NCBI RefSeq assembly: GCF_000427885.1
Contig: NZ_ATYW01000001.1
Location: forward strand, 116,699-180,698
DNA: 64,000 nucleotides
Reading direction: 5' to 3'
Origin: Glycomyces tenuis DSM 44171
GTDB taxonomy: Bacteria > Actinomycetota > Actinomycetes > Mycobacteriales > Micromonosporaceae
In this document: piece by piece, positions 1 through 64,000 of the stretch
How positions within the stretch are numbered: position 1 is the first letter of the stretch
Layout: each line of letters begins with the position of its first letter
Program-made: the position numbers and the translations under genes
Notes under the pieces: model-generated
Database searches by the model: none
The model's input: only the letters and a program-made list of their open reading frames with translations
What the model was told of the DNA's origin: nothing

Positions 1-161
1 CCCGCCACATGGTGTGGCTCGCGTCGGTGTCGAAGTCGCGCATCGGTCCTCCCGGGCTCGGAGTCGACTCTCGTTCACCTGGCACCATAACGCCGTGCCG
101 CAAATTTGCGACAGGTCGCTACCATCGGCCGGACCGAGCCCCGACCCCCGCGGATGTGACC

Positions 162-1211
162 ATGTCGACGACCGAGACCCAGCCCTCCAGGGCCCGACGC
201 GAAGCCATGCGGACGGGCTGGATCGTGGTGCTGTCACTGCTGACGCTCATCCCGCTCGGCGTGTGGAAGGAGGCGCGCGAGCCCGACAGCCCCGCCGAAC
301 TGGTCGAGGCGTTCTTCCAGGCCGTGCGCGAGAAGGACCTCGATGAGGCGTTCTCCTACACCGACGCGGCCGTCCCGGTCGGCGAGGCGGCGGCGTTCCT
401 GCACCCGGACGCCATAGGCGACGACTGGGAGGTCCTCGAGACCACCGAGAGCGAAGGCGAATATTCCTCGGAGACGGACGTGCGGGTGACGATCGGACAT
501 CCCGACGGCATCGCCGAGGGCCGCTACGTCGTCAGCGAGTTCGACGACGAGCTGCACATCGAGAACCCCTTGCAGCAGGTCTCCTTCGCCGGTTCCTCCC
601 AGCTGGAGATCCAGGTCAACGACCACGTGGTCGAGCTTCATCCGACGGAGCAGGTCCTGGCCGCGGGCCAGAGCCGGCAGTACGAGCTGCTGCCGGGCGT
701 CTACCGCTTCTTCGGCGGCGAAGCGGTCGCGCTGCTCGATCCCGAGACGGCCGACATGCCGATCATCCGGCCGCCCCGGCCGGAGCCGACGCCCGAGCAG
801 GTCGAGGCCGTCCAGGCCGCCGTCGACGACCGGATCGACGCCTGCGTCGAATACAAGACGGCTGCTCCGCCGGGCTGCCCCTTCTCGACCGACGGCTACG
901 TCGACACGACCGAGCGGGAACGGCTGGAGGCGATCGAGGACGTGGCGTGGACGGTGTCGGAGTACCCGGAGGTGTCGGTGGTCCCCGGCGTCGACCTGTG
1001 GGGGCAGCCGGCGCTGCTCGTGGGGTACGCCGAACCGGGCCGCCTCGAACTGAACGGCACCGGCAGCTCCGATTACGAGCACTGGAAGGAGTTCACCGCC
1101 GCCTGCCGCTTCGGCGGCGAGGAACTGGTGGTGCTGCTGCGCGGCGACGACGAGGTCGAGCTCGCGCCGATCGGCGTGCAGGAGACCGACACCTGCCGGG
1201 GGACGGAATGA
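162..1211 (+). CDS. Membrane-anchored hypothetical protein (tandem paralog 1)
   Basis: Function not recognised. I chose the ATG at 162 (349 aa) over an upstream in-frame ATG at 9, because the extra 51 residues look non-coding. One N-terminal membrane segment (about residues 18-34, GWIVVLSLLTLIPLGVW) suggests an anchored, exported protein. It is followed by a stretch resembling small NTF2/DUF4878-like folds (PAELVEAFFQAVREKDLDEA), then an Asp/Glu-rich region and a Cys-containing motif, APPGCPFS. Its stop overlaps the next gene's start as ATGA. The next gene has the same layout and shares several motifs, so the two look like a tandem duplication translated together. The assignment as a real gene is strong; the role is unknown. 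Confidence 0.75.
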   Translation: MSTTETQPSRARREAMRTGWIVVLSLLTLIPLGVWKEAREPDSPAELVEAFFQAVREKDLDEAFSYTDAAVPVGEAAAFLHPDAIGDDWEVLETTESEGEYSSETDVRVTIGHPDGIAEGRYVVSEFDDELHIENPLQQVSFAGSSQLEIQVNDHVVELHPTEQVLAAGQSRQYELLPGVYRFFGGEAVALLDPETADMPIIRPPRPEPTPEQVEAVQAAVDDRIDACVEYKTAAPPGCPFSTDGYVDTTERERLEAIEDVAWTVSEYPEVSVVPGVDLWGQPALLVGYAEPGRLELNGTGSSDYEHWKEFTAACRFGGEELVVLLRGDDEVELAPIGVQETDTCRGTE

Positions 1212-2272
1212 GCGGCGAGGAGAGCACGATGTACCAGCGGGTCTCGAACTGGGCGCGTCCGCGCCGCTGGTCGATCCTCGGCGAGGCGGTGCTGGCGGCG
1301 CTGCTGGCGCTCGTGTCGTGGCCGATCATCGCCTCGGACGGCGAGACCGAAGGGGTCGAACTGGTCACCGCCTATCTCGAGGCGCTGCGCGAGGGCGACG
1401 TCGAGGAGGCGAAATCGTACATCGGATCGAGCCAGTACCCCGACGCCGACGAGTCCCTGCTGACCGAGGAGGCGCTCTCCTCGGACTGGGAGATCGAGTC
1501 GGTGGAGCAGCGGTCCTCGTACCAGTGGTACGTCCACGCCGTGATCGGCTCCGGCGGGCGGACCGCCGAGACCGTCTTCCACCTGGAGGGGACCGAAGAC
1601 GAACTGCGCATCGCCAACCCGTACGTGTACCTGGTGGTCAACCAGGGGCCACTCCAGACGCTCGAACTGAACGGCCGGTGGCATTCCCCGCGAGGACTGG
1701 AGGAGAACGGCACGGCGCAGGTGGCGCTGTTCCCCGGCTCGTACGACCTGTTCGAAGACGTGCCGGGCTTCTCCGGCGAGCACGCGGTGTCGTTCCTCGC
1801 CATGCCGGAGGACCAGCCGATCCAGTTGGCGCGCGTGGCGGGCGAGGCGATCGCGGGCAACACCGAGCTCGAAGAGCAGCTCAACGCCGACCTGGCCGCC
1901 TGGATCGACTTCTGCGCGCAGAGCGAGGAGGCCGCGCCCGAGGGCTGCCCGTTCTCGGCCCAGTCGTATTACAGCACCGACATGGTCGACGACGGCCTCC
2001 ACGAGTTCGAGGAGGTCCAGGACCTGGCGTGGGCCGTGGACGCGTACCCGCATCTGCGGATCGGCTCCGATCTGGCGCTCGACACCGTCGCGCCCGGGTG
2101 GATGACGCTGTCGGGCAGCGGTGTCGTCGAATTCGAGGGCACCACCGCGTCGCTCAACGGCCGCTGCAAGATCGTCATGTCCTCCGTCGAGGTGACCCTG
2201 CTCGCCGGCGGGCAGTTCGAATTCGCCTCCCTTGAAGGCCTGACGTCCACCTGCGCCCGCGGACTGACCTGA
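1208..2272 (+). CDS. Membrane-anchored hypothetical protein (tandem paralog 2)
   Basis: Function not recognised. It is 354 aa, starting at the ATG that overlaps the upstream stop (ATGA); an internal ATG at 1229 is an alternative. A single N-terminal membrane segment (about residues 24-42) is followed by a region parallel to the upstream protein: VELVTAYLEALREGDVEEAKSY against the upstream ELVEAFFQAVREKDLDEAFSY. APEGCPFS matches the upstream APPGCPFS, and DLAWAVDAYP matches DVAWTVSEYP. Conserved Cys residues near the motif and at the C-terminus could form an extracellular disulfide. It is probably co-transcribed with its neighbour. The next gene starts 125 bp downstream with its own ribosome site. 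Confidence 0.75.
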   Translation: MSGEESTMYQRVSNWARPRRWSILGEAVLAALLALVSWPIIASDGETEGVELVTAYLEALREGDVEEAKSYIGSSQYPDADESLLTEEALSSDWEIESVEQRSSYQWYVHAVIGSGGRTAETVFHLEGTEDELRIANPYVYLVVNQGPLQTLELNGRWHSPRGLEENGTAQVALFPGSYDLFEDVPGFSGEHAVSFLAMPEDQPIQLARVAGEAIAGNTELEEQLNADLAAWIDFCAQSEEAAPEGCPFSAQSYYSTDMVDDGLHEFEEVQDLAWAVDAYPHLRIGSDLALDTVAPGWMTLSGSGVVEFEGTTASLNGRCKIVMSSVEVTLLAGGQFEFASLEGLTSTCARGLT

Positions 2273-2397
2273 CGCGCACTCGCATTCGGACGGACGGCGC
2301 GCCCGCTCTCGCGGTTCACCCGAATGGGGCAGTGTCCAAATGTAACGTAAGCCCCGGACTCCCCCGGTCGGGCAACTGTCACGCATACGGGGGAACT

Positions 2398-3915
2398 GTG
2401 TCAAAAACCAACACCGCACCGCGATCGGCGGCGTCCGCGCGCCGCAAGGCGCTGGCCGGTCGTCTCGGCATCCTCGGCACCGCAGCCGCGGTGACCGCTG
2501 TCGCCTTGGCCGTCACCGCCACCGATCACGAGGCTCTGGCCGAAGTGGTCACGATCGACCCGCTCGCACCCGCTCTCGACTTCAACGCCTTCATCGAAGG
2601 CGACACGGTCCTGGCCGAGCACGAGATGGAAGGCCCGCTCGCGACGGGCGGCAACCTGGCAGTCCAGGGGCGCTACGAGATCGACATCCAGAACAACGCC
2701 AGCTTCGTCGACGGGGACGACCCGCTGCCGAGCTCGCTGGTCGTCGGCGGCCGGATGGACTGGGACGGCAGCACGGCGGACGGCGTCGTCCCGGTGCTCG
2801 GCAACGGCTACGTGAAAGTGGGCGACCTCACCGGCACCGACGTCGAGACCACCGACGCCAACGGCGCGAGCCAGCCGACCCGGCTGGTCCCCGCAGGCGC
2901 CGGCTACGACGCCACCCCGCGCGTGGAGACGGTCGTGCGGCAGCCCGCCGACACGGTGGAGTCCTCACCGATCGACTTCGAGGCGGCCTTCGCCGAGATG
3001 CGGGCCAATTCGGAACTGCTCGCGGGCTGCGCGAACACCGTGACGATGTTCGACAGCCGCGAGGGCGGCTCAGCGGTCGCGAAAGGCGAGGTCCAGCCGG
3101 GCCAGCAGATCTTCATCACGCTGACCGAAGGCGAGACCAACGTCCTCAACGTGACCGGCGAGGACCTGAACAACATGTCCGATCTGACCTTCGTCAACAA
3201 GCCGACGGCCGACACGCCGCTGCTGATCAACGTGGACACCTCGGGCACCGGCGGCGTCTTCGCCTGGGACGTCGCCACTCAGGCCGGTATCGGCGGCGCC
3301 GACGCGCCGTACCTGCTGTGGAACTTCAGCGGCACGACCGAGCTGACGCTCGTCGGGGGCGACACGGTCGAAGGCAGCATCTTCGCTCCGGACGCCGACT
3401 TCACCGACCTCAGCGTCGCCAACGTCGAAGGCCAGATCGTGGCGGCGAACGCCGTACTCGGCACGACCGCCGCGAACTCCGGGGAACTGCACTACTTCCC
3501 GTTCGACGCCGAGCTCACCTGCGACACGGACGTCGAACCGACCCCGTCGCCCACGACCGACGAACCGACCACCGACGAACCGACCACCGACGAACCCACG
3601 ACCGACGAACCCACGACCGACGAACCGACCACCGACGAACCGACCACCGACGAACCGACCACCGACGAACCCACGACCGACGAACCGACCACCGACGAAC
3701 CCACGACCGACGAACCGAGCAGCGACATGCCGAGCACAGAGGGGCCCTCGGACGAGGTGCCATCCTCGGAGACCCCCGGCGGGCCCGGTGACGGGGCCGG
3801 CGGGATGCTGCCGACCACCGGCTCCATGCTGATCCCGCTGGGAATCGTCGCGGCGATCCTCATCGCGGTCGGCACGGCGGCACTGGTCCTCAGCAGACGC
3901 CGCCGACTCCAGTAG
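2398..3915 (+). CDS. Choice-of-anchor A-type surface protein with TTDEP stalk and LPXTG-like anchor
   Basis: A cell-surface protein of 505 aa. I start it at GTG 2398, behind a G-rich ribosome site, rather than at the in-frame ATG at 2332. There is a signal peptide (Arg/Lys-rich n-region, then an Ala/Val core ending near TDHEALA). The body resembles 'choice-of-anchor A' / collagen-binding-like beta domains (a repeated VEGSIFAPDADF/GNLAVQGRYEID style). A stalk of 11 TTDEP repeats follows, then a Pro/Ser/Gly linker and a C-terminal sorting signal: LPTTG, a hydrophobic segment of about 20 residues, and the basic tail SRRRRLQ. This predicts export and either sortase attachment or simple membrane retention. 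No sortase gene is in the window. The ligand is unknown. Confidence 0.85.
   Translation: MSKTNTAPRSAASARRKALAGRLGILGTAAAVTAVALAVTATDHEALAEVVTIDPLAPALDFNAFIEGDTVLAEHEMEGPLATGGNLAVQGRYEIDIQNNASFVDGDDPLPSSLVVGGRMDWDGSTADGVVPVLGNGYVKVGDLTGTDVETTDANGASQPTRLVPAGAGYDATPRVETVVRQPADTVESSPIDFEAAFAEMRANSELLAGCANTVTMFDSREGGSAVAKGEVQPGQQIFITLTEGETNVLNVTGEDLNNMSDLTFVNKPTADTPLLINVDTSGTGGVFAWDVATQAGIGGADAPYLLWNFSGTTELTLVGGDTVEGSIFAPDADFTDLSVANVEGQIVAANAVLGTTAANSGELHYFPFDAELTCDTDVEPTPSPTTDEPTTDEPTTDEPTTDEPTTDEPTTDEPTTDEPTTDEPTTDEPTTDEPTTDEPSSDMPSTEGPSDEVPSSETPGGPGDGAGGMLPTTGSMLIPLGIVAAILIAVGTAALVLSRRRRLQ
3553..3717 (+). repeat. 11 tandem 15-bp coding repeats (TTDEP)
   Basis: Eleven consecutive 15-bp units encode TTDEP in the surface-protein stalk. 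Units differ only at synonymous positions (ACC/ACG for the first Thr, CCG/CCC for Pro), in a patchy pattern that suggests slippage or unequal exchange rather than point drift. Copy number is likely to vary between strains and would change stalk length without changing the frame. Confidence 0.95.
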
Positions 3916-3976
3916 ACCGACTGTCACAGGGCTCCCGTACCGTTCGATCGAAGCGATCGACGACCACGGGAGCCCC

Positions 3977-4639
3977 ATGAAGTTCAGGACGATCGACGGC
4001 GACCGCTCGATGCGGCGGCCCGTCGTCGAGACCGAGGAGCTCGTCGAGCTGACCGACGGCCTCGATCTCGACTTCGAGTACCACGACCGCCTGCTCAAGG
4101 GCCTCGACTGGTCGCAGGGGAGCGGCGACGGCATCCTCGAGTCCAGCGCCGTCAGGGACGCGGACCTGTCGGGGTCCGTGCTGTCCCCTCTGGAGGTCGT
4201 CGACGTGGCCGTCGAGCACTCGGTGCTCTCCAACGGGCGCTGGGAGCGGATGACGGCGCGGCGGGTGGAGATCACCGACAGCCAGCTCGTCGGCTGGCAG
4301 GCCCAGTTCTCGCTCGCCGCCGACGTCTACATCGCCGACTGCCGGGCCGACTTCGCGGGCATCTCGATCGGCACCGCGAAGGGCCCGGTGGTCTTCGAGC
4401 GGTGCCGGTTCATGAACGCGAGCTTCCTGGGCGACCTGTCGAAGGCGGTGTTCATCGAGTGCACCTTCCCCGACGCCGACTTCTCGCGCGTGTCGAACGC
4501 GAAGGGGTGCGACATGCGCCGCTCGGACCTCGGCGGCGTGAACGGCCTGATGAGCCTCAAAGGATCGCTCATCACGGCCGACCAGGCCGTCCAGATCGCG
4601 GGCGAGCTCGCCGTCGCGGCGGGGTTCAAGCTCGCATAG
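3977..4639 (+). CDS. Pentapeptide-repeat-like protein
   Basis: A 220-aa soluble protein without a signal peptide. Its middle and C-terminal parts show the degenerate A(D/N)L/F-type spacing of pentapeptide repeats (for example AVRDADLSGSVL, CRFMNASFLGDLSKAVFIECTFPDADFSRV, CDMRRSDLGGVNGL), which build a right-handed quadrilateral beta-helix. Some pentapeptide proteins mimic DNA and protect gyrase, but nothing here shows that role. The start is the ATG shortly after GGGAGCCCC. The 3' end overlaps the convergent membrane-protein gene by 14 bp. The fold is likely; the function is unknown. Confidence 0.75.
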   Translation: MKFRTIDGDRSMRRPVVETEELVELTDGLDLDFEYHDRLLKGLDWSQGSGDGILESSAVRDADLSGSVLSPLEVVDVAVEHSVLSNGRWERMTARRVEITDSQLVGWQAQFSLAADVYIADCRADFAGISIGTAKGPVVFERCRFMNASFLGDLSKAVFIECTFPDADFSRVSNAKGCDMRRSDLGGVNGLMSLKGSLITADQAVQIAGELAVAAGFKLA

Positions 4640-6353
4640 ACCGCTCGCGTCCGACGCTGATGCCGACGCGCGGCAGGTAGAAGATCGCGGCCGCCACCAT
4701 CGCCGCCGCGAAGACCACCAGCAGCACGATCGGGTAGCCGACGCCGACACCGCCGTCCTGGCCGCCGAGCGACCAGATCGGCTGCATCATCGCCAGCGTG
4801 GCCGTAGGCTCCTCGGGGTCCGAGAAGAGCACCTGCCGGATCGTGTCGTTCGCGTTCGCCATCCACACGGCCATGCCGACGAGGGCGACGAGCGGCCAGG
4901 CCGCGGCGGCGAACGCGCCGTTCGCCTTCGACGCGGGAGCGCCGAGCGCCGTCGTCGAGCGGCGGCGATCCTCCAGGCCCCAGAACAGGGCGGTGAACAC
5001 GAACAGCGCGGGAATGGCGATCCAGGCCCGCGGCACGAGCGCGGCGAAGGTGCGAATCGCCCCGGCCTCGGCCACGGCCTCGTAGTCGGCCAACGCCAGC
5101 GGGCCCGAGCCGACGAAGAGCCATGGGGCGAACAGCAGCAGCAACCAGCGCGAGCCGTCCCCGAGGGGGCGGAGCGCGCCGATCGCGAATCCGCCCGCGA
5201 GCGCGGCCACCAGGGCGATCGCCGTCGTGATGAGCGGCGGGCCCCAGGTGCGGATCATGACCTCGGTGGGGTCGGCCCCCGTGTCCGGGCCGCCCGTCAT
5301 GCGCGCCAACCACGGCAGCAGATTGAAGACGGCGCCCGCCGCGAACGCGACCAGCAGGAGGATTCCCGGGATGCCCGCGCCGGCCCGGAACGTCCTCGGT
5401 TCGCCCGGGCCCGGCGAGACCTCGATGCGGGTCCGGGTCAGGATGAACAGCAGGGCCGCGCCGATCCCCAGGACGGCCAGGAGGACGAGCAGCAGCAGCG
5501 CCTTGGCCGCGGCGAAGCCGAAGTCGCCGTACTCGAATCCGTCGATGAACACCTGGTGCAGCGGGCTCGTGTCCGGCGGACGGGGGATGCCGGTGATGTA
5601 GGGGAAGGTGAACGTCTGGAGCGCCGCGGCGGTCAAGGCGAACGCGGTCAGCCCCGCCGCGGTCACGACGGCCGCGGCGGGCTTCACTCGCTCGGCGCCG
5701 CCTCTGAAGGCCGCGAGGGCGACGAGGATGCCGATGCCGAAGACCACGCCGGACATGAGCGTCATCCAGTCGACCACGCCCGCGCCCGCGAAGCCGTCCT
5801 CGTCATACGTGTCCAAGTACCAGGCGACGACCAGGGCGGCCGGGGCGAAGGCGACGACGGCGAGGCCCCAGACGATCCGGGCGGCCGTGCGCATCGCGGC
5901 TCCGGTGCTGTGCAGGCACCAGGCGACGAGCGGCGCGATGACCGCCCCCGAGACGACGGTGCCGACGGCGATGTAGGCGACGGGCAGCAGGCTCGAGAAG
6001 AACTCGCTGTCGCTGAAGACGTGTTCGAAGTTCTCCCAGCCCACCGGTTCGAATTCCCCGAGGAGGCCACCCGATTCGCGGCTCATGGTGAAGGTGCGCA
6101 GCGTGGGCAGGACGTAGGCGATGAGGGTGGGGATCAGGGCCGCGAACAGCAGCACGAGGCCGAGACCGATGCGAAGTCCGCTGCTGGGAGGCCGCGGCGG
6201 CGGCATCTGACCCGGCGGGGGCGCCTGGCCCGGTATCGGCGGCGGGGCATAGCCGGGCTGCGGAACACCCGGCGGGTAATGGCCGGGCGGGTACTGAGCG
6301 GGCGGGTACTGGTTCGAAGGGTTCGATTCGCTCGGGCCTGGGGGATGGTTCAC
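4626..6353 (-). CDS. Polytopic membrane protein with Pro-rich N-terminus, sugar-ABC-permease-like
   Basis: A 575-aa protein. I start it at GTG 6353, which sits 5 nt after GGAG; the longer open frame begins upstream. The first 60 or so residues are Pro/Tyr/Gln-rich (YPPGHYPPGVPQPGY style), a common cytoplasmic tail in actinobacterial membrane proteins. About 12 hydrophobic segments follow. The first half echoes MalF-type sugar permeases (GWENFEHVFSDSEFFSSLL, then a long hydrophobic segment), but no clear EAA loop is visible, and no ATPase or binding protein lies nearby. It could be a degenerate or fused permease, or an unrelated DUF. The gene is real; the function is not established. Confidence 0.65.
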   Translation of the reverse strand: MNHPPGPSESNPSNQYPPAQYPPGHYPPGVPQPGYAPPPIPGQAPPPGQMPPPRPPSSGLRIGLGLVLLFAALIPTLIAYVLPTLRTFTMSRESGGLLGEFEPVGWENFEHVFSDSEFFSSLLPVAYIAVGTVVSGAVIAPLVAWCLHSTGAAMRTAARIVWGLAVVAFAPAALVVAWYLDTYDEDGFAGAGVVDWMTLMSGVVFGIGILVALAAFRGGAERVKPAAAVVTAAGLTAFALTAAALQTFTFPYITGIPRPPDTSPLHQVFIDGFEYGDFGFAAAKALLLLVLLAVLGIGAALLFILTRTRIEVSPGPGEPRTFRAGAGIPGILLLVAFAAGAVFNLLPWLARMTGGPDTGADPTEVMIRTWGPPLITTAIALVAALAGGFAIGALRPLGDGSRWLLLLFAPWLFVGSGPLALADYEAVAEAGAIRTFAALVPRAWIAIPALFVFTALFWGLEDRRRSTTALGAPASKANGAFAAAAWPLVALVGMAVWMANANDTIRQVLFSDPEEPTATLAMMQPIWSLGGQDGGVGVGYPIVLLVVFAAAMVAAAIFYLPRVGISVGRERSMRA

Positions 6354-6651
6354 AGTGACTCCTCTGGGTGAGTCGGACTCGACCACACTGTATTGTGACC
6401 TCGCCAACACAAGCCATGAGCCCTCGGGAAAAGCGGCAGGACCCCACGCTCAACGCGCCCGGGCGCCGAACCCGCGCGAACCGACCGCCGCACGGGCGAA
6501 CGGCCCCGACGGATCCACGGCGACGAGCCCGGGACGGCCGGTGACCCCCGACATCACGACGCCGAGAGAGCGGCGTCACCCGCGGGCGGCGTGCCTACGA
6601 TGCGGATCAGGCCCGTGCGACCAATGTTGCGACACTCGATGCGAGGTAACC

Positions 6652-6975
6652 GTGTTCGCCAATCCCGTCTTCCGCTACCGCATGCTGACCCTGGCCGAAG
6701 GCTGGTCCTTCGTACTGCTCCTGGTGTTCGGCTCCCTCCTGAGCCGCGTCTCGGAGATCGACCTGGTGATGCCGCTCGGTCTGATCCACGGCCTCCTGTT
6801 CGTGCTGCTGATCGTGGCGACCTTCCTGATCCGCCGCCGTCTGGGCTGGGGCGTCGGGATGACGCTGGCGGCCCTCGCGGCCGCGGTGGTCCCGCTGGCG
6901 CCGTTCGTCCTCCACCACTGGAAGCGGGCCGAGCTGCTCGCCGCGGAGCGGGCCGCCGAGCCGGTTCGCGCCTGA
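6652..6975 (+). CDS. DUF3817 family small membrane protein
   Basis: A 107-aa protein starting at GTG 6652. It has three hydrophobic segments and the order typical of the actinobacterial DUF3817 integral membrane family: FRYRMLTLAEGWSF near the N-terminus, PLGLIHGLLFVLL in the middle, and a basic C-terminus ending shortly after PFVLHHWKRAE. The length matches the family (about 100 aa). The biochemical role of the family is unknown. An upstream in-frame extension to 6355 looks non-coding. Confidence 0.8.
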   Translation: MFANPVFRYRMLTLAEGWSFVLLLVFGSLLSRVSEIDLVMPLGLIHGLLFVLLIVATFLIRRRLGWGVGMTLAALAAAVVPLAPFVLHHWKRAELLAAERAAEPVRA

Positions 6976-7003
6976 CGCCGGTCGGCGGCGGCCTCCGCTC
7001 CCG

Positions 7004-7639
7004 TCACTCGGCCGCCCGCTTCCCACCTCCCCCGGTCGATCCGCGGACGATCTGGGCCCGGTGGTAGGCCTCCACGGCCTCCTGCACCGCTTCGAAGCGC
7101 CGGCGGAAGTCACCGTCGACGGCCGACGCGAGCTCGTGCAGCGTCTTGCCGCGCCGCCGCAGCGACTTCCGCAACCACTGCTGCCACTCCGCCGTGGCCT
7201 CGGCCTCAGCGACCGTCTCGGGAAGCCAGACCGGCATCGGATCGCCGGTCTCGGCGAACCTGGGATTGGGCTTGAACCCCTCCGCGCCGGGAAGGAAGTC
7301 GCGGATCGCGGCGGCGGTCCAGCCGCGGGCCTTCAGGATCGGCCTGGTCACCCACGCCCGGCCCTCGGAGTTGCGGACGAAGTTCCGCTTCGGCTCGCCT
7401 CGGATGAGGTAGACGTCGCGCTCATCGGGCCGGGCGCCGGTCCATTCCAGGGCCGCGAGACCGACCTCCGAGAGCCGGGAGGTGTCGCCGTCGAAGCGGA
7501 GCAGCCATTTCATCGCCTCGAAGGCGACGTCCTTGACGATCAGCTCGGCCGGGTCCCGGGCCGCGCCCGGATCGCTCGGCGGCCGCGGCTCATGCCGCCC
7601 GTGGTCTCGTGAACTGTCGGTCGGCTTCGGTGCGTCCAT
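7004..7639 (-). CDS. Hypothetical protein
   Basis: Not recognised. It is 211 aa, soluble, with a polar N-terminus (about 30 residues rich in Pro, Asp and Arg) followed by a compact region with Trp and Arg clusters (MKWLLRFDGD, ILKARGWTAAAIRDFLPGAEG, EWQQWLRKSLRRRGKTLHELA). The C-terminal third is predicted helical. Codon usage matches neighbouring genes. It is convergent with the DUF3817 gene and flanked by its own intergenic spaces, so probably monocistronic. Confidence 0.65.
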   Translation of the reverse strand: MDAPKPTDSSRDHGRHEPRPPSDPGAARDPAELIVKDVAFEAMKWLLRFDGDTSRLSEVGLAALEWTGARPDERDVYLIRGEPKRNFVRNSEGRAWVTRPILKARGWTAAAIRDFLPGAEGFKPNPRFAETGDPMPVWLPETVAEAEATAEWQQWLRKSLRRRGKTLHELASAVDGDFRRRFEAVQEAVEAYHRAQIVRGSTGGGGKRAAE

Positions 7640-7747
7640 CGCATTGTCCGTTCACTCGGTCTCGCACTGACTACGTGGAGTGATCCACGCTTCTCGTCAA
7701 AGGTACGGACGGCACCGACAATTTCTCAGCCGCGCGAGCCCGTCGGC

Positions 7748-8188
7748 CTACGGCTCCGAGAGCGCGGCGCGCAGCTCGCGGATGAGGTCGGTGGCACCGT
7801 CGAGCCGATCCCCGTAGCGCCGAGCGAACTCGTTCAACAGCGGCGCTCGCGCGGCGCGGGCCCGGACCGCCAACTCCCTGCCCCGTTCAGTGAGTTCGAG
7901 CACGACGGCACGGCCGTCGGTCTCGGACGCGGCACGGGTGATGAGGCCCTCGGCGGCGAGGCGGGAGACCAGGCGACTGGGATGGCCGGACTCGGCGACG
8001 AGATGCGCGGCGAGCCGCTTGAGGGTGGTCGGACCGAGCTCGTCCAACGCCATGAGCGCCTCGGCCTGCACGCACGTCAGCCCGAGCGGGCGGAACAGCG
8101 CGCTCAGCGCGGCGTTCAGCTCTGTGACGAGACTCTTGACCTCGAAGGAGAATGCGAGCACGGCGCCCGCATGCAAATTACGTGACAT
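7748..8188 (-). CDS. MarR-family transcriptional regulator
   Basis: A 146-aa winged-helix repressor. The start at 8188 places GGAG 8-9 nt upstream; in-frame starts at 8197 (ATG) and 8212 (TTG) are alternatives. The MarR layout is clear: an N-terminal dimerisation helix (VKSLVTELNAALSALFRPLGLT), a recognition region (TLKRLAAHLVAESGHPSRLVSRLAAEGLI), a wing with DGRAVVLELTERGREL, and C-terminal dimer helices. It is divergent from a zinc-binding-type oxidoreductase, the usual MarR arrangement in which an electrophile, quinone or drug relieves repression of the neighbour. A palindrome overlapping the shared promoter supports autoregulation and control of the oxidoreductase. Confidence 0.88.
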   Translation of the reverse strand: MSRNLHAGAVLAFSFEVKSLVTELNAALSALFRPLGLTCVQAEALMALDELGPTTLKRLAAHLVAESGHPSRLVSRLAAEGLITRAASETDGRAVVLELTERGRELAVRARAARAPLLNEFARRYGDRLDGATDLIRELRAALSEP

Positions 8189-8216
8189 GTCATCCATCTC
8201 CGCTACACTCAATTAC
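8182..8216 (+). promoter_or_regulatory. Divergent promoter/operator for the MarR-oxidoreductase pair
   Basis: Reading rightward there is a plausible -35 GTGACA (8182-8187), a 16-nt spacer and a -10 TACACT (8204-8209), which would start transcription at or next to the ATG at 8217. That predicts a leaderless mRNA, in keeping with the lack of a ribosome site there. A perfect 10-bp palindrome, TGACATGTCA (8183-8192), overlaps the -35. The motif ACATG(T/A)CACGT(A/T)AT occurs in inverted orientation on either side of the promoter, so a MarR dimer could bind at both sites. The promoter call is inferred from sequence only. Confidence 0.5.
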
Positions 8217-9236
8217 ATGACACGTTATCCAAATATGCCGCTGCACCGTGAAGCCATGCGCGTGGACCGGTTCGGCGCCGACTCCCCCACTCCGGCCCGC
8301 GAGACCGTTGCGCGCCGAGGGCTCGCCGGCCGGGCCATCGTGCGCGTCACGCACGCCTCGGTCGGGGTGACCGACGCGATGGCCGCGCGCGGCGACTACC
8401 TGCTCCACCCCTTCCGAGGCTTCGTGCCGGGGTACGACTTCGTCGGCACGGTCGAGCACCTGCCCGCCGGCGATCGCTCGGGCCTGTCGCTCGGCCGGCG
8501 AGTGGCCGCCGTCATGCCTTTCATGGGCGCCCACGCGGACATGGTGAGCCTCGCCCCGTCGCTGCTGGTGCCGGTGCCCGACGAACTCGACAGCCCCACC
8601 GCCGCGACGCTCCCCTTGGACACCGTCACCGCGTTCTTCGCGCTCGACGCGCTGGCGCTCGACGACGGCGCGAGCGTCCTCGTTCAAGGCGCGAGCGGAG
8701 CGGTCGGCGCCTGGACGGTGCAGCTCGCCGCGGAGCGCGGCCTCGCCGTCTACGGCACCGCGTCGCCACGCTCGCGCGACTACGCCGAGCGGCTCGGAGC
8801 CGAGGTGCTCGACTACCGCGACCCCGCGTGGATCGAGCGCCTGGCGACGGCATCGGGCGGCGTCTCGGGCGCCATCGACCACACGGGCAGCCGCGCGCTG
8901 CGCCGCGCCGTGCGCCCGGGCGGACGCATCGTGCGCATCGCCTTCGGCGGCGAACCCGGGAGGCAGCGCAGCGCCACTGCGACCGGTTTCCTCACTGCGG
9001 CCATGCGGCGCTACGCGCGCCCCGGCGAACGCGTCTCCTCGGTGCCGATCATCGTGGCGACCCGCCGGAGCGCATACCGGCGGGCACTGTCCACGCTCAT
9101 GGAGGCGGTCGCCACCGGCAGACTGCTCGCACCGCTGCCGCAGACGTTCCCTCTCACTGAATACGCCGATGCGCTCAAGGCCGCGAACAGCGGCGACCCG
9201 GGCGTCAAAACCGTCCTCACCATGTCCCACAAATGA
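8217..9236 (+). CDS. Zinc-type alcohol dehydrogenase-like / quinone oxidoreductase family protein
   Basis: A 339-aa MDR-superfamily NAD(P)H-dependent oxidoreductase. The GroES-like N-terminal domain includes GYDFVGTVEHLPAGDRSGLSLGRRV. The Rossmann domain has the nucleotide-binding loop VLVQGASGAVGAWTVQLA (about residue 160) and YGTASPRSRDYAERLGAEVLDYR. The catalytic and structural zinc cysteines of true alcohol dehydrogenases are absent, which fits the quinone-reductase branch. Natural substrates are probably quinones or enals, but this is not shown. It is transcribed divergently from, and probably repressed by, the adjacent MarR protein. The ATG at 8217 appears leaderless; ATG 8235 is an alternative. 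Confidence 0.85.
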   Translation: MTRYPNMPLHREAMRVDRFGADSPTPARETVARRGLAGRAIVRVTHASVGVTDAMAARGDYLLHPFRGFVPGYDFVGTVEHLPAGDRSGLSLGRRVAAVMPFMGAHADMVSLAPSLLVPVPDELDSPTAATLPLDTVTAFFALDALALDDGASVLVQGASGAVGAWTVQLAAERGLAVYGTASPRSRDYAERLGAEVLDYRDPAWIERLATASGGVSGAIDHTGSRALRRAVRPGGRIVRIAFGGEPGRQRSATATGFLTAAMRRYARPGERVSSVPIIVATRRSAYRRALSTLMEAVATGRLLAPLPQTFPLTEYADALKAANSGDPGVKTVLTMSHK

Positions 9237-9313
9237 TCTCGAGGACGCGGTAGTAGTGAGCGGCCGTCCCGAAGAAACAGCGGCCGCGACTCACCACCCG
9301 CACGACCGCCACG

Positions 9314-9338
9314 AAAAAGGGGACCTCGCGGTCCCCTT
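9314..9338 (-). terminator. Original terminator of tRNA-Pro, displaced by the integrated element
   Basis: On the minus strand the stem AAGGGGACC / GGTCCCCTT (9317-9325 with 9330-9338) is followed by TTTTT, a classic intrinsic terminator. It lies immediately beyond the attL copy of the tRNA-Pro 3' end. Before insertion it would have sat directly downstream of the tRNA gene now found at 20931-21007. Confidence 0.8.
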
Positions 9339-9342
9339 GTGA

Positions 9343-9388
9343 TGGTCGGGTTGACAGGATTTGAACCTGCGACCCCCTCGTCCCGAAC
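9343..9388 (-). repeat. attL: 46-bp copy of the tRNA-Pro 3' half
   Basis: These 46 bp are identical to 20931-20976. They include the tRNA 3' CCA, acceptor 3' strand, T-arm, variable region and part of the anticodon loop, and then diverge. This is the left attachment site of the integrated element. The copy lacks the tRNA 5' half and so is not a functional tRNA. Confidence 0.97.
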
Positions 9389-9470
9389 TATCGGCAACAC
9401 GGTTATCCAAGGTCAACCAAGGTGCATCAAGGCTGGTCAGAGCCATTCTGAGACATCCTCAGCCATGCCG

Positions 9471-9494
9471 GTTGCTGTAGAAAACTGCTGTACA
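9471..9494 (+). repeat. Left arm-type integrase site (TGCTGTA pair)
   Basis: Two copies of TGCTGTA(G/C)A, 13 bp apart (9473 and 9486), lie 82 bp inside attL. The 24-bp block matches 20851-20874 near attR at 21 of 24 positions, in the same orientation and with the same 13-bp spacing. Paired direct repeats flanking both core sites are the expected layout of arm-type sites for a tyrosine integrase. Confidence 0.6.
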
Positions 9495-9518
9495 GCATCC
9501 CCCAACTGTCCAAAATGG

Positions 9519-9537
9519 TGTCAACACTCTCTTGACA
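9519..9537. promoter_or_regulatory. TGTCAA...TTGACA palindrome near the element's left end
   Basis: Perfect 6-bp arms, TGTCAA (9519-9524) and TTGACA (9532-9537). The right arm could also serve as a -35 hexamer. The same motif type recurs elsewhere in the element: GTCAA/TTGAC at 15086-15102 and an 8-bp-arm version at 19230-19250. It could be an operator for an element-encoded regulator; no binding protein is assigned. Confidence 0.35.
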
Positions 9538-9552
9538 TGGAGGCCGGGTTCA

Positions 9553-9658
9553 TTGGCCGGGGTCGGGCGCGCATTACGCTTGACCCGCGACAGGGCGGCA
9601 CCGCAGGGGCCCGCCCTCAACCGCCCTGGGGTGCGCGCCCGAAGGGGTCCCCGGCCAA
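9553..9658. repeat. Large imperfect hairpin 1 in the element's left non-coding region
   Basis: The outer stem is TTGGCCGGGG (9553-9562) with CCCCGGCCAA (9649-9658), then GGGCGCGCA (9565-9573) with TGCGCGCCC (9632-9640), with further GGGC/GCCC pairing inside. No gene is supported between attL (9388) and the antitoxin (9877). This region instead holds the arm site, a palindrome and two large hairpins. A role as replication or transfer origin is possible but not shown. Confidence 0.6.
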
Positions 9659-9670
9659 GGGTTCCGGCCG

Positions 9671-9807
9671 GAACTTTCAGATCATCCTCAAGGCGTCCTT
9701 CTTTGGCTGTGCCAGCCGCGGGACGGGGACGTGGGCCCCGCGCGAGGGGCCCCGTCCCGCGGCTGGCACGCGGCCGATAGGCCGCCTTGAAGATGTATAG
9801 AAAGTTC
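9671..9807. repeat. Large nested hairpin 2 in the element's left non-coding region
   Basis: The central stem is a perfect 20-bp inverted repeat (9709-9728 with 9750-9769) around an inner GGGCCCC/GGGGCCC stem. The outer arms are GAACTTTC (9671-9678) with GAAAGTTC (9800-9807) and TCAAGGCG (9688-9695) with CGCCTTGA (9783-9790). The symmetry over about 137 bp is far above chance. It could be a double-strand origin, a cis-acting transfer locus, or a structured RNA/MITE-like relic. Confidence 0.7.
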
Positions 9808-9876
9808 TCACAGGCTCCTGGATGGGGTGTCTGGCAAGTCTGGCGTTTGCGGCGGATGCTGCGTAAGCTGGAGTGT

Positions 9877-10104
9877 ATGAAGCAACGTATGACAATCAAT
9901 GTTGATGCTCCGTTGGCTGCCTGGTTGCAGTCCGAGGCAACCTCGTCCACCAACGGAAACGTGTCGGCCTTCCTGGAAGACCTGATCCGTCGTGAAGCGC
10001 TACGGGAGTCGCTGGACGCTCATGCGAACTTCTTCGAAGCTCGACCGGGTTGGTTCGATGATCTCGAAGCCGAGCACGAGGCCGCCTGGAGGTCCGGCGA
10101 GTGA
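9877..10104 (+). CDS. Antitoxin of a type II toxin-antitoxin pair
   Basis: A 75-aa protein. ATG 9877 follows CTGGAGTGT; ATG 9889 is an alternative. The N-terminal MTINVDAPLAAWLQSEA is typical of a short beta strand of ribbon-helix-helix antitoxins, followed by helices (NVSAFLEDLIRREALRESL). The C-terminus is acidic and Trp-containing (GWFDDLEAEHEAAWRSGE), suited to wrapping a toxin. Its stop overlaps the MazF-like toxin start as GTGA, the standard TA arrangement. It probably neutralises the toxin and represses its own operon. It sits near the left end of the AICE, where it may stabilise the element. Confidence 0.75.
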   Translation: MKQRMTINVDAPLAAWLQSEATSSTNGNVSAFLEDLIRREALRESLDAHANFFEARPGWFDDLEAEHEAAWRSGE

Positions 10105-10409
10105 TCCGCCGTGGTGAAGTCTGGCGGTACGAGTCCTACGTCAACCGGCCAGGCCGAACCGGGCTCCGCCTGGTGGTCTCTGCCGACGAGGTGAACGGGG
10201 CCGACCGAATCCCGGTGGTCCTGGCGCTTGAAGTTCTTGACGCTGACCCTGGCGGCTTGCTGTCGGTCAAGCTCGATGAGGGTTCCTGGGCATCTGCGCT
10301 CTCGGTGGTCGCCTGCCAAAAATCGAGAATGGCGGAACTCGTGGCGACTGCGGATGACGCCACGATGGAACTCGTCTCTTCGGCGCTGAGAGCTGTCCAG
10401 GCGCTTTAG
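10101..10409 (+). CDS. MazF/PemK-like toxin (mRNA interferase fold)
   Basis: A 102-aa protein starting at GTG 10101, overlapping the antitoxin stop. The opening MIRRGEVWRYE is the hallmark of the MazF/PemK/CcdB-like barrel. RPGRTGLRLVVSADEVNGADRIPVVLALEV matches the second and third strands (R-x-x-LVVS, then a strand with V-x-A-L). Length fits the family (about 105 aa). The family usually cleaves mRNA at short sequences; cleavage activity here is inferred. No RelE/HicA features are seen. Confidence 0.8.
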   Translation: MIRRGEVWRYESYVNRPGRTGLRLVVSADEVNGADRIPVVLALEVLDADPGGLLSVKLDEGSWASALSVVACQKSRMAELVATADDATMELVSSALRAVQAL

Positions 10410-10429
10410 CGACTGATAGACTCAGCCCA

Positions 10430-10981
10430 ATGGAACTATACGACAGGGCGTTTAATCAAGCTGAAGAACTTCTCTCGAATGAACTTCCTCGACGGTGGAG
10501 TCATGTGCAAGCCGTGGGTAGCAAAGCGTTGTCAGTTGGGTCTCGGCTGATGAATGATACTGATCAAGAAGCACTTGCAGTTTCTGCGATCTTGCATGAC
10601 ATCGGGTATGCGTCTGAGCTTGCTGCCACTGGTTTTCATCCACTCGATGGGGCTCGTTGGTTGCGCGATCATGGATGGAACAAGCGCATCGTTGATCTCG
10701 TTGCACACCATTCTTGTGCAGCAGTTGAGGCTGAGGAACGTGGCCTGCGGGAGGTTTTGGAGGCTGAGTTCCAGAATGAAGCCTCAGAAGTTACTGAGGC
10801 GCTCTGGTACTGCGATATGACGACTGGACCGACTGGCTTGGACGTTGAAGTCGGCGACCGTCTCACTGAGATTTTGGAGCGTTACGGGCCTGATCATGTC
10901 GTGTCGCGGTTCATTCGGAAGGCACAGAGCTCGATCATGGATGCTGTGAGCAGGACTGAAGCAAGGCTTCTGTCGGCCTAA
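10430..10981 (+). CDS. HD-domain hydrolase
   Basis: A 183-aa soluble HD-superfamily protein. Metal ligands are visible in order: an early His (WSHVQAVGSKAL), the HD pair in AILHDIGYA (about residue 57), HH in DLVAHHSCAAVE (about residue 92) and a late Asp in YCDMTTGP. HD proteins hydrolyse nucleotides or phosphate esters; the substrate is not indicated. GC content and codon use are visibly lower than in flanking genes (many AT-ending codons), suggesting a different origin from the transfer backbone. It converges with the NUDIX gene, the stops overlapping by 4 bp. Confidence 0.8.
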   Translation: MELYDRAFNQAEELLSNELPRRWSHVQAVGSKALSVGSRLMNDTDQEALAVSAILHDIGYASELAATGFHPLDGARWLRDHGWNKRIVDLVAHHSCAAVEAEERGLREVLEAEFQNEASEVTEALWYCDMTTGPTGLDVEVGDRLTEILERYGPDHVVSRFIRKAQSSIMDAVSRTEARLLSA

Positions 10982-11448
10982 CCGATATACGGTGCGGTCC
11001 TGTGCTCAAACCCGTGTTCAATGCGCATCCTCATAGAGGGGTTGATCGAGAGGTCGTCGAGTTCTGAGCGCTTGAACCATTTCACTTGTGTTGATTCATC
11101 GCTCGTGGTGGGAGTGCCCCCGGTCTGCTCTCCACGAAAACAAATTGAGAACTGCTGACGCACTTCGCCATCGCTGTACTCAATCAAATGGTTGGGATTG
11201 GTATACATACCGATGATCTCGGTGATTTTGATGTCAATCCCCGACTCTTCCTTGGTTTCCCTAATCGCCGTATCTGCAATGTATTCACCTGGATCGTGAG
11301 CGCCACCGGGCAGTGCCCAATCACCGTTATCGGTCCGTTGAATTAGTAGGACACGGTTCTCTGAGTCGAGAACGAAGGCAGTGGTTGACGGAACCACACT
11401 GTTGGGTTCTGGTGCGTTCGGATTGTCAATGTGGTCAATACGGCTCAC
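10978..11448 (-). CDS. NUDIX hydrolase
   Basis: A 156-aa protein starting at GTG 11448. A complete Nudix box is present (about residues 49-71): GAHDPGE, seven residues, then RETKEESGI, giving the GX5EX7REUXEEXGU pattern with all catalytic acids. An N-terminal strand (TTAFVLDSENRVLLIQR) and GDWALPGG complete the fold. It probably hydrolyses a nucleoside diphosphate derivative; the substrate is unknown. The start overlaps the stop of the XRE regulator gene (GTGA), so the two are one transcript. NUDIX-regulator pairs are a recurrent AICE module. Confidence 0.88.
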   Translation of the reverse strand: MSRIDHIDNPNAPEPNSVVPSTTAFVLDSENRVLLIQRTDNGDWALPGGAHDPGEYIADTAIRETKEESGIDIKITEIIGMYTNPNHLIEYSDGEVRQQFSICFRGEQTGGTPTTSDESTQVKWFKRSELDDLSINPSMRMRIEHGFEHRTAPYIG

Positions 11449-12209
11449 GGCTTGACCTTTCCGTGTTCATGGGTCCAAACATTTTTGGAGCGGGACCAAA
11501 CCCTATCAAAGCTGTCCGAGAACGTTTGGAACATGGTTCCACCAGCCAACTCCTTGAGGTGGAGTACCGGCGCATGGGCAGCAGGGCAACCAAGGATGTG
11601 GGTGTTTACCAGCATCTCGTTGTCGAACTTGTAGATGCTGTTGTAAAGGGCGGTGTCGTGGTACCCAACGAACACGCCTGGAACGCCTTCTAGCTGGTTG
11701 TAGTAGGTGAGCACATTCCTGACCTTTTCGGCCATCGCCCCACCGATGCCTTCCTCGGCGCCGCGAAGCGCTACCGCTTCGGACTCAGGGTCGCCAAGAA
11801 GGACCACGATCTTCGTACCGCTCTTGGCCTTGGCTTTGATCTTCCCGATGAGGTCGGTCTGCTCCGGCAGGAACAAACCCGCGTATGCAAGCACGCCAAT
11901 GAAGTCTGTTGCCTGGTCGAGTAGCCGAGCCCACAAGTCATTTGGCACGGCATAGCGCCTCGGATAAGTCTTGACCAGCTCCGACTCGGAAACGGCAATC
12001 TGCTTGTCGGCCGGAAGCACATCGGGCCACAGGTAGTTTTCCCGCTCCTTCAGAAGGGCGGCAACCTCTCTGCGGTACTTAGGGTAGGGCGCTCGCCCTT
12101 TAGTGATCCACCTCTCAACTGTTTTGGGGTCCACGCCTAGCTCTGAGGCAAGGCCCGCTGGACTAAAACCGTTGGACTGCATGGAATCGCGAAGTCGTTC
12201 GTTCGGCAT
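11445..12209 (-). CDS. XRE-type regulator with C-terminal sensor-like domain
   Basis: A 254-aa protein; I favour ATG 12209 over a TTG start at 12230. The N-terminal helix-turn-helix is clear (SPAGLASELGVDPKTVERWITKGR). The C-terminal ~170 residues resemble the domain often fused to XRE proteins in Streptomyces mobile elements (FIGVLAYAGLFLPEQTDLI, KIVVLLGDPESEAV, then YNSIYKFDNEMLVNTHILG), with a PLD-like look but no HKD motif. A 19-bp inverted repeat lies immediately upstream and is the likely operator. It is co-transcribed with the NUDIX gene and probably represses excision, replication or transfer until a signal arrives. The signal is unknown. Confidence 0.75.
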   Translation of the reverse strand: MPNERLRDSMQSNGFSPAGLASELGVDPKTVERWITKGRAPYPKYRREVAALLKERENYLWPDVLPADKQIAVSESELVKTYPRRYAVPNDLWARLLDQATDFIGVLAYAGLFLPEQTDLIGKIKAKAKSGTKIVVLLGDPESEAVALRGAEEGIGGAMAEKVRNVLTYYNQLEGVPGVFVGYHDTALYNSIYKFDNEMLVNTHILGCPAAHAPVLHLKELAGGTMFQTFSDSFDRVWSRSKNVWTHEHGKVKP

Positions 12210-12234
12210 CTTGGCCTTGCTCTCTTGCAAAATG

Positions 12235-12286
12235 AGGGACGTCTAGGGACTTCTTCACTGTATCACAGACGTCCCTAAACGTCCCT
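12235..12286. promoter_or_regulatory. Paired operator upstream of the XRE regulator
   Basis: AGGGACGTCTAGGGACTTC (12235-12253) and the reverse complement of 12268-12286 match at 17 of 19 positions, with 14 bp between the arms. Each arm itself contains two direct AGGGAC units 10 bp apart, one helical turn, which suits cooperative dimer binding. It lies between the regulator and the rightward transfer genes, so it could control both directions. Confidence 0.65.
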
Positions 12287-12396
12287 CCAGGTGGTGAACT
12301 CGTCCTTCATTCTGCGCGAATCTTGTCTCATCAGCTCGGAAGTTCCGGGTTGGGGCCCTTCGGGGTCAAGCGCTCAACAGATTGAGAGGCAAGCTG

Positions 12397-12720
12397 ATGA
12401 AGCTGATGGTTGACACCTCTGAGGTGGCGTTCATGGTCACTCAGGCTCCGGTGCCGAAGGAGTTCAAGGGTGAGCAGCAGAAGGACAAGAACACCGGTGC
12501 CCTGAAGTGGGTGACGTCCGTGCTCGCTCTGGAGCAGAGCGACGAGAACGACTCCGGTCAGATCATCCGCATCGTGACTGCTGGCGACAAGCCGAGTGTG
12601 CAGAAAACCCAGCAGGTTGCGGTTGCGGGGCTGGAGGTCCTCCCGTGGGAGAACAAGGAAAAGGGTTCGCACGGCATCTCCTACCGGGCCGCTGAGATCA
12701 AGGTCAAGGCTGCCAAGTAA
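12397..12720 (+). CDS. Conserved AICE-type hypothetical protein
   Basis: A 107-aa soluble protein starting at ATG 12397 after a GAGAGG ribosome site. Its layout (LMVDTSEVAFMVTQAPVPKE, a polar linker, WVTSVLALEQ, ending GISYRAAEIKVKAAK) is one I associate with proteins encoded just upstream of traB in Streptomyces-type AICEs and plasmids. Alternating hydrophobic beta strands could form a small barrel of the OB type, but this is only suggestive. It is the first gene of the rightward transfer/replication operon. Confidence 0.65.
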   Translation: MKLMVDTSEVAFMVTQAPVPKEFKGEQQKDKNTGALKWVTSVLALEQSDENDSGQIIRIVTAGDKPSVQKTQQVAVAGLEVLPWENKEKGSHGISYRAAEIKVKAAK

Positions 12721-12768
12721 TCCGGCGGGTCCCGGTCTGGGGCCTTCCCTCTCGAAAGGATCTCTGCC

Positions 12769-13071
12769 ATGCAAGACGTGCTCTCAGGACAGATGACACT
12801 GTTCCTCAAAGGCGTGATGGCTCTTGAGCCGCAGCTCTTTGACAACGAGCGAGCGTGCTTGCGCGTCAGCGCGGGCTACGGAGGCACTCAGCTGAGTGTC
12901 CACGGTGCTCCTGCGGAGCTTCGGCAATTCGCTGAGGCGCTGCACCGTCTGGCCGATGAGGCTGAGCGGAACGGCAAGCGTCAACGTGCGCTTGACAACG
13001 CTCCGCGTCGTCGGACGAAGTTCGTCGCCGAACCGGTGGCGAATGGGAAAGAGATGAAGATCGCCGCTTAG
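12769..13071 (+). CDS. Small hypothetical protein of the transfer operon
   Basis: A 100-aa protein, not recognised. ATG 12769 follows GAAAGGATCTCTGCC, a good ribosome site. The middle has a strand-like stretch (CLRVSAGYGGTQLSVHG), then an amphipathic helix (AELRQFAEALHRLADEAERNGK) and a basic tail (RRRTKFVAEP). It lies 48 bp after the preceding gene and is probably co-transcribed with it. Confidence 0.6.
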   Translation: MQDVLSGQMTLFLKGVMALEPQLFDNERACLRVSAGYGGTQLSVHGAPAELRQFAEALHRLADEAERNGKRQRALDNAPRRRTKFVAEPVANGKEMKIAA

Positions 13072-13172
13072 CGGCATTCGGGGAACCGGCTCGTACTTGG
13101 CGGTCCTGGCCGGTTCCCCGGCATTCAGTTCACAGAAACCTTTGCCCCACGGGGCGGAAAGGTGGTTCTGCC

Positions 13173-14153
13173 ATGCGTTCTTATGGTAGCAAATCTGCTG
13201 GTCGTAGCAGGGGCGGTGCGCGAGCTGCGCAGACGCTGATTGACCAGTTCGACAAGGATTCGGCGGCGCGTCGCGCCAAAATCGTCGGCATCCTCGCCGG
13301 TCTCGCCTCCGGCGCGGTGGCCTTCTTGGTCACCTTCGCGTTCCTCGATTTCGGGACGGCTCTGATGGCGACGGTCATCACCGCTCTCGCCGCTGGACTG
13401 CTCGGCGCAGGCATCTCGCTGGCCTGGCCGGTCCTGCGGGTTCTGTGGCACTGGGCCGGGGAGATCATCCTCGCCGGTCTGCTGCTGGGCCTGTACGCCG
13501 CTGTGGCGGCATGGCTGACTCCGGTCTGGGGCCTGGTGGCTCTGGCCGTCGTGGTCGGGCTGCCGTGGGTCTTCGGACCCGTCCGGCGGTTCCTGGTCCG
13601 GTGGGGCTGGTGCATGGTCACCCGTCACCGGCTGCGGGTCGCCTGCGACTCGTTCATCGAGGGCAAGGGCGTCCGCTCGGCGGTCATGCCGCTGATCCTC
13701 ACGGCTCGTCCGACCGAATCGGGTGAGCGTGTCGGGATGTGGCTCCGCGGTGACCTGACGGTCGCCGAGGTTGAGGATCGCCTCGCGGCGGTCGCCTCGA
13801 CCTGCTGGGCCAACTCGGCGGAAGTCTGGAAGAAGGGCCAGAAGGCCAGTCACGTGGTGGTGGACATCCACCGCCGGGACATCCTCGCCGAGGACGTGCC
13901 GATGCCGGTGGGCGACATGCTCGACGGTATCGAGCCGCACTCCTACGAGGACCTCATGCCCGATGTGGATGAGGACGTCACCGACGATCCCGAGATCCGA
14001 GCGGCGGTTGAGCAGATGCTCAACCCGCGTGGGCGCAAGCCGCGCCAGCCGAAGAACACCAAGGCCGATAAGGCCGCCACGGCCGCTGTCTCGCGGCCTG
14101 ACGACGAGGGCCCGGACGAGGGCGATGAGGACTACATCCCCGAGTTCGTCTGA
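13173..14153 (+). CDS. AICE membrane protein upstream of the TraB-like translocase
   Basis: A 326-aa protein. A basic N-terminus is followed by four hydrophobic segments between residues ~38 and 140, then a soluble domain with Trp/Cys (LTVAEVEDRLAAVASTCWANSAEVW) and an acidic C-terminal tail (DDEGPDEGDEDYIPEFV). Proteins of this layout are encoded next to FtsK-like TraB in many AICEs. There the membrane anchor and early domain of TraB can be a separate polypeptide, so it may be the membrane partner of the downstream ATPase. This is inferred from position and topology. Confidence 0.65.
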   Translation: MRSYGSKSAGRSRGGARAAQTLIDQFDKDSAARRAKIVGILAGLASGAVAFLVTFAFLDFGTALMATVITALAAGLLGAGISLAWPVLRVLWHWAGEIILAGLLLGLYAAVAAWLTPVWGLVALAVVVGLPWVFGPVRRFLVRWGWCMVTRHRLRVACDSFIEGKGVRSAVMPLILTARPTESGERVGMWLRGDLTVAEVEDRLAAVASTCWANSAEVWKKGQKASHVVVDIHRRDILAEDVPMPVGDMLDGIEPHSYEDLMPDVDEDVTDDPEIRAAVEQMLNPRGRKPRQPKNTKADKAATAAVSRPDDEGPDEGDEDYIPEFV

Positions 14154-14271
14154 CCCTCACCCAAGCTCCCCTTCCTGGGGCTGCTCACGGCCGGAAGGGC
14201 GGGGCCTCACCGCTCCGTCCTTCCCGCCACAACCCATTGCACCTATGTGACACCTATTGGAGGTATCGAGA

Positions 14272-15075
14272 ATGAATATCGCTATCGGACCGAACCTGTC
14301 GATCACCGATGACTACTACCTGGGCAAGTACGCGACCGGTGAGGCCGTGAGGCTCAAGCTGGCGTACAAGAACCTGCTCGGCGGCGGCGAGCCCGGCTCG
14401 GGCAAGTCCGGTCTTGAGAATGTGATCATCGCTCAGGCGGCCCTGTCGGTCGATGTGTCCCTGATCGGCTTCGACGGCAAGCTCGTCGAGCTGATGGCCT
14501 GGGCTGAGGCCATGGACGTCTTCGTGGGCCCCGAGATGCGCAAGGCCCTGCACACGCTGCTGTGGCTCCAGCGAGTCATGGATGAACGGTACGCGTCACT
14601 GTCGGCGCGCAAGGTTCGCAAGCACGTCCCTTCTGCGGCTGAACCGGTGTACATGGCCGTGCTCGATGAGCTGGCTTACTTCACCTCGGTGACTGGAACC
14701 AAGGAAGAGCGGGAACTGTTCTGCACGCTCCTGCGCGACATCGTGGCCCGTGGCCGTGCGGCCGGCATTGTGGTCCTGGCCTTCACGCAGCGGGCCTCGT
14801 GGGACATCGTCCCCACGGCCCTGCGGGACCTGTTCGCCTACCGGTGGACCGGACGGGCCACCACCCCGGGTTCTTCGGACGTGGCCCTCGGCGCCGGGTG
14901 GGCCGAACGGGGTTTCAACGCCATGGACCTGGACCCGGCCAAGCCGGGGGACTCGTTTCTGCTCGCTGAGGGCGGGATGCCCCGCCGCATGCGAGTGGCC
15001 TGGATGTCCGATGAGGAAATCGCTCAGGTCGCCTCGTTCGCCGCAAGGCTGCGGGGTAGGGCTCCAGTGTCCTGA
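14272..15075 (+). CDS. TraB/FtsK-SpoIIIE-type DNA translocase
   Basis: A 267-aa ATPase. The start is ATG 14272, 8 nt after GGAGG. Walker A is GGEPGSGKSG (about residues 37-46), Walker B is VYMAVLDELAYF (about 128-139), and a later GIVVLAFTQRASWDIVPTALRDLF corresponds to the FtsK motif with TQR. In AICEs this hexameric motor moves unprocessed double-stranded DNA between cells. It has no membrane segment of its own and lacks an obvious FtsK gamma/winged-helix tail, so it is short. The upstream membrane protein may supply the anchor. Confidence 0.85.
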   Translation: MNIAIGPNLSITDDYYLGKYATGEAVRLKLAYKNLLGGGEPGSGKSGLENVIIAQAALSVDVSLIGFDGKLVELMAWAEAMDVFVGPEMRKALHTLLWLQRVMDERYASLSARKVRKHVPSAAEPVYMAVLDELAYFTSVTGTKEERELFCTLLRDIVARGRAAGIVVLAFTQRASWDIVPTALRDLFAYRWTGRATTPGSSDVALGAGWAERGFNAMDLDPAKPGDSFLLAEGGMPRRMRVAWMSDEEIAQVASFAARLRGRAPVS

Positions 15076-15118
15076 CGCGAGTGCCGTCAAGGCGTCGTTG
15101 ACACCTCGGCGGCACTCC

Positions 15119-15215
15119 GGGCGAACGGTTCTACCGGGGTTCGATTCCCCGGACGCCCACGACGCAAGGAACGCCACACCGAATGGATTCAAGGCCAGTA
15201 CTGCGTCCAGCCGAT
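15119..15215 (+). other. tRNA-like module A (T-arm/acceptor mimic plus hairpin)
   Basis: GGGCG (15119-15123) can pair with CGCCC (15153-15157) beneath a canonical T-arm (CCGGGG, loop TTCGATT, CCCCGG), giving a minihelix without D- or anticodon arms. It is followed by GACGCA (15161-15166) / TGCGTC (15202-15207) and the 19-bp sequence AGTACTGCGTCCAGCCGAT (15197-15215), which recurs exactly in module B. It sits in the leader of the 62-aa ORF that follows. It is not a functional tRNA because there is no anticodon. Confidence 0.6.
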
Positions 15216-15242
15216 AAAGCTATCGAGAGAAAGAGAAACGCA

Positions 15243-15431
15243 ATGAGCGACAAGAAGAACGTGGTCATCCGGCTCAACAGTGGCCGGGAAATCGCCACTG
15301 AGGCGACCTGGCAGACCTGGACCAATATCCGCCAGGAAATCGAATCGTACCCGTCGATCGAGCTGGTCAAAGACGGCAAGGTGGTAGTCGTTCTGACTCG
15401 TCAGATCGAGTCCATCGAAATCGACCGCTAA
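15243..15431 (+). CDS. Small hypothetical protein (62 aa)
   Basis: Not recognised. It starts at ATG 15243 after an A/G-rich leader. It is mostly beta-strand (NVVIRLNSGREIATEATW, SIELVKDGKVVVVLTRQIESIEID). The C-terminal IESIEID echoes IERIKLIEIKD at the end of the next small ORF, so the two may be distant paralogs. The SH3-like/beta-barrel look suggests a small binding protein. Its stop runs straight into tRNA-like module B. Confidence 0.55.
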   Translation: MSDKKNVVIRLNSGREIATEATWQTWTNIRQEIESYPSIELVKDGKVVVVLTRQIESIEIDR

Positions 15432-15437
15432 GCGGTT

Positions 15438-15540
15438 TGGTAGAGCGATCGGCAACCTTCGGGGTTCGAGGCCCCGACGCTCACGACGCAAGGAATACCC
15501 AGCATGAATGGCTCATGGGCTAGTACTGCGTCCAGCCGAT
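15438..15540 (+). other. tRNA-like module B
   Basis: 48 bp (15438-15485) resembling tRNA parts: GGTAGAGC as in a D-arm, then a T-arm (CGGGG TTCGAGG CCCCG) and ACGCTCA as an acceptor strand. The 12 nt between the arms cannot form an anticodon arm. It is 47/48 identical to module C and is followed, as in module A, by a GACGCA...TGCGTC stem and the shared 19-bp sequence (15522-15540). Confidence 0.65.
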
Positions 15541-15575
15541 GGGGCAATGACAACGAACGGAAATGAGGTCGAATA

Positions 15576-15800
15576 ATGCAGCATCTTCGAGTGGTCTTCG
15601 ACAACGGCGTGGATGGACGCGAGGACGTCAAACACTTCCGCACCACCAATGAGAACGTCGCCGCCATCATGGCGGACATGAAATCCGGCCGGATGACGGT
15701 TATCGAAATGCACGAACGGTTCGACGACCGGATCGTGAAGGTCTCGACCACGATCGTTCGGATTGAGCGAATCAAGCTGATCGAGATCAAGGATGCGTGA
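15576..15800 (+). CDS. Small hypothetical protein (74 aa)
   Basis: Not recognised. ATG 15576 lies 8 nt after GAGG. The N-terminal strand LRVVFDNGVDG is followed by a helix (NENVAAIMADMKSGR) and paired strands rich in Ile/Val/Lys (RIVKVSTTIVRIERIKLIEIKDA). Its end resembles the preceding 62-aa protein. Its stop codon overlaps the first bases of tRNA-like module C. Confidence 0.55.
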   Translation: MQHLRVVFDNGVDGREDVKHFRTTNENVAAIMADMKSGRMTVIEMHERFDDRIVKVSTTIVRIERIKLIEIKDA

Positions 15801-15865
15801 GCTGGCGACAGCTTACTGGTAGAGCGATCGGCAACCTTCGGGGTTCGAGGCCTCGACGCTCACGC
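15795..15865 (+). other. tRNA-like module C
   Basis: The most complete of the three. GCGTGAGC (15795-15802) pairs with GCTCACGC (15858-15865), enclosing a D-arm-like GCTTACTGGTAGAGC and a T-arm with loop TTCGAGG. Total length is about 71 nt, with no anticodon arm. 15817-15864 matches module B at 47 of 48 bases. It lies directly before the ribosome site of the RRQRL-type zinc protein. Confidence 0.6.
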
Positions 15866-15906
15866 GGTAATAGCAATCACGAATGGAAACGAAAGGAGGA
15901 GTGTAT

Positions 15907-16269
15907 ATGTTCCGTGCCGAATACGACGACCCGGAAGGTGGCCGCCATGGCGGTTTGCCGACCTTCAATTACCGCCACGCACCGGGCGGACTGTACACCC
16001 GCCGACAACTGGCCTTGATGGGCCTGACTCCAGGCCGTCAGCCGATAGCGGCTCAAATCTTGTGGCGACGCGGCAAACGAGTCGCTTACCTCTACCGGAA
16101 AGACCTGGCGCGGCCGAAACGGCCCGCCACACCTGCCCAATTGCGGGCATTGATGAAAGCGTGGGTCGTCTTGTCGACCTGCCCGTCCTGCGGGACCGAA
16201 TACGACTACTACATCCCGAGGCGCTACGGCGAATGCCTCGACTGCTTCGACGGAAGAAAGGCCAACTGA
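15907..16269 (+). CDS. RRQRL-motif-type zinc-binding protein
   Basis: A 120-aa protein starting at ATG 15907, 6 nt after AAAGGAGG. It has the layout of the small zinc proteins found beside AICE replication genes: GGLPTFNYRHAPGGLYTRRQLALMGL, then PIAAQILWRRGKRVAYLYRKDLARPKR, and a C-terminal zinc ribbon CPSCG...CLDC. The usual RRQRL reads RRQLA here. The role is unknown; the zinc ribbon and basic centre suggest nucleic-acid or protein binding. Its stop overlaps the next gene's start (TGATG). Confidence 0.75.
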   Translation: MFRAEYDDPEGGRHGGLPTFNYRHAPGGLYTRRQLALMGLTPGRQPIAAQILWRRGKRVAYLYRKDLARPKRPATPAQLRALMKAWVVLSTCPSCGTEYDYYIPRRYGECLDCFDGRKAN

Positions 16270-16580
16270 TGTACGGAAACGTCTACTGCTCCACCTGCGG
16301 GCAAGGGTTCGACGCGTATGAGTTCAGCTTGCCGAACGGCATGTGCGAACGCTGCGAACAGCTCCGGGAACTGGAACCGGCACAGGCCGGTCTGGAATGC
16401 CGCGACTGCGGCGACGCACTTGCGACCGGGGAAGCCTCTGAGTCCGGCCTGTGCGCCATCTGCGAATGGGAGTTCATCACCGATCTCATGACCTGCAACG
16501 CCCGGATCCGATCGGGCGAATGCGGTCAGATCGCCTGCGATGCCTGTCCTGTGGCAGAGGTGCGGGGCGACCGTGTTTGA
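16269..16580 (+). CDS. Multi-CxxC zinc-ribbon protein
   Basis: A 103-aa protein with at least four CxxC knuckles (CSTC, CERC, CRDC, CAIC) and further Cys in the C-terminal third (CGQIACDACPV), giving two or more likely zinc sites. There is no membrane segment and no recognised catalytic motif. It overlaps the preceding gene by translation coupling and the following zinc protein by 8 bp. Three zinc-binding proteins in a row before the Spd-like membrane protein suggest a common role in element transfer or replication, which is inference. Confidence 0.65.
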   Translation: MYGNVYCSTCGQGFDAYEFSLPNGMCERCEQLRELEPAQAGLECRDCGDALATGEASESGLCAICEWEFITDLMTCNARIRSGECGQIACDACPVAEVRGDRV

Positions 16581-16881
16581 AGCGTTCGCCAATGCGATGC
16601 CGCTGCATCGGGTCGCACGAGTCGACTCGAAACCGCCGTGGATGGACGATCTGGACCTGATGCGGTTCTTCTGCGTCATGTGCAATCTCGCCATCTCCGG
16701 CACGCGACTGGCTGACGATGACCGGCACGTGTTCGTGACGATCCCGGCCCCTGGCTGGGACTACCTCGACTGCATCGTGTGCGGGATTTCCACCGTGCCG
16801 ACCGTCGAGCACTCCAAGAAATGTGACTACTGCAATGGCCTGCCCTGGTGGCAGGTGCGGGAACTCAAGGAGGTCCTGTGA
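16573..16881 (+). CDS. Small zinc-finger-like protein
   Basis: A 102-aa protein starting at GTG 16573 inside the end of the previous gene. CxxC motifs are FCVMC, CIVC and CDYC, with a His-Lys pair (EHSKKCDYC) completing a possible treble-clef site. The C-terminus (GLPWWQVRELKEVL) is amphipathic. It is not assigned to a named family. Its stop overlaps the DUF2637 gene start. Confidence 0.6.
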   Translation: MFEAFANAMPLHRVARVDSKPPWMDDLDLMRFFCVMCNLAISGTRLADDDRHVFVTIPAPGWDYLDCIVCGISTVPTVEHSKKCDYCNGLPWWQVRELKEVL

Positions 16882-17609
16882 CCGTACAAGAACAGCACGC
16901 CCCGCGTGCGACCGAACTGGAAACGGCACACGCCGTATCTCCGAACACACCTACCGATCCGCCGAAATGGCGGCGCCTCGGGCGCAAAGGGCAGCAGCCC
17001 AAACGTACACCGAAGGTCCGGAAGACACCAAAGGTCAAGCAGCCGTCGAAGCGGCCACAGCAGCGGCAAAAGTCGCATCTGCTCAACTCGCAGCGGCGGG
17101 GCGCTTCGGCGGTCTCGTGGCTCGCCTTCGGGCTGGGCATCATCGTGTCCGTCGCGGCCAACATCGGACACATCTGGTTTGTCACCCGGCCCGAGGCCGA
17201 AGCGATGATCTCAGCCATGGTGTTCGCCGGATTCTGGCCGATCGCCTTGGCGGTCGCGGTTGAGGTGCTCTCGCGTGTGACCTGGCCCGGATACCTCAAG
17301 TGGCCCGGCATCGCCGGAACCGCTGCGGTCGGGACGGTTGCCTTGGTGGTGTCCTACCGGCACATGAACGGGCTGCTGCTGCACTTCGGAGAGTCCGAAC
17401 TGTCGGCAGCGCTTGGCCCGATCGGGGTCGACGGCCTGCTGATCGTCGGCGGCTTCGCCATCCTCGCCATCGGCGAGACCAATCGATCGAGCCGACCACC
17501 GCAGCACGGTCACGAATCGGCCGACGACCCGGCAGCGGCTACCACCACTGATGAACCCGAGGCGTCGAACACCTTCATCAGCTTCGGCAACTTCGGTGAA
17601 GGGCGGTGA
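16878..17609 (+). CDS. DUF2637 / Spd-like membrane protein
   Basis: A 243-aa protein, GTG 16878 with AAGGAGG upstream. The N-terminal ~75 residues are strongly basic and Pro-rich (KRTPKVRKTPKVKQPSKRPQQRQK). Four hydrophobic segments follow (SWLAFGLGIIVSVAANIGHIWFV through LLIVGGFAILAIGE), including the pattern AVEVLSRVTWPGYLKWPG and SYRHMNGLLLHFGE that marks DUF2637. Streptomyces plasmids and AICEs encode such proteins as spread (Spd) proteins for movement of the element within mycelium. The tail is acidic. Confidence 0.8.
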   Translation: MTVQEQHAPRATELETAHAVSPNTPTDPPKWRRLGRKGQQPKRTPKVRKTPKVKQPSKRPQQRQKSHLLNSQRRGASAVSWLAFGLGIIVSVAANIGHIWFVTRPEAEAMISAMVFAGFWPIALAVAVEVLSRVTWPGYLKWPGIAGTAAVGTVALVVSYRHMNGLLLHFGESELSAALGPIGVDGLLIVGGFAILAIGETNRSSRPPQHGHESADDPAAATTTDEPEASNTFISFGNFGEGR

Positions 17610-17893
17610 CCGCAATGGTCGAGAACCGCGAGTTCAACGCCTTCGCCCGGCGCATCATCCGCGCCTACGGCAAACGGGTCGCCTCCGGCGACGTGGACGC
17701 ACTCCCCGAGCTGATCGAGCTCGCCGCCTCACTCGATGAGGCCATCACCGAAGCGGTCAAGGGCCTGCGGTCCGAGCCGTTCAACTACTCCTGGACCGAA
17801 ATCGCCGACCGCATCGGCATGTCCAGGCAGGCCGCCCAGCAACGCTGGGGCCGGTCCATCCCGCAGCAGCGGAACCCGAAATCCGACACCTAA
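17606..17893 (+). CDS. Small helix-turn-helix protein
   Basis: A 95-aa protein starting at GTG 17606 (overlap with the upstream stop) or ATG 17615. The C-terminal half has a clear HTH (YSWTEIADRIGMSRQAAQQRWG), preceded by helical segments (FARRIIRAYGKRVASGDVDALPELIELAASLDEAI). This is a common small protein next to rep in AICEs and may regulate rep. The target is unknown. Confidence 0.7.
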   Translation: MTAMVENREFNAFARRIIRAYGKRVASGDVDALPELIELAASLDEAITEAVKGLRSEPFNYSWTEIADRIGMSRQAAQQRWGRSIPQQRNPKSDT

Positions 17894-17985
17894 CCAGTGC
17901 CCCGCCCGACCACTCCTGATCTGCAATCCGAGTCGTCCGGGCGGGGCCAGGCCCCTACGCGCACCACGAGAGGAGGACACCGACC

Positions 17986-19413
17986 ATGACTATCACTGCC
18001 ACCGCTCCGGCCATCGATCCGGGCATCGCTCGTCAGATCATCGACCGCGAGGCCACGACCGGGTGGGATGCCTGGCTTGCCCATGTCGCCGGTACCGGCG
18101 GGTGCGCCTCCCCGATCCGGCTGCGCGGTGACCTCCACACCGCCGACGCTGCGACCGGTGAAATCCTCTCCGCTCGTTCTACATCTTCGATGCCTGATGG
18201 TGTGCTGTACAAAGCCTGCGGGACTCGCCGTGCCGCTATCTGCCCGACCTGTGCCAAGACCTACCAGCACGACGCGTTCCACCTCATCCGCGCCGGCATC
18301 ACGGGCGGCAAGTCCGTCCCCGAGACTGTGGCCGGACACCCGGCCGCCTTCGCCACCTTCACCGCCCCCGCCTTCGGCCCTGTCCACACCCGCAGCCTCA
18401 CCGCCTCCGGCCAGGTGCGTCCCTGTCGTGCCCGCCGTGATGCCGAGACCTGCCCGCACGGTGTCCGCCTCTCATGCACCGCTCGGCATGGTGAGGACGC
18501 TTCCGAACTGGGACGGCCGCTGTGCCTGGACTGCTACGACCACGAGGCACAGGTGGTCTGGAACGCCTTCGCCGGGGAGCTGTGGCGACGCACCCGCATC
18601 ACCGCCGACCGGGCCCTCGCCCGCCGCGCCAAAGCCGCTGGCATCGACCCGGCCACTGTGCGGCTCCGCTATGTCAAGGTCGCTGAGTTCCAGCGCCGGG
18701 GCGCGATCCACTTCCATGCCCTGATCCGCCTCGACGGCCGCATCCCCGGCGACGACTCGATCATTCCCCCGCCGCCCGGCCTCGACGCCGACACCATCGC
18801 CGCCGTACTCGCCGACGCTGGCTCTTCGACGGTCTTCGACACCCCCGAACACCCCACAACCGGCCGGTCTTGGACCATCCGATGGGGCTCCCAGCTCGAC
18901 GTGCGCACCATCGCCCTCGGCGGCGGCGAGATGACCGAGGGCCACGCGGCCGGATACCTCGCCAAATACGCCACCAAAGCCACCGAGGACACCGGCCACC
19001 TCTCCGGCCGCCTCACCGAGACCACTGTCGCCGCCTACGCCGACCCCGAAGGCGATCACATCGCCCGGCTCATCCACGCCTGCTGGAGCCTGGGCACCGT
19101 TGCAGGGGACTGGGCTCGGCTGCGCCGCTGGGCCCACATGCTCGGCTTCGGCGGCCACTTCATGACCAAAGCACGCGCCTGGTCGACCACCCTCGGCGCA
19201 CTCCGCGAAGCCCGCGCCGCCTGGGCCCGCTGTCAACACGCCGTTGACAGCCCAGAGCCTGATACGACCGTGTTGGTCAACTACCTCCGATACGACGGCA
19301 CCGGCTGGCACACCGAAGCCGATGCCCTCATGGCCTCCTCGGCGGCGGCCCGCGCCAGGGAGCAGCGACAGCTTGCCCGTGAAGCTTTGGACGAACTGAA
19401 CACTATGGATTGA
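17986..19413 (+). CDS. RepSA-type rolling-circle replication initiator
   Basis: A 475-aa HUH-type initiator. The N-terminal zinc-like Cys clusters are CGTRRAAICPTC and CRARRDAETCPHG. The metal-binding HUH motif is GAIHFHALIRLDG (about residues 241-253), and the Tyr motif is YLAKYATKA (about 323-331). These match the RepSA family of pSAM2-like elements, which nick a double-strand origin and start rolling-circle replication of the excised circle. ATG 17986 follows GAGAGGAGG. A perfect 8-bp-arm palindrome lies inside the gene's 3' part (19230-19250). Confidence 0.9.
   Translation: MTITATAPAIDPGIARQIIDREATTGWDAWLAHVAGTGGCASPIRLRGDLHTADAATGEILSARSTSSMPDGVLYKACGTRRAAICPTCAKTYQHDAFHLIRAGITGGKSVPETVAGHPAAFATFTAPAFGPVHTRSLTASGQVRPCRARRDAETCPHGVRLSCTARHGEDASELGRPLCLDCYDHEAQVVWNAFAGELWRRTRITADRALARRAKAAGIDPATVRLRYVKVAEFQRRGAIHFHALIRLDGRIPGDDSIIPPPPGLDADTIAAVLADAGSSTVFDTPEHPTTGRSWTIRWGSQLDVRTIALGGGEMTEGHAAGYLAKYATKATEDTGHLSGRLTETTVAAYADPEGDHIARLIHACWSLGTVAGDWARLRRWAHMLGFGGHFMTKARAWSTTLGALREARAAWARCQHAVDSPEPDTTVLVNYLRYDGTGWHTEADALMASSAAARAREQRQLAREALDELNTMD
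19230..19250. repeat. CTGTCAAC-N5-GTTGACAG palindrome within rep
   Basis: Perfect 8-bp arms (19230-19237 and 19243-19250) with a 5-bp spacer, inside the rep coding sequence about 180 bp upstream of xis-int. It is related to the TGTCAA/TTGACA palindrome at 9519-9537 and the shorter one at 15086-15102. It could be an operator controlling the xis-int transcript. Confidence 0.45.
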
Positions 19414-19428
19414 TTGGAAGTGAACATT

Positions 19429-19644
19429 ATGGATGAAAGGATCGTTCTCAAACCGCGTTGGTACACCATGGCACAGGTCGCCGAGCTGCTCGGCTACAGC
19501 CTCGCCAAGGTCAAGACCCTCGTCTACTCCGGCGAGCTGCGCTCGCTCAAAGACGGCGGCAACCGGCGCATCCTCCCCGAATGGGTGGACGAATACGTGA
19601 CGCGGAAAGCTGCTGCGTCTGAATCGTTGGAGCTGGTGGCATGA
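19429..19644 (+). CDS. xis: Excisionase (MerR-like HTH, Xis)
   Basis: A 71-aa protein. I choose ATG 19429 (8 nt after GGAAG) rather than the TTG at 19414. It has a winged HTH of the excisionase class: WYTMAQVAELLGYSLAKVKTLVYSGELRSLKDGGNRRILPEWVDEYV. It is translationally coupled to the integrase (ATGA). It would bend attachment-site DNA and favour excision. Confidence 0.88.
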   Translation: MDERIVLKPRWYTMAQVAELLGYSLAKVKTLVYSGELRSLKDGGNRRILPEWVDEYVTRKAAASESLELVA

Positions 19645-20849
19645 GCAAACGCGCCAAGGGTGAAGGCTCCATCTATCCGCACGGCGACGGCTGGGCCGCC
19701 TACGTCTGGGTCACGACGCCCAGTGGTGAACGGAAACGCAAGTACGTCTATGGGAAAGAACGGAACGACGTTCACGCCAAGTGGATTAAGCTCCACCAGG
19801 CCGCTGTGCGCGGTGCCGTCGAAACCAAGTCCAAGACCGTTGAACAGTACATGCACTACTGGCTCCAAGAGGTCATCAAGCCCAATCGAGAGCCGAAGAC
19901 CTATGACGGATACGAACGGTTCACACGACTGCACATCGTGCCGTGGATCGGAAAGAAAAAGCTTGATCGGTTGTCGGCCCGTGATATCCAGCAGTGGGCA
20001 AACAAGCTCGCCACGGTGTGCCAGTGCTGCCAACAGGGCATTGACGAGCGACGCTTGCCGCATAAATGCTGCGCAAAGGGAGAATGCTGCCGAAAGACTT
20101 TGTCCCCCAGAGCTATCAGTGACGCGCGAACGGTACTCCGCTCGGCACTGTCTCAGGCGGTCACTGATGAGTTGGTCGAGGTCAATCGCGCCATGCAGGT
20201 GCGTCTGCCCAGCGGCCGAAAGCGCCGCAAGAAGGCGTGGACCACCGATGAAGCCCGGCGGTTCCTTGAGCATGTCCGTACCGATCCGCTCTATGCGGCC
20301 TATCTGCTCGTGCTGGCGATGGGCTTGCGCAAGGGCGAAGTCTTGGGCCTGACTTGGAGCAGCCTCGATCTGGAAGAGGGAGCACTCGAACCGTCGTGGC
20401 AGCTCCAGCGGGTCATGGGTGAGCTGTTGCACAAGAAGAAGGCGAAGACCGAGGAGTCCGAGAACGCCTTGCCGATGCCGGACCTGTGCATCAAGGCATT
20501 GCAGGCGCGCCGGGAGCGGCAGCAACGCGACAAAGCCAAGGCTGAATACTGGCATGACTCGGACTTGGTCTTCACCACCAAGTTCGGAACACCGATCGAG
20601 CCGCGTAATTTCCATCGGTACTTCGTCGGTCAGCTCGAATCGGCGGGATTGCCTCGGATCTCGGTACATGATGCGCGGCGCACCTGTAGTTCACTGCTGG
20701 TGGATCTCGATGTCCACCCTCGGGTCATCATGGCGATCATGCGACACTCGGACTTCAAGATGACCATGGAGGTTTACGCGCAAGCCTCCAACGAGGCCAC
20801 CAGGGAAGCGCTTCGGAAGCTGAGCGAGAACTTCGAGGTCAAGGACTAG
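19641..20849 (+). CDS. int: Tyrosine integrase of the AICE
   Basis: A 402-aa site-specific recombinase. The N-terminal arm-binding domain is (GEGSIYPHGDGWAAYVWV). The SAM-like core-binding domain carries an unusual Cys-rich insertion (about 130-152: CQCC, CC, CC) that looks zinc-binding. The catalytic domain has Arg in GLRKGEVLGL (about 230), HDARR (His ~343, Arg ~346), a second His in MRHSDF (~369) and Tyr in MEVYAQ (~378). It acts at the 46-bp tRNA-Pro core sites adjacent to it. It ends 81 bp before attR, with arm-type repeats and a hairpin in between. Confidence 0.93.
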   Translation: MSKRAKGEGSIYPHGDGWAAYVWVTTPSGERKRKYVYGKERNDVHAKWIKLHQAAVRGAVETKSKTVEQYMHYWLQEVIKPNREPKTYDGYERFTRLHIVPWIGKKKLDRLSARDIQQWANKLATVCQCCQQGIDERRLPHKCCAKGECCRKTLSPRAISDARTVLRSALSQAVTDELVEVNRAMQVRLPSGRKRRKKAWTTDEARRFLEHVRTDPLYAAYLLVLAMGLRKGEVLGLTWSSLDLEEGALEPSWQLQRVMGELLHKKKAKTEESENALPMPDLCIKALQARRERQQRDKAKAEYWHDSDLVFTTKFGTPIEPRNFHRYFVGQLESAGLPRISVHDARRTCSSLLVDLDVHPRVIMAIMRHSDFKMTMEVYAQASNEATREALRKLSENFEVKD

Positions 20850-20850
20850 C

Positions 20851-20874
20851 GTTGCTGTAAAACACTGCTGTAAA
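20851..20874 (+). repeat. Right arm-type integrase site (TGCTGTA pair)
   Basis: TGCTGTAAA occurs at 20853 and 20866, 13 bp apart, in the same orientation and spacing as the pair at 9473/9486. The two 24-bp blocks match at 21 of 24 positions. It lies directly after the int stop codon and 56 bp inside attR. Confidence 0.6.
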
Positions 20875-20879
20875 CACAG

Positions 20880-20917
20880 TCAGGGCCGGTATCCCGATGA
20901 TGGGAAACCGGCCCTGA
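20880..20917 (-). terminator. Hairpin downstream of tRNA-Pro (element-encoded replacement terminator)
   Basis: A perfect 11-bp stem, TCAGGGCCGGT / ACCGGCCCTGA (20880-20890 with 20907-20917), contains an inner TCCC/GGGA. On the minus strand it follows the tRNA and is succeeded by a short T-containing stretch. It can also end int transcription from the other side. It may replace the tRNA's original terminator, now left at 9314-9338. Confidence 0.55.
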
Positions 20918-20930
20918 CCTGCATGTTCTT

Positions 20931-20976
20931 TGGTCGGGTTGACAGGATTTGAACCTGCGACCCCCTCGTCCCGAAC
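20931..20976 (-). repeat. attR: 46-bp core shared with attL
   Basis: Identical to 9343-9388. At this end the core continues into the 5' half of the tRNA, so the gene is rebuilt by the insertion. It is adjacent to the integrase, as usual for AICEs. Confidence 0.97.
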
Positions 20977-21007
20977 GAGGTGCGCTACCAAGCTGCGCCA
21001 CAACCCG
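20931..21007 (-). tRNA. tRNA-Pro (anticodon CGG), integration target
   Basis: 77 nt including an encoded CCA. The acceptor stem is CGGGTTG / CAACCCG with discriminator A. There is a D-arm with GGTAGC, the anticodon loop TTCGGGA gives anticodon CGG (Pro), and the T-arm holds GTTCAAATC. It is intact, because the element replaced its 3' half with an identical copy. Confidence 0.96.
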
Positions 21008-21123
21008 ATATTCGTTTGTCCGTGAACGCATTGGAGTGTTCACACCGAGAAGAAATGCTACCTGAGCCGGGGCTGCGACGTCGAACGGGGTCCGGCGCGG
21101 CCGGGCCCCGTCACAGTCGGCGT

Positions 21124-22020
21124 CTAGAGCTCGGCCGGCACGAAGGTCAGCAGACTCGCCTCGGGCGCGCACGCGAAGCGCACCGGCGCGTACGGCGACG
21201 TGCCGAGGCCCGCCGAGACGTGCAGCCACATGTCGTCCCACGGGTGCAGGCCCTTGACTCGCTTGCGGTCGATCCCGCAGTTCGTCACGAGCGCGCCGTA
21301 CCCCGGCACGCACACCTGGCCGCCGTGGGTGTGGCCGGCGGCCACGAAGTCGTAGCCGTCGCGGGCGAAGTCGTCCAGCACGCGCGGCTCCGGCGAGTGC
21401 GTCAGCCCGATCGACAGGTCCGCGTCCCTCGGGACGGGGCCGGCGACCAGGTCGTAGTCGTCGAGGTCGAAGTGCGGGTCGTCGACCCCCGCGAAGTGGA
21501 TGCTCAGGCCCGAGACCACCGCATCCGCCGAGGCGTTGTTCAGGTCGGTCCACCCGCCGTCGACGAGGACCTTGTGCAGCTCCTCGGTCGGCAGCGGATC
21601 ACCGTACTTGTGCTCGTGGTTCGGGTTGAAGTACTGGAGCGGGTTCTTGAACACCGGTGCGTAGTAGTCGTTCGAGCCGAACACGAACGCGCCCGGCGCG
21701 TCGAACAACGGTCGCAGTGTCTTGGAGACCAGGTCGAGCGCCTCAGGGTGGGCGAGGCTGTCGCCGGTGAGAAGCACCAGGTCCGGGTCGAGCGCGGACA
21801 GCGACGCCACCCAGTGCGCCTTCCGCACCTGCCCCGGCGTCATGTGGAGGTCGGAAATGTGCAGGACTCGGATCGGTTCGGCCTCCGGCGGCAGCACCGG
21901 CACCGCGAAGTGGCGGAGCGTGTACTGGACGCGCTCGTAGAGGGACGCGTATGCGAGCGCCAGCGCACCGGCGCCGACCCCGATACCGGCTGCTGCGGCA
22001 AGGCCACGGCTGATCTTCAT
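21124..22020 (-). CDS. Calcineurin-like metallophosphoesterase
   Basis: A 298-aa protein. An N-terminal hydrophobic segment (about 5-26) suggests a membrane anchor or signal. The metallophosphoesterase motifs run in order: VLHISDLHM (D-x-H), LLTGDSLA (GD), GSNDYY (GNHD-like, here GSND), and AAGHTHGGQV (GHTHGG) near residue 230. The GNHD motif is altered (GSND). It probably hydrolyses phosphoester substrates outside or at the membrane; the specific substrate is unknown. It starts only 24 bp from the divergent YqeY gene. Confidence 0.87.
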   Translation of the reverse strand: MKISRGLAAAAGIGVGAGALALAYASLYERVQYTLRHFAVPVLPPEAEPIRVLHISDLHMTPGQVRKAHWVASLSALDPDLVLLTGDSLAHPEALDLVSKTLRPLFDAPGAFVFGSNDYYAPVFKNPLQYFNPNHEHKYGDPLPTEELHKVLVDGGWTDLNNASADAVVSGLSIHFAGVDDPHFDLDDYDLVAGPVPRDADLSIGLTHSPEPRVLDDFARDGYDFVAAGHTHGGQVCVPGYGALVTNCGIDRKRVKGLHPWDDMWLHVSAGLGTSPYAPVRFACAPEASLLTFVPAEL

Positions 22021-22044
22021 ACCCCAACGGTAGATTGTCGAGAT

Positions 22045-22500
22045 ATGAGTGAGCTAAAGACCCAGTTGGAAACCGATATGCGATCGGCCCTCAAGGCGCG
22101 GGACAAGGTGACGCTGGGCACGCTGAGGATGGTGCTCGCGGCGATCCGCAACGAGGAGGTCGCCGGCAAGTCGGCGCGCGAGCTCGACGACGCCGAGGTC
22201 GTCAAGGTGCTCATCAAGCAGGCGAAACAGCGCCGCGAGGCCGCCGAGGCGTTCCGCGAGGGCGGGCGCGAGGAGTCGGCCGAGGCCGAACTGGCCGAAG
22301 AGGCCGTGATCAAGCGTTACCTGCCCGAAGAGCTCACTGAGGCCGAACTCACTGCGATCGTGCGCGCCGTGATCGCCGAGGGCGGTTTCTCCGGCCCGAA
22401 GGACATGGGCAAGGTCATGAAGACCGTCCAGCCGAAGGTCGCGGGCCGTGCGGACGGGAAGGTCGTGGCCGACATCGTCAAGGCCGAGCTGGCCGGGTGA
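22045..22500 (+). CDS. GatB/YqeY domain protein
   Basis: A 151-aa member of the YqeY family (similar to the tail domain of aminoacyl-tRNA amidotransferase GatB). Typical features are the N-terminal LKTQLETDMRSALKARDKVTLGTLRMVLAAI, a central E/K/R-rich coil with QAKQRREAAEAFREGGR, and the C-terminal FSGPKDMGKVMKTVQPKVAGRADGKVVADIVK. The family may bind tRNA; its cellular role is not defined. The start is ATG 22045, divergent from the phosphoesterase. Confidence 0.92.
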   Translation: MSELKTQLETDMRSALKARDKVTLGTLRMVLAAIRNEEVAGKSARELDDAEVVKVLIKQAKQRREAAEAFREGGREESAEAELAEEAVIKRYLPEELTEAELTAIVRAVIAEGGFSGPKDMGKVMKTVQPKVAGRADGKVVADIVKAELAG

Positions 22501-22902
22501 ACGCCGAGGGCGGCTGCCATCCCAAACCCCCACCCACCCATGAGGGGATATAGGAGCACCATGCCACGCGGGTCCGACAGGAATCGGCCTCCGCGGGCGT
22601 TCGGAGGCGTTCGGGCGCGTAAAGCGTCTAGGCGCGCGGAGCGCGGCGCGGCCAGTGGGCCTCGGTATGTCGCCGCGCCTGGGCGTGCCGTCCGCGCAGA
22701 GCGGGGGTCGGAAAGCCGCGGACAATGGCTCTCCGGTGCGAAGGCGCGCCGCCCGCGCGGAGCGCGGGCGACCGCCGGGCCGCCGAATCGGTGGACCCGC
22801 CCCGCGCGGGGCGTAGGGCGCCGGGCCGTTCGCGGCTATCGTTGAACGCCGGGCCCACCGCATTTTCGAAAGACCTGTTCTCGTCGCATCCTTGAGGAAT
22901 CC
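22501..22902. other. Intergenic stretch without a supported gene
   Basis: 402 bp rich in CG repeats. It contains an open frame (22561-22845, 94 aa, Arg-rich) behind a good AGGAG site, but its codon use is mixed and the peptide is low-complexity, so I do not call it a gene. GCGCGGAGCGCG-type near-palindromes occur at about 22635 and 22755. The RF3 promoter is presumably in the right part. Confidence 0.4.
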
Positions 22903-24591
22903 ATGTCCAGCCAAATCACGGCCGAATCCGCCCGCCGTCGCACCTTCGCGGTGATCTCGCACCCCGACGCCGGCAAGTCGACCATCACCGAGGCCCTGGC
23001 GCTCCACGGCCAGGCCATCTCCTCGGCCGGCGCCGTCCACGGCAAGGGCGACCGCAAAGGCGTCGTCTCCGACTGGATGTCCATGGAGCAGGACCGCGGC
23101 ATCTCCATCACCTCGGCCGCCCTCCAGTTCGAGTACCGCGGCTGTGTCGTCAACCTCCTCGACACGCCCGGCCACGCCGACTTCTCCGAGGACACCTACC
23201 GCGTCCTGACGGCCGTCGACGCCGCCGTCATGCTGCTCGACGCCGCCAAGGGCCTCGAACCGCAGACCCTCAAGCTCTTCGAGGTCTGCCGGGCGCGCCG
23301 CATCCCGGTCATCACCTTCATCAACAAGTGGGACCGCCCCGCCAAGGACGCCCTGGAGCTGCTCGAGGAGATCGAGGAGCGCATCGGCATCAAGCCCACC
23401 CCCGTGACCTGGCCCGTCGGCATCGGCGGTGAGTTCCGCGGCGTCATCGAGCGCATCGCGATCGGTGAACGGAGTGAGCCGATCCAAAAGCACAGCGGTG
23501 AACGGAGTGAGCCGATCCAAAAGCACAGCGGTGAACGGAGTGAGCCGGCCCATGGGCGCGCCGATGGCATGGTCCGCTACGAGCGCTCCCCCGGCGGCCA
23601 GCAGCTGGCCGTCACCGAGGTCCTCGACGCCGACGAGGCCGCCGCCCGCTTCGGCGATGACTTCGCCCGCGCCGTGGAGGAGTCCGAGCTGCTCGCCGAG
23701 GTCGAGGCCGATTTCGACCAGAAGACCTTCGAGGCCGGCCAGACCACGCCCACCCTGTTCGGGGCGGCCCTGGTGCATTTCGGCGTCGGCCAGCTGCTCG
23801 ATCTGCTCGTCGACATCGCCCCCGCGCCGTTCGCCCGGGAGGACGTCGACCAGACCCCGCGCGAGCTCGACTCCGGCTTCTCCGGTTTCGTGTTCAAGTC
23901 CCAGGCCAACATGAACGCCTCCCACCGCGACCAGCTCGCGTTCGTCCGCGTCTGCTCCGGCCGCTTCGAGCGCGGCATGCAGGTCACGCAGGCCCAGGGC
24001 AAGCGCACCATGTCGACCAAGTACGCCCAGACCATGTTCGGCTCCGCCCGCGACACCGTCGAGGAGGCCTGGCCCGGCGACATCATCGGCCTGGTCAACG
24101 CCTCCGGCCTGTCCGTGGGCGACACCATCTACGCGGGCAGGCACGTCGAGTTCCCGCCGCTCCCGGCCTTCGCGCCCGAGCACTTCGGGGCCCTCCAGAT
24201 GCACGACACCTCCAAGGCCAAGCGCTTCCGCCGCGGCATCTCGCAGCTCGACGCCGAGGGCGTCGTGCAGGTCCTGTACTCCGAGCGGCGCGGCGAGGCC
24301 ACGCCCGTGCTCGCCGCGGTCGGGCCGCTCCAGTTCGAGGTGACGCTCGCGCGCCTCGCCGCCGAGTTCGACGTGCCGGCCGCCATCGACCACCTGCCGT
24401 ACCAGCTGGCGCGGCTCACCGACGCCGAGGGCGCGAAGCGGCTGCTCACCGCGCCGGGCATCGAGGTGTTCACGCGCCCGAGGGACGGGGCGTTCCTGGT
24501 GGCCCTGCCGAACAAGTACCGCATCCAGACCCTCCAGAACGACTACGCGGGCATCATGCTCGAGCCGCTCCTGGCGGGGGGCCAGGGCTGA
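22903..24591 (+). CDS. prfC: Peptide chain release factor 3
   Basis: A 562-aa translational GTPase that recycles class I release factors from the ribosome. G1 is SHPDAGKST (about 19-27), G2 is in the ISITSA region, G3 is [11 protein letters not shown], and G4 is NKWD in [11 protein letters not shown]. The RF3-specific domain II/III sequence follows ([32 protein letters not shown] near the end). Between GVIERIAI and the next conserved part is an in-frame run of 11-residue repeats (from 23464) that RF3 proteins normally lack. The gene is tightly followed by rsmA (1-bp gap). Confidence 0.93.
23464..23547 (+). repeat. 33-bp in-frame tandem repeat inside prfC
   Basis: Two full 33-bp units (23464-23496, 23497-23529) and 18 bp of a third encode [11 protein letters not shown] twice plus GERSEP. 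Units are identical at the nucleotide level. The sequence starts GGTGAACGGAGTGAGCCGAT and is unlike the flanking prfC codon usage. It lies in the loop after the GTPase domain. Confidence 0.95.
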
Positions 24592-24592
24592 G

Positions 24593-25444
24593 ATGGCGCG
24601 GCTGCTGACGTCGGGCGACGTGCGGGCCCTGTCCAAGGGCCTGGGAATCCAGCCGACGAAGAAGTGGGGCCAGAACTTCGTCGTCGACGCCAACACCGTG
24701 CGCCGCATCGCCCAGACGGCGGGCCTGGACGCCGACGACGTGGTCATGGAGGTCGGCCCCGGTCTCGGTTCGCTGACGCTGGCGCTCATCGAGATCGCCC
24801 GCCGCGTCATCGCCGTCGAGATCGACCCCAAGCTGGCGCTCGCGCTGCCGACCACGGTGGCGCACCGGGCCCCCGAGGAGCACGAGCGCCTCACCGTGGT
24901 CGAGACCGACGCCGCCCGCATCGGCGCCGAGCAGCTGCCCGAGCCTCCCACTGCGTTGGTCGCGAATCTTCCTTACAACGTCGCCGTACCGGTGGTGCTG
25001 CATTCGCTGGAGACGTTCCCGTCGCTGCGCAAGGGCCTGGTCATGGTCCAGAGCGAGGTCGCCGACCGGCTCACGGCCTCGCCGGGGTCCAAGATCTACG
25101 GCGCCCCGAGCGTCAAGATGGCCTGGTACGCCAAGGCCAGGCGCGCGGGCTCGGTCTCGGCCAGCGTGTTCTGGCCGGTGCCCAATGTCGCCAGTGGCCT
25201 GGTGGCCTTCGAGCGCATCGTCTCGCCGGAGGCGAACCGCGCCGAGGTCTTCGCGGCCGTCGACGCCGCCTTCGGTCAGCGCCGCAAGATGCTCCGCCAG
25301 GCCCTCAAGGGCTGGGCCGGGTCGGTCGCGGCGGCCGAGGAGATCATGGCCCGGGCGGGGATCGAACCCACACGGCGGGGTGAGTCGTTGGACATTGCGG
25401 AGTTCATCGCTCTCGCTGACGCCAAGGAGGCCGCGAATGAATGA
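24593..25444 (+). CDS. rsmA: 16S rRNA (adenine1518-N6/adenine1519-N6)-dimethyltransferase
   Basis: A 283-aa SAM-dependent dimethyltransferase acting late in 30S assembly. Motifs are [18 protein letters not shown] (family start), [15 protein letters not shown] (SAM motif I), [11 protein letters not shown] (motif II), and the catalytic [11 protein letters not shown] (NLPY). C-terminal [13 protein letters not shown] and [20 protein letters not shown] complete the family pattern. It sits between prfC and ispE; an rsmA-ispE pair is a conserved actinobacterial arrangement. Confidence 0.95.
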
Positions 25445-26381
25445 GCAGAGCAGTGGGCAGGCCGCGCCCTCGATGCCGAACGCGGCCGTCTCGGTGGACG
25501 TGCCCGCCAAGATCAACCCGCACCTGGGCGTGGGCAATGCCCGCGCCGACGGCTACCACGCGCTTTCGACGGTCTACCAGGCGATCTCGCTGTACGACAC
25601 GGTCACGGTCGAGGAGGCCGAGGAGCCGGGCATCGCGCTGACGGTCTCGGGCGAGGGCGCCGGCACCCTGCCCACCGGCGACGACAACCTGGCCGTGAAG
25701 GCCGCGAAGCTCGTCGCGATCTACGGGGGCGTGGAGCCCGCCGTCCGCGTCCACTTGAACAAGCGCATTCCGGTGGCGGGCGGCCTGGCGGGCGGTTCGG
25801 CCGACGCCGCCGCCGCGCTCGTGGCCTGTTCGCGGCTGTGGCGGGTGGAGATCGGCGACGCCGAGCTGCACCGCCTCGCCGCCGGTCTCGGCTCCGATGT
25901 GCCGTTCTGCCTCAAGGGCGGCACCGCGGTGGGCGCGGGCCGCGGGGAGGAGCTGACGCACGTCGCCTCGCGCGGCACCTGGCACTGGGTGGTGGCCACC
26001 ACCGACACGCAGATCTCGACGCCGGAGTGCTTCAAGGAGGTCGACCGGCTGCGGGAGGAGGGCATCGGGCGTTTCTCGGCCGACGTGGAGTCGATCGTGC
26101 GGGCCTTCGAGGCGGGCGTCGACGCCGACGAGTTGGCGCGGCTGCTGGTCAACGACATGGAGGCCGCGGCGGTGAGCCTGCGCCCGCAGCTCGCTTCGCT
26201 CATGCATGGCGGCCTGGAGGAAGGCGCTCTGGCGGCGCACGTCTCGGGTTCGGGCCCGACGGTGCTGTTCCTGGCCTCGGACGTCAGGCATTCGGTGGCG
26301 CTGGCGCGTCGCCTGCGGATGCGCGGCGGCGCCCGGAGCGTCCATCTCGCGCACGGCCCGGTGCCGGGTCCGGCCGCCTGA
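25437..26381 (+). CDS. ispE: 4-diphosphocytidyl-2-C-methyl-D-erythritol kinase
   Basis: A 314-aa GHMP kinase of the MEP isoprenoid pathway. [24 protein letters not shown] is the family N-terminus. The ATP loop is [18 protein letters not shown] (about 111-128). [22 protein letters not shown] and the C-terminal [11 protein letters not shown] are also present. It overlaps rsmA by 8 bp, indicating coupled translation. Confidence 0.96.
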
Positions 26382-26451
26382 GCCGGATGCCGCGCGTCGG
26401 CCGACTGCGCCTCGGCTCGGGGCGATCCGCCGCGGACGGGCGCCGGTTCGG

Positions 26452-27114
26452 TCATCCGGTCCGCTGGACGCGGTTCCGCAGCTCTATGGTGGAGCCGTCC
26501 TCGAAGGCCACCCGGTGGTACACGCCGGTGGGCTTGGCGCGCCTGGTGATGCGGGTGGTGCGCATGCCGTCGACCTTGCCGGCGTATCGATACGCGCCGC
26601 CGGGGATCTCGATCACGGTCTCCAGCAGCGCTTGGACGTTCGAGTCCTCGGGCGAGTCCTGCGGAGTCGGGTCGGAGCTGAAGAACTTCGAGTAGGTGCG
26701 GCCGCGGACGGTCAGGAACGCCAGCCGCCGGTCGGTGAGCACCCAGATGCCGCGGTTCCGCAGTGCCGCGGTGACCAGGCGTCCGGCGATCGATTCGCGC
26801 CCGTTCCCGCTGATGACCACCGCGGGCCGCTTCGGGCCCGAGGTCGAGTCCCTGAGCGCGACGTCGCCGCCCGCCTCGCCGAGCACCGCGAGCGCCAGCA
26901 CGCCGATGACCGCGTACAGGGGCAGCCGCACGATGAAGCGCCCGGTCGATCGCGCGATCCGTCCGAAGGTGAGCGGCGGCTTGGGGATGCCGCGCAGTTG
27001 CGGCAGCCGCCATACCGGCACCTGTTCGACGAGCCGCTCGCCTTCGCGCAGCCACCCGCGTTCCAGTGCGCGTCGCGCGTCGCGCTTGAGGTCGAAGGTC
27101 GGCGTCCGTCCCAT
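26452..27114 (-). CDS. Hypothetical membrane protein
   Basis: A 220-aa protein; start ATG 27114. The N-terminal ~60 residues are basic, then one hydrophobic segment (FIVRLPLYAVIGVLALAVLGEAGG, about 60-83), then a soluble domain with WVLTDRRLAFLTVRGR, resembling PH-like/bPH domains (VLTDRRLAF is a common strand there). The C-terminal part (GKVDGMRTTRITRRAKPTGVYHRVAFEDGSTIELRN) exists as a degraded copy at 32430-32501. Function unknown. Confidence 0.7.
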   Translation of the reverse strand: MGRTPTFDLKRDARRALERGWLREGERLVEQVPVWRLPQLRGIPKPPLTFGRIARSTGRFIVRLPLYAVIGVLALAVLGEAGGDVALRDSTSGPKRPAVVISGNGRESIAGRLVTAALRNRGIWVLTDRRLAFLTVRGRTYSKFFSSDPTPQDSPEDSNVQALLETVIEIPGGAYRYAGKVDGMRTTRITRRAKPTGVYHRVAFEDGSTIELRNRVQRTG

Positions 27115-27215
27115 TCGGTCCCTGTCCTTCCGCTCGAATCGCGAAGGTGGAGCGATCCGAATACCATGTGCTGACACCCATTCGCGTTCCGCCCCGTAGC
27201 AAGGAGAACCTACCA

Positions 27216-28505
27216 ATGGCAGGTCCAGAAGAAGAGCACGGCTCTGACATCACCCAGTATCCGGAAGTCCAGGAGGACAGCACCCTCCGGGACATCGCCC
27301 AGGGCACGCCGGTGGTCAGCGGCGTCTCCAAGACCGCCGAGGACATCTACGGCGCGGTCGCCGGCGACGACCGCCTGGCCTCGCTCCAGTCCATTCCCGG
27401 CGACATCATGGGCCTGGGCATGAGCGCGCTCATGGCGATGCGCGACCCCATCTACGCGCTCGCGAGCGCGGGCCTGACGATCGTCCTGGAACTGGTCGAG
27501 CCGTTCAACGACCTGATCCACGCCGTCTCGGGGGATCCGGACGAGATGCAGGTCCAGATCGACGTCTGGGAGCAGGTCGCCACCGCGCTCACCGCGCTCC
27601 AGGAGGAGACCGCCGGAGCGGTGAACGACAACCTCACCTCCTGGACGGGCGAGGCGGCCGACGCGGCGTACGAGCAGCTCGGCGGCCTCGAAGCCTCGAT
27701 CTACGCCGCCGCGAACGAGGTCACGGGCGTGCAGACGCTGCTCGAGTGGGCGAAGCTGCTGGCCGAGACGATCTACGAGGTGATCAAATCGATCCTCGCC
27801 GAGCTCGTCTCGTGGTTGATCACGCGCGGACTGGTCGCGCTGGCCAACAGCGCCTGGTCGTTCGGAGCCTCGGTGGCGGCGTTCCTGCTGTCCGCGGCGT
27901 ACAAGTCGTACTCGATGTTCAGCCGGGCGTTCAAGAAGCTCACCGAGTGCAGCCGCATCTTCAAGATGCTGCTCGGGGGCCTCGGCAAGTTCCTGCTGAA
28001 CAACCCGGTCATCACGCGCGGGGCCGGGAACTGGATCAACTTCCTGGCGGCCGTCGGCGCGAAGGCGGGCATCGCGGCCGGCAAGACCGCCGGTCTGGGC
28101 GCGGTCAGTCAGGGCAAGACCATGGCCAAGGACGCGGCGGGTTCGTTGCTGAACCCCTACCAGGGCACCATGAGTCGGGGCGGCGGGCAGGTCTCTGTGG
28201 ACCCCGATGAGCTCGTGCAGACCGCCGGGGCGCTGGAGGGCCTGGTCGGCAACGTCGACTCCATCCAGTCGGTCGCCTCCGATGCCGCGGCGGCGGAGAT
28301 GACGTGGGGCGTGCCGGGGATCTGGTTCGCCGACCGGTACCGCCAGGCCGGGGAAGAGCTCGCCGAGATCATCGGGAACATCTCGTCGTCGCACACCTCG
28401 AGCGCGACGAGCCTGCGCGACTGCGCCGACGACTATTCGGGGGCGGACGAGGATTCGGCCTCCGAGTTCGGGAACCTGCAGGGCGAGCTCGACGGGGTGG
28501 CCTGA
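27216..28505 (+). CDS. WXG100/ESX-type secretion-associated large protein
   Basis: A 429-aa protein starting at ATG 27216 behind AAGGAG. The first 200 residues are helical, with a WXG-like turn (DNLTSWTGEAADAAYEQLGGLEASI) as in WXG100/EspB-like proteins. The middle is hydrophobic (about 205-300), and the last ~90 residues again look WXG100-like, with DPDELVQTAGALEGLVGNVDSI and MTWGVPGIWFADRY. No ESX machinery genes are in the window. It is likely to be a type VII secretion substrate or a polymorphic-toxin-type carrier lacking a toxin domain; this is inferred. Confidence 0.65.
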   Translation: MAGPEEEHGSDITQYPEVQEDSTLRDIAQGTPVVSGVSKTAEDIYGAVAGDDRLASLQSIPGDIMGLGMSALMAMRDPIYALASAGLTIVLELVEPFNDLIHAVSGDPDEMQVQIDVWEQVATALTALQEETAGAVNDNLTSWTGEAADAAYEQLGGLEASIYAAANEVTGVQTLLEWAKLLAETIYEVIKSILAELVSWLITRGLVALANSAWSFGASVAAFLLSAAYKSYSMFSRAFKKLTECSRIFKMLLGGLGKFLLNNPVITRGAGNWINFLAAVGAKAGIAAGKTAGLGAVSQGKTMAKDAAGSLLNPYQGTMSRGGGQVSVDPDELVQTAGALEGLVGNVDSIQSVASDAAAAEMTWGVPGIWFADRYRQAGEELAEIIGNISSSHTSSATSLRDCADDYSGADEDSASEFGNLQGELDGVA

Positions 28506-28512
28506 GCGGCGT

Positions 28513-29670
28513 TCAGTTCGCCTCCAACCGCAGCGTCGGGGTCCGGGTCTCCACCTGGCCGGCGCCGGCTCGCCATGCGGCGAAGACGTCCGCGTCGGCT
28601 CGGACCGTCACGGCCGCGCCGGGCTGGGCCGTCACCTCGATGTCGCCTCGCTCGGTCACGGCTCCGTCGTGTCGCACGGGAACGGTCACGTTCGCCGCCC
28701 GGCCGTCGACGGCGACCGAGACGCGGTGCGGCCCGGGCGCGACCGCGTAACGCCACCGCCCCCAGCTCGCGGGCTGGGCGACGCCGTCGATCTCGACGCG
28801 CGGCGGCGGGGTCCACATGCGGGCGAGGAAGCCGCCGGACGCGGCCTTGCGCCGCCCGATCCGCAGGTGCCTGGCGCATTCGAGGTCGAGGTCGATCGCC
28901 GCTCGGCCCGGCGGGACGCCGGGATCGGCTCCACCGCGGAGCACCGCGCCGAAGTCGCCGTCGGCGCCCCACGGGTACGGCTCGGGCGCTCTGGCCGGGA
29001 GCCGCAGCTGCTCGGCCCTCTTGCGCCGGTACGCCCGCTTCGCCAGGCGGGACAGCGGCAGGCCCGCCGCGGCCACGAGCGCGGTCGCGGCCGCGACCAC
29101 CACCGCGACGGTGATGTTCTGCTGGACGAAGGCCGCCACGAGGGCCCATATGACGCCGACCAGCAAGGCCGCCTGGGCGATCCAGACGAGGCAGCCGGAG
29201 TTGTCGCCGACCCGCTCGAGGGTCTCGGGGAAGTCGCCGAGGACGCGGTGGCCGGTCAGCGGGTCCTCGTAGTAGCCGATGCGCCGCACCGCCTCCTGCT
29301 CGATCCGGACGACGACGGGGTCGACGGTGCGCGCGCCCTGCACTTCGACCGAGTGCGCGCCGACGGGGAGCACGAGGTCGAGCTGCCCGGCCCCGGCCGC
29401 GACGGGGCGGCCGTCGACGGCGATCACCGGGGCGGTCTCCTCCGCGTCGACGGCGATGGAGAGGACGCCTTCGCCGGGTCCGGGATGGATCGTGCCGCCC
29501 GGCTCGCGGTAGGTCGCCCGGGGCCCTTGGTTCATGGCGGCCTCGGTCTTGCCGATCGGTGGTCTCGCTGCGGCCCTGACGGTGTCGTCGAACACGAACA
29601 TGGCGTTGTCCGCGATCCGCAGCGGCCGTGGCGCACGGGGGTCGTCGTCATGGAGTCGGTAGGAACGCAT
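28513..29670 (-). CDS. Hypothetical membrane protein with two PEGA-like halves
   Basis: A 385-aa protein; the start is at 29670 with GGGGAG 6 nt upstream. A central pair of hydrophobic segments (about 162-205) separates two beta-rich halves. Each has 'carrier' features: VLPVGAHSVEVQGARTVDP in the first and VAPGPHRVSVAVDGRAANVTVPV in the second, both like PEGA-type beta-sandwiches. It converges with the WXG100-like gene 7 bp away. No enzymatic motif is visible. Confidence 0.65.
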   Translation of the reverse strand: MRSYRLHDDDPRAPRPLRIADNAMFVFDDTVRAAARPPIGKTEAAMNQGPRATYREPGGTIHPGPGEGVLSIAVDAEETAPVIAVDGRPVAAGAGQLDLVLPVGAHSVEVQGARTVDPVVVRIEQEAVRRIGYYEDPLTGHRVLGDFPETLERVGDNSGCLVWIAQAALLVGVIWALVAAFVQQNITVAVVVAAATALVAAAGLPLSRLAKRAYRRKRAEQLRLPARAPEPYPWGADGDFGAVLRGGADPGVPPGRAAIDLDLECARHLRIGRRKAASGGFLARMWTPPPRVEIDGVAQPASWGRWRYAVAPGPHRVSVAVDGRAANVTVPVRHDGAVTERGDIEVTAQPGAAVTVRADADVFAAWRAGAGQVETRTPTLRLEAN

Positions 29671-30038
29671 GTACATCTCCCCGGTACAGGTCGATCACCC
29701 GGTGTGGTTCGACACCAAGGCTAAGGGACCTCTGTCCGGCGGGCATGCCCGCATGGACGCCCGCTCGAAGTGGGCTCCGAGCGGGCGGCGATGGCGAGGA
29801 AGCGAGTGCGGCGGGGCGGGCTGTCTCGGGTCAGCATGGGCTTGGGCCGTAGGCGAGGCGGCGACAAGGGGCAAGCCCCGACCGTCCGCCTGGAGGCATG
29901 CCGCCCGCACTCACGACTGCCACCGGTCACTCCGGCCGTGCCGCGAAACGGCGCCCCCGCACGCCGTGCCCGCCCCGCCGTCCACCCGCCCGGTCAGGTC
30001 CAGGCCACCGGGCCGGACCTGACCGAGCAGCATTGCGG
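29671..30038. other. Intergenic stretch without a supported gene
   Basis: 368 bp between two leftward genes (the PEGA-like membrane protein starts at its left, the MmpL gene ends at its right). I see no start with a ribosome site, no tRNA and no strong terminator. It should hold the promoter for the membrane-protein gene at its left edge. Confidence 0.5.
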
Positions 30039-32258
30039 CTAGTCCTCGTCCCGTGCGGACGTTCGAGCCGCGGCGAGCCGCCCCGGCTCCGGGCGGCTCG
30101 CCGAGCTCGCCTCTGCGCTGGGCGGCGGCACCCGGGCGGGCCACCAGTTCGCCCGGCCGAGCAACTGCATCGTGGCGGGCACGATGATCGAGCGGACCAG
30201 TGTGGCGTCGATCAGCACCGACAGCGTCAGCCCGACCCCGATGATCATGACGAACAGTGAAGTGGCGCTGAAGCCCATGGCGGCGAGCACGACGATCATC
30301 AGCAGCCCCGCCCGGGTAATGACCGAACCGGTGTCGCGCAGTCCCGTCATGATGGCGCGCGTGTTGTCGCCCGTGGCCCGGTACTCCTCGTAGACACGCC
30401 CCACCAGGAACATCTCGTAGTCGGTGACCAGGCCGAAGGCAATGGTGATGATGACCGCCAGAGCCCACACGTCGACCGTGCCCACCACGACGAAGTCCAG
30501 CGGCCCGGCGAAGGCGCCCTCTTGGAATCCCCAGATGATGATGCCGAGCGAGGCCCCCAGCGAGAGGAAGGCGATGAGGACGGCCTTGATCGGCACGAGC
30601 ACCGATCGGAAGCAGACGAAGAGGACGATCAGGGTCGCCAGGCCGACGAAGACGAGCGCCGCCGGCAGCGATTCGGCCGTCGTCTCGTTGTTGTCGAGGC
30701 TCATCGCCGGGGTGCCGTCGCCGCCGACGAGCACCTCGTCGGCGCCGGCCGGGACGTCGAGCGCTCTGAGCGAGCGCACCAGCTCCAGGTTGTGGGGATC
30801 GTCGACCTCGCCGCGGAAGACGACGGTCACCCAGGTCAGCTCGTCGTCGGCGCGGTGGACGGCGGGATCGTAGGCCCCTTCGACACCTTCTACGGCTCGC
30901 AAGTAGTCCTCCAGCGCCTGGTCCTGGACGGGGCCGGAGACGGCGATGTCCATCCTCGACTCGGCCGCGTGGCCCGCGGCGAACTCCTCGTCGACGATGG
31001 CGGGGACCATCTGGCCCTCGTTGGCCGCGGGCAGGTAGCGGTGGTTGGTCAGGCCCGGCTCCAGCATGAGCAGCGGGGCCGCCGCGACCATGAGCGCCAG
31101 CAGGCCGCCGACGAGCCACGGTACGGGCCGCCGGGTGACGGACGAGGCCAGTCTCGACCACGCCCGGTCCTCCCGGGTGCCGGCCGCCGGCCTGCGGCGC
31201 AGCCGGCGAGGGCTGAGCGCGTTGATCCTGGTTCCGAGCACCGCCAGCGCGGCCGGGAGCACCACCAGCGCGGCGAGGATGTTGAAGAGCACCACGGTGA
31301 TGCCGGCCCAGCCGAACGACTGGGAGATCGCCTGCGGGAAGAACAGCAGCCCGCACAGTCCGATGGCGACGATCAGGCCGGAGAAGGCGACCGTGCGTCC
31401 GGCGGTGTTCATCGTCGCCACGAGCGCGCCGCTCACGTCGCCGTCGCGGCGTTCCAGTTCGCCGCGGAAGCGGGTGACCATGAAGAGCCCGTAGTCGATG
31501 GCGAGTCCGAGGCCGAGCAGGAGCGTGATCTCCATGGCGAAGACCGAGACGTCGATGACGGACGTCAGGGCGCGCAGCAGCACCATCGAGCCGAGGATCG
31601 CCAGGATCCCCAGGGCGAGCGGCATGAGGGCGGCCACCAGGCCGCGGAAGAAGACCAGGAGCAGGATCAGGAGGATCGGCAGCGCGATCATCTGCGCGGT
31701 GACCAGGCCTTGCTGGGCCTGCTGCTGGAGGTGGTAGACGCTGGTGGAGCCGCCCGCGAGGTAGCTGTCCAGCCGCTCGTCGTCGGCGCGGGCCAGGTCC
31801 ATGATCTCGCCGTACGACTCGACTCGCTCGACGTTGTCCGCGCCTTGCAGGGTGATCGTGGCGATCGTGGAGGAGCGGTCCTCCGAGACGTACGCGGCGC
31901 GTTCCTCTTCGGTGAGGCCGGGGCTCCAGTAGCCGGTCCAGGAGAGGATCTCGGACTCCGGCAGCCGCTCGAGCGCCGCCGTCACCGCCTGTTCGAAAGC
32001 CGGGTCGTCGACGGTCAACTCGCCGGTGGGGTCGGTGTAGAGCGCCACCGTGTCCAGGTCTCCCGGCTGGTGTCCGAAGTGGTCTTCCAGCAGGGCGGTG
32101 GCGCGGGCGGACTCCGCGTCCGGGGGTTCCAGGCCGTCGGTGACCATCTCGCCGAAGACCCCGCTGCCCCAGACGGCGGCGAGCACCGCGAACAGGGCTG
32201 AGGCGATGAGGAGTATGCGCCTGCGCGCGTATGCGAAGCGGCCCAGCCAAGGGAACAT
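30039..32258 (-). CDS. MmpL/RND-family transporter
   Basis: A 739-aa protein; ATG 32258 is 7 nt after GGAGG. The repeated MmpL layout is seen: an N-terminal membrane segment, an extracellular domain of ~150 residues, a bundle of five segments with GLGLAIDYGLFMVTRFRGELER (the MmpL 'DYG' motif), a cytoplasmic linker, then the second half with ITIAFGLVTDYEMFLVGRVYEEY (TDYEMF). MmpL proteins export lipids, drugs or siderophores using proton motive force. Paired GGTTGA-N5-TCAACC operators lie 93 bp upstream, pointing to TetR-type control, though no intact regulator is adjacent. Confidence 0.9.
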   Translation of the reverse strand: MFPWLGRFAYARRRILLIASALFAVLAAVWGSGVFGEMVTDGLEPPDAESARATALLEDHFGHQPGDLDTVALYTDPTGELTVDDPAFEQAVTAALERLPESEILSWTGYWSPGLTEEERAAYVSEDRSSTIATITLQGADNVERVESYGEIMDLARADDERLDSYLAGGSTSVYHLQQQAQQGLVTAQMIALPILLILLLVFFRGLVAALMPLALGILAILGSMVLLRALTSVIDVSVFAMEITLLLGLGLAIDYGLFMVTRFRGELERRDGDVSGALVATMNTAGRTVAFSGLIVAIGLCGLLFFPQAISQSFGWAGITVVLFNILAALVVLPAALAVLGTRINALSPRRLRRRPAAGTREDRAWSRLASSVTRRPVPWLVGGLLALMVAAAPLLMLEPGLTNHRYLPAANEGQMVPAIVDEEFAAGHAAESRMDIAVSGPVQDQALEDYLRAVEGVEGAYDPAVHRADDELTWVTVVFRGEVDDPHNLELVRSLRALDVPAGADEVLVGGDGTPAMSLDNNETTAESLPAALVFVGLATLIVLFVCFRSVLVPIKAVLIAFLSLGASLGIIIWGFQEGAFAGPLDFVVVGTVDVWALAVIITIAFGLVTDYEMFLVGRVYEEYRATGDNTRAIMTGLRDTGSVITRAGLLMIVVLAAMGFSATSLFVMIIGVGLTLSVLIDATLVRSIIVPATMQLLGRANWWPARVPPPSAEASSASRPEPGRLAAARTSARDED

Positions 32259-32348
32259 GGAGATACCTCCGGGTAGTCGCAGGGGAGCGATGTGGACCCG
32301 CGGGGTCGCTCGTCGAAGGTTCGACACGGGTGGATCGCCCCGGCGGTT

Positions 32349-32394
32349 TAGGTTGATGCTGTCAACCTAGACGGCCAGGTTGACCATGTCAACC
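32349..32394. promoter_or_regulatory. Two TetR-type operators upstream of mmpL
   Basis: Two perfect palindromes share the form GGTTGA-N5-TCAACC: 32351-32367 (spacer TGCTG, stem extends to TAGGTTGA/TCAACCTA) and 32378-32394 (spacer CCATG). Their centres are 27 bp apart. The form and position suggest a repressor of the TetR class controlling the MmpL gene and perhaps a now-lost divergent gene. Confidence 0.75.
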
Positions 32395-32429
32395 AAAAGG
32401 AGTGTGACGACCAGCACGCGCGAAGGACC

Positions 32430-32501
32430 GGTGGAGCCGTCCTCGAAGACCACCCGGTGGGCTCGGCGCGCCTGGTGATGCGCATGCCGTCGACCTTGCC
32501 G
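32430..32501 (-). pseudogene. Decayed copy of the C-terminal part of the 26452-27114 gene
   Basis: The 72 bp align with 26488-26581 with few substitutions and two deletions, of 13 bp (TACACGCCGGTGG) and 9 bp (GGTGGTGCG). Each deletion is flanked by short direct repeats and so fits slippage; the 13-bp loss breaks the frame. The rest of 32404-32858 has no supported gene. A leftward open frame (32348-32794) runs through this fragment and the operators and is probably spurious. An RE-type start (GTG ACG ACC AGC ACG CGC GAA) at 32404 may be the stub of a lost TetR gene. Confidence 0.65.
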
Positions 32502-32858
32502 ACGGGAATCGCGATCGCGGTCCCCCGAACGCCGCCTCGCGCGGGCGCGCCGACGGAGTTCGGCCACAGGCGTCGGCAGTAGCTGTTCAGGCCCTCGCTC
32601 GGCCAGGTGTCGTCCTCTTCCGGTTGGGGGCTCTGGTCCTCTCTCGGACCGATCACGGACGCTCCGGACGCCTGCATTTCGATGTAGAGGCATTCGACCG
32701 TGAAGGGGCACGTGAGCGCCATGACGATGGCGCCGCCGTTCTCTACGATGACGGCGGGAACATCGTGGGGGACATCGGCGGTTCCGACATCCATCAGGTC
32801 ACGGAGCCGCCTCCCGGCGAGTCGGCCCGCACGTTCGGATCGCGGCCCACGGCCTTCG

Positions 32859-33662
32859 CTATGCGTTGCGGGCGTAGATCATCCGCAGGCCGTGGAGGGT
32901 CAGGTCCGGCTCGTAGTGCGTGACGGTCTCGCACTGCTCGATCACGACCGGGGCGAGGCCGCCGGTGGCCACCACGGCCGTCGGCGCCGTCTCCAGCTCC
33001 TCGGTGATGCGTCGGACCAGGCCGTCGACCTGCGCGGCGGTGCCGTACACCATGCCCGACTGGAGACACTCCACTGTGTTCTTTCCGATGACGTTGCGCG
33101 GCTTGATGAGCGGTATCTTCAGCAGGTTCGCCGCGCGTGAGGCGAGGGCGTCGATCGAGATCTCGATGCCCGGCGCGAACGCCCCGCCGAGGAAGTCGCC
33201 CCGCGCGGAGATCACGTCGATGTTGGTCGAGGTGCCGAAGTCGACGGTGATGCACGGCCCGCCGTACAGGTGGTAGGCCGCGTGCGTGTTCGCGATGCGG
33301 TCCGGTCCGGCCTCCTTGGGGTTGTCGATGCTCAGCCGCACCCCCGTCTTGACGCCCGGCGCGATCGCCACGAAGTGCGCGTGCGGGTAGTACCGCTGCG
33401 CCATCTTGCCGACCTCGGCGGCCTGCTGCGGCACCGTGGAGGACAGGGCGATCCCGGTCAGGTCGACGCCGTCGCCCTCGAGCAGCGCGCGGAACGTCAG
33501 CCCGAGCTCGTCGGCGGTGGCGTGCGGGTCGGTCCTGATCCGCCACGAGTGCTTGAGGTGTTCGCCTTCGAACACGGCCAGCACCGTGTTGGTGTTGCCT
33601 ATGTCGACGCACAGCAGCGTCGGGTGGTCTTCCACAGGCCCGGTCACTTCCTCGATACACAT
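32859..33662 (-). CDS. coaX: Type III pantothenate kinase
   Basis: A 267-aa ASKHA-fold kinase for the first step of coenzyme A synthesis. The phosphate-1 motif is LLCVDIGNTNTVLAVFEG (about 16-33). The phosphate-2 region is GPCITVDFGTSTNIDVIS, and GGAFAPGIEISIDALASRAANL is the substrate loop. C-terminal VVATGGLAPVVIEQC is also typical. It is the last gene of the leftward cofactor operon, 37 bp after nadC. It needs no feedback by CoA in most species and uses a monovalent cation. Confidence 0.96.
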   Translation of the reverse strand: MCIEEVTGPVEDHPTLLCVDIGNTNTVLAVFEGEHLKHSWRIRTDPHATADELGLTFRALLEGDGVDLTGIALSSTVPQQAAEVGKMAQRYYPHAHFVAIAPGVKTGVRLSIDNPKEAGPDRIANTHAAYHLYGGPCITVDFGTSTNIDVISARGDFLGGAFAPGIEISIDALASRAANLLKIPLIKPRNVIGKNTVECLQSGMVYGTAAQVDGLVRRITEELETAPTAVVATGGLAPVVIEQCETVTHYEPDLTLHGLRMIYARNA

Positions 33663-33699
33663 GACATGTGCGCCATCATACGATCTTGCACCGGCCCGC

Positions 33700-34623
33700 T
33701 CACTCCTCGAAGTCCAGACCGATGTCCAGAATGGGCGACGAATGCGTCAGCGCGCCCACGGAGACGAAGTCGACGCCGGTCGCGGCGTACTCGGCGACGG
33801 TCTCCAGCGTGATGTTCCCGGTCGCCTCCAACTGCGCCCGGTCGCCGACGGCGTCGACCACTTCGGCCAGTTCCTTCGGGCTCATGTTGTCGCACAGCAG
33901 GAACGTCGCCCCGGCGGCGATCGCCTCCAGCGCCTCTTCGAGCGTCTCGACCTCGACCTGGATGTCGACCTCGGGCTCGGCGGAGCGCACCGCGTGGAAC
34001 GCGGCCGAGACCGAGCCGGCGGCCTCCTTGTGGTTGTCCTTGATCATCGCGACGTCGTAGAGCCCGAACCGCTTGTTCTCGCCGCCGCCGACGCGCACCG
34101 CGTACTTCTCCAGGGCGCGCAGGCCCGGCGTGGTCTTGCGGGTGTCGAGGACCGTGGTGCCGCCCCCGGCGAGCGGGGCCCGCCCGCTCGGCGAGGAGTC
34201 GGACGCCTCCGCGAGCAGGTCGGCGAAGCGCCTCGTGTGCGTGGCGATGCCGCTCATGCGGCACAGCAGGTTGAGCGCGGTGCGTTCGGCGGCGAGCAGG
34301 TCGCGGGTGCGCCCGGCGATGCGCGCGAGCTGCCGGCCCTCGCCGATCCGGGTGCCTTCGCCCGCGAGGTAGGTGAACTCGACGTCGCCGGGCATCGCGT
34401 CGAAGACGGCGTGCGCGACGGGCAGCCCGGCCAGGACGCCCGCGGCGCGGGCGGTGAGGACGACGACCGAGGTGTGCTCGGGGCCGAAGATGGACTCCGA
34501 GGTGACGTCGCGCCGCTCGGCCGAGAGGTCCTCGTCGAGGTAGTCCTCGATCGCGACGGACACGTCCTGCGGGTCGAGCCCGCCCGCCACGAGCCGCGCC
34601 GCGGCGTTCCAGTCCTCGCTCAT
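33700..34623 (-). CDS. nadC: Nicotinate-nucleotide pyrophosphorylase (carboxylating)
   Basis: A 307-aa enzyme converting quinolinate and PRPP to nicotinate mononucleotide. Family motifs are [19 protein letters not shown], the substrate-binding [32 protein letters not shown] (KTTPGLR and GGGxNHR-like, here GGGENKR), AMIKDNH, and late [30 protein letters not shown]. It starts within the end of nadB (ATGA). Confidence 0.96.
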
Positions 34624-36296
34624 GCGGACTCCCAGGTGGTGTTGAGCTCCCCGTCGGGGCTGATGGACAGGTTGAGGTGCCCGAGCCACTCCTCGGAGGC
34701 CTCGGGGTGGTCCTCGCGCCAGTGGCTGCCGCGGGTCTCGCGGCGGCGGTGCGCGGCGGCGGTCAGGGCGGTGGCGACGGTGAGGAGGTTCGTGGCCTCC
34801 CATGTGGCCGGACGCGGTCGACCGGACACATTCTCCCCCAGCGCCGTCAGCGCCTCGGCGGTGGCTTCGAGGCTCTCGGCCGAGCGCAGGACGCCCGCGC
34901 CGGTGGTCATCGCCTCCTGAAGGGGCGCGCGGGAGGTCGTCGAGCAGACCCAGCCTTCGGCCGAGGGCGGCTCGGGGACGCCGGGGCTGGGCTTGTGATC
35001 GGCGAGGTGGGCGGCGATCCGGTGGGTGAACACGAGCGCTTCGAGCAGGGAGTTCGATGCGAGCCGGTTGGCGCCGTGCAGGCCGGTGCAGGCGGCCTCC
35101 CCGGCCGCGTACAGGCCGGGGACGGTGGTGCGGCCCCACAGGTCGGTGCGGACGCCGCCGGAGGCGTAGTGCGCGGCGGGCGCGACGGGGATGAGGTCGG
35201 TGACCGGGTCGATGCCGAGGGCGCGGCACGAGCCGGTGACGGTCGGGAACCGCTCTTCGAGCATGGTGCGGCCGAGGTGGCGGGCGTCGAGCCACACGTG
35301 GGGCCGGCCTTCGGCCCGCATGCGGGCGGTGGCGGCCTTGGCGACGACGTCGCGCGGGGCGAGCTCGGCGAGTTCGTGGGAGCCGACCATGAAGCGGTCG
35401 CCGGAGAAGTCGCGCAGGTGGGCTCCCTCACCGCGTATCGCTTCGGTCACCAGGGGCTGTCGGCCCCCCTCGTTGCCGTTCAGGTACAGCGATGTCGGGT
35501 GGAACTGGACGAATTCGAGATCGGTGACGTCGGCTCCGGCGCGCAGCGCCAGGGCCACGCCGTCGCCGATGGACACCGAAGGGTTGGTGGTCGACTGGTA
35601 GATCTGTCCCATGCCGCCGGTGGCGAGCACGACGGCACGGGCCTCGACACCGCCGACGCCGTGCTCGACGCCCTCGCCGAGGACGTGGAGGCTGACGCCG
35701 GCCGCGTGACCGGCGTGGTCGACGAGCAGGTCGAGGACCATGGCGTTCTCGATGATGCGGATCCACGGGTCGCGCAGCACGGCCTCGTGGAGGGCGCGCT
35801 GGATCTCGGCGCCGGTGGCGTCGCCGCCGGCGTGGACGATGCGCCGCGCGCGGTGCCCGCCTTCGCGGGTGAGCTGGAGCGAGCCGTCGGCGTGGCGGTC
35901 GAAGTTCGCGCCGGTGTGGATGAGGTCGGCGATCCTGTCGGGGCCTTCGGTGACGGTCACTTCGACCGCGGCCGGGTCGCACAGCCCCACGCCCGCGATC
36001 TGGGTGTCGCGGGCATGGGCCTCTGGGGTGTCGAGCGGGTCGAGCACGGCGGCCACGCCGCCCTGCGCCCACCGCGTGGAGCCGTCGTCGATGTGGACCT
36101 TGGTGACCACGGTGACGTGGAACCCGGCCTGGCGGAGGTTGAGGGCGCAGGTGAGGCCGGCGACGCCGGAGCCGATGACGCACACGTCGGTGGTCTCGGT
36201 CCAGGACGGGGTCTCGGCCCGCAGCCGCCGCGGCAGGCGCGGCAGCCGCGGCTGCGCTCCTGCCGCCTGCGGCGCTGGCGTGGTCGGCGATGTCAC
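34620..36296 (-). CDS. nadB: L-aspartate oxidase
   Basis: A 558-aa FAD enzyme making iminoaspartate for NAD. The N-terminal ~30 residues are Pro/Arg-rich, then the FAD loop VIGSGVAGLTCALNLRQAG (about 40-58) follows. STRWAQGGVAAVL, REGGHRARRIVHAGGDATG and FVQFHPTSLY lead to the catalytic domain, with GVRTDLWGRTTVPGLYAAGEAACTGLHGANRLASNSLLEALVF. It starts with GTG 36296 overlapping the stop of the S10 peptidase gene. nadA is not in the window. Confidence 0.95.
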   Translation of the reverse strand: MTSPTTPAPQAAGAQPRLPRLPRRLRAETPSWTETTDVCVIGSGVAGLTCALNLRQAGFHVTVVTKVHIDDGSTRWAQGGVAAVLDPLDTPEAHARDTQIAGVGLCDPAAVEVTVTEGPDRIADLIHTGANFDRHADGSLQLTREGGHRARRIVHAGGDATGAEIQRALHEAVLRDPWIRIIENAMVLDLLVDHAGHAAGVSLHVLGEGVEHGVGGVEARAVVLATGGMGQIYQSTTNPSVSIGDGVALALRAGADVTDLEFVQFHPTSLYLNGNEGGRQPLVTEAIRGEGAHLRDFSGDRFMVGSHELAELAPRDVVAKAATARMRAEGRPHVWLDARHLGRTMLEERFPTVTGSCRALGIDPVTDLIPVAPAAHYASGGVRTDLWGRTTVPGLYAAGEAACTGLHGANRLASNSLLEALVFTHRIAAHLADHKPSPGVPEPPSAEGWVCSTTSRAPLQEAMTTGAGVLRSAESLEATAEALTALGENVSGRPRPATWEATNLLTVATALTAAAHRRRETRGSHWREDHPEASEEWLGHLNLSISPDGELNTTWESA

Positions 36297-37756
36297 CGGT
36301 TCGATGCTCTCCGGATGAAGTCCGCCAGGTCCGCGGACTGCTGGATGCGCGAGGGTGCGTGCACGTACATCATGTGCCCTGTCGGGTAGGAGCGGGTCTC
36401 GATCCGCTCACGCGCTTCGAGCGGGATCTCCAGGTGGTCGAGCGAGTACTCGATCGCCTCGATCGGCACGCCGCCGTCGTAGCGGCCCATCGCGATGTGG
36501 ACCTTCAGGTGCGGGTTGGCCCTCATGGCGTTGCCGAGCCTGTCGATGACGTCGACGGCGTTGCCCTCGAACTCCTTGTACGACCACGGGTGCACATCGC
36601 GCGAGAGCGTCTCGTAGATCGCGTCGTTCTCGTACTCAAGCTCGCCGTGCAGGTAGGACTGCAAGGCGGCGGTGTAGGGCCCGTCGATGGCCGACAGGAA
36701 CGGGTCGAACGCCATCACCTCGCGGATGTGGTTGTCCGCCGGCCCGGTGAAGCGCGTGTCCAGGCGGCCGGTCACCAGCTTCTTGTGCCGCAGCAGCTCG
36801 GCGTAGTAGCGGGTGTGCTCCAGCCGCAGGTTGGCGTTGTCGACGTACTCCTCGCTCACCCCGGCCAGCGAGGCGATCTTGGCGACCGCCGCCGCCCGCT
36901 CCTCGGGCGCGAGGTTCTGGCCCTTGGCGAGCACCGCGCGGTACTCGTCGGCGTAGGCCCTGGCCTCGGCGACCAGGTCGTCGAGTTCCCGGTCGGGGTG
37001 CAGGCCGTGGTAGTGCGCCGTCGCCGCATACGTCGGCAGGAACAGCGGGTTCGGCAGGTCGGAGTAGCGCGCGTGGTAGAGCGTCTCCATGTTGAACGCC
37101 GGGGCCAGGAACATGACCCCGTTGAGGAACATGCCGTAGCGCGCCTGGAGGTAGTCGGTGAGCCCGGCGCCGCGGGTGCCGCCGTAGGACTCGCCGATGA
37201 GGAACTTCGGCGAGAGCCAGCGGTTGTGCCTGGTCGTCCACAGCCGGATGATCTCGCCGACGGACTCGATGTCGCCGGTGAAGCCGTGGTAGTCCTTGGC
37301 CTTCTCGCCCTCGGCGGCCCGCGAGTAGCCGGTCGAGACCGGGTCGATGAACACCAGGTCGGTGTGCCGCAGCAGGGTCTCCTCGTTGTCGATCAGGCCG
37401 TACGGCGGCGGGGTGAGGTCGCCGACGTCGCCGGAGTCGACGCGGCGGGGCCCGAGCAGGCCCAGGTGCAGCCAGATCGAGGAGGAGCCGGGGCCGCCGT
37501 TGAACGCGAAGGTGACCGGACGGGAGGCCGCGTCGGCGTCGTCGAGCGTGTAGTAGGTGATGGAGAGCTCGGCCTTGGCCTTGCGGCCGTTGTACTTCTC
37601 CTCCTCCGTCACCTCTTCGCGCAGGACGATCCGCCCGGTGGTGGCGGAGTAGGACAGATCTCCGACGGTGTGGTGCGTCGTCCTGAGGTCGTCCGAGGGT
37701 TCGGGCTTGTCACCCTGCTTGTCCTCGGCTGACTCGTGCTTCGTTTCTTCGCTCAT
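36293..37756 (-). CDS. S10-family serine carboxypeptidase-like peptidase
   Basis: A 487-aa protein; ATG 37756 preferred over TTG 37762. The S10 signature is present: FNGGPGSSS (about 86-93) as the oxyanion region, GESYGG with catalytic Ser190, and late GRYDGG (Asp) and TGHMMYVH (His). No signal peptide is visible, so it is probably cytoplasmic, unlike secreted yeast-type carboxypeptidases. It lies inside a pan-nad-coa gene run and overlaps nadB at both reading frames' ends; its link to cofactor synthesis is unexplained. Confidence 0.88.
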   Translation of the reverse strand: MSEETKHESAEDKQGDKPEPSDDLRTTHHTVGDLSYSATTGRIVLREEVTEEEKYNGRKAKAELSITYYTLDDADAASRPVTFAFNGGPGSSSIWLHLGLLGPRRVDSGDVGDLTPPPYGLIDNEETLLRHTDLVFIDPVSTGYSRAAEGEKAKDYHGFTGDIESVGEIIRLWTTRHNRWLSPKFLIGESYGGTRGAGLTDYLQARYGMFLNGVMFLAPAFNMETLYHARYSDLPNPLFLPTYAATAHYHGLHPDRELDDLVAEARAYADEYRAVLAKGQNLAPEERAAAVAKIASLAGVSEEYVDNANLRLEHTRYYAELLRHKKLVTGRLDTRFTGPADNHIREVMAFDPFLSAIDGPYTAALQSYLHGELEYENDAIYETLSRDVHPWSYKEFEGNAVDVIDRLGNAMRANPHLKVHIAMGRYDGGVPIEAIEYSLDHLEIPLEARERIETRSYPTGHMMYVHAPSRIQQSADLADFIRRASNR

Positions 37757-37767
37757 GGTCAAGAAAC

Positions 37768-38229
37768 TTACCGCTCGGCTAGTGGAGTCGCCACATCGTC
37801 GCCCGCCTGCCGCGCGAGCAGCGGCGGGGCCACCGGTTCGCCGGCGGTCCCTGGCGCCGGGACGGCCTTGTCGCCGTTCACCTCGATGATCTCGTTGCGC
37901 TCGTCGACATGCACCACGCGCGGCGTGTACGCGCGCGCCTCGGCGTCCTCCATCTGCGCGTATGAGATGAGAATCACCAGGTCACCGGGGTCGATGAGGT
38001 GTGCTGCGGCCCCGTTGATGCCGATGACGCCGCTGCCGCGCTCACCGGCGATGGTGTAAGTCTCCAGGCGCGAGCCGTTGGTGATGTCGACGATCGCCAC
38101 CTGCTCGCCGTCGAGGATGTCGGCGGCGTCGAGCAGGTCGGCGTCGACGGTCACCGAGCCGACGTAGTGCAGGTCGGCCTGGGTGACCGTGGCGCGGTGG
38201 ATCTTGGACTTGAACATGTTCCTAAGCAT
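37768..38229 (-). CDS. panD: Aspartate 1-decarboxylase
   Basis: A 153-aa pyruvoyl enzyme giving beta-alanine for pantothenate. [24 protein letters not shown] carries the self-cleavage site Gly24-Ser25, where Ser25 becomes the pyruvoyl group. [27 protein letters not shown] and [12 protein letters not shown] follow. The C-terminal ~30 residues (Pro/Ala-rich) extend beyond the usual ~125-140. Translation is coupled to panC (8-bp overlap). Confidence 0.96.
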
Positions 38230-39052
38230 CGGGGTCTCCGATCCGAACGGGAGCGTTGTCGATCAGGCGGGTGGTGCCCGCCTTGGCGGCGATGAGGAGC
38301 CGGGCGGGCCCCGAGGCGGGGGCCTCGCCGAGGTCGTTCGCGCGCACCGTCACGTAGTCGACGACCAGGCCGGGCTCGGCGGCCAGGGCCTTCTCGGCGG
38401 CGGCGAGCGGCTCGGACGAGGCCTGGGCGGCGTGGACGGCGTGCGGGATGGCCTGCGCGGCGGCCCGCTCGGCCTCCGAGAGGTACACGTTGCGGCTGGA
38501 CAGGGCCAGGCCGTCGGCCTCGCGGACGGTCTCGACCGAGACGATCTCGATGCCGAAGTCGAGGTCGCGCACCATGCGGCGGACGAGCGCGAGCTGCTGG
38601 AAGTCCTTCTCCCCGAAGCAGGCGACGTCGGGCCGGGTGAGGTGGAACAGCTTGGCGACGACGGTGAGCACGCCGGTGAAGAAGCCGGGCCTGGAGGCCC
38701 CTTCGAGGATGTCGCCGTCGGGGCCGGCGTGGACGGTGGTCAGGCCGCCGCGCCCATTCGGGTACAGCTCGGCCTCGACGGGCGCGAACACGACGTCGAC
38801 GCCCTCGTCGGCGCAAATGGCGACGTCGGCGTCGAGGGGGCGCGGGTAGCGGTCGAGGTCCTCGCCGGGCCCGAACTGGAGCGGGTTGACGAAGACGGTG
38901 GCGATCACCGAGTCGGCGCTCTGCCGGGCCTTCCGGAAGTTGGCGCGGTGGCCGTCGTGCAGCGCCCCCATGGTGGTGACGACGGCGACGCGGCCGGGCA
39001 GCTCGGCGCGGGCCCTGGCCAGGTCGGCCCTGGTGTGGACGAGCAGCGTCAT
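38222..39052 (-). CDS. panC: Pantothenate synthetase (pantoate-beta-alanine ligase)
   Basis: A 276-aa ATP-dependent ligase joining pantoate and beta-alanine. [15 protein letters not shown] holds the HIGH-like nucleotide motif. [49 protein letters not shown] and [16 protein letters not shown], then LSSRNVYLS, are family hallmarks. It starts in the end of the DUF2520 gene and runs into panD. Confidence 0.96.
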
Positions 39053-39975
39053 TCGGGGTTCTCCTCCTCGGGGTGGGCGGGCCTGGGGTCTGAGAGGACG
39101 TCGAGCAGCCCTTCGGCGTCGGCGGCCTTGAGCCGCCCGGAGTCGAGGGCGCGTTCGGCGGTGCGGCGGGCCATGGCCCGGTAGGCGTCGGCGATGTCGG
39201 TGCCGGCCAGGGCCCGCAGGTGCCCGGCGACGGTGCCCGCGTCGCCGCGCGAGACCGGGCCGGTGAGCCCGGCGTCGCCGTGCCGCAGCGCGTTGTCGAG
39301 CGAGGCGGACGCCAGCGGGGAGAGCAGCCGCTCGGGGGCGGCCACGCCCATGTCGCGCAGCTGGTCGACCGTGTCGTTGACGAGCGTGATGAGGTGGTTG
39401 GCGGTGTAGACGAGCGCGGCGTGGTAGCGGGCGCGGTCGGCCTCGCCGATGCGCTCGGGTTCGCCGCCCATCTCGACGACGAGGGCCTCGCCGACGTAGC
39501 CGGCCTCGGCCTCGCCGGTGACGGCCCAGGAGATCCCGTCGAGCCGTTCGAGGTCTTCGGGCCGTCCGGTGAAGGTCATGGCGGGGGCGAGCGCGGCGGT
39601 GAGCGCGCCCGCCTCGCGGGCGGGGGCGAGGACGCCGACGCCGTTGGCGCCGGAGGTGTGGACGACGATCTGGCCGGGCCGGAACGGCAGGGCGGCGGCG
39701 AGCGGCGCGATGGCGTCGTCGGGGACGGCGATGACGAGGAGTTCGGCCGAGGCGGCGACGTCCGGCGGCGGGAGGATCTCGGCGTCGGGGAAGCAGCGCT
39801 CGGCGCGGGCGCGGGAGGCCTCGGAGACGGCGGTGGCGGCGACGATGCGGTGCCCGGCTCTCTGGAGCGCGGCGCCGACGGTGGAGCCGACCCGTCCGGC
39901 GGATACGACGCCGACGGCGAGACGGCTCGCGGCCGTCCGCTCGGGCCGCGTCGAGGCGGCGCTGTGCTGCTCCAT
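39049..39975 (-). CDS. Rossmann-fold/DUF2520 protein
   Basis: A 308-aa protein. The N-terminal NAD(P)-binding domain has [21 protein letters not shown] (about 22-42), then [15 protein letters not shown] and [16 protein letters not shown]. The C-terminal DUF2520 helical domain is ([27 protein letters not shown]). This protein often precedes panC in actinobacteria and may be a pantoate-related reductase, but its activity is not proven. It is the first gene of the leftward operon; the promoter is in the 124 bp before the divergent methyltransferase. Confidence 0.88.
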
Positions 39976-40099
39976 GATGGTGATCCAGTCCTTCTCGAGG
40001 TACCGGTCGTCGCTTACGGCTCAATTGTGCTTCGTCGATATGGCGGCGCCAGTCCGGGAGCCCCGGAGTGGCGATTTTCACGACGGCTAGGGTCAGAAG

Positions 40100-41038
40100 A
40101 TGACGCAGTTCACACGCTGGAGCCTCGCGATGGAGCGGGCGCTGTACGGGCCGGGCGGGTTCTACCGCCGTGAGCTGCCACGCCACCACTTCTCGACCAG
40201 TGCGCAGACGCCGGTGTTCGCCGAGGCCGTCGCCCGCCTGGCCGAGGAGGTGGACGAAGGGCTCGGCAGGCCCGCGGTGTTCGACGTGGTGGACGTTGGC
40301 GCCGGGAACGGGGAGCTGCTGGGGCACCTGGCGTCCCTGCTCGACGAGCGGGCCCGGCTGACGGCCGTGGAGCTGCGGCCGAAGCCGAGGGACCTGCCCG
40401 AGCGGATCGCCTGGAGCGCGGACGTGCCGCGCGGCGTCACGGGCCTGGTGATCGCCTGCGAGCTGCTGGACAACATGCCGTGCGACATCGCGGTGGTCGA
40501 CGAGTCCGGCGAGGTCCGCTACGAGGAGGTCGACGAGTCCGGCGAGACCAGGCCGGGCGATCCGGTGACCGGCGCGGACGCGAAGTGGCTGGCCGAGTGG
40601 TGGCCGATCCGCGAACCGGGCGAGCGGGCCGAGATCGGCCTGCCCCGGGAGGCGAAGTGGCGGGAGCTGGCGGGATGCGCCGAGACCGGGACGGTCCTGG
40701 CGATCGACTACGGCCACACCTCGGCCGCCCGCCCGGCGGGCGGCACGCTCGCCGCCTTCCGCGGCGGCCGGGGCGTCCGCCCGGTGCCGGACGGGAGCTG
40801 CGACATCACCGCGCACGTGGCGGTCGACGCGATCCCGTGCGAGCAGGTGCGGACGCAGCGGGAGGCGCTGGGCGAGCTGGGGCTGCCGGTGGACCGCCCG
40901 CCGCTGGCGCTGGCGTACCGGGATCCGACCGGCTACGCGGTGGAGCTGGCGCGCGCCTCGGCCTCGGCGCGCCTGACCGCCCGGAGCGGCCTGGGCGCCC
41001 ACTGGTGGATGACCACTTCCAAGGCCGGGGGCCGTTGA
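40100..41038 (+). CDS. SAM-dependent methyltransferase, MidA-like (DUF185)
   Basis: A 312-aa protein. [15 protein letters not shown] and [19 protein letters not shown] are the MidA/NDUFAF7-type start. The SAM motif is [16 protein letters not shown] (about 61-76), followed by [17 protein letters not shown] and LAIDYGHT. In mitochondria the family methylates a complex I subunit; bacterial targets are less clear. There is a short internal repeat (VDESGE twice). It diverges from the pan-nad operon. Confidence 0.85.
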
Positions 41039-41062
41039 GGGACGGCGTCGGACCGCGGCGGT

Positions 41063-44000
41063 TCAGGGGTGCTCGCCCGACTCGGTCCGCCACCGTTCCA
41101 GGCGGCCGCGGAGCCGCTGAGTCTCCTCGGACCGCTCGCCGTTCGCCGCGGTCGACTCCTCCACGAGCGTCCGCAGCAGCGCCGCGGCGGCGTCCTCCCT
41201 CCCCGTCCTGCCGTACACGTCCGCGAGTTCGGCGCGGGCCTTGCGGACTCTGGGGCCGTCTGGCCCGTGCAGGCGCCGCCGCTCGGCCACCAGTGCCTCG
41301 GCCTCGGACACCGCGTCCGGGAACCGGCCGACCTCGATGCACAGTTCGACGATCTTGCGCCAGGAGCGGAAGACCAGATTGTGGCCCTCGGGCAGGATGG
41401 CGCGTTCATCCTTTCGCAACTGCCGCATCTCGGCGAGCGCGCGCGAGTGGTCCCCGCTCTCGGCGCGGCAGCGGGCGAGATTGGCCCGGTCCTTGAACCG
41501 CTGGTTGAGGGCCACGTTGAACCGGTCGTGGTCGGCGATGAGCTGTTCGTGCTCGGCGACGGCCTCGGCGCACGCGCCGGCCTGGTGAAGTTGGAGCGCC
41601 AGTTGCCTGCGGCACTCGTCGAGCGTCGGGCTGTACTCGCCGAAGCGCTTCTTGGCGCGGTCCACGCACTGACGTTGCACGAGCACCGCATTGGCGTGGT
41701 CCCCGACCTCCTCATGCCACTTCACGAGGCGCTTGTACTCCCGCAGGACGAGTCGCGCGTCGACTCCGCGGCGTTCGTACTCGGCGATCGCCCGCTCCTG
41801 CGCGAGGATCGCGCCGCTCCACTCACCGGAGTCCCATTGCCGCCGGGCCTCCTCCGAACGCAGGCTGAGACCGCGCCACTCCTCGTCTTCGAGCGCCGCC
41901 CGCTCCCGGGGGGACGCCTCGCCCTCGGCGGGCGGCCCCGGCAGCATCGCCGCCTCTCGCCGGTACTGCTCGAGCTGGCGGCGTGTGCGGTTCGTGTCGG
42001 GATGCCCTTCGCCTCGCAGGCGTATCCGGTCGTCCAGGAGCCGTTGCCGTTCGGCGATCGCGCCGTCCATGTCCCCGGCCTCTCGGCGCTGGTGGGCGAG
42101 GCATTCCCTCACGTGAAAGTTCTCAGGGGCGTCGGCGGGCAGCACCTTCAGCTGGTCGTCGAGGAGCTGTTCGAGTTCGGCGACGGCGGCGGCGTGGTCG
42201 CCGAGGTTGCCACGGCATGTCGCGATCTCACGGCGCACGCGGAAGGCCTTGCGGTCCGTCTCTCCCATGCGGTCCCTGGTCTCGCGGAGCAGTTGCTCCA
42301 GTTCTTCCAGGCTTCGTTCGTGGTCGCCCAGGTCGCCGTGGAGCACGGCCAGGTGTCTGCGCGTGCTCAGCGTCGCCGGGTGGCCCGCCTTCCGCTGGTC
42401 CTCGAGGAGCCGCTCGAACTCGATGAGCGCCTGCCTTCGCCGGCCCGCCTTCCGCATCCACTGGATGAGTTTGAACCGGTGTTCCAGCGGCAGTTCATGC
42501 CGCTCGCCGTGTTCGGCTTCGAGCATCTTCACGATCGCTTGGAACTCGGTGATCACCCTTTCGTATTCGCCTACTTCGCCGAGCCACCGCGCCCGGTATT
42601 TGCGCGTTATGAGGATCTGCGGGTCCCCTTCGGGCAGTGTCCTGCGCTGCTCGGCGAGCACCTCGCCGAGCTCTCTGATCGCGCGCTCGGGGTCGCCGCT
42701 CTCGCCGATCCAGCGCGCGAGCTCCCTGCGCGTCACCAGCGTCTCCTGGTCGTTCGCTCCAAAGCGCTCGATCTGGAAGTCCCGGAGTGCGGTCAGCTCC
42801 GCGATCGCGTCGTCGACGGCGCGCGAATTCCCGAGCGCGGTGGCGAGCCGTCGACGGGCGCGCATGGTTTCGAAGTGGCGCTCGCTGTGGCGCTTTCGCA
42901 GCGTTTCGAGGATGCTCCGGCGTTCCTCGACCGCCGAGACGGGGTCGCCCGCTTCAGTGCCCCATCTGGCCTTTCGGTCCTTGACCTTGACGACGTCACG
43001 CCTGCCGCGATCGCCGATATGCCCGAGTCGTTCCGCCAGAACCGTGAAGTGCTCTTCCGCCGCCTTCGCGTGGCCTGCCGCTCCGAGACTGTCGCCCGCG
43101 CGGTACAGGAGGGTGTGGACGGCGGGCTTGAGCAGCGCGTCTCCGCTCTGCTGGAAGAGGGTGAGCGCGTTGGCCCGCAGCAGCGCGGCGGCGGTGAAGT
43201 CGCGTCCCCGGTCGGGCCAGGTCTTCAGCAGCGCGTCGGCGGCGACGTTGGCGGTCTCCTCCTTCTCATGCCGGTTCATCCGGTCGAACACGACGCGCTG
43301 GATGAGCGCGTGGACGCGAAACCGGCTGCCGTCCCAGTCGAGCACGCTGAACTTGTTCAGGCGGGACAGGACATCGGTGCTCGTGTCGTCGTTCACGGCG
43401 TCCTCGCCCGTGGCCGAGTCGAGCGACTGCCGCAGGTACCGCCGCCCAGCCACGGTGTCCAGGATGTCGGACGGTATGCCGTTGGGGCTGAGCATGCAGG
43501 CGAGGCGTAGGACCGCCCTGGCCACACCGCGATGCGGCTGCTGTTCGGCCGCTTCGAGTGACAGCGAGCAGGTGACGGCGTAGGGCTCGACGTGCCCGTC
43601 GGGGAGGCTCTCGGGTGCGAGCTTCGCGAGGCCGGCGCTCCGGTCCGAGAACAGCTTCAGGTACTGCTCGCAGCTGAAGCCGGGCCGGTCCTCGATGTAG
43701 GCGGCGGCCTGCGCGAGTGCGAGCGGAAGGCACCCGAGGGCCTCGCTCAGCCGCTCGGCTCCGCGCATCGCCTTCGTGTCGCTGAGACGGCCCCGCAGGA
43801 AGTCCATGGCCTCTTGGGGAGTGAAGACGTCGACCGCGACAGGGGCGCCGTATCCGTTGAACGCGGCGTCTCTGCGGCGGGTGGTGATGACCATGCGCCC
43901 GTTCGGATTGTCCGGGGGGTAGAAGTCGTTCAGGTCGTTCGGGTCGGTGACGTTGTCGAACACCACCATCCAGCGTTTGTCGGTGAACCCGTCCAGCTGA

Positions 44001-44491
44001 TTCAGGAAATCTTGGGCGTCCCCTTCGGGGTCGTCGGCGGAGCGGCCGCTCACGCGGGCCGCGGCGATCCGCATGTCGGCGGCGATGGACTCGCGGGACG
44101 AGGCGTCGATCCAGACGAGGAGGTCGAGTTCGCGCGCGTTCCAGAGCCGGTTGGCGAGCCTGGCGGCGAGCTGGGTCTTCCCCACGCCGCCCATGCCGGA
44201 CAGGACGTGCGAGAGCAGCGCGCCGTCCTCGGGCGCGGGGGCGGACGCCAGCAGGCGGTCGGTTTCGCGTTCGAGCGCCCCGAGGGTGCTCCTGGGGGAG
44301 CGCCCCACGCGGATGGGCCAGGAGACCTCGGGCTTCGAGCCCTGGTAGATGTTGATGCGGTCGGCCCTGTTGTTGTGAATCGTGTCGGCGACGTTCAAGT
44401 CGCCTTGGACGTGCTGCTCCGACACATTGAGGGTCGTCCCCGCCTCTGGCTCGGTCGTGGGCGCTCGGCCTGGGTCGTGGTCCTCATCCAC
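41063..44491 (-). CDS. STAND NTPase (NB-ARC-like) with long TPR array
   Basis: A 1142-aa protein, GTG 44491. Residues 22-40 hold VSEQHVQGDLNVADTIHN, a motif shared with the small upstream protein. The NB-ARC-like module has Walker A GMGGVGKT (99-106), Walker B WMVVFDNV (about 173-180), VITTRRR (RxxR-like) and GCLPLALAQAAAYIE (GLPL). A winged-helix-like region follows, ending HALIQRVVFDRM. From about residue 480 to the end are ~14 tetratricopeptide-like units (for example AIAELTALRDFQIERFGANDQETLVTRRELA). STAND proteins act as switches in signalling and antiphage defence. No nuclease or TIR effector is fused. It may rely on a partner. Confidence 0.85.
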   Translation of the reverse strand: MDEDHDPGRAPTTEPEAGTTLNVSEQHVQGDLNVADTIHNNRADRINIYQGSKPEVSWPIRVGRSPRSTLGALERETDRLLASAPAPEDGALLSHVLSGMGGVGKTQLAARLANRLWNARELDLLVWIDASSRESIAADMRIAAARVSGRSADDPEGDAQDFLNQLDGFTDKRWMVVFDNVTDPNDLNDFYPPDNPNGRMVITTRRRDAAFNGYGAPVAVDVFTPQEAMDFLRGRLSDTKAMRGAERLSEALGCLPLALAQAAAYIEDRPGFSCEQYLKLFSDRSAGLAKLAPESLPDGHVEPYAVTCSLSLEAAEQQPHRGVARAVLRLACMLSPNGIPSDILDTVAGRRYLRQSLDSATGEDAVNDDTSTDVLSRLNKFSVLDWDGSRFRVHALIQRVVFDRMNRHEKEETANVAADALLKTWPDRGRDFTAAALLRANALTLFQQSGDALLKPAVHTLLYRAGDSLGAAGHAKAAEEHFTVLAERLGHIGDRGRRDVVKVKDRKARWGTEAGDPVSAVEERRSILETLRKRHSERHFETMRARRRLATALGNSRAVDDAIAELTALRDFQIERFGANDQETLVTRRELARWIGESGDPERAIRELGEVLAEQRRTLPEGDPQILITRKYRARWLGEVGEYERVITEFQAIVKMLEAEHGERHELPLEHRFKLIQWMRKAGRRRQALIEFERLLEDQRKAGHPATLSTRRHLAVLHGDLGDHERSLEELEQLLRETRDRMGETDRKAFRVRREIATCRGNLGDHAAAVAELEQLLDDQLKVLPADAPENFHVRECLAHQRREAGDMDGAIAERQRLLDDRIRLRGEGHPDTNRTRRQLEQYRREAAMLPGPPAEGEASPRERAALEDEEWRGLSLRSEEARRQWDSGEWSGAILAQERAIAEYERRGVDARLVLREYKRLVKWHEEVGDHANAVLVQRQCVDRAKKRFGEYSPTLDECRRQLALQLHQAGACAEAVAEHEQLIADHDRFNVALNQRFKDRANLARCRAESGDHSRALAEMRQLRKDERAILPEGHNLVFRSWRKIVELCIEVGRFPDAVSEAEALVAERRRLHGPDGPRVRKARAELADVYGRTGREDAAAALLRTLVEESTAANGERSEETQRLRGRLERWRTESGEHP

Positions 44492-44816
44492 CGCTGAGCC
44501 CTCCCACGGCCCCCGCCAGCCTGGTCACGATTCCCGTCGCCTTGTCGCAGATGTCGATGACCCGGTCGAAGCGCTTTCGCGCGGCTCCGCGGTCGTCCGC
44601 CTTCAGATCGGCGCGGGCGGCGACCAGTTCGGCGCTCACCTTCTCGCGGGTCTCGGCGTCCACCTCCAGTTCCCGCACCGCCGCCAGCGCCCGGTCGAAC
44701 TCGACCGCCAGGGTGCGGGCGTCGATGGGGCTGTGCTCGCCGTGGGTGATGTTGAAGGTGTCACCCACGTACGAGTTTCCGTGTACCGTCTGTTTGTTCA
44801 CATTGAAAGTCGCCAT
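44484..44816 (-). CDS. Small partner protein of the STAND NTPase
   Basis: A 110-aa protein; ATG 44816 lies 1-2 nt after GGAGG, so the ribosome site is close, and ATG 44843 is an alternative. Residues 6-22 (VNKQTVHGNSYVGDTFN) match the pattern V-x2-Q-x-V-x-G-x3-V-x-DT seen at 23-37 of the STAND protein. The C-terminal part is a helical hairpin (LEVDAETREKVSAELVAARADLKADDRGAARKRFDRV) with a Gly-rich end. Its stop overlaps the STAND start by 8 bp. Likely a co-expressed sensor, adaptor or regulator. Confidence 0.65.
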   Translation of the reverse strand: MATFNVNKQTVHGNSYVGDTFNITHGEHSPIDARTLAVEFDRALAAVRELEVDAETREKVSAELVAARADLKADDRGAARKRFDRVIDICDKATGIVTRLAGAVGGLSGG

Positions 44817-44941
44817 CCCTCCATAATGCCGCAATTCAGCCATGTGCGCAGCATTCATGTTTCCGCGGAGGCGGGCGGCACCGCTCCTTTGACGCGGGTG
44901 CCGCGGCGTGCCTAGGATTGCCGCGGCGAAGGGAGCGACAG

Positions 44942-45913
<972 letters not shown>

Positions 45914-46161
45914 GCCTGCTCGCGGCCTCCTGTCGTGCCGCAAGGGGTTTCGATGAGCGCTTTCCGCGGTCGGCCGTGGGCCGAGCCGGGGAGCCCGAAA
46001 TCGCCGCGAGGAAGGCGCCGGGAATCGAGCGGCTCGATCGCCGAGTGGGGTCGGCCGGTGAACAGGGGCGTTCGGCAGCTGGGACGGACCCGTGATCGTT
46101 CCATGATCGCGCCCTGTCAGATGGGCGGACTGTTCCCGTGCCGTGCCGAGAGAGGTCCGCT

Positions 46162-46512
46162 GTGCGCAACGATCGAGAAGTCAAGAAGGTGCCGCTGGTC
46201 TTCGCGGTGCTCTGCGGTCTGCTGGGGCTCGTGCTCCTGTTCTTCTCCGCCCCCGGCGAGGAGGAGGTGCTGGTGTTCGACGGCAATGTCGTGCAGCCCT
46301 ATGACGAGTGCGTGGTCCTCGACTACGACTTCTTCGACGGCCGGGACCAGGGCGAGAGCGGCGACTGCAGGGACATCGCCGACCGCGAGGTCCGCGAGCA
46401 CGGCTGGCGGACCGGGCCCCTCACCTACGCCCTGGCCTCGCTCCTCGTCTGCGCGATGCTGGCGTGGCTGTCCACACCGGACAAGCGGGCCGCGAGGCAG
46501 AGCCGGCGTTGA
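46162..46512 (+). CDS. Small membrane protein
   Basis: A 116-aa protein. GTG 46162 lies 6 nt after AGAGG, preferred over ATG 46138. Two hydrophobic segments (VPLVFAVLCGLLGLVLLFFSA and LTYALASLLVCAMLAWLS) flank an extracellular loop of ~50 residues with two Cys (DECVV, GDCRD), probably disulfide-linked. Not recognised. Confidence 0.6.
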   Translation: MRNDREVKKVPLVFAVLCGLLGLVLLFFSAPGEEEVLVFDGNVVQPYDECVVLDYDFFDGRDQGESGDCRDIADREVREHGWRTGPLTYALASLLVCAMLAWLSTPDKRAARQSRR

Positions 46513-46530
46513 CCCGACCGGACACCCCCG

Positions 46531-47451
46531 TCATGCGGCGGCGGTGCGGAAGTCGGTGGGGCTCTGGCCCCGGCGGCGTTTGAACGCGGCGCTGAACCCG
46601 AACGGGTCGGCGTAGCCGACGGCCCGCGCCACCTGCGCCACCGTCAGGTCCCGGTCGCTCAGGAGCTCTTCGGCGCGCTCCATGCGCCACTCGGTCAGGT
46701 AGCTCAGGGGCGGCTCGCCCATGACCTCGGTGAAGCGCTTGGCGAACAGCGCCCGGGAGACCCCGGCCTCGGCCGCGAGCGAGGCCACCGTCCAGGGCTT
46801 GAACGGCTCGCTGTGGACGGCCTCCAGGGCGGGCCCGACCACGGCGTCGGCGAAGCCCCGGTACCAGCCGGGCGCGTCCTGCCCCTCCCGGTCGAACCAG
46901 GCGCGGAGCGTGCAGACCAGGCCCCAGTCGAAGAGCCGGTCGATGAGCGCCTGCGTGCCGGGGCGCCGGTCGGTGAGCTCCATCGCGGAGGTGTCCAGCC
47001 ACGCGCAGGCGTCGGGGTCCTCGTCGATGACCAGGGCGGGCGGCAGGGCCCGCAGCAGCCGTTCGTGGCGGCGCCCGGTGTTGCGGTAGGCGCCGACGAA
47101 GATCGACGTGGCGTCCTGCTCGCCGTGGCCGTTCGCGGGCGCCCGGCCGGGGACGCACGACTCGGTGTCGAAGCAGGTGATCCAGTACTCGGTGTGCGGC
47201 CGCTCGGCCGAGGCGGCGGTGTCGGCGAGCCGGAACGGCTCATTGCCGCGGATGACGGCGGTCTGGCCGCCCTTGAGCCCGACCTCGCCGCCGCCGGGCA
47301 GGAGCAGGACGCCGCTGCCCTGCGTCATGGTGAGCATGGTCAGCGGCGCGCGGTCGTCGAAGTAGAGCACCCAGGGGGCTTCGAGGACGGCGTCGTTGAA
47401 GACGGCGCCCTCGGCGCGGATGCCGCCGAGGAGTTCACTCAATGGGTCCAT
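46531..47451 (-). CDS. AraC-family regulator with N-terminal cupin
   Basis: A 306-aa protein; ATG 47451. The N-terminal domain is cupin-like (LLLPGGGEVGLKGGQTAVIRG), as in the 'AraC_binding/Cupin_6' group. The C-terminal pair of HTHs is TVASLAAEAGVSRALFAKRFTEVMGEPPLSYLTEWRMERA and LTVAQVARAVGYADPFGFSAAFKRRRGQSPTDFR, both standard AraC. It diverges from a NAD(P)H oxidoreductase 123 bp away, which is its probable target. Confidence 0.87.
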   Translation of the reverse strand: MDPLSELLGGIRAEGAVFNDAVLEAPWVLYFDDRAPLTMLTMTQGSGVLLLPGGGEVGLKGGQTAVIRGNEPFRLADTAASAERPHTEYWITCFDTESCVPGRAPANGHGEQDATSIFVGAYRNTGRRHERLLRALPPALVIDEDPDACAWLDTSAMELTDRRPGTQALIDRLFDWGLVCTLRAWFDREGQDAPGWYRGFADAVVGPALEAVHSEPFKPWTVASLAAEAGVSRALFAKRFTEVMGEPPLSYLTEWRMERAEELLSDRDLTVAQVARAVGYADPFGFSAAFKRRRGQSPTDFRTAAA

Positions 47452-47573
47452 GCCCACGATGATAGACGAACACACATGCATCGGAGTGTCTCAACCATCG
47501 ACCGTCCACGGATTCGGCGCTGTACTTGGGTGCATCGCCCGAAACGGCGAGCCCGAAACCCAAGGAGGACAAC

Positions 47574-48230
47574 ATGGACACCGACCCCACCGCGCTCGTC
47601 GTCGTGGCCCACCACCGCGCCGGCTCCCTCACGGCGCACATCGCCGGCCTGATCGCGAAGCGCCTGGAGGCCGCCGGGTACCGGATCGACCTGATGGATC
47701 TGCACGGCGAGGGCTTCGATCCGAACATGACCGTCGCGGACCAGCCGGACTGGAACGACCGCGACAAGGTCTACTCGGAGGAGACCCGGGCCCACATGGG
47801 CCGCATCCTGGCGGCCGACGTGATCGTGCCGGTCTTCCCGATCTACTGGCAGAGCGTCCCGGCGATCATGAAGGGCTGGATCGACCGCGTGTGGAACTAC
47901 GGCTTCTCCTACGGGCGCAGCAAACCCAGGCTCGCCGGGAAGCGCATGCTGTGGATGGGACTGGCCGGAGCCGGGGCGGACGACCCCATCGTGCCGGTGA
48001 TGAAGGAGAACATGGACCGCGGCCTGCGGGACGCGATCTCCTTCTACAACGGCATCACCGAGGCCGCCGTGGAGGTGCTGTACGACACCGAGGGCGAGCC
48101 GCAGTACGTGGACGAGGACGGCAACTTCACCAAGGGCGAGGCCCTCGTGGGGGCCGAGCGCGAGGCGCACTTCGCGGCGCTGGAGAACGAGGCCGTGGAG
48201 CACGTCGAGAAGTTCCTGGGCCTCGCCTGA
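47574..48230 (+). CDS. Flavodoxin-like NAD(P)H oxidoreductase
   Basis: A 218-aa flavodoxin_2 family protein (MdaB/NQO-like). LVVVAHHRAGSLTAHIAGLIAKRL is the flavin phosphate loop region, then DLHGEGFDPNM, VIVPVFPIYWQSVPAIMKGWIDRVW (flavin ring region) and FSYGRSKPRLAGKRML. ATG 47574 follows AAGGAGGACAAC. A family member would be a FMN/FAD quinone reductase; the specific substrate is unknown. It diverges from the AraC regulator. Confidence 0.88.
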   Translation: MDTDPTALVVVAHHRAGSLTAHIAGLIAKRLEAAGYRIDLMDLHGEGFDPNMTVADQPDWNDRDKVYSEETRAHMGRILAADVIVPVFPIYWQSVPAIMKGWIDRVWNYGFSYGRSKPRLAGKRMLWMGLAGAGADDPIVPVMKENMDRGLRDAISFYNGITEAAVEVLYDTEGEPQYVDEDGNFTKGEALVGAEREAHFAALENEAVEHVEKFLGLA

Positions 48231-49187
48231 GCGGCCTCGGGAGAGCGCGGTCGGGACCGATTCGGCGGGAATGCGAGCCTCGAATCGGTTCCGATCGCGC
48301 GCTCGGTCGCTGGGGCGGCCGTGGAGGATGGTGCGCAGGAGGCCAATTGCCGCACGACTCCATGATCATTTTCAGCCCTTATTCACCGAGCATTCTGAGT
48401 CAAGGGTGCAGCGATTCCACTTCTGCCCGAAATACCATTGCCCCAATGTGAACATAACGATTTCATAACCGTCTCCGACACCCTCTCGGAGAAGGCGCCG
48501 GCCGTCGCGCGCGGCGAACCGCTCGCACCGCGAAGGCGGCACCGGCCCTCCCGGCGGAGCCCCCATGCGGCCCCGTCGGCGGCGTGACGTCCCGCCTGAA
48601 GTCCGGAACCGGCTGCGCCTCAGTCCAGACCCCGGGTGTCCGTCCATATGAGTCTATCGGCGGGCACGGCGGACTCCCTCGGCCGAGCCGGTCTCGGTCC
48701 GATCCCCTCGACGCGGCCGGGCGCCGGCGCCGACTCGGAACCCCGTCGTCGCATTGCCCCTCAATATGGCCTCCGGTCGTTACAATTGATCCAGTACCGA
48801 CGTTCGGATTCCAGCCCCACTTGGAACCGATGGTGAAACGACTGCGCCAGGAGGCCTCCGCTCGCAACCGAATGATTCACCCTCCTATCCGAGAACCGTC
48901 TGTTCATCGAAAATCCACCGATCCGATACGACAAGAATCATAAGGCCGCCGGGTAGAGCCATCTATTGGGGACACAGCCGTCGCAAATCACCCCTATACG
49001 ACATAGCACCGATATCCGAATTGTGAATTCCCCACCGGAATTCGAAGTCACGAGACGGCCGGCGAACACCCCCGGCCCGTACCCGCCGACCGAACACGCG
49101 CGCGGCCCCAGGGAGCCGGGCTCGTCCTCCTCCCCTGTCCGCGATCCATGACCCGCATAGCTCCTCGATGCAATAGGGACCGAACCC
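48231..49187. other. Long intergenic region before the RiPP cluster
   Basis: About 950 bp without a supported gene. It begins with a hairpin GGGACCGATTCG / CGAATCGGTTCC (48253-48264 with 48281-48292), likely the end of the oxidoreductase transcript. The middle (48360-48460) is AT-richer than the surroundings, with runs such as TGATCATTTTCAG. The right part leads to the LuxR gene and should hold its promoter. I see no tRNA, repeat array or coding signal. Confidence 0.5.
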
Positions 49188-49931
49188 TTGAAAGCGAACC
49201 GCGCCGCACTGGCCCCCAAGACGTCCGCTCCCGTCCGGAACCCCGCATTCCTCGAACACCCGCGGCACCCCACAGGGGCCGCCGAGACCCACCAGACCAT
49301 CGCCGTCGCGGTGGCCTCTCCCGAAACGGTGACGCTGTCGGGACTCGCCGCCGTCATCGGCGAACAGGACGACTTCAAAGTGGTGCACACCGAGTGCGAC
49401 ATCGAGGTCTCCCTGATCTCGCTCGACGAGCGCCGGCCGGACGTCCTGGTCACCGAGTCCTGCTTCGCGGGCAGCTGCGTCCTGGAGACCATCGAGCGGG
49501 CGACCCCGCCGGTGCCGGTCGTCGTCTTCTCACACCACCGCTCCACACTGGTGCTTCGGCGCGCGCTGCAATGCGGCGTCAGCGGGTTCGTCACGCGCGA
49601 GGCGAGCGCGGCCACGCTGCACGAGGCGATCCGGCGGGTCGCCTCCGGCTCGGTCTACGTGGACCCCACTCTGGGGGCGGAACTGGCCGAGCACCACGGC
49701 CTCCACGGGCTCACCGCCCGCGAACTCGACGTCCTGCACCTGGTGGCCACCGGCCACACCACCGCCGAGATCGCCGCCTCGCTGTACGTCGGCGAGCGGA
49801 CCGTCGAGGCCTGCCGCGCCTCCCTCAAGCAGAAGCTCGGCCTCAGCACCAAGGCGCAGATCCACGCCTACGCCAGGGACAAGGGCATGCTCGCCGACTG
49901 CTCCTGCGTGCCCGTTCCGAACCCGCGCTGA
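49188..49931 (+). CDS. LuxR-type regulator with atypical receiver-like domain
   Basis: A 247-aa protein, TTG 49188 start. Residues ~35-150 look like a response-regulator receiver (TIAVAVASPETVTLSGLAAVI, ALQCGVSGFVTREAS), but the phosphoacceptor region reads PDVLVTESCFAGS, lacking the usual Asp. The C-terminal HTH is a clear LuxR/GerE domain (LTARELDVLHLVATGHTTAEIAASLYVGERTVEACRASLKQKLGLST). An aspartate-free receiver would not be phosphorylated normally. It lies 102 bp to the left of the RiPP terminator, transcribed rightward toward it, and is the best candidate for a cluster regulator. Confidence 0.82.
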   Translation: MKANRAALAPKTSAPVRNPAFLEHPRHPTGAAETHQTIAVAVASPETVTLSGLAAVIGEQDDFKVVHTECDIEVSLISLDERRPDVLVTESCFAGSCVLETIERATPPVPVVVFSHHRSTLVLRRALQCGVSGFVTREASAATLHEAIRRVASGSVYVDPTLGAELAEHHGLHGLTARELDVLHLVATGHTTAEIAASLYVGERTVEACRASLKQKLGLSTKAQIHAYARDKGMLADCSCVPVPNPR

Positions 49932-50031
49932 CCTCCTCCCCCTCGGCTCCGCCCGGCCGATCGACCCGGCATCCGGCCGCGGCGCGGCGCCCGAATACGC
50001 GCATTTGTCACGAAATACCGGGGGTATAGTC

Positions 50032-50069
50032 GAAAAACGGGCCCGGGACGGCATTGGAGTCCCGGGCCC
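50032..50069 (-). terminator. Intrinsic terminator of the RiPP operon
   Basis: On the minus strand an 11-bp perfect stem, GGGCCCGGGAC / GTCCCGGGCCC (50059-50069 with 50039-50049) with a 9-nt loop, is followed by CGTTTTTC. It lies 28 bp after the precursor stop codon and marks the 3' end of the cluster. Confidence 0.9.
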
Positions 50070-50096
50070 TGCCAGTCGACTCGACTAGCGCTCGAC

Positions 50097-50294
50097 TCAG
50101 GTCGAGCTCAGGGAGCAGCACGAGGTCGCACCACAGCACGAGCAGGAATCGCACGAGCTGATGGCCGACGACGCGCCGGTCTCCGGCATGGCGACGGCGT
50201 CACGCACCGTCGCGACCTCGATGGCGTCGAACGACAGGTCGTCGAGGTCGAGTCCCTCGAAGTCGAACTCAGTCGCAGTAGGGGTCGGGTTCAT
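50097..50294 (-). CDS. Thiopeptide-type RiPP precursor peptide
   Basis: A 65-aa peptide. I choose ATG 50294, 8 nt after AGGAGG, over GTG 50303, which lies on top of that site. The leader is acidic and hydrophobic (FDFEGLDLDDLSFDAIEV), then VATVRDAVAMPETGAS, closely resembling the lactazole-type leader end (LRDTVALPENGAS, from memory). The core is Ser/Cys-rich: SSAISSCDSCSCCGAT followed by SCCSLSST. It has 6 Cys (potential thiazoles), several Ser (dehydroalanine/oxazole) and a C-terminal Thr. The site AAAGGAGG overlaps the end of the ADH gene, and a terminator follows. This is the last gene of the operon. Confidence 0.93.
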   Translation of the reverse strand: MNPTPTATEFDFEGLDLDDLSFDAIEVATVRDAVAMPETGASSAISSCDSCSCCGATSCCSLSST

Positions 50295-50295
50295 C

Positions 50296-51588
50296 TCATT
50301 CACCTCCTTTCATCTGGATTTCCGCACCTGGCGACGTCGCCGCCGCCGGTGTGAAACTGGGGGAGGCGCTCGGGGCGGCCTCGCGGGCCCCGCGGAAGAA
50401 CGCCTCCAATTCGGACAGCTCCGCGCCCGACAGCCTTCCGGTGGCGTGCCAGCTCTCATGGCACGCCCGGGCCAGCCGCTCCGCGTCGCCGGAGGCGACC
50501 TCCAGATCGGCGAGGCATACCGGCAGCCCCCAGGTCGCCAGCCGCTCGGCGAGCGCCTCCGCGAGGGAGGCCCTCCCGAGGGCGGGCGCCAGGGCCCGGT
50601 CGAGGCGTCGCAGGCGGTCCGGGTCGCCGAGCCGGGGTCCGATCGAAGCGCCCGCGCGGATCGCGGCGAGGTAGGCGGGCAGCAGCGAGGCCATCGCCGT
50701 GCCCTTGGCCAGCTCCAGCATCGTGCACAGCGGATCCTGGAGGTACCACAGCACATGGTCGTACCTGCCGCGGCCCAGCGCGACGAGCTGCGTCGCCGAC
50801 ACCGCGACGATCCAGGCCAGTTCGGCGCGCGCCTCGAGGTCGACGGGCGCGGCGTGCACGCGGTCGAGCGCGATGACGCACCGGGCGGCCAGCGCCTCGG
50901 CCAAGGCGTCCGTGACGCCCAGGGCTGGGGCCGCCAGGTAGGGGCACAGGATGCGGGCGAGCGTCTCCACCCCGCCTTCCAGGACCGCTCGCGCGGGGAG
51001 GGTCGCGTTCAGGGCGGGGTCGATGACGGCCGACGTCGGCGCCAGGCGCCCGGTGATCATGAGCCGTCGGCGGCCTTCGAAGACCAAGGCGGCCACGCTG
51101 TTCAGTTCGGAGCCGGTCGCGGTCGTCGTCGGCAGCAGCAGTGTGGGCAGTCCCGGGCGCAGCCGCGCCTCCCGGTCGGCGTCGAGGTCCAGCAGGGGCC
51201 CGGCCCGCCACCGCTCGGCATCGCGCCACCGCGGATTGACGGCCAGCAGCGCGGCGAGCTTGGCGGTGTCCATCGTGCTGCCGCCGCCGACGCCGATCAC
51301 CGCGTCGGCTCCGGCGAGGGTGACCGCCTCGGCGGCGGCCTGGACGTCGCCCAGGGTGGGGACGCCCGCGACGCGGGTGACCGATGCGGCCGGCACGCGG
51401 TGGGCCGAGAGGCGGGCCAGCAGGTCACGGCCGACGTCGGTCTCGGCCACCCGCGCATCGATCAGGACGGCGGGCGCCGATCCCAGCGCCGCCGCCCGCG
51501 GCCCGAACTCGGCAGCGCGGCCGACGCCGAAGGCGACGAGCGTGGGGACCTGCCAGTCGGTCGCGACGGCGGAGGGGTTCGCGGTCAT
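50296..51588 (-). CDS. Iron-ADH-fold dehydrogenase, predicted C-terminal decarboxylase
   Basis: A 430-aa protein of the Fe-containing alcohol dehydrogenase superfamily: NAD motif GVGGGSTMDTAK (about 96-107) and LLLPTTTATGSELNSVAAL. The expected metal ligands look degenerate: the GVDAxxH-type site reads GGVETLARI, and the later H-x3-H and HG sites read DHVLWYLQDPLC and LAKGTAM. In daptide pathways an enzyme of this fold oxidises a C-terminal Thr, which then loses CO2 to give an amino-ketone. It is coupled to the aminotransferase (ATGA) and to the precursor (1-bp gap). The role here is inferred from context. Confidence 0.82.
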   Translation of the reverse strand: MTANPSAVATDWQVPTLVAFGVGRAAEFGPRAAALGSAPAVLIDARVAETDVGRDLLARLSAHRVPAASVTRVAGVPTLGDVQAAAEAVTLAGADAVIGVGGGSTMDTAKLAALLAVNPRWRDAERWRAGPLLDLDADREARLRPGLPTLLLPTTTATGSELNSVAALVFEGRRRLMITGRLAPTSAVIDPALNATLPARAVLEGGVETLARILCPYLAAPALGVTDALAEALAARCVIALDRVHAAPVDLEARAELAWIVAVSATQLVALGRGRYDHVLWYLQDPLCTMLELAKGTAMASLLPAYLAAIRAGASIGPRLGDPDRLRRLDRALAPALGRASLAEALAERLATWGLPVCLADLEVASGDAERLARACHESWHATGRLSGAELSELEAFFRGAREAAPSASPSFTPAAATSPGAEIQMKGGE

Positions 51589-52856
51589 GGCAGGTCCAGT
51601 TCGTCGAAGACCTGACCGGCGGCCTCGGTGACGGCCTTGAGGTCGTCGTCGTCGACGACCAAGGGGGGCATGAGGCTGAAGCCGCGCTCGGAGGGGTGGA
51701 CGATGACCCCGAGCGACCGGAACCGCTCGGTCACCGCGGCCGCCTGCGGCAGCCCGATCGGGCCGCTCTCGCCCCGGAGGTGGACGCCGATCATCAGCCC
51801 GCGGCCGGTCGGCGGGAGCGCCTGGCCGCGGGCGCGGGGCAGCAGCTCGGTCAGGCGGCGGGCCAGTTCCTCCCCGGCGCGGCGGGAGCGGGCGACCAGG
51901 CCGTCCGATTCGATGACGTCGAGCGTGGCCAGCGCGGCCGCGCAGGCGAGCGGGTTCCCGGCCTGCGTCTCGCCGCTGCGCAGGACGTGGCCACCGTCGG
52001 TGAAGGCGTCCCAGATGCGCTCGTGGATCAGGACCGCCGACATCGGCAGGTATCCGCTGTTGATCCCCTTGGACACGACCATCAGGTCCGGGCGCAGCCC
52101 GGCCCACTCCGAGGCGAACATGGACCCGGTGCGGCCGAAGCCGGTGGCGACCTCGTCGACGATCAGGCAGATGTCGCGCTCTTCGCAGAACCGGTCGAGG
52201 CCCGAGAGGAAGCCCTGGTCCGGCACCAGCACCCCCGCCGATCCGAGCACCGGCTCGATGATGACGGCGGCCAGGTCGTCGGCGGCCGCCCGCAGCAGGC
52301 CGAGGGCCTCGCTCGCGCCGCGGGCGTCCAGCGGCGTCGGCACGTGCATGACGTCGGACCGGTCGACGCCGTACTCGTCCTGTTCGAGGTCCTCGCCGGT
52401 GACGGCCATGGCGCCGTAGAGGGTGCCGTGGTAGGAGTCGGCCAGCGCGGCGACCGTGCCGCGTTCGGGCCGCCCGGTCAGCCGCTGGTACCGCCTGGCG
52501 AGTTTGAGCGCGGCGTCGACGGCGCCGGCCCCGGAGGTGCTGTAGAAGACCTTGGTCAGCTCCGGCCGCGGGCTGATCTCCAGCAGGCGGGAGGCCAGCA
52601 GCAGGGCCGGTTCGTTCCCGTAGCGGAACAGGGTGCCGTAGGCGAGCCGGTCGAGCTGCTCGCGGATGGCCGCCTGGATCCTCGGCTCGTCGAAGCCGCA
52701 GTGCATGTTCCACAGTGCGGCGTTGGCGCTGACGTACTCCTGCCCGTCCTGGTCGACCAGGCGGCTGCCGTGGCCGCCGGTGATCGTCACGGGCGAACCC
52801 AGATACCGTCCCATGTCGGTCATCGGGTGCCACAGCGGGTAGTCGGTCCTGGTCAT
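51585..52856 (-). CDS. PLP class III aminotransferase, predicted C-terminal ketone aminase
   Basis: A 423-aa enzyme. Class III features: STSGAGAVDAALKLARRYQ, YHGTLYGAMAVTG, LIVDEVATGFGRTGSMFASE, and the PLP lysine in MVVSKGINSGYLPMSAVL (about residue 248). No substrate-specific metabolism gene is near, and it sits directly between the RRE-like protein and the ADH gene in the RiPP operon. In daptides the homologous partner aminates the ketone made from Thr. If so, the product would have a C-terminal 1,2-diaminopropane-type group. The enzyme class is certain; the substrate is inferred. Confidence 0.85.
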   Translation of the reverse strand: MTRTDYPLWHPMTDMGRYLGSPVTITGGHGSRLVDQDGQEYVSANAALWNMHCGFDEPRIQAAIREQLDRLAYGTLFRYGNEPALLLASRLLEISPRPELTKVFYSTSGAGAVDAALKLARRYQRLTGRPERGTVAALADSYHGTLYGAMAVTGEDLEQDEYGVDRSDVMHVPTPLDARGASEALGLLRAAADDLAAVIIEPVLGSAGVLVPDQGFLSGLDRFCEERDICLIVDEVATGFGRTGSMFASEWAGLRPDLMVVSKGINSGYLPMSAVLIHERIWDAFTDGGHVLRSGETQAGNPLACAAALATLDVIESDGLVARSRRAGEELARRLTELLPRARGQALPPTGRGLMIGVHLRGESGPIGLPQAAAVTERFRSLGVIVHPSERGFSLMPPLVVDDDDLKAVTEAAGQVFDELDLP

Positions 52857-54733
52857 GTCGACCTCCTGCTCGGCGGGACGGCGCCCGCCGAGGCGAGCGC
52901 CGCTTCGGACTTGGCCACCGCTCGCGCGGCGTCCTCGGCGGTGATGCGGTGCGAACCGGCGAGCAGTTCGACCGCGTCGTCGGGGTGGTCCAGCCGCACC
53001 TCGATCACGGCGGCCAGCGACGGGGTCAGGCGGTGCAGGCGCCCGCCCGAGTGAAGGTGGTACCGGTCGCCGCGGCGCAGCACCGCGACCCCTTCGGGCC
53101 AGGCCGGGGCGCTGCCGTGGGCGTGGGTGAGCGGGCCGCCGCAGCCGCCGACCCGGATCGCGTCCGGCTCGAACGGCTCGGCGTGCTCGGCGGCGAGGGC
53201 GGCCACCGCTCGGACGCCGTCGAGCACCCGCGCCAGCCACGGCCGCTCGGCCCGCGGCATGCCCTCGGGGCGGCAGCGGCAGCCGTTCGCGGCGGCGGGC
53301 AGGGCCCGGACCGCGGCGCGGAGCGTCTCCAGGCCGTCGCCGACCTTGCCGACGAGCGGCCCGGCCCGGCCGGCGCGCACCGCGCCGTCGGCGTCGACGT
53401 AGAGCTGCCTGCCCTCGGCGGCCGGGCAGGGGCCGTAGCCGAGGCGGCACAGGCCGGCGAGCCTCCGGCCCGGATCGAACAGTCGCCTGTGGAGCACGCC
53501 GTCGCGCCAGGCGGCGTCGACGTCGTCCAGGATCGGCGCGGCGGCGTCGATCCAGGCCAGCGACGGCCGGTGGTCGAGGGGGTCGGCGTAGTCGCGCGGT
53601 GCGGCGACCGCGTCGAGGTCGCGGACGGCGACATGCGCCGTCGCCGAGACCGCGGGGCGCCGCGCCCACACCGTGCCGCGGGCGCTGACCACCGCGCCGA
53701 GCCACGCCTCACCGGACGCGACCGGATCGGCGCGGTCCCACCACAGGTCATGCGCTCCGGCGGTCACCGGCGAGGAGGCGTACCGGCCGGAGCGGGCGAG
53801 GTCGAGGCGGGCCGCGGCCCGCCTCCGGTCCTCCCGCAGCCGGACGGCGGCGCCGGTCTGGGGCGGGCAGCCGTTCAGCGCCCCGCGCGAGGCCAGTCCG
53901 CGCAGGCCGGCCAGGTCGGTCTCCACGAAGGCGTCGGGGACCGCGCGGAGCAGCGCGGCCAGCCGCTCCGGCCGGTCGCCGGGCGCCACCCGCACCTCCG
54001 GTTCGATCCGGTGCGCGCCGAGCGCCGACAGCGCGGCGCGCAGCCGCTCCGGCTCGCACCGCTCGGCGGCGCACACGAGGGTGACGCCGCCGCTCGCGAC
54101 CGCCGCCAGCGCCTCGGCCGAAGCGGGGTCGACCCGCTCGACGGGCAGGCTCGCCCGCAGTCGCACACCGCGTGAGGCCAGGTGGGGCGCCTCGTCGCGC
54201 AGCCGCTCGGCCAGGCCCGCCCAGTCGGTCGAGGGCCCGCCGAGCAGCGGCACGGTCATCGGCGCGGCCGTCCGGGCGGCGAGGTGCCGCAGCTCGGCGG
54301 CCACGGCGGGGCCGACCGGCACGCCGAGCTCGGCGGCCAGTGCCGCCGGTGCGGCGCCCGAGCGGTAGATCCGGTCCGGGTCGGACCCGGCGGTCAGCTC
54401 GGTGCGCGGCCCGTCCAGGTGCCGCAGCCGCCACCGCTCGGCGTCGGGCTCGGCGCGCGAGGCCGCGATGCCGCGGTCGGACAGCGCGGCGGCCAGCAGC
54501 TCGCACAGCGAGCGGGTCGCGTCGTCTTCGACGAGCACGGCGGCGGCCGGGCGCGAGCGGGCCAGTGTGGACGCCCATTCGGGGATCGTCCCGGCCGGTC
54601 CGGCGGTCACCAGGCGCGGCCCGGCGCCGTCCGGCGCGGCGGCGGCGGCCGCGGCCGTCGGCAGGTCCGGGGCGCAGTGGACGTGTCCCCATCGGTCGCG
54701 GCGCAGGCGCAGCAGCAGTACGGGTCCGCTCAT
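52853..54733 (-). CDS. Degenerate radical-SAM/SPASM-like protein with RRE-like C-terminus
   Basis: A 626-aa protein. No CxxxCxxC cluster motif is seen, but the middle (about 170-360) runs like a TIM-barrel-type (RLRASLPVERVDPAS, VTLVCAAERCEPERL, PEVRVAPGDRPERL, DAFVETDLAGLRGLASRG). A Cys-rich SPASM-like stretch follows (LAGLCRLGYGPCPAAEG...LYVDADGAVRAGRAGPLVGKVGD...ANGCRCRPEG, about 456-520). The last ~75 residues (VAVLRRGDRYHLHSGGRLHRLTPSLAAVIEVRLDHPDDAVELL) resemble a PqqD-type RRE. It matches the position of the recognition protein in daptide clusters. Its start overlaps the YidC-like gene's stop. Confidence 0.6.
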   Translation of the reverse strand: MSGPVLLLRLRRDRWGHVHCAPDLPTAAAAAAAPDGAGPRLVTAGPAGTIPEWASTLARSRPAAAVLVEDDATRSLCELLAAALSDRGIAASRAEPDAERWRLRHLDGPRTELTAGSDPDRIYRSGAAPAALAAELGVPVGPAVAAELRHLAARTAAPMTVPLLGGPSTDWAGLAERLRDEAPHLASRGVRLRASLPVERVDPASAEALAAVASGGVTLVCAAERCEPERLRAALSALGAHRIEPEVRVAPGDRPERLAALLRAVPDAFVETDLAGLRGLASRGALNGCPPQTGAAVRLREDRRRAAARLDLARSGRYASSPVTAGAHDLWWDRADPVASGEAWLGAVVSARGTVWARRPAVSATAHVAVRDLDAVAAPRDYADPLDHRPSLAWIDAAAPILDDVDAAWRDGVLHRRLFDPGRRLAGLCRLGYGPCPAAEGRQLYVDADGAVRAGRAGPLVGKVGDGLETLRAAVRALPAAANGCRCRPEGMPRAERPWLARVLDGVRAVAALAAEHAEPFEPDAIRVGGCGGPLTHAHGSAPAWPEGVAVLRRGDRYHLHSGGRLHRLTPSLAAVIEVRLDHPDDAVELLAGSHRITAEDAARAVAKSEAALASAGAVPPSRRST

Positions 54734-55359
54734 GCCGCCGCCTCCACCGGTCCGCGGTCGCCGCGGGCCGCCGCCCGTACCGCCGCGGCGTTCAGGGCCA
54801 TCGCGGCGGCGAAGGGCACGACCATGGCCGCGGGCAGGAACAGGCCCAGGCAGGCGAAGACGACCGGGGCGATGTAGCGGGCGAAGAACCGCTGCCGCTG
54901 GTCGTCGACGCCCGCGGCCCGCTGCCCGAGGAGTCCGGCCGCGGTGCCCGCGACGGCGAGGGCCGCGGCCCAGGCGAGGCCGCCGAGGCCCTGCGTCACC
55001 GGCGGGGACGAGAGCGTCTCGAGGCCGTAGAACGCCGCGTCCTCGGCCGAGGGCCCGGTGCGGCTCCACAGCGCGATGACCACCACGAGGAGGAACTGCG
55101 CCAGGCCGAAGGCCGTGCCGATGCGGCCGAACGTCCCCGGCCCGCCGTCCGGGTCCGGTTCGGAGCCCCGCTGCCGGTCGATGCGGCGGCGGGCGCCGCT
55201 CACGAGCCACGGCCAGGTGAGGATCCGCCAGGCGGCGCCGAGCAGCAGCACCGCCCAGCCCCAGGCCGCCTCGTCGGCGGCCGGTTCGAGCACGCTCGCG
55301 ACCGGCGCGAGCACCGACTCGGTGGCCGTGCCGATCCAGTCGAGGAGGTCGCCCCACAT
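54730..55359 (-). CDS. YidC/Oxa1-like membrane protein
   Basis: A 209-aa polytopic protein; ATG 55359. Five to six hydrophobic segments. WAVLLLGAAWRILTWPWLVSGARRRIDRQRG and the later FYGLETLSSPPVTQ, then FFARYIAPVVFACLGLFLPAAMVVPFAAAMALN, follow the order of YidC (membrane entry, 'LGLDL-SPP' region, last segments). The Arg of the insertase groove is not certain. YidC-like proteins are unusual in RiPP clusters; daptide clusters have an intramembrane protease instead, and I see no protease motif here. Possible roles: assembling the exporter, self-immunity, or precursor handling. Confidence 0.55.
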   Translation of the reverse strand: MWGDLLDWIGTATESVLAPVASVLEPAADEAAWGWAVLLLGAAWRILTWPWLVSGARRRIDRQRGSEPDPDGGPGTFGRIGTAFGLAQFLLVVVIALWSRTGPSAEDAAFYGLETLSSPPVTQGLGGLAWAAALAVAGTAAGLLGQRAAGVDDQRQRFFARYIAPVVFACLGLFLPAAMVVPFAAAMALNAAAVRAAARGDRGPVEAAA

Positions 55360-55414
55360 GGCCGGGTTCCTTTCTGTCGTCGTGGCTGCTGTCGCGGCGT
55401 GGCCCGGAGCGGGC

Positions 55415-56224
55415 TCAGCGCTGCGGCTCCCAGGGCATGGTCTTGACCGTCACGACCATGGCGGCCACGCCCCAGGCGGCGATGACCAGCAGGTTCACCA
55501 GGTCGAAGGCCATGCCGGAGGCGCCGGGGTCGAGCGGGGTCCGGACCGCCTCGGCCATCGGGATGAACGGGAGGTAGTCCAGGACCGCCTGGACGGGACC
55601 GGGCATGCCGTCGATCGGGAAGAACACCCCCGAGATGAACAGCAGCGGGAACAGCGTCGCGGTGGAGACGATGAGCGCCGCCTCGACGCTGGGGACGAGC
55701 CTGGTGACGGCCATGCCCAGGGCGCACGAGGTGAAGCCGCCCAACAGCACCGCCAGCACCAGCGCCGGGATGGCCGCCGCCCGCAGCTCCAGGTCGAACA
55801 GCGCCAGCGAGACCGCGATCATGATCGCCACGGACACGACGGTGACCGCCAGGGAGACGCCGATGCGGCTCATCAGGTGCACCGATTTGGGCATCGGCGA
55901 CTGCCTGATGCGTTTGAGCACCGACTTCTCGCGGGCGGTGACGATGCCGGTGACCATGTTGAAGTAGCCGGACACCGCGATGACGAAGACGATGATGGCC
56001 GCGCTGGTCGTCTGCACGGCGGCGACGCCGTCGACGGTCTCGCCCGACTGGAGCAGGTTGAACATGACGTTGAAGAACAGCGGGAACAGCAGCGAGATCG
56101 TCAGCGCGAACGGAGTGCGGGAGGCGCTGACCAGCCCGTACTTGATGTCGTGGACGAGCAGCCGCGCCGCGCCGCGCCGCGGGTTCGGCGCTGCGGTCGG
56201 CAGGGCGAGGGTCGAAGTGGTCAT
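55415..56224 (-). CDS. ABC-2 type transporter permease (exporter)
   Basis: A 269-aa permease with six hydrophobic segments and the ABC-2 layout: PFALTISLLFPLFFNVMFNLLQSGETVDG (first segment), IVTAREKSVLKRIRQSPMPKSVHLM (cytoplasmic helix typical of DrrB-like permeases) and VSTATLFPLLFISGVFFPIDGMPG. It starts within the ATPase stop (ATGA). With the ATPase it probably exports the mature thiopeptide and may give self-resistance. Confidence 0.9.
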   Translation of the reverse strand: MTTSTLALPTAAPNPRRGAARLLVHDIKYGLVSASRTPFALTISLLFPLFFNVMFNLLQSGETVDGVAAVQTTSAAIIVFVIAVSGYFNMVTGIVTAREKSVLKRIRQSPMPKSVHLMSRIGVSLAVTVVSVAIMIAVSLALFDLELRAAAIPALVLAVLLGGFTSCALGMAVTRLVPSVEAALIVSTATLFPLLFISGVFFPIDGMPGPVQAVLDYLPFIPMAEAVRTPLDPGASGMAFDLVNLLVIAAWGVAAMVVTVKTMPWEPQR

Positions 56225-57189
56225 GTCGCGCTTCCTTCGGTTTCGCGGGCCAGGATGGACAGGTAGAGCTCTTCGAGGTCGGGACGCCGGACCTCCAGGT
56301 CGGCCAGGGCCACGTCGTTCGCGATCGCCCAGGCGGTCAGCTCGTGCAGCGCGGCCCGGGTGTCCTCGACCTCCACGGTGATCCGCCCGGCCGAGGCGCG
56401 GGCGAGGGACGCCAGGCGGCCGGGGAGCCCTTCGGGGGAGGTGCCGTCGGCGCGGAACGAGACGGTGGCGCCCCGCTCGTCGGGCAGGAGGCGCGAGGGC
56501 TCGCCGACCGCGGCGATCTGTCCTGAGTGGAGCACCGCGACGCGGTCGCACAGGCGCTGGGCCTCGGCCATGTTGTGCGTGGTGAGGAAGACGGTCTTGC
56601 CCATGGCGCGCATGGCCCTGACGGTCTCCCAGGCCCGGTCGCGGGCCTCGATGTCCAGTCCGGTGGTCGGCTCGTCGAGGAAGACGATGTCGGGGTCGCC
56701 GACCAGGGCCAGGGCCAGGTCGAGGCGGCGCTGCTGCCCGCCGGAGAGCCGGCCGACCCGCACCTGGCGCTTCGGCGTCAGGCCCACCAGTTCGATGAGC
56801 TCGTCGACGGGGTAGGCGCGGCTGTAGTAGCCGGCGAAGAGCGCCAGGTGCTCGTACACGGTCAGGTACAGCTCGAAGCTGCCCTTCTGCGGGACGATGC
56901 CGAGGCGGTCGCGAACGGCCCGTCCGGCCCTGCTCGGCTCCATGTCGAGGACCCGGACCGTGCCGGCGGTGGGCTTGATGTGGCCTTCGAGGATCTCCAC
57001 CAGGGTGGTCTTGCCGGCCCCGTTGGGCCCCAGGAGTCCGAAGACCTCGCCTTTCTCGACGCTGAGGTCCACTTCGTTCAGGGCCCGCACGGAGCCGTAG
57101 GACTTGGACAGGCCCTCGACCCACATCGCGGTCGCGTCCGCGGCGGAGGGGGTCGAGCGGCTTGCCTGTTGCGTGGTTTCGTGGGTCAT
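56221..57189 (-). CDS. ABC transporter ATP-binding protein (DrrA-like)
   Basis: A 322-aa ATPase; ATG 57189 overlaps the fusion gene's stop. Walker A is GPNGAGKTTL (about residues 49-58), signature RLSGGQQRRLDLALAL, Walker B VFLDEPTTGLD, and H-loop LTTHNMAEA. A C-terminal extension (GRITVEVEDTRAALHELTAWA) is like DrrA-type drug exporters. It partners with the downstream permease. Confidence 0.93.
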   Translation of the reverse strand: MTHETTQQASRSTPSAADATAMWVEGLSKSYGSVRALNEVDLSVEKGEVFGLLGPNGAGKTTLVEILEGHIKPTAGTVRVLDMEPSRAGRAVRDRLGIVPQKGSFELYLTVYEHLALFAGYYSRAYPVDELIELVGLTPKRQVRVGRLSGGQQRRLDLALALVGDPDIVFLDEPTTGLDIEARDRAWETVRAMRAMGKTVFLTTHNMAEAQRLCDRVAVLHSGQIAAVGEPSRLLPDERGATVSFRADGTSPEGLPGRLASLARASAGRITVEVEDTRAALHELTAWAIANDVALADLEVRRPDLEELYLSILARETEGSAT

Positions 57190-58943
57190 GATGTCGGTTC
57201 TCCGTCGCTCGTACTCGCGGCCGCGCCATCCGATGGCGAACCGATCGGGATCACGTAGCCGATGATTTCGTCGTAGCCGTCCAACTGCGCGATCTCGCAC
57301 ACGGCGTCGTCATAGAAGCCGCCGACCGAGATCGACCGGAGGCCGAGGGCGGTCGACACCAGCAGCAGCGACTGCGCGGCGTGACCTATCTCAAGCATCG
57401 CAAAACGGTGCGCTCGCATGCCATAGCGCGGCCGCAGTCTTCCCAGGTCGGCACCGACGAACAGCACCGCCGGGACGTCGGAGACGTCGACGCGCGGAGT
57501 CTCGCCGACGAAGAACGGCGAGCTGTACCGCAGCGCGTCGCCTTCGGGCACGGTGCCCACTTCCTGGAGCTCGTGCGTGCGGGGCAGGTATTCGTACAGG
57601 GCCGGGTCGAGCCCGTCCACCGAGCGGGCGAGGACGCGCACGATGAGCGGGTAGGCCATGCCGGCGCTCGGGTTCGCCATCACCTGGCGGCGCGGGGGGT
57701 CGGCCTCCTCGTACCGCTCGGTGGCGACCACGCCGGCGCCGAGCCCGAGGAGGGAGGCGAGCGGTTCGAGGCCGAGGCGTCCGGACAGTCCGTCGCGGTG
57801 GGAGCGGCGGGCGGCCAGCACCGCGGACAGGGGCGAGGCGGCCAGGCCGGGGTCGGGGGGCGGCAGCGCGACCGGCTCGCCTCCCGCGTAGTCGAGGACC
57901 CGGACGATAGGGTCGCCGTGCCGGGGCTGCTGCGAGTCCATCGAGGCGGGACGGAACTTGCTCAGTTCGTGGTAGGCCCGGTCGGGGGCGTCGGGGGCGT
58001 CGGCGAAGTAGTCGGGGCGCTCGCCGGGGGCGGCGATGAGCAGGGAGGCCAGCCAGGCCAGGTAGACCTCGTCCGAGGCGGTCATGCCGAGGCGGTTGTA
58101 CGTCATGTGGAGGTGGGAGACCATGATCGCGTCGGCGTCGCCGGTGAGCTTCCCGGCGCGGCCGAGTTCGCGCAGCTCGGCCGCGGTCCGCCCGACCGCG
58201 CTCCACCACCGGCGGTAGGCGGCGGGCGCCGCGGACTCCAGCGCCGCCTTCCGGCGGAGCAGCTCCGCGCCGGTGGCGACCACGGTGGACTCGGCGGCGG
58301 CGCGGGTCCGGGCGAAGGTGCGGGCGACGACCTGGTCGACGTAGCGCCACATCGTGGCGTACTCGCGCAGCCAGCGCACCGACTCGTTCGCGGTGCCGTA
58401 CATCGCCGAGACGAAGCCGAGCAGCAGGTCCAGGGCCGCGCCGGTCCGGGCCTGCTCGGATGCGGTGCGGGCGACGACGGCCGCGGTCAGCTCGCTGGAG
58501 AGGCCGAACAGGTCCTCGGCCGGGCCCATGCTGTCCGGCCCGCCGTAGCGCTCGGTCTCGGGCTCGTAGGCGACCTCGGCGAGGTGCCCGTCGGGGTGCC
58601 ATGCGAGTTCGCGGGCCTCCTCGGCGGGTATCGAGAACTGGCGGTAGAACTCGGCCGGGTCGAGTTCCGGCGCGGGGTCGGGGAAGGGGAGCGCCACCGC
58701 TCGGCGCATCTCCTCGACGGCCCGGTCCAGGCGGGCTTCGTCGTTGCCCGCCAAGCGGATCCGCAGATGCGGGCCGCCTTCCCAGTAGCGGATGTAGAAC
58801 CAGGCCGTGATGGCGCCCTCGCCGCGGAGCCTCCTGGCGGTGGGGGCCACGGCCTCGACGATGAGCCGGTCGGTGGCGGCCTTGCCGCGGTGGCAGTACA
58901 CGTGCAGGGCCCGCCAGCGGCGGGGGCGGTCGCTGTCGGTCAT
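57186..58943 (-). CDS. LanB C-terminal/thiopeptide domain fused to SagB-type dehydrogenase
   Basis: A 585-aa fusion; ATG 58943. Residues ~8-300 are the LanB C-terminal (thiopeptide-type) domain: RRWRALHVYCHRGKAATDRLIVEAVAPTA, WFYIRYWEGGPHLRIRL, LREYATMWRYVDQV. This class includes glutamate-elimination enzymes (TbtC-like) and the pyridine-forming cycloaddition enzyme (TbtD-like); which one cannot be read here. Residues ~365-585 are a SagB-type FMN dehydrogenase (LSAVLAARRSHRDGL, NPSAGMAYPLIVRVL, SLLLVSTALGLRSISVGGFYDDAV), which oxidises azolines to azoles. This fusion order is unusual. Confidence 0.82.
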   Translation of the reverse strand: MTDSDRPRRWRALHVYCHRGKAATDRLIVEAVAPTARRLRGEGAITAWFYIRYWEGGPHLRIRLAGNDEARLDRAVEEMRRAVALPFPDPAPELDPAEFYRQFSIPAEEARELAWHPDGHLAEVAYEPETERYGGPDSMGPAEDLFGLSSELTAAVVARTASEQARTGAALDLLLGFVSAMYGTANESVRWLREYATMWRYVDQVVARTFARTRAAAESTVVATGAELLRRKAALESAAPAAYRRWWSAVGRTAAELRELGRAGKLTGDADAIMVSHLHMTYNRLGMTASDEVYLAWLASLLIAAPGERPDYFADAPDAPDRAYHELSKFRPASMDSQQPRHGDPIVRVLDYAGGEPVALPPPDPGLAASPLSAVLAARRSHRDGLSGRLGLEPLASLLGLGAGVVATERYEEADPPRRQVMANPSAGMAYPLIVRVLARSVDGLDPALYEYLPRTHELQEVGTVPEGDALRYSSPFFVGETPRVDVSDVPAVLFVGADLGRLRPRYGMRAHRFAMLEIGHAAQSLLLVSTALGLRSISVGGFYDDAVCEIAQLDGYDEIIGYVIPIGSPSDGAAASTSDGEPTS

Positions 58944-60259
58944 CGGCGCACATCCAGGAGCAGGTCGGTGAAGCGGTTGACGCCCAGCGGCGCCACGTAC
59001 GCGGGCAGCCGGGTCGGCTCCAGGCGCAGGGCCGCGGCGAGCGGGTCGGGGTCGAAGCTGCGCGCCGGGCGGAGGAAGCCCCCGTGCGGGGTGAGGGCCA
59101 TGCCCGCGGCCTGCGCGATCGCCCCCAGCCGGAGTTGGAGGAGCCGCAGGCCCCGTTCGCCGCCTTCGCGGACGGCGGCGGCGTGGTCGGTGATCATCAG
59201 CAGCGCCGCCGGGCATCCGGCGATGGACATCTGGGTGGCCGGGTAGGCGAAGGACCGTTGCAGCGCGTCCATGTCGGGGCCCGCGATCCGCCGCCGCGCC
59301 CGCCCGTCCTCGATGAGGTGGCAGCCCGGGTCGAGCCCTTCGACGTCGCGCGATGCCAGGACGACGTCGACGCCGCTCTCGGCCGCCGACGGGACGCCGT
59401 CGGCGGCGCGGCCTATCGCGGCCAGCAGCGCCTCGGCCGCGGTGGCGGCGAGCGGGACCGGCGCCGGCGAGAACCCTTTGTTGGCGCGGCCCGCGGACCG
59501 TTCGAACAGGACCTGGGCCCAGCTCATGCCGGTGTCCGGCCCGGCGGCGGGCGGCCTCGCGCCGCCTTCGCCGGGCGCGTCGAGTTCGACTGCTCCGGCC
59601 GGTGTCCAGCCGTCGCGGGCGCGCAGGCCGAGCCGGTCCAGCAGTGCCGCGTCCGGCAGGTCGCGGCGGGTGCGGACGGCCAGGCGGTGGGCCGAGCCGA
59701 CCTGGGCGAGCAGTTCGAGCAGGTGCCCGGCCTCGCACAGGCTCAGGCTCCAGCGCAGTTCCCGGTACCGGGTCGGGACGGAGCCGAGGTGGCAGACGAC
59801 GGCCAGGCTCGCCGGGCCGTCGAGCTCCCGGTCGAGCTCGGCGTCCCCGGCCACGGGCCGCAGCAGGTGGCCCGAGGCGTCGTAGTGCCAGGCGCCGCCG
59901 GCGGTGAGCAGGAACAGCTGCGCCGAGTAGAAGCAGTGCGCGGCGGGGTAGGCGCGGTGCGGGTTGACCGCGCTGCGCACTTCGAACCGCTGCGGTGCCG
60001 CGGCCGCGATCGTGCCGAGCACCCGCGTCCGGACCGGCACGTCGGAGTCCACTCGGCCCCGGGGGTAGGGGGCCGAGTCCAGCATCCGGTGGAGGCCGGG
60101 CGGCAGCGGCACGTCCGGCCCGGTCGCCTCGACCGGCACCGGGACGCGGTCGTCGCCGTCCGCCGGGATGCCCAGCAGCAGCGGCCTGGCCTGGCGTTCG
60201 GCGAACGCCAAGAGGCGCTCGTCGCTCAGGGCCGCCTGCGGCGGGTCGAGAACGTCCAT
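58940..60259 (-). CDS. SagB-type azoline dehydrogenase (tandem nitroreductase domain)
   Basis: A 439-aa protein, ATG 60259, overlapping the fusion start (ATGA). Two nitroreductase-like halves: residues ~70-215 (YSAQLFLLTAGGAWHYDASGHLLRPV) and ~255-430 (MSWAQVLFERSAGRANKGF, AAGMALTPHGGFLRP). Such paired domains are typical of thiopeptide TbtE-like enzymes that oxidise thiazolines and oxazolines with FMN. One of the two SagB proteins may be structural. Confidence 0.8.
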   Translation of the reverse strand: MDVLDPPQAALSDERLLAFAERQARPLLLGIPADGDDRVPVPVEATGPDVPLPPGLHRMLDSAPYPRGRVDSDVPVRTRVLGTIAAAAPQRFEVRSAVNPHRAYPAAHCFYSAQLFLLTAGGAWHYDASGHLLRPVAGDAELDRELDGPASLAVVCHLGSVPTRYRELRWSLSLCEAGHLLELLAQVGSAHRLAVRTRRDLPDAALLDRLGLRARDGWTPAGAVELDAPGEGGARPPAAGPDTGMSWAQVLFERSAGRANKGFSPAPVPLAATAAEALLAAIGRAADGVPSAAESGVDVVLASRDVEGLDPGCHLIEDGRARRRIAGPDMDALQRSFAYPATQMSIAGCPAALLMITDHAAAVREGGERGLRLLQLRLGAIAQAAGMALTPHGGFLRPARSFDPDPLAAALRLEPTRLPAYVAPLGVNRFTDLLLDVRR

Positions 60260-60273
60260 GCCTGCTGCTCCTG

Positions 60274-62211
60274 TCACGGGAAGGGGTGGGGTGGGACGGC
60301 GTCGGGGTCCGTCGGCTGCTCGCCGGGGGCTCGGTAGCCCAGCCGCTCGGGCAGGGTCCGCAGGCGCCGCAGGTTCCGGGTGCGGCGGTGCACGTGGCCG
60401 AAGGTCATCGGGATCGTCTGCGGCACCACCACTTTCACCGTGGCGGGGACGTCCGCGGCGGTGACGCGGTCGGTCTGGTCGACGACGACGGGGTCCATGC
60501 CGTTGGCGGTCACCCGGTCGACCGCGAGCCGCAGGACGTCGGTGAGGTCGCGGCGGACCCATTCGCGCCGCCAGTCGCCGAAGGCCTCCTCGATCGTCGC
60601 CGGTTCGGCGCCGGGGTCCAGGAAGGACCACCACGGCCTGGTCTCGGGGTAGTTGTAGAGGATCGTGTGGTCGTGGAGGGTCTTGACCCGCTCGGGGTGC
60701 TCGATCAGGTGCCGCCCGTCCTCCTCTTGGCGGGCGCGCATCTCGGCGGGCATGCGGTGGCGCACCACGCAGTTGGTGACCGCCTCGGTCGCGGCCGAGG
60801 CCACCGCTCGGCGCGGGTCGCAGTGGGCGCCGGCCGCGAAGAACGCCGCCGGGCCGTCGTCGTCGCGGCGCGCGACCAGGCTCATCACCGCCGGTATGCC
60901 CAGTTCGGTGGTGGTGTCGAACAGGTGCAGGTCGTAGCCGAGCCGGTCCAGCAGCACCCGCATGCCGCGCAGGCTCGGCACCTCGGCGTCGTCGACCGCG
61001 AGCGGCCGCACCGGGCGCCGGGTGTACCAGGTGAGCAGGAAGGCGTCGCGTTCGACCACTTCGAACAGGCCGTAGAGACTGGCCTCCTCTATAGAGGACC
61101 CGGTGGCGCAGCCGTTCGAGCTCTCGTACAGGAATCTGGGCGCGGGCGGGCCGGACCGGCCCCACCGGTCGATGTGCCAGTACGCGACGTGCTCGGGCAC
61201 GAGCACCGGGCGCTGCCGTCCGAGCGCGAAGCCCCACACCCAGTCGGTGGGGGTGTCCGGGTCGTACGGCTCCAGGTGGAAGTGCGGGTCGTCGTAGCTG
61301 CTCTCGGGGTGCAGTCCCAGTTCGCGGAGATCGATCGCGTCGGGCAGCTCGTTCTGGCTGCCGCGCACGACGGTGCGCCTGCCGTGGGGGCTGGCCGAGC
61401 CGAGCCGTTCCAGCGCCTCGTAGAGCGCGATCGTCTCGCCCGCGGGGTAGGTCAGCGCGCGGCCGTGGCCGGCCTCCCCCGGTTCCCCGCTGGTGAGGGC
61501 GAGTTCGGCGCTGGTCAGCGCCATGACGGAGTTCTCGGAGCGGAAGACGTGCCCGACCGGGCCGTACCGCCAGTCGTGGACGAGGTCCCGCAGCTCGGCG
61601 CCGGACAGGCCGGACTCGTTGCCGCGGAAGGACTCGGGGTCGGGCTGGGGACGCGGGCGCAGGGTGATCGCCGCCAGTTCGGCGCTGTCGTCGGGGACCG
61701 GACGGCAGCCGGGGCAGCCCGGCAGCGGCACCGTCCGGTGGACGCGGCCGGTCAGCAGCCCGGTCGTCACGTGCGTCTCCCGGTCGGCCAGCAGCCCGTG
61801 GCGCAGGGCCCGCTCGGTGATCACGGCGAGGTGGTCCAGGTGGGCGGCGGTGAGCGCCATCGCGGGGACCGGCCCGTCGAGCTGCTCGACCGGCGAGTTC
61901 TGGCGCCGCCACAGGCGTCGGCGCCGCTCGGCGCACAGCTGGCACCCCGGCAGGCCGGGCCGGACCCAGGGCCCGACGATGCCCAGGTCGCCGACGATCC
62001 TGGCGGGCAGGAGCTCGGCGGCGCGGACGGCGTCCTGTTCGGCGGCGTCGCGTTCGGGGTCCCAGCCGTCTCTGGCGAGCACCACGGTGTCACCGGGCGC
62101 CACGGCGGCGTCGTCGGCGCTCGGCACGGCCGCGTCGTAGGCGCCCGAGAGGCGCTCGGCCAGGACCGAGTGCAGGTCTCCGGTCCCGATGAGCCAAGTC
62201 GTCGCCGTCAT
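60274..62211 (-). CDS. YcaO cyclodehydratase (thiopeptide TbtG-like)
   Basis: A 645-aa protein; ATG 62211. Residues ~1-210 are a partner-type domain with CQLC and CPGC pairs (possible zinc). The YcaO domain (about 210-645) has the ATP-binding acids in GETIALYEALERLGS and EEASLYGLFEVVERDAF, and Asn/Arg in NGCATGSS. The C-terminus ends in PPHPFP, the family's PxPxP motif, which points into the active site and indicates an active cyclodehydratase. It makes azolines from Cys (and Ser/Thr). The start overlaps the ThiF-like stop. Confidence 0.92.
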   Translation of the reverse strand: MTATTWLIGTGDLHSVLAERLSGAYDAAVPSADDAAVAPGDTVVLARDGWDPERDAAEQDAVRAAELLPARIVGDLGIVGPWVRPGLPGCQLCAERRRRLWRRQNSPVEQLDGPVPAMALTAAHLDHLAVITERALRHGLLADRETHVTTGLLTGRVHRTVPLPGCPGCRPVPDDSAELAAITLRPRPQPDPESFRGNESGLSGAELRDLVHDWRYGPVGHVFRSENSVMALTSAELALTSGEPGEAGHGRALTYPAGETIALYEALERLGSASPHGRRTVVRGSQNELPDAIDLRELGLHPESSYDDPHFHLEPYDPDTPTDWVWGFALGRQRPVLVPEHVAYWHIDRWGRSGPPAPRFLYESSNGCATGSSIEEASLYGLFEVVERDAFLLTWYTRRPVRPLAVDDAEVPSLRGMRVLLDRLGYDLHLFDTTTELGIPAVMSLVARRDDDGPAAFFAAGAHCDPRRAVASAATEAVTNCVVRHRMPAEMRARQEEDGRHLIEHPERVKTLHDHTILYNYPETRPWWSFLDPGAEPATIEEAFGDWRREWVRRDLTDVLRLAVDRVTANGMDPVVVDQTDRVTAADVPATVKVVVPQTIPMTFGHVHRRTRNLRRLRTLPERLGYRAPGEQPTDPDAVPPHPFP

Positions 62212-63905
62212 CGGCTTCCTCCGGACCGGTGGACGCCGAGCCAGCCGACGGCGCCGAGCGCGTCCAGGCCGGGTTCGGCCGCGCAGCGGGCGACCGCGAT
62301 CCGCTCTCCGGCCTCCGGGAGGGAGGCGAGGGCCTCGCGGGCGTTCCAGGCCGCGGCGTCCTCCGCGTGCGGGGAGTCCGGCGGGACGGCGGTCACCGGC
62401 ACCGTCGGCCGCTCGCCTCCGGCCTGGAGCGCCGCGGCCGCGTGCCGGATCGCGACCCGGCGGGCGGTCTCGCCGTCGGGGTGGGCGAAGACGGCCAGGC
62501 GGCGGCCTCCGGCGGCGACCGAGGCCGCGGTGAGGCCCGGGGCCCGCAGCGGGCGCAGGGTCTCGACGTCGAGTGCCGCGGCCCGCTCGAACGCCTCGAC
62601 CTCGACCGTCTCGACCCCGGCTGACTCGAAGCGGCGTTCGCGCTCGGCCGCGTCGTCGAGCCAGGAGGCGAGCAGTCGGACCGTCGCGTCGCAGAGCATC
62701 CGGTCCTCGTCGACCCCGGCACATGTGACCTCTGTGGACACCGGGAGCGGCCGGTCGCCGTCCAGGGGCCACAGCCCTTCGCTCGGGGCCGCGCCCGCGA
62801 GGGCTCGGGCCCCGTCCAGCGCCGCCCGGTAGCGGGCGACGTCGCCGGTCTCACCCCAGCCGAACGAGTCCGGTCCGGCGCTCGCGACCGCCATCGGCAT
62901 CTGCGGCAGCTCGCCGGGCCCGGCGTCCGGGAGGAGGCCGGTGACCGGGTCGCACAGTTCGGCGATCCGGCCGGGGTCGGTGGCGGCGGGCCGCTCGGAG
63001 CCGACCGGCAGCGCCGGGGCCTCGCCGCGGGCCCACACCGGATGAGTGGTGGTCTGGAGCCGCTCGGCCATGACCTGGTAGGCCTGGCCGTCGTATTCGG
63101 TGCTGACGCCGGTGAGCAGATAGAACGCCTGCATGGCGGCCAGATTCCCGGCCAGGGCCGCGGCCACGTCCGGCACCGGGGCGGACGCGGTGTCCACGCC
63201 CCTGGCCCGCATCCGCTCCAGCACGGTCGCGAGGCCGGCCTCGTCCTCGCCGCGGCGGGGCGGGGCGATCACGGCCCGGTCGGACAGCTGCGCGACGCCG
63301 ATCACCGCCGCCGCCTCGGCGGAGGGCTCGGGCGTGTCGATGTGGATGCGCACGGGCGCTCCACCGCCGCCGAGGGGGCCGAGTTCGGCGCCGGTCTCGG
63401 CCGCGTGCTCCTTCAGCGCGGCGGAGGGCTCGGACACGGACAGGCGGCCGGCTCCCAGGCTCAGCAGGCATCGGGCGGCGGCCTCGGCGAGGGGCCCCTC
63501 ACCGTGGATCGCGATCGGGTGCGAGCGCAGCCGGTCGAACGCGGCGTGCGGGTCCTCGACCGCCGAGTCCAGGAAGGACAGGGTCCGCCTGTGGTCGGGG
63601 TGGAGGGACGCCTCGTCGGCCGCCGCGCGGCCGGGGAGCTCGGGGCGCAGGAAGCCCTTGTCCAGCAGCTCGTCGAGCAGCCGCCGGGCGGTCTCGCGGG
63701 CCTGCGGCGGGAGCGCGGCGGTCAGCGCCTCGGGGTCGGCGCCGCGGTGCAGGTGGGGGAACAGCGCCGTCCACAGTTTGCCCAGGGCGGGCGATCCGCT
63801 GATCTTGAGCGTCTCCTGCCAGCCGACGCAGTACAGGCCGCCTTCGACGGGGGTGATGTGGACGGCGGCGCGCAGCCGGACCCGCCCTGTCGTCTCGGTG
63901 CTCAC
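62208..63905 (-). CDS. Ocin-ThiF-like/RRE leader-binding partner (TbtF-like)
   Basis: A 565-aa protein; GTG 63905. Residues ~1-90 fit an RRE (VRLRAAVHITPVEGGLYCVGWQETLKISGSPALGKLWTALFPHL, then a helix-rich part), which binds the precursor leader. The centre (about 115-260) is ThiF/E1-like (AIHGEGPLAEAAARCLLSLGAGRLSVSEPS) without the ATP/Cys chemistry, as in Ocin-ThiF proteins. It presents the leader to the YcaO enzyme. It overlaps YcaO by ATGA, so the two are made together. Confidence 0.85.
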   Translation of the reverse strand: MSTETTGRVRLRAAVHITPVEGGLYCVGWQETLKISGSPALGKLWTALFPHLHRGADPEALTAALPPQARETARRLLDELLDKGFLRPELPGRAAADEASLHPDHRRTLSFLDSAVEDPHAAFDRLRSHPIAIHGEGPLAEAAARCLLSLGAGRLSVSEPSAALKEHAAETGAELGPLGGGGAPVRIHIDTPEPSAEAAAVIGVAQLSDRAVIAPPRRGEDEAGLATVLERMRARGVDTASAPVPDVAAALAGNLAAMQAFYLLTGVSTEYDGQAYQVMAERLQTTTHPVWARGEAPALPVGSERPAATDPGRIAELCDPVTGLLPDAGPGELPQMPMAVASAGPDSFGWGETGDVARYRAALDGARALAGAAPSEGLWPLDGDRPLPVSTEVTCAGVDEDRMLCDATVRLLASWLDDAAERERRFESAGVETVEVEAFERAAALDVETLRPLRAPGLTAASVAAGGRRLAVFAHPDGETARRVAIRHAAAALQAGGERPTVPVTAVPPDSPHAEDAAAWNAREALASLPEAGERIAVARCAAEPGLDALGAVGWLGVHRSGGSR

Positions 63906-64000
63906 GACGCGGCCTCCGCGTTCTCGTCGGGGGTGAGGATCTGCCGCCAGGTCACGCCGGTGATCGAGGCGACCGATTCGCTGGCCGCGTGGGCCAGGAA
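63902..64000 (-). CDS. Partial upstream cluster gene (C-terminal 32 residues)
   Basis: Only the last 32 codons plus stop are inside the window. The C-terminus includes SVASITGVTWRQIL and ends in TPDENAEAAS. The stop overlaps the ThiF-like gene's start (GTGA), so it is in the same operon. A LanB-type glutamylating dehydratase, methyltransferase or additional cluster enzyme would all fit; I cannot tell which. Confidence 0.6.
   Translation of the reverse strand, partial: FLAHAASESVASITGVTWRQILTPDENAEAAS

Follow-up and report, generated by a model that had tools for sequence, protein, structure and literature searches.

In Glycomyces tenuis DSM 44171, a thiopeptide enzyme set, an ABC transporter and a DapB-DapD-DapC trio of the daptide type are encoded in one operon, and we infer that they serve one RiPP. 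This is the best explanation of the locus, and it is quite probable that the product is a thiopeptide in which the terminal Thr is converted to aminoacetone and then to a primary 1,2-diaminopropane. A second cluster of this kind is present in Glycomyces sp. TRM65418 (G018), a species of the same genus.

Gene content of the operon

The window (G000:C1:116699-180698), that is, the whole stretch of 64,000 nucleotides that was analysed, belongs to a genome of 5.7 Mb (G000). The operon is on its minus strand and comprises 13 genes, the first two of which, at the 5' end, lie wholly or mostly beyond the window end (L004). Read 5' to 3' on the minus strand, the genes encode the LanB glutamylation-type protein, the pyridine-synthase-type protein, the protein at the ThiF/RRE position, YcaO, a SagB-like protein, the elimination domain-SagB fusion, the ABC ATPase, the permease, a 209-aa membrane protein, DapB, DapD, DapC and the precursor (Table 1). 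The ten junctions within the window comprise seven 4-base overlaps and three gaps (1, 14 and 55 bases), hence the gene set reads as a single operon. The original prediction had described a Thr-ended precursor in one leftward operon with YcaO, ThiF/RRE and two SagB proteins, and an Fe-ADH-fold protein and a class III aminotransferase at the precursor. All of these genes are present (ThiF/RRE by position and by its G018 orthologue); the DapB relative, of the RRE protein type on which decarboxylation in daptides depends, had been overlooked, and the cluster runs past the window end.

Table 1. Genes of the operon, in 5' to 3' order, and the adjoining regulator. Coordinates are those of the window unless preceded by L004.
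Feature	Coordinates	Strand	Basis
LanB glutamylation-type gene	L004:3743-6430	-	PF04738 95.6 bits; PDB 6ec7 E 7.4e-20
Pyridine-synthase-type gene, 3' end	63902..64000 (whole gene L004:2601-3746)	-	NF045556; cut by window end
Protein at ThiF/RRE (TbtF) position	62208..63905	-	position; G018 orthologue, 66% identical
YcaO cyclodehydratase	60274..62211	-	TIGR03604 263 bits (cut-off 219); PF02624 255 bits
Second SagB-like protein	58940..60259	-	TIGR03605 24.1 bits, under cut-off 78.4; 68% identical in G018
Glutamate-elimination-type domain (Lant_dehydr_C) fused to SagB azoline dehydrogenase, LazF-like	57186..58943	-	PF14028 150.7 bits; PF00881 52.7 bits
ABC transporter ATPase, DrrA type	56221..57189	-	PF00005 107 bits; TIGR01188 244 bits, cut-off 312 not reached
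ABC-2 type permease	55415..56224	-	PF01061 82.3 bits
Multi-helix membrane protein, 209 aa	54730..55359	-	very weakly YidC/Oxa1-like: TIGR03592 14.8 bits, cut-off 84.3
DapB-type accessory/RRE protein, 626 aa	52853..54733	-	NF041823 daptide_RRE; adjoins aminotransferase gene
DapD-type class III (PLP) aminotransferase	51585..52856	-	NF041821 daptide_amino best match
DapC-type NAD-dependent oxidative decarboxylase, Fe-ADH fold	50296..51588	-	NF041822 daptide_DH best match
Precursor peptide, 65 aa	50097..50294	-	ends in ...CCSLSST; PF19409, NF033400
LuxR-type response regulator	49188..49931	+	GerE and Response_reg; faces operon end

The YcaO cyclodehydratase has PHPFP (PxPxP) at its C-terminal end. 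The protein at the ThiF/RRE position, which has no family match in Pfam or NCBIfam, is presumed to be the leader-binding partner of YcaO, and the second SagB-like protein has no match in Pfam. The fusion protein scores above the cut-offs of TIGR03891 (137.5 bits) and TIGR03605 (85.5 bits); passages of PMC7210931 describe lactazole LazF as an elimination domain fused to a dehydrogenase. With PF04738 (LanB-type protein) and PF14028 (fusion) both above cut-off, a glutamyl-type split dehydratase is present. The pyridine-synthase-type protein reaches 155.5 bits against NF045556 (E 2e-45), under the equivalog cut-off of 325, and its sole PDB relatives listed to E 1 are PbtD (5w98, E 4.8e-15) and TbtD (5wa3, E 2.4e-9); on this homology it is a putative pyridine synthase. 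The constituents of a thiopeptide cluster are thus found together: a precursor, an azoline-forming YcaO with a dehydrogenase (and a partner by position), a split dehydratase and the predicted pyridine synthase. The 209-aa membrane protein is 68% identical in G018 and its gene overlaps that of DapB by 4 bases; it could act in immunity or membrane insertion. Its structure model, from a 2-row alignment, was too poor for use (mean pLDDT 47).

The precursor scores 51.3 bits against Thiopep_pre (PF19409; cut-off 23.5) and 42.1 bits against NF033400 (cut-off 30). Its leader, in which no daptide motif was recognised, ends in ...FDAIEVATVRDAVAMPETGAS, and the core is probably SCDSCSCCGATSCCSLSST, with Thr at the C-terminus. 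G018 has two tandem orthologues, 88-89% identical, so that a C-terminal Thr is found in all three precursors of the two genomes. The terminal Thr by itself proves nothing, since a thiopeptide precursor ending in ...SSSLPT is also encoded in genome G570 (contig C246, L236), where a Dap match is absent across the 17-kb contig.

That two RiPP clusters lie side by side here, the Dap enzymes having a separate precursor, is very improbable. Such a division would fit the thiopeptide clusters of G525 and G585, genomes of the same taxonomic order, which share the six-gene thiopeptide core order and have no Dap match in the stretches examined; the Dap block accordingly looks separable, as if it were a module added to a cluster of the thiopeptide type. 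The precursor gene is, however, directly behind that of DapC in both Glycomyces species. Moreover, the surroundings of the operon were scanned for ORFs of 25-130 aa, except those mostly inside annotated window genes, and just two that end in Thr are kept in G018: that of the thiopeptide precursor and another antisense to the LuxR gene.

The DapB-, DapC- and DapD-type proteins

DapC scores 166.9 bits against NF041822 daptide_DH (cut-off 300), with the next family at 92 bits, and DapD scores 395.8 bits against NF041821 daptide_amino (cut-off 450), with bioA second at 316.8 bits; all three Dap proteins are thus under the NCBIfam daptide equivalog cut-offs (73/150, 167/300 and 396/450 bits for DapB, DapC and DapD, respectively). 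Residue 263 of DapD is the lysine of an SKGIN motif, which we take to be the PLP lysine.

Both enzymes were placed in trees with a canonical set of 18 actinobacterial daptide clusters, drawn from genomes in which daptide_RRE is matched (5 of 101 relatives, including G000, G018 and the weak G092; 19 of 394 genomes of the class sample, including G000, with G092 and G979 weak). The DapD tree (49 rows) unites the two hybrid and 17 canonical rows against 30 other class III aminotransferases (branch support 100/99), and the DapC tree (37 rows) unites the two hybrid and 18 canonical rows against 17 outgroup Fe-ADHs (100/100). Canonical rows form their own group in each case (100/100 for DapD, 100/98 for DapC) and the hybrid enzymes branch beside it, not within it, a 'sister' position that holds if the root falls among the outgroup rows. 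Given this position, substrate and reaction may have drifted. Duplicates (L006, L007, L008) and fragments (L172, L129) were left out of the DapD tree, as were duplicates (L180, L181, L183, L184, L185, L188, L195) and weak-match or short rows (L189, L190, L191, L193, L196, L204) of the DapC tree. L187 (G816) was moved from the outgroup to the canonical rows of the DapC set because it adjoins an aminotransferase fragment and a contig edge cuts the DapD gene of G816; it falls within the canonical clade. Ten of the 79 other loci among the matches listed in a contig scan with the DapC pair were also taken into the DapC set.

In all 20 DapCs, hybrid and canonical, the four columns that we read as the metal-binding positions of Fe-ADHs are E-R-W-K. 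Of the 17 outgroup Fe-ADHs, all have His in the last two columns; Asp in the first column and His in the second are each found in 14. TfDapC has likewise lost its metal ligands and its activity is metal-independent, according to passages of PMC12338566. An ordinary BioA-type aminotransferase or Fe-ADH identity was rejected on both trees and the ligand columns. The original prediction had assigned the two enzymes to the daptide type and named their grouping outside the daptide enzymes as one outcome that would refute it; they do not fall outside, and the ligand loss in DapC and the presence of the DapB partner agree with the assignment.

It is distinctly unlikely that the Dap trio ends at, or diverts to, a ketone or an alcohol, as in micrococcin and thiocillin, with DapD acting elsewhere. 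To our knowledge, decarboxylation in those two pathways proceeds without amination and involves neither an RRE partner nor an aminotransferase; the ketone is kept or reduced to an alcohol. A precedent for such an end comes from passages of PMC10036551, where the oxidative decarboxylation of micrococcin and thiocillin is attributed to a Bacillota DapC homologue. Against such an end, DapD groups with the daptide aminotransferases in the phylogeny, shares 81% identity with its G018 counterpart, and has a gene that overlaps those of DapB and DapC by 4 bases each.

DapB has daptide_RRE (NF041823) as its sole NCBIfam match (residues 402-591, E 1.9e-20, 73 bits, cut-off 150), and its last 235 residues (393-627) match a profile of 16 canonical DapBs (probability 98.9, E 2.3e-17). 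These canonical proteins, with automatically chosen starts, have 294-399 aa; the 626-aa DapB of the operon has ~260 extra N-terminal residues. Behind the N-terminal extension (residues 1-390), a CRCRPEGM motif (residues 485-492) is kept in both species. The DapB structure model (2-row alignment, mean pLDDT 41) was too poor for use; its best-modelled part (~residues 155-275) alternates strand and helix. Foldseek gave no match at E 0.001 with this model, and the 50 matches listed, none of which reached that value, are mostly to barrels, among them two chains from one radical SAM enzyme. Searching PDB sequences with a profile gave nothing below E 0.1. A dead radical SAM domain may conceivably be present in this part of the protein.

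Conservation, occurrence and missing daptide functions

All 13 genes recur in G018 with their order unchanged, and the 12 larger proteins are 58-81% identical there; a whole gene order kept in a second species is more than chance. A simple NG86 estimate puts dN/dS under 1 for each of the 13 genes (DapD 0.12/0.37, DapC 0.21/0.72, DapB 0.32/0.51).

Two hybrid clusters were found. Full-length relatives of DapB were found in G000 and G018 alone, in overlapping samples of order, phylum and families: 298 genomes of the order gave four matches (its own, G018 and two weak partial ones), 396 genomes of the phylum its own and one weak partial match, 297 genomes of the family of G123 nine matches, all to the C-terminal part only, and 35 genomes of the family of G773 one partial match. 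Three or four candidates were scored per genome in the order, phylum and G123-family searches. A search of plasmids with DapB gave no match. Within the 18 canonical daptide loci, YcaO is matched in one (L138), and neither our dehydratase proteins nor our pyridine-synthase protein has a match. Thiopeptide precursors were found in 8 of 219 genomes of the order; apart from G000 and G018, the remaining six show no Dap match in the stretches examined, several contigs being short, and one of their eight precursors (that of G570) has a terminal Thr. Among the 80 loci listed in the contig scan with the DapC pair, DapB or YcaO is matched in L029 (Glycomyces sp. TRM65418) alone, and an aminotransferase match occurs in a single further locus, L099; the scan says little on the frequency of hybrids, as its patterns are generic and the loci are those listed.

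The operon has a DapC with lost metal ligands, DapB, DapD and a precursor with a terminal Thr, as daptide clusters do, and two daptide functions are missing. No PF02163 protease (DapP) was found among the 13 operon proteins. A DapM-type methyltransferase was found neither among the operon proteins (Pfam and NCBIfam) nor, above the daptide_MTase cut-off, in either hybrid genome, compared with four of the four canonical genomes searched alongside; with a neighbouring Glycomyces methyltransferase as probe, 17 of 18 canonical loci have a methyltransferase match (L140 has none). Further processing of the terminal amine, either to an imidazoline made by YcaO with the preceding amide or by N-methylation through an enzyme encoded elsewhere, is unlikely. 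N-methylation would find candidate enzymes in the sub-threshold methyltransferases of the two genomes (23 in G000, 17 in G018), one of which could methylate the amine. The best of these in G000 (L004:12261-12995; 86.7 bits, cut-off 175) lies 5.8 kb upstream of the operon; it was rejected as a cluster member, since the 35 kb searched in G018 contain no counterpart. Imidazoline formation has a model in the daptide-associated YcaOs that make C-terminal imidazolines, in passages of PMC12338566; the YcaO of the operon, however, is above the cut-off of the azole-forming SagD-type model.

Proposed biosynthesis and related systems

For the preferred product, the amine-ended thiopeptide, we propose the following route. 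YcaO, its partner and the dehydrogenases would convert Cys residues of the core, possibly with some of its Ser, to azoles, while the LanB-type protein and the elimination domain would form dehydroalanines. DapB, via its RRE, would bring the leader-bearing peptide to DapC, which would oxidise the terminal Thr with NAD+ in a metal-free reaction; the β-keto acid would lose CO2 to give a C-terminal aminoacetone, the ketone of which DapD would transaminate to 1,2-diaminopropane. In passages of PMC10036551 and PMC12338566, DapBC decarboxylate Thr to a ketone that DapD aminates, a chemistry with which the 2-ketopropyl intermediate and the diaminopropane-like end forecast in the original prediction agree, the product itself being predicted. 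As no daptide-type methyltransferase scores above cut-off, the end is predicted to stay a primary amine. DapB should need the leader, so the tail chemistry should precede pyridine formation, in which the pyridine synthase would close the ring and expel the leader. Leader expulsion by pyridine synthases is described in passages of PMC7210931, and it would explain why the operon keeps no daptide protease. Closure between Ser1 and Ser12 of SCDSCSCC..S would give a 32-atom ring, as in lactazole, and the ABC transporter would export the product.

More specifically, we lean towards a free, unmethylated 1,2-diaminopropane-ended thiopeptide, made by a separate deep branch of the daptide enzymes, beside all canonical enzymes sampled, that would act on a thiopeptide leader via an enlarged, perhaps barrel-bearing DapB. 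Such a thiopeptide would have a cationic tail that corresponds, with nitrogen, to the tail of micrococcin.

With the daptide systems (Mpa, TfDap, SaDap), the operon has in common the DapB RRE protein, the metal-less DapC, DapD and the Thr-ended precursor. It differs from them in the lack of DapM and the PF02163 protease, a thiopeptide leader and core, the ~260 aa longer DapB and the separate enzyme branch; daptides have a dimethylated end (the class-defining Dmp, made by DapM), whereas a primary amine is predicted here. The lactazole-type laz cluster shares the split dehydratase with its LazF-like fusion of elimination domain and dehydrogenase, the pyridine synthase, the YcaO pair and the possible 32-membered ring, to which the operon adds a second SagB-like protein, a Cys-rich core and the Dap module at the tail. 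Micrococcin and thiocillin are likewise thiopeptides with a C-terminal oxidative decarboxylation; unlike in the operon, the oxidoreductase is of a different class, from Bacillota (passages of PMC10036551).

The original prediction knew of no such thiopeptide, but the literature does not bear out a wholly new combination. Ren et al. 2023 (PMC10036551) mention that daptide clusters of some subgroups have thiopeptide-like pyridine synthases. Daptide-associated YcaOs annotated as thiopeptide azoline formers are mentioned by Dommaraju et al. 2025 (PMC12338566), so the daptide/thiopeptide combination is not new as such. These clusters, known here by brief mention, share with the operon daptide genes accompanied by pyridine synthases or thiopeptide YcaOs; the main-text passages of the two papers give no product for them. 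A form with an enlarged DapB and a separate enzyme branch, and with neither the daptide methyltransferase nor a protease in the operon, was not found described in those main-text passages, and no amine-tailed thiopeptide was found among the published titles and abstracts searched. Since thiopeptides are held back by poor aqueous solubility (PMC11406533), a biosynthetic route by which nature adds a charged amine to the tail would give a handle on this property. The locus suggests that one RiPP class passed a C-terminal module to another as a single block, and DapB, DapC and DapD, which should read a thiopeptide leader, would be useful to install ketone or amine ends on thiopeptides.

As for the surroundings of the operon, the LuxR-type response regulator has a 65% identical gene at the equivalent place in G018 and is probably the cluster regulator. 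In the 35 kb compared in G018, neither the flanking flavodoxin-like gene nor the flanking methyltransferase is matched. A further YcaO gene of the same genome lies outside the operon (G000:C42:147509-148483, L002). At 41063-44858 of the window (minus strand), a 1142-aa protein, by appearance an NTPase with TPR-like repeats, follows one of 124 aa; the two may form a pair that acts in defence or signalling. Upstream of the operon, two large proteins (L004:14444-15817 and 18118-19899, minus strand) have repeats that look pentapeptide-like by eye.
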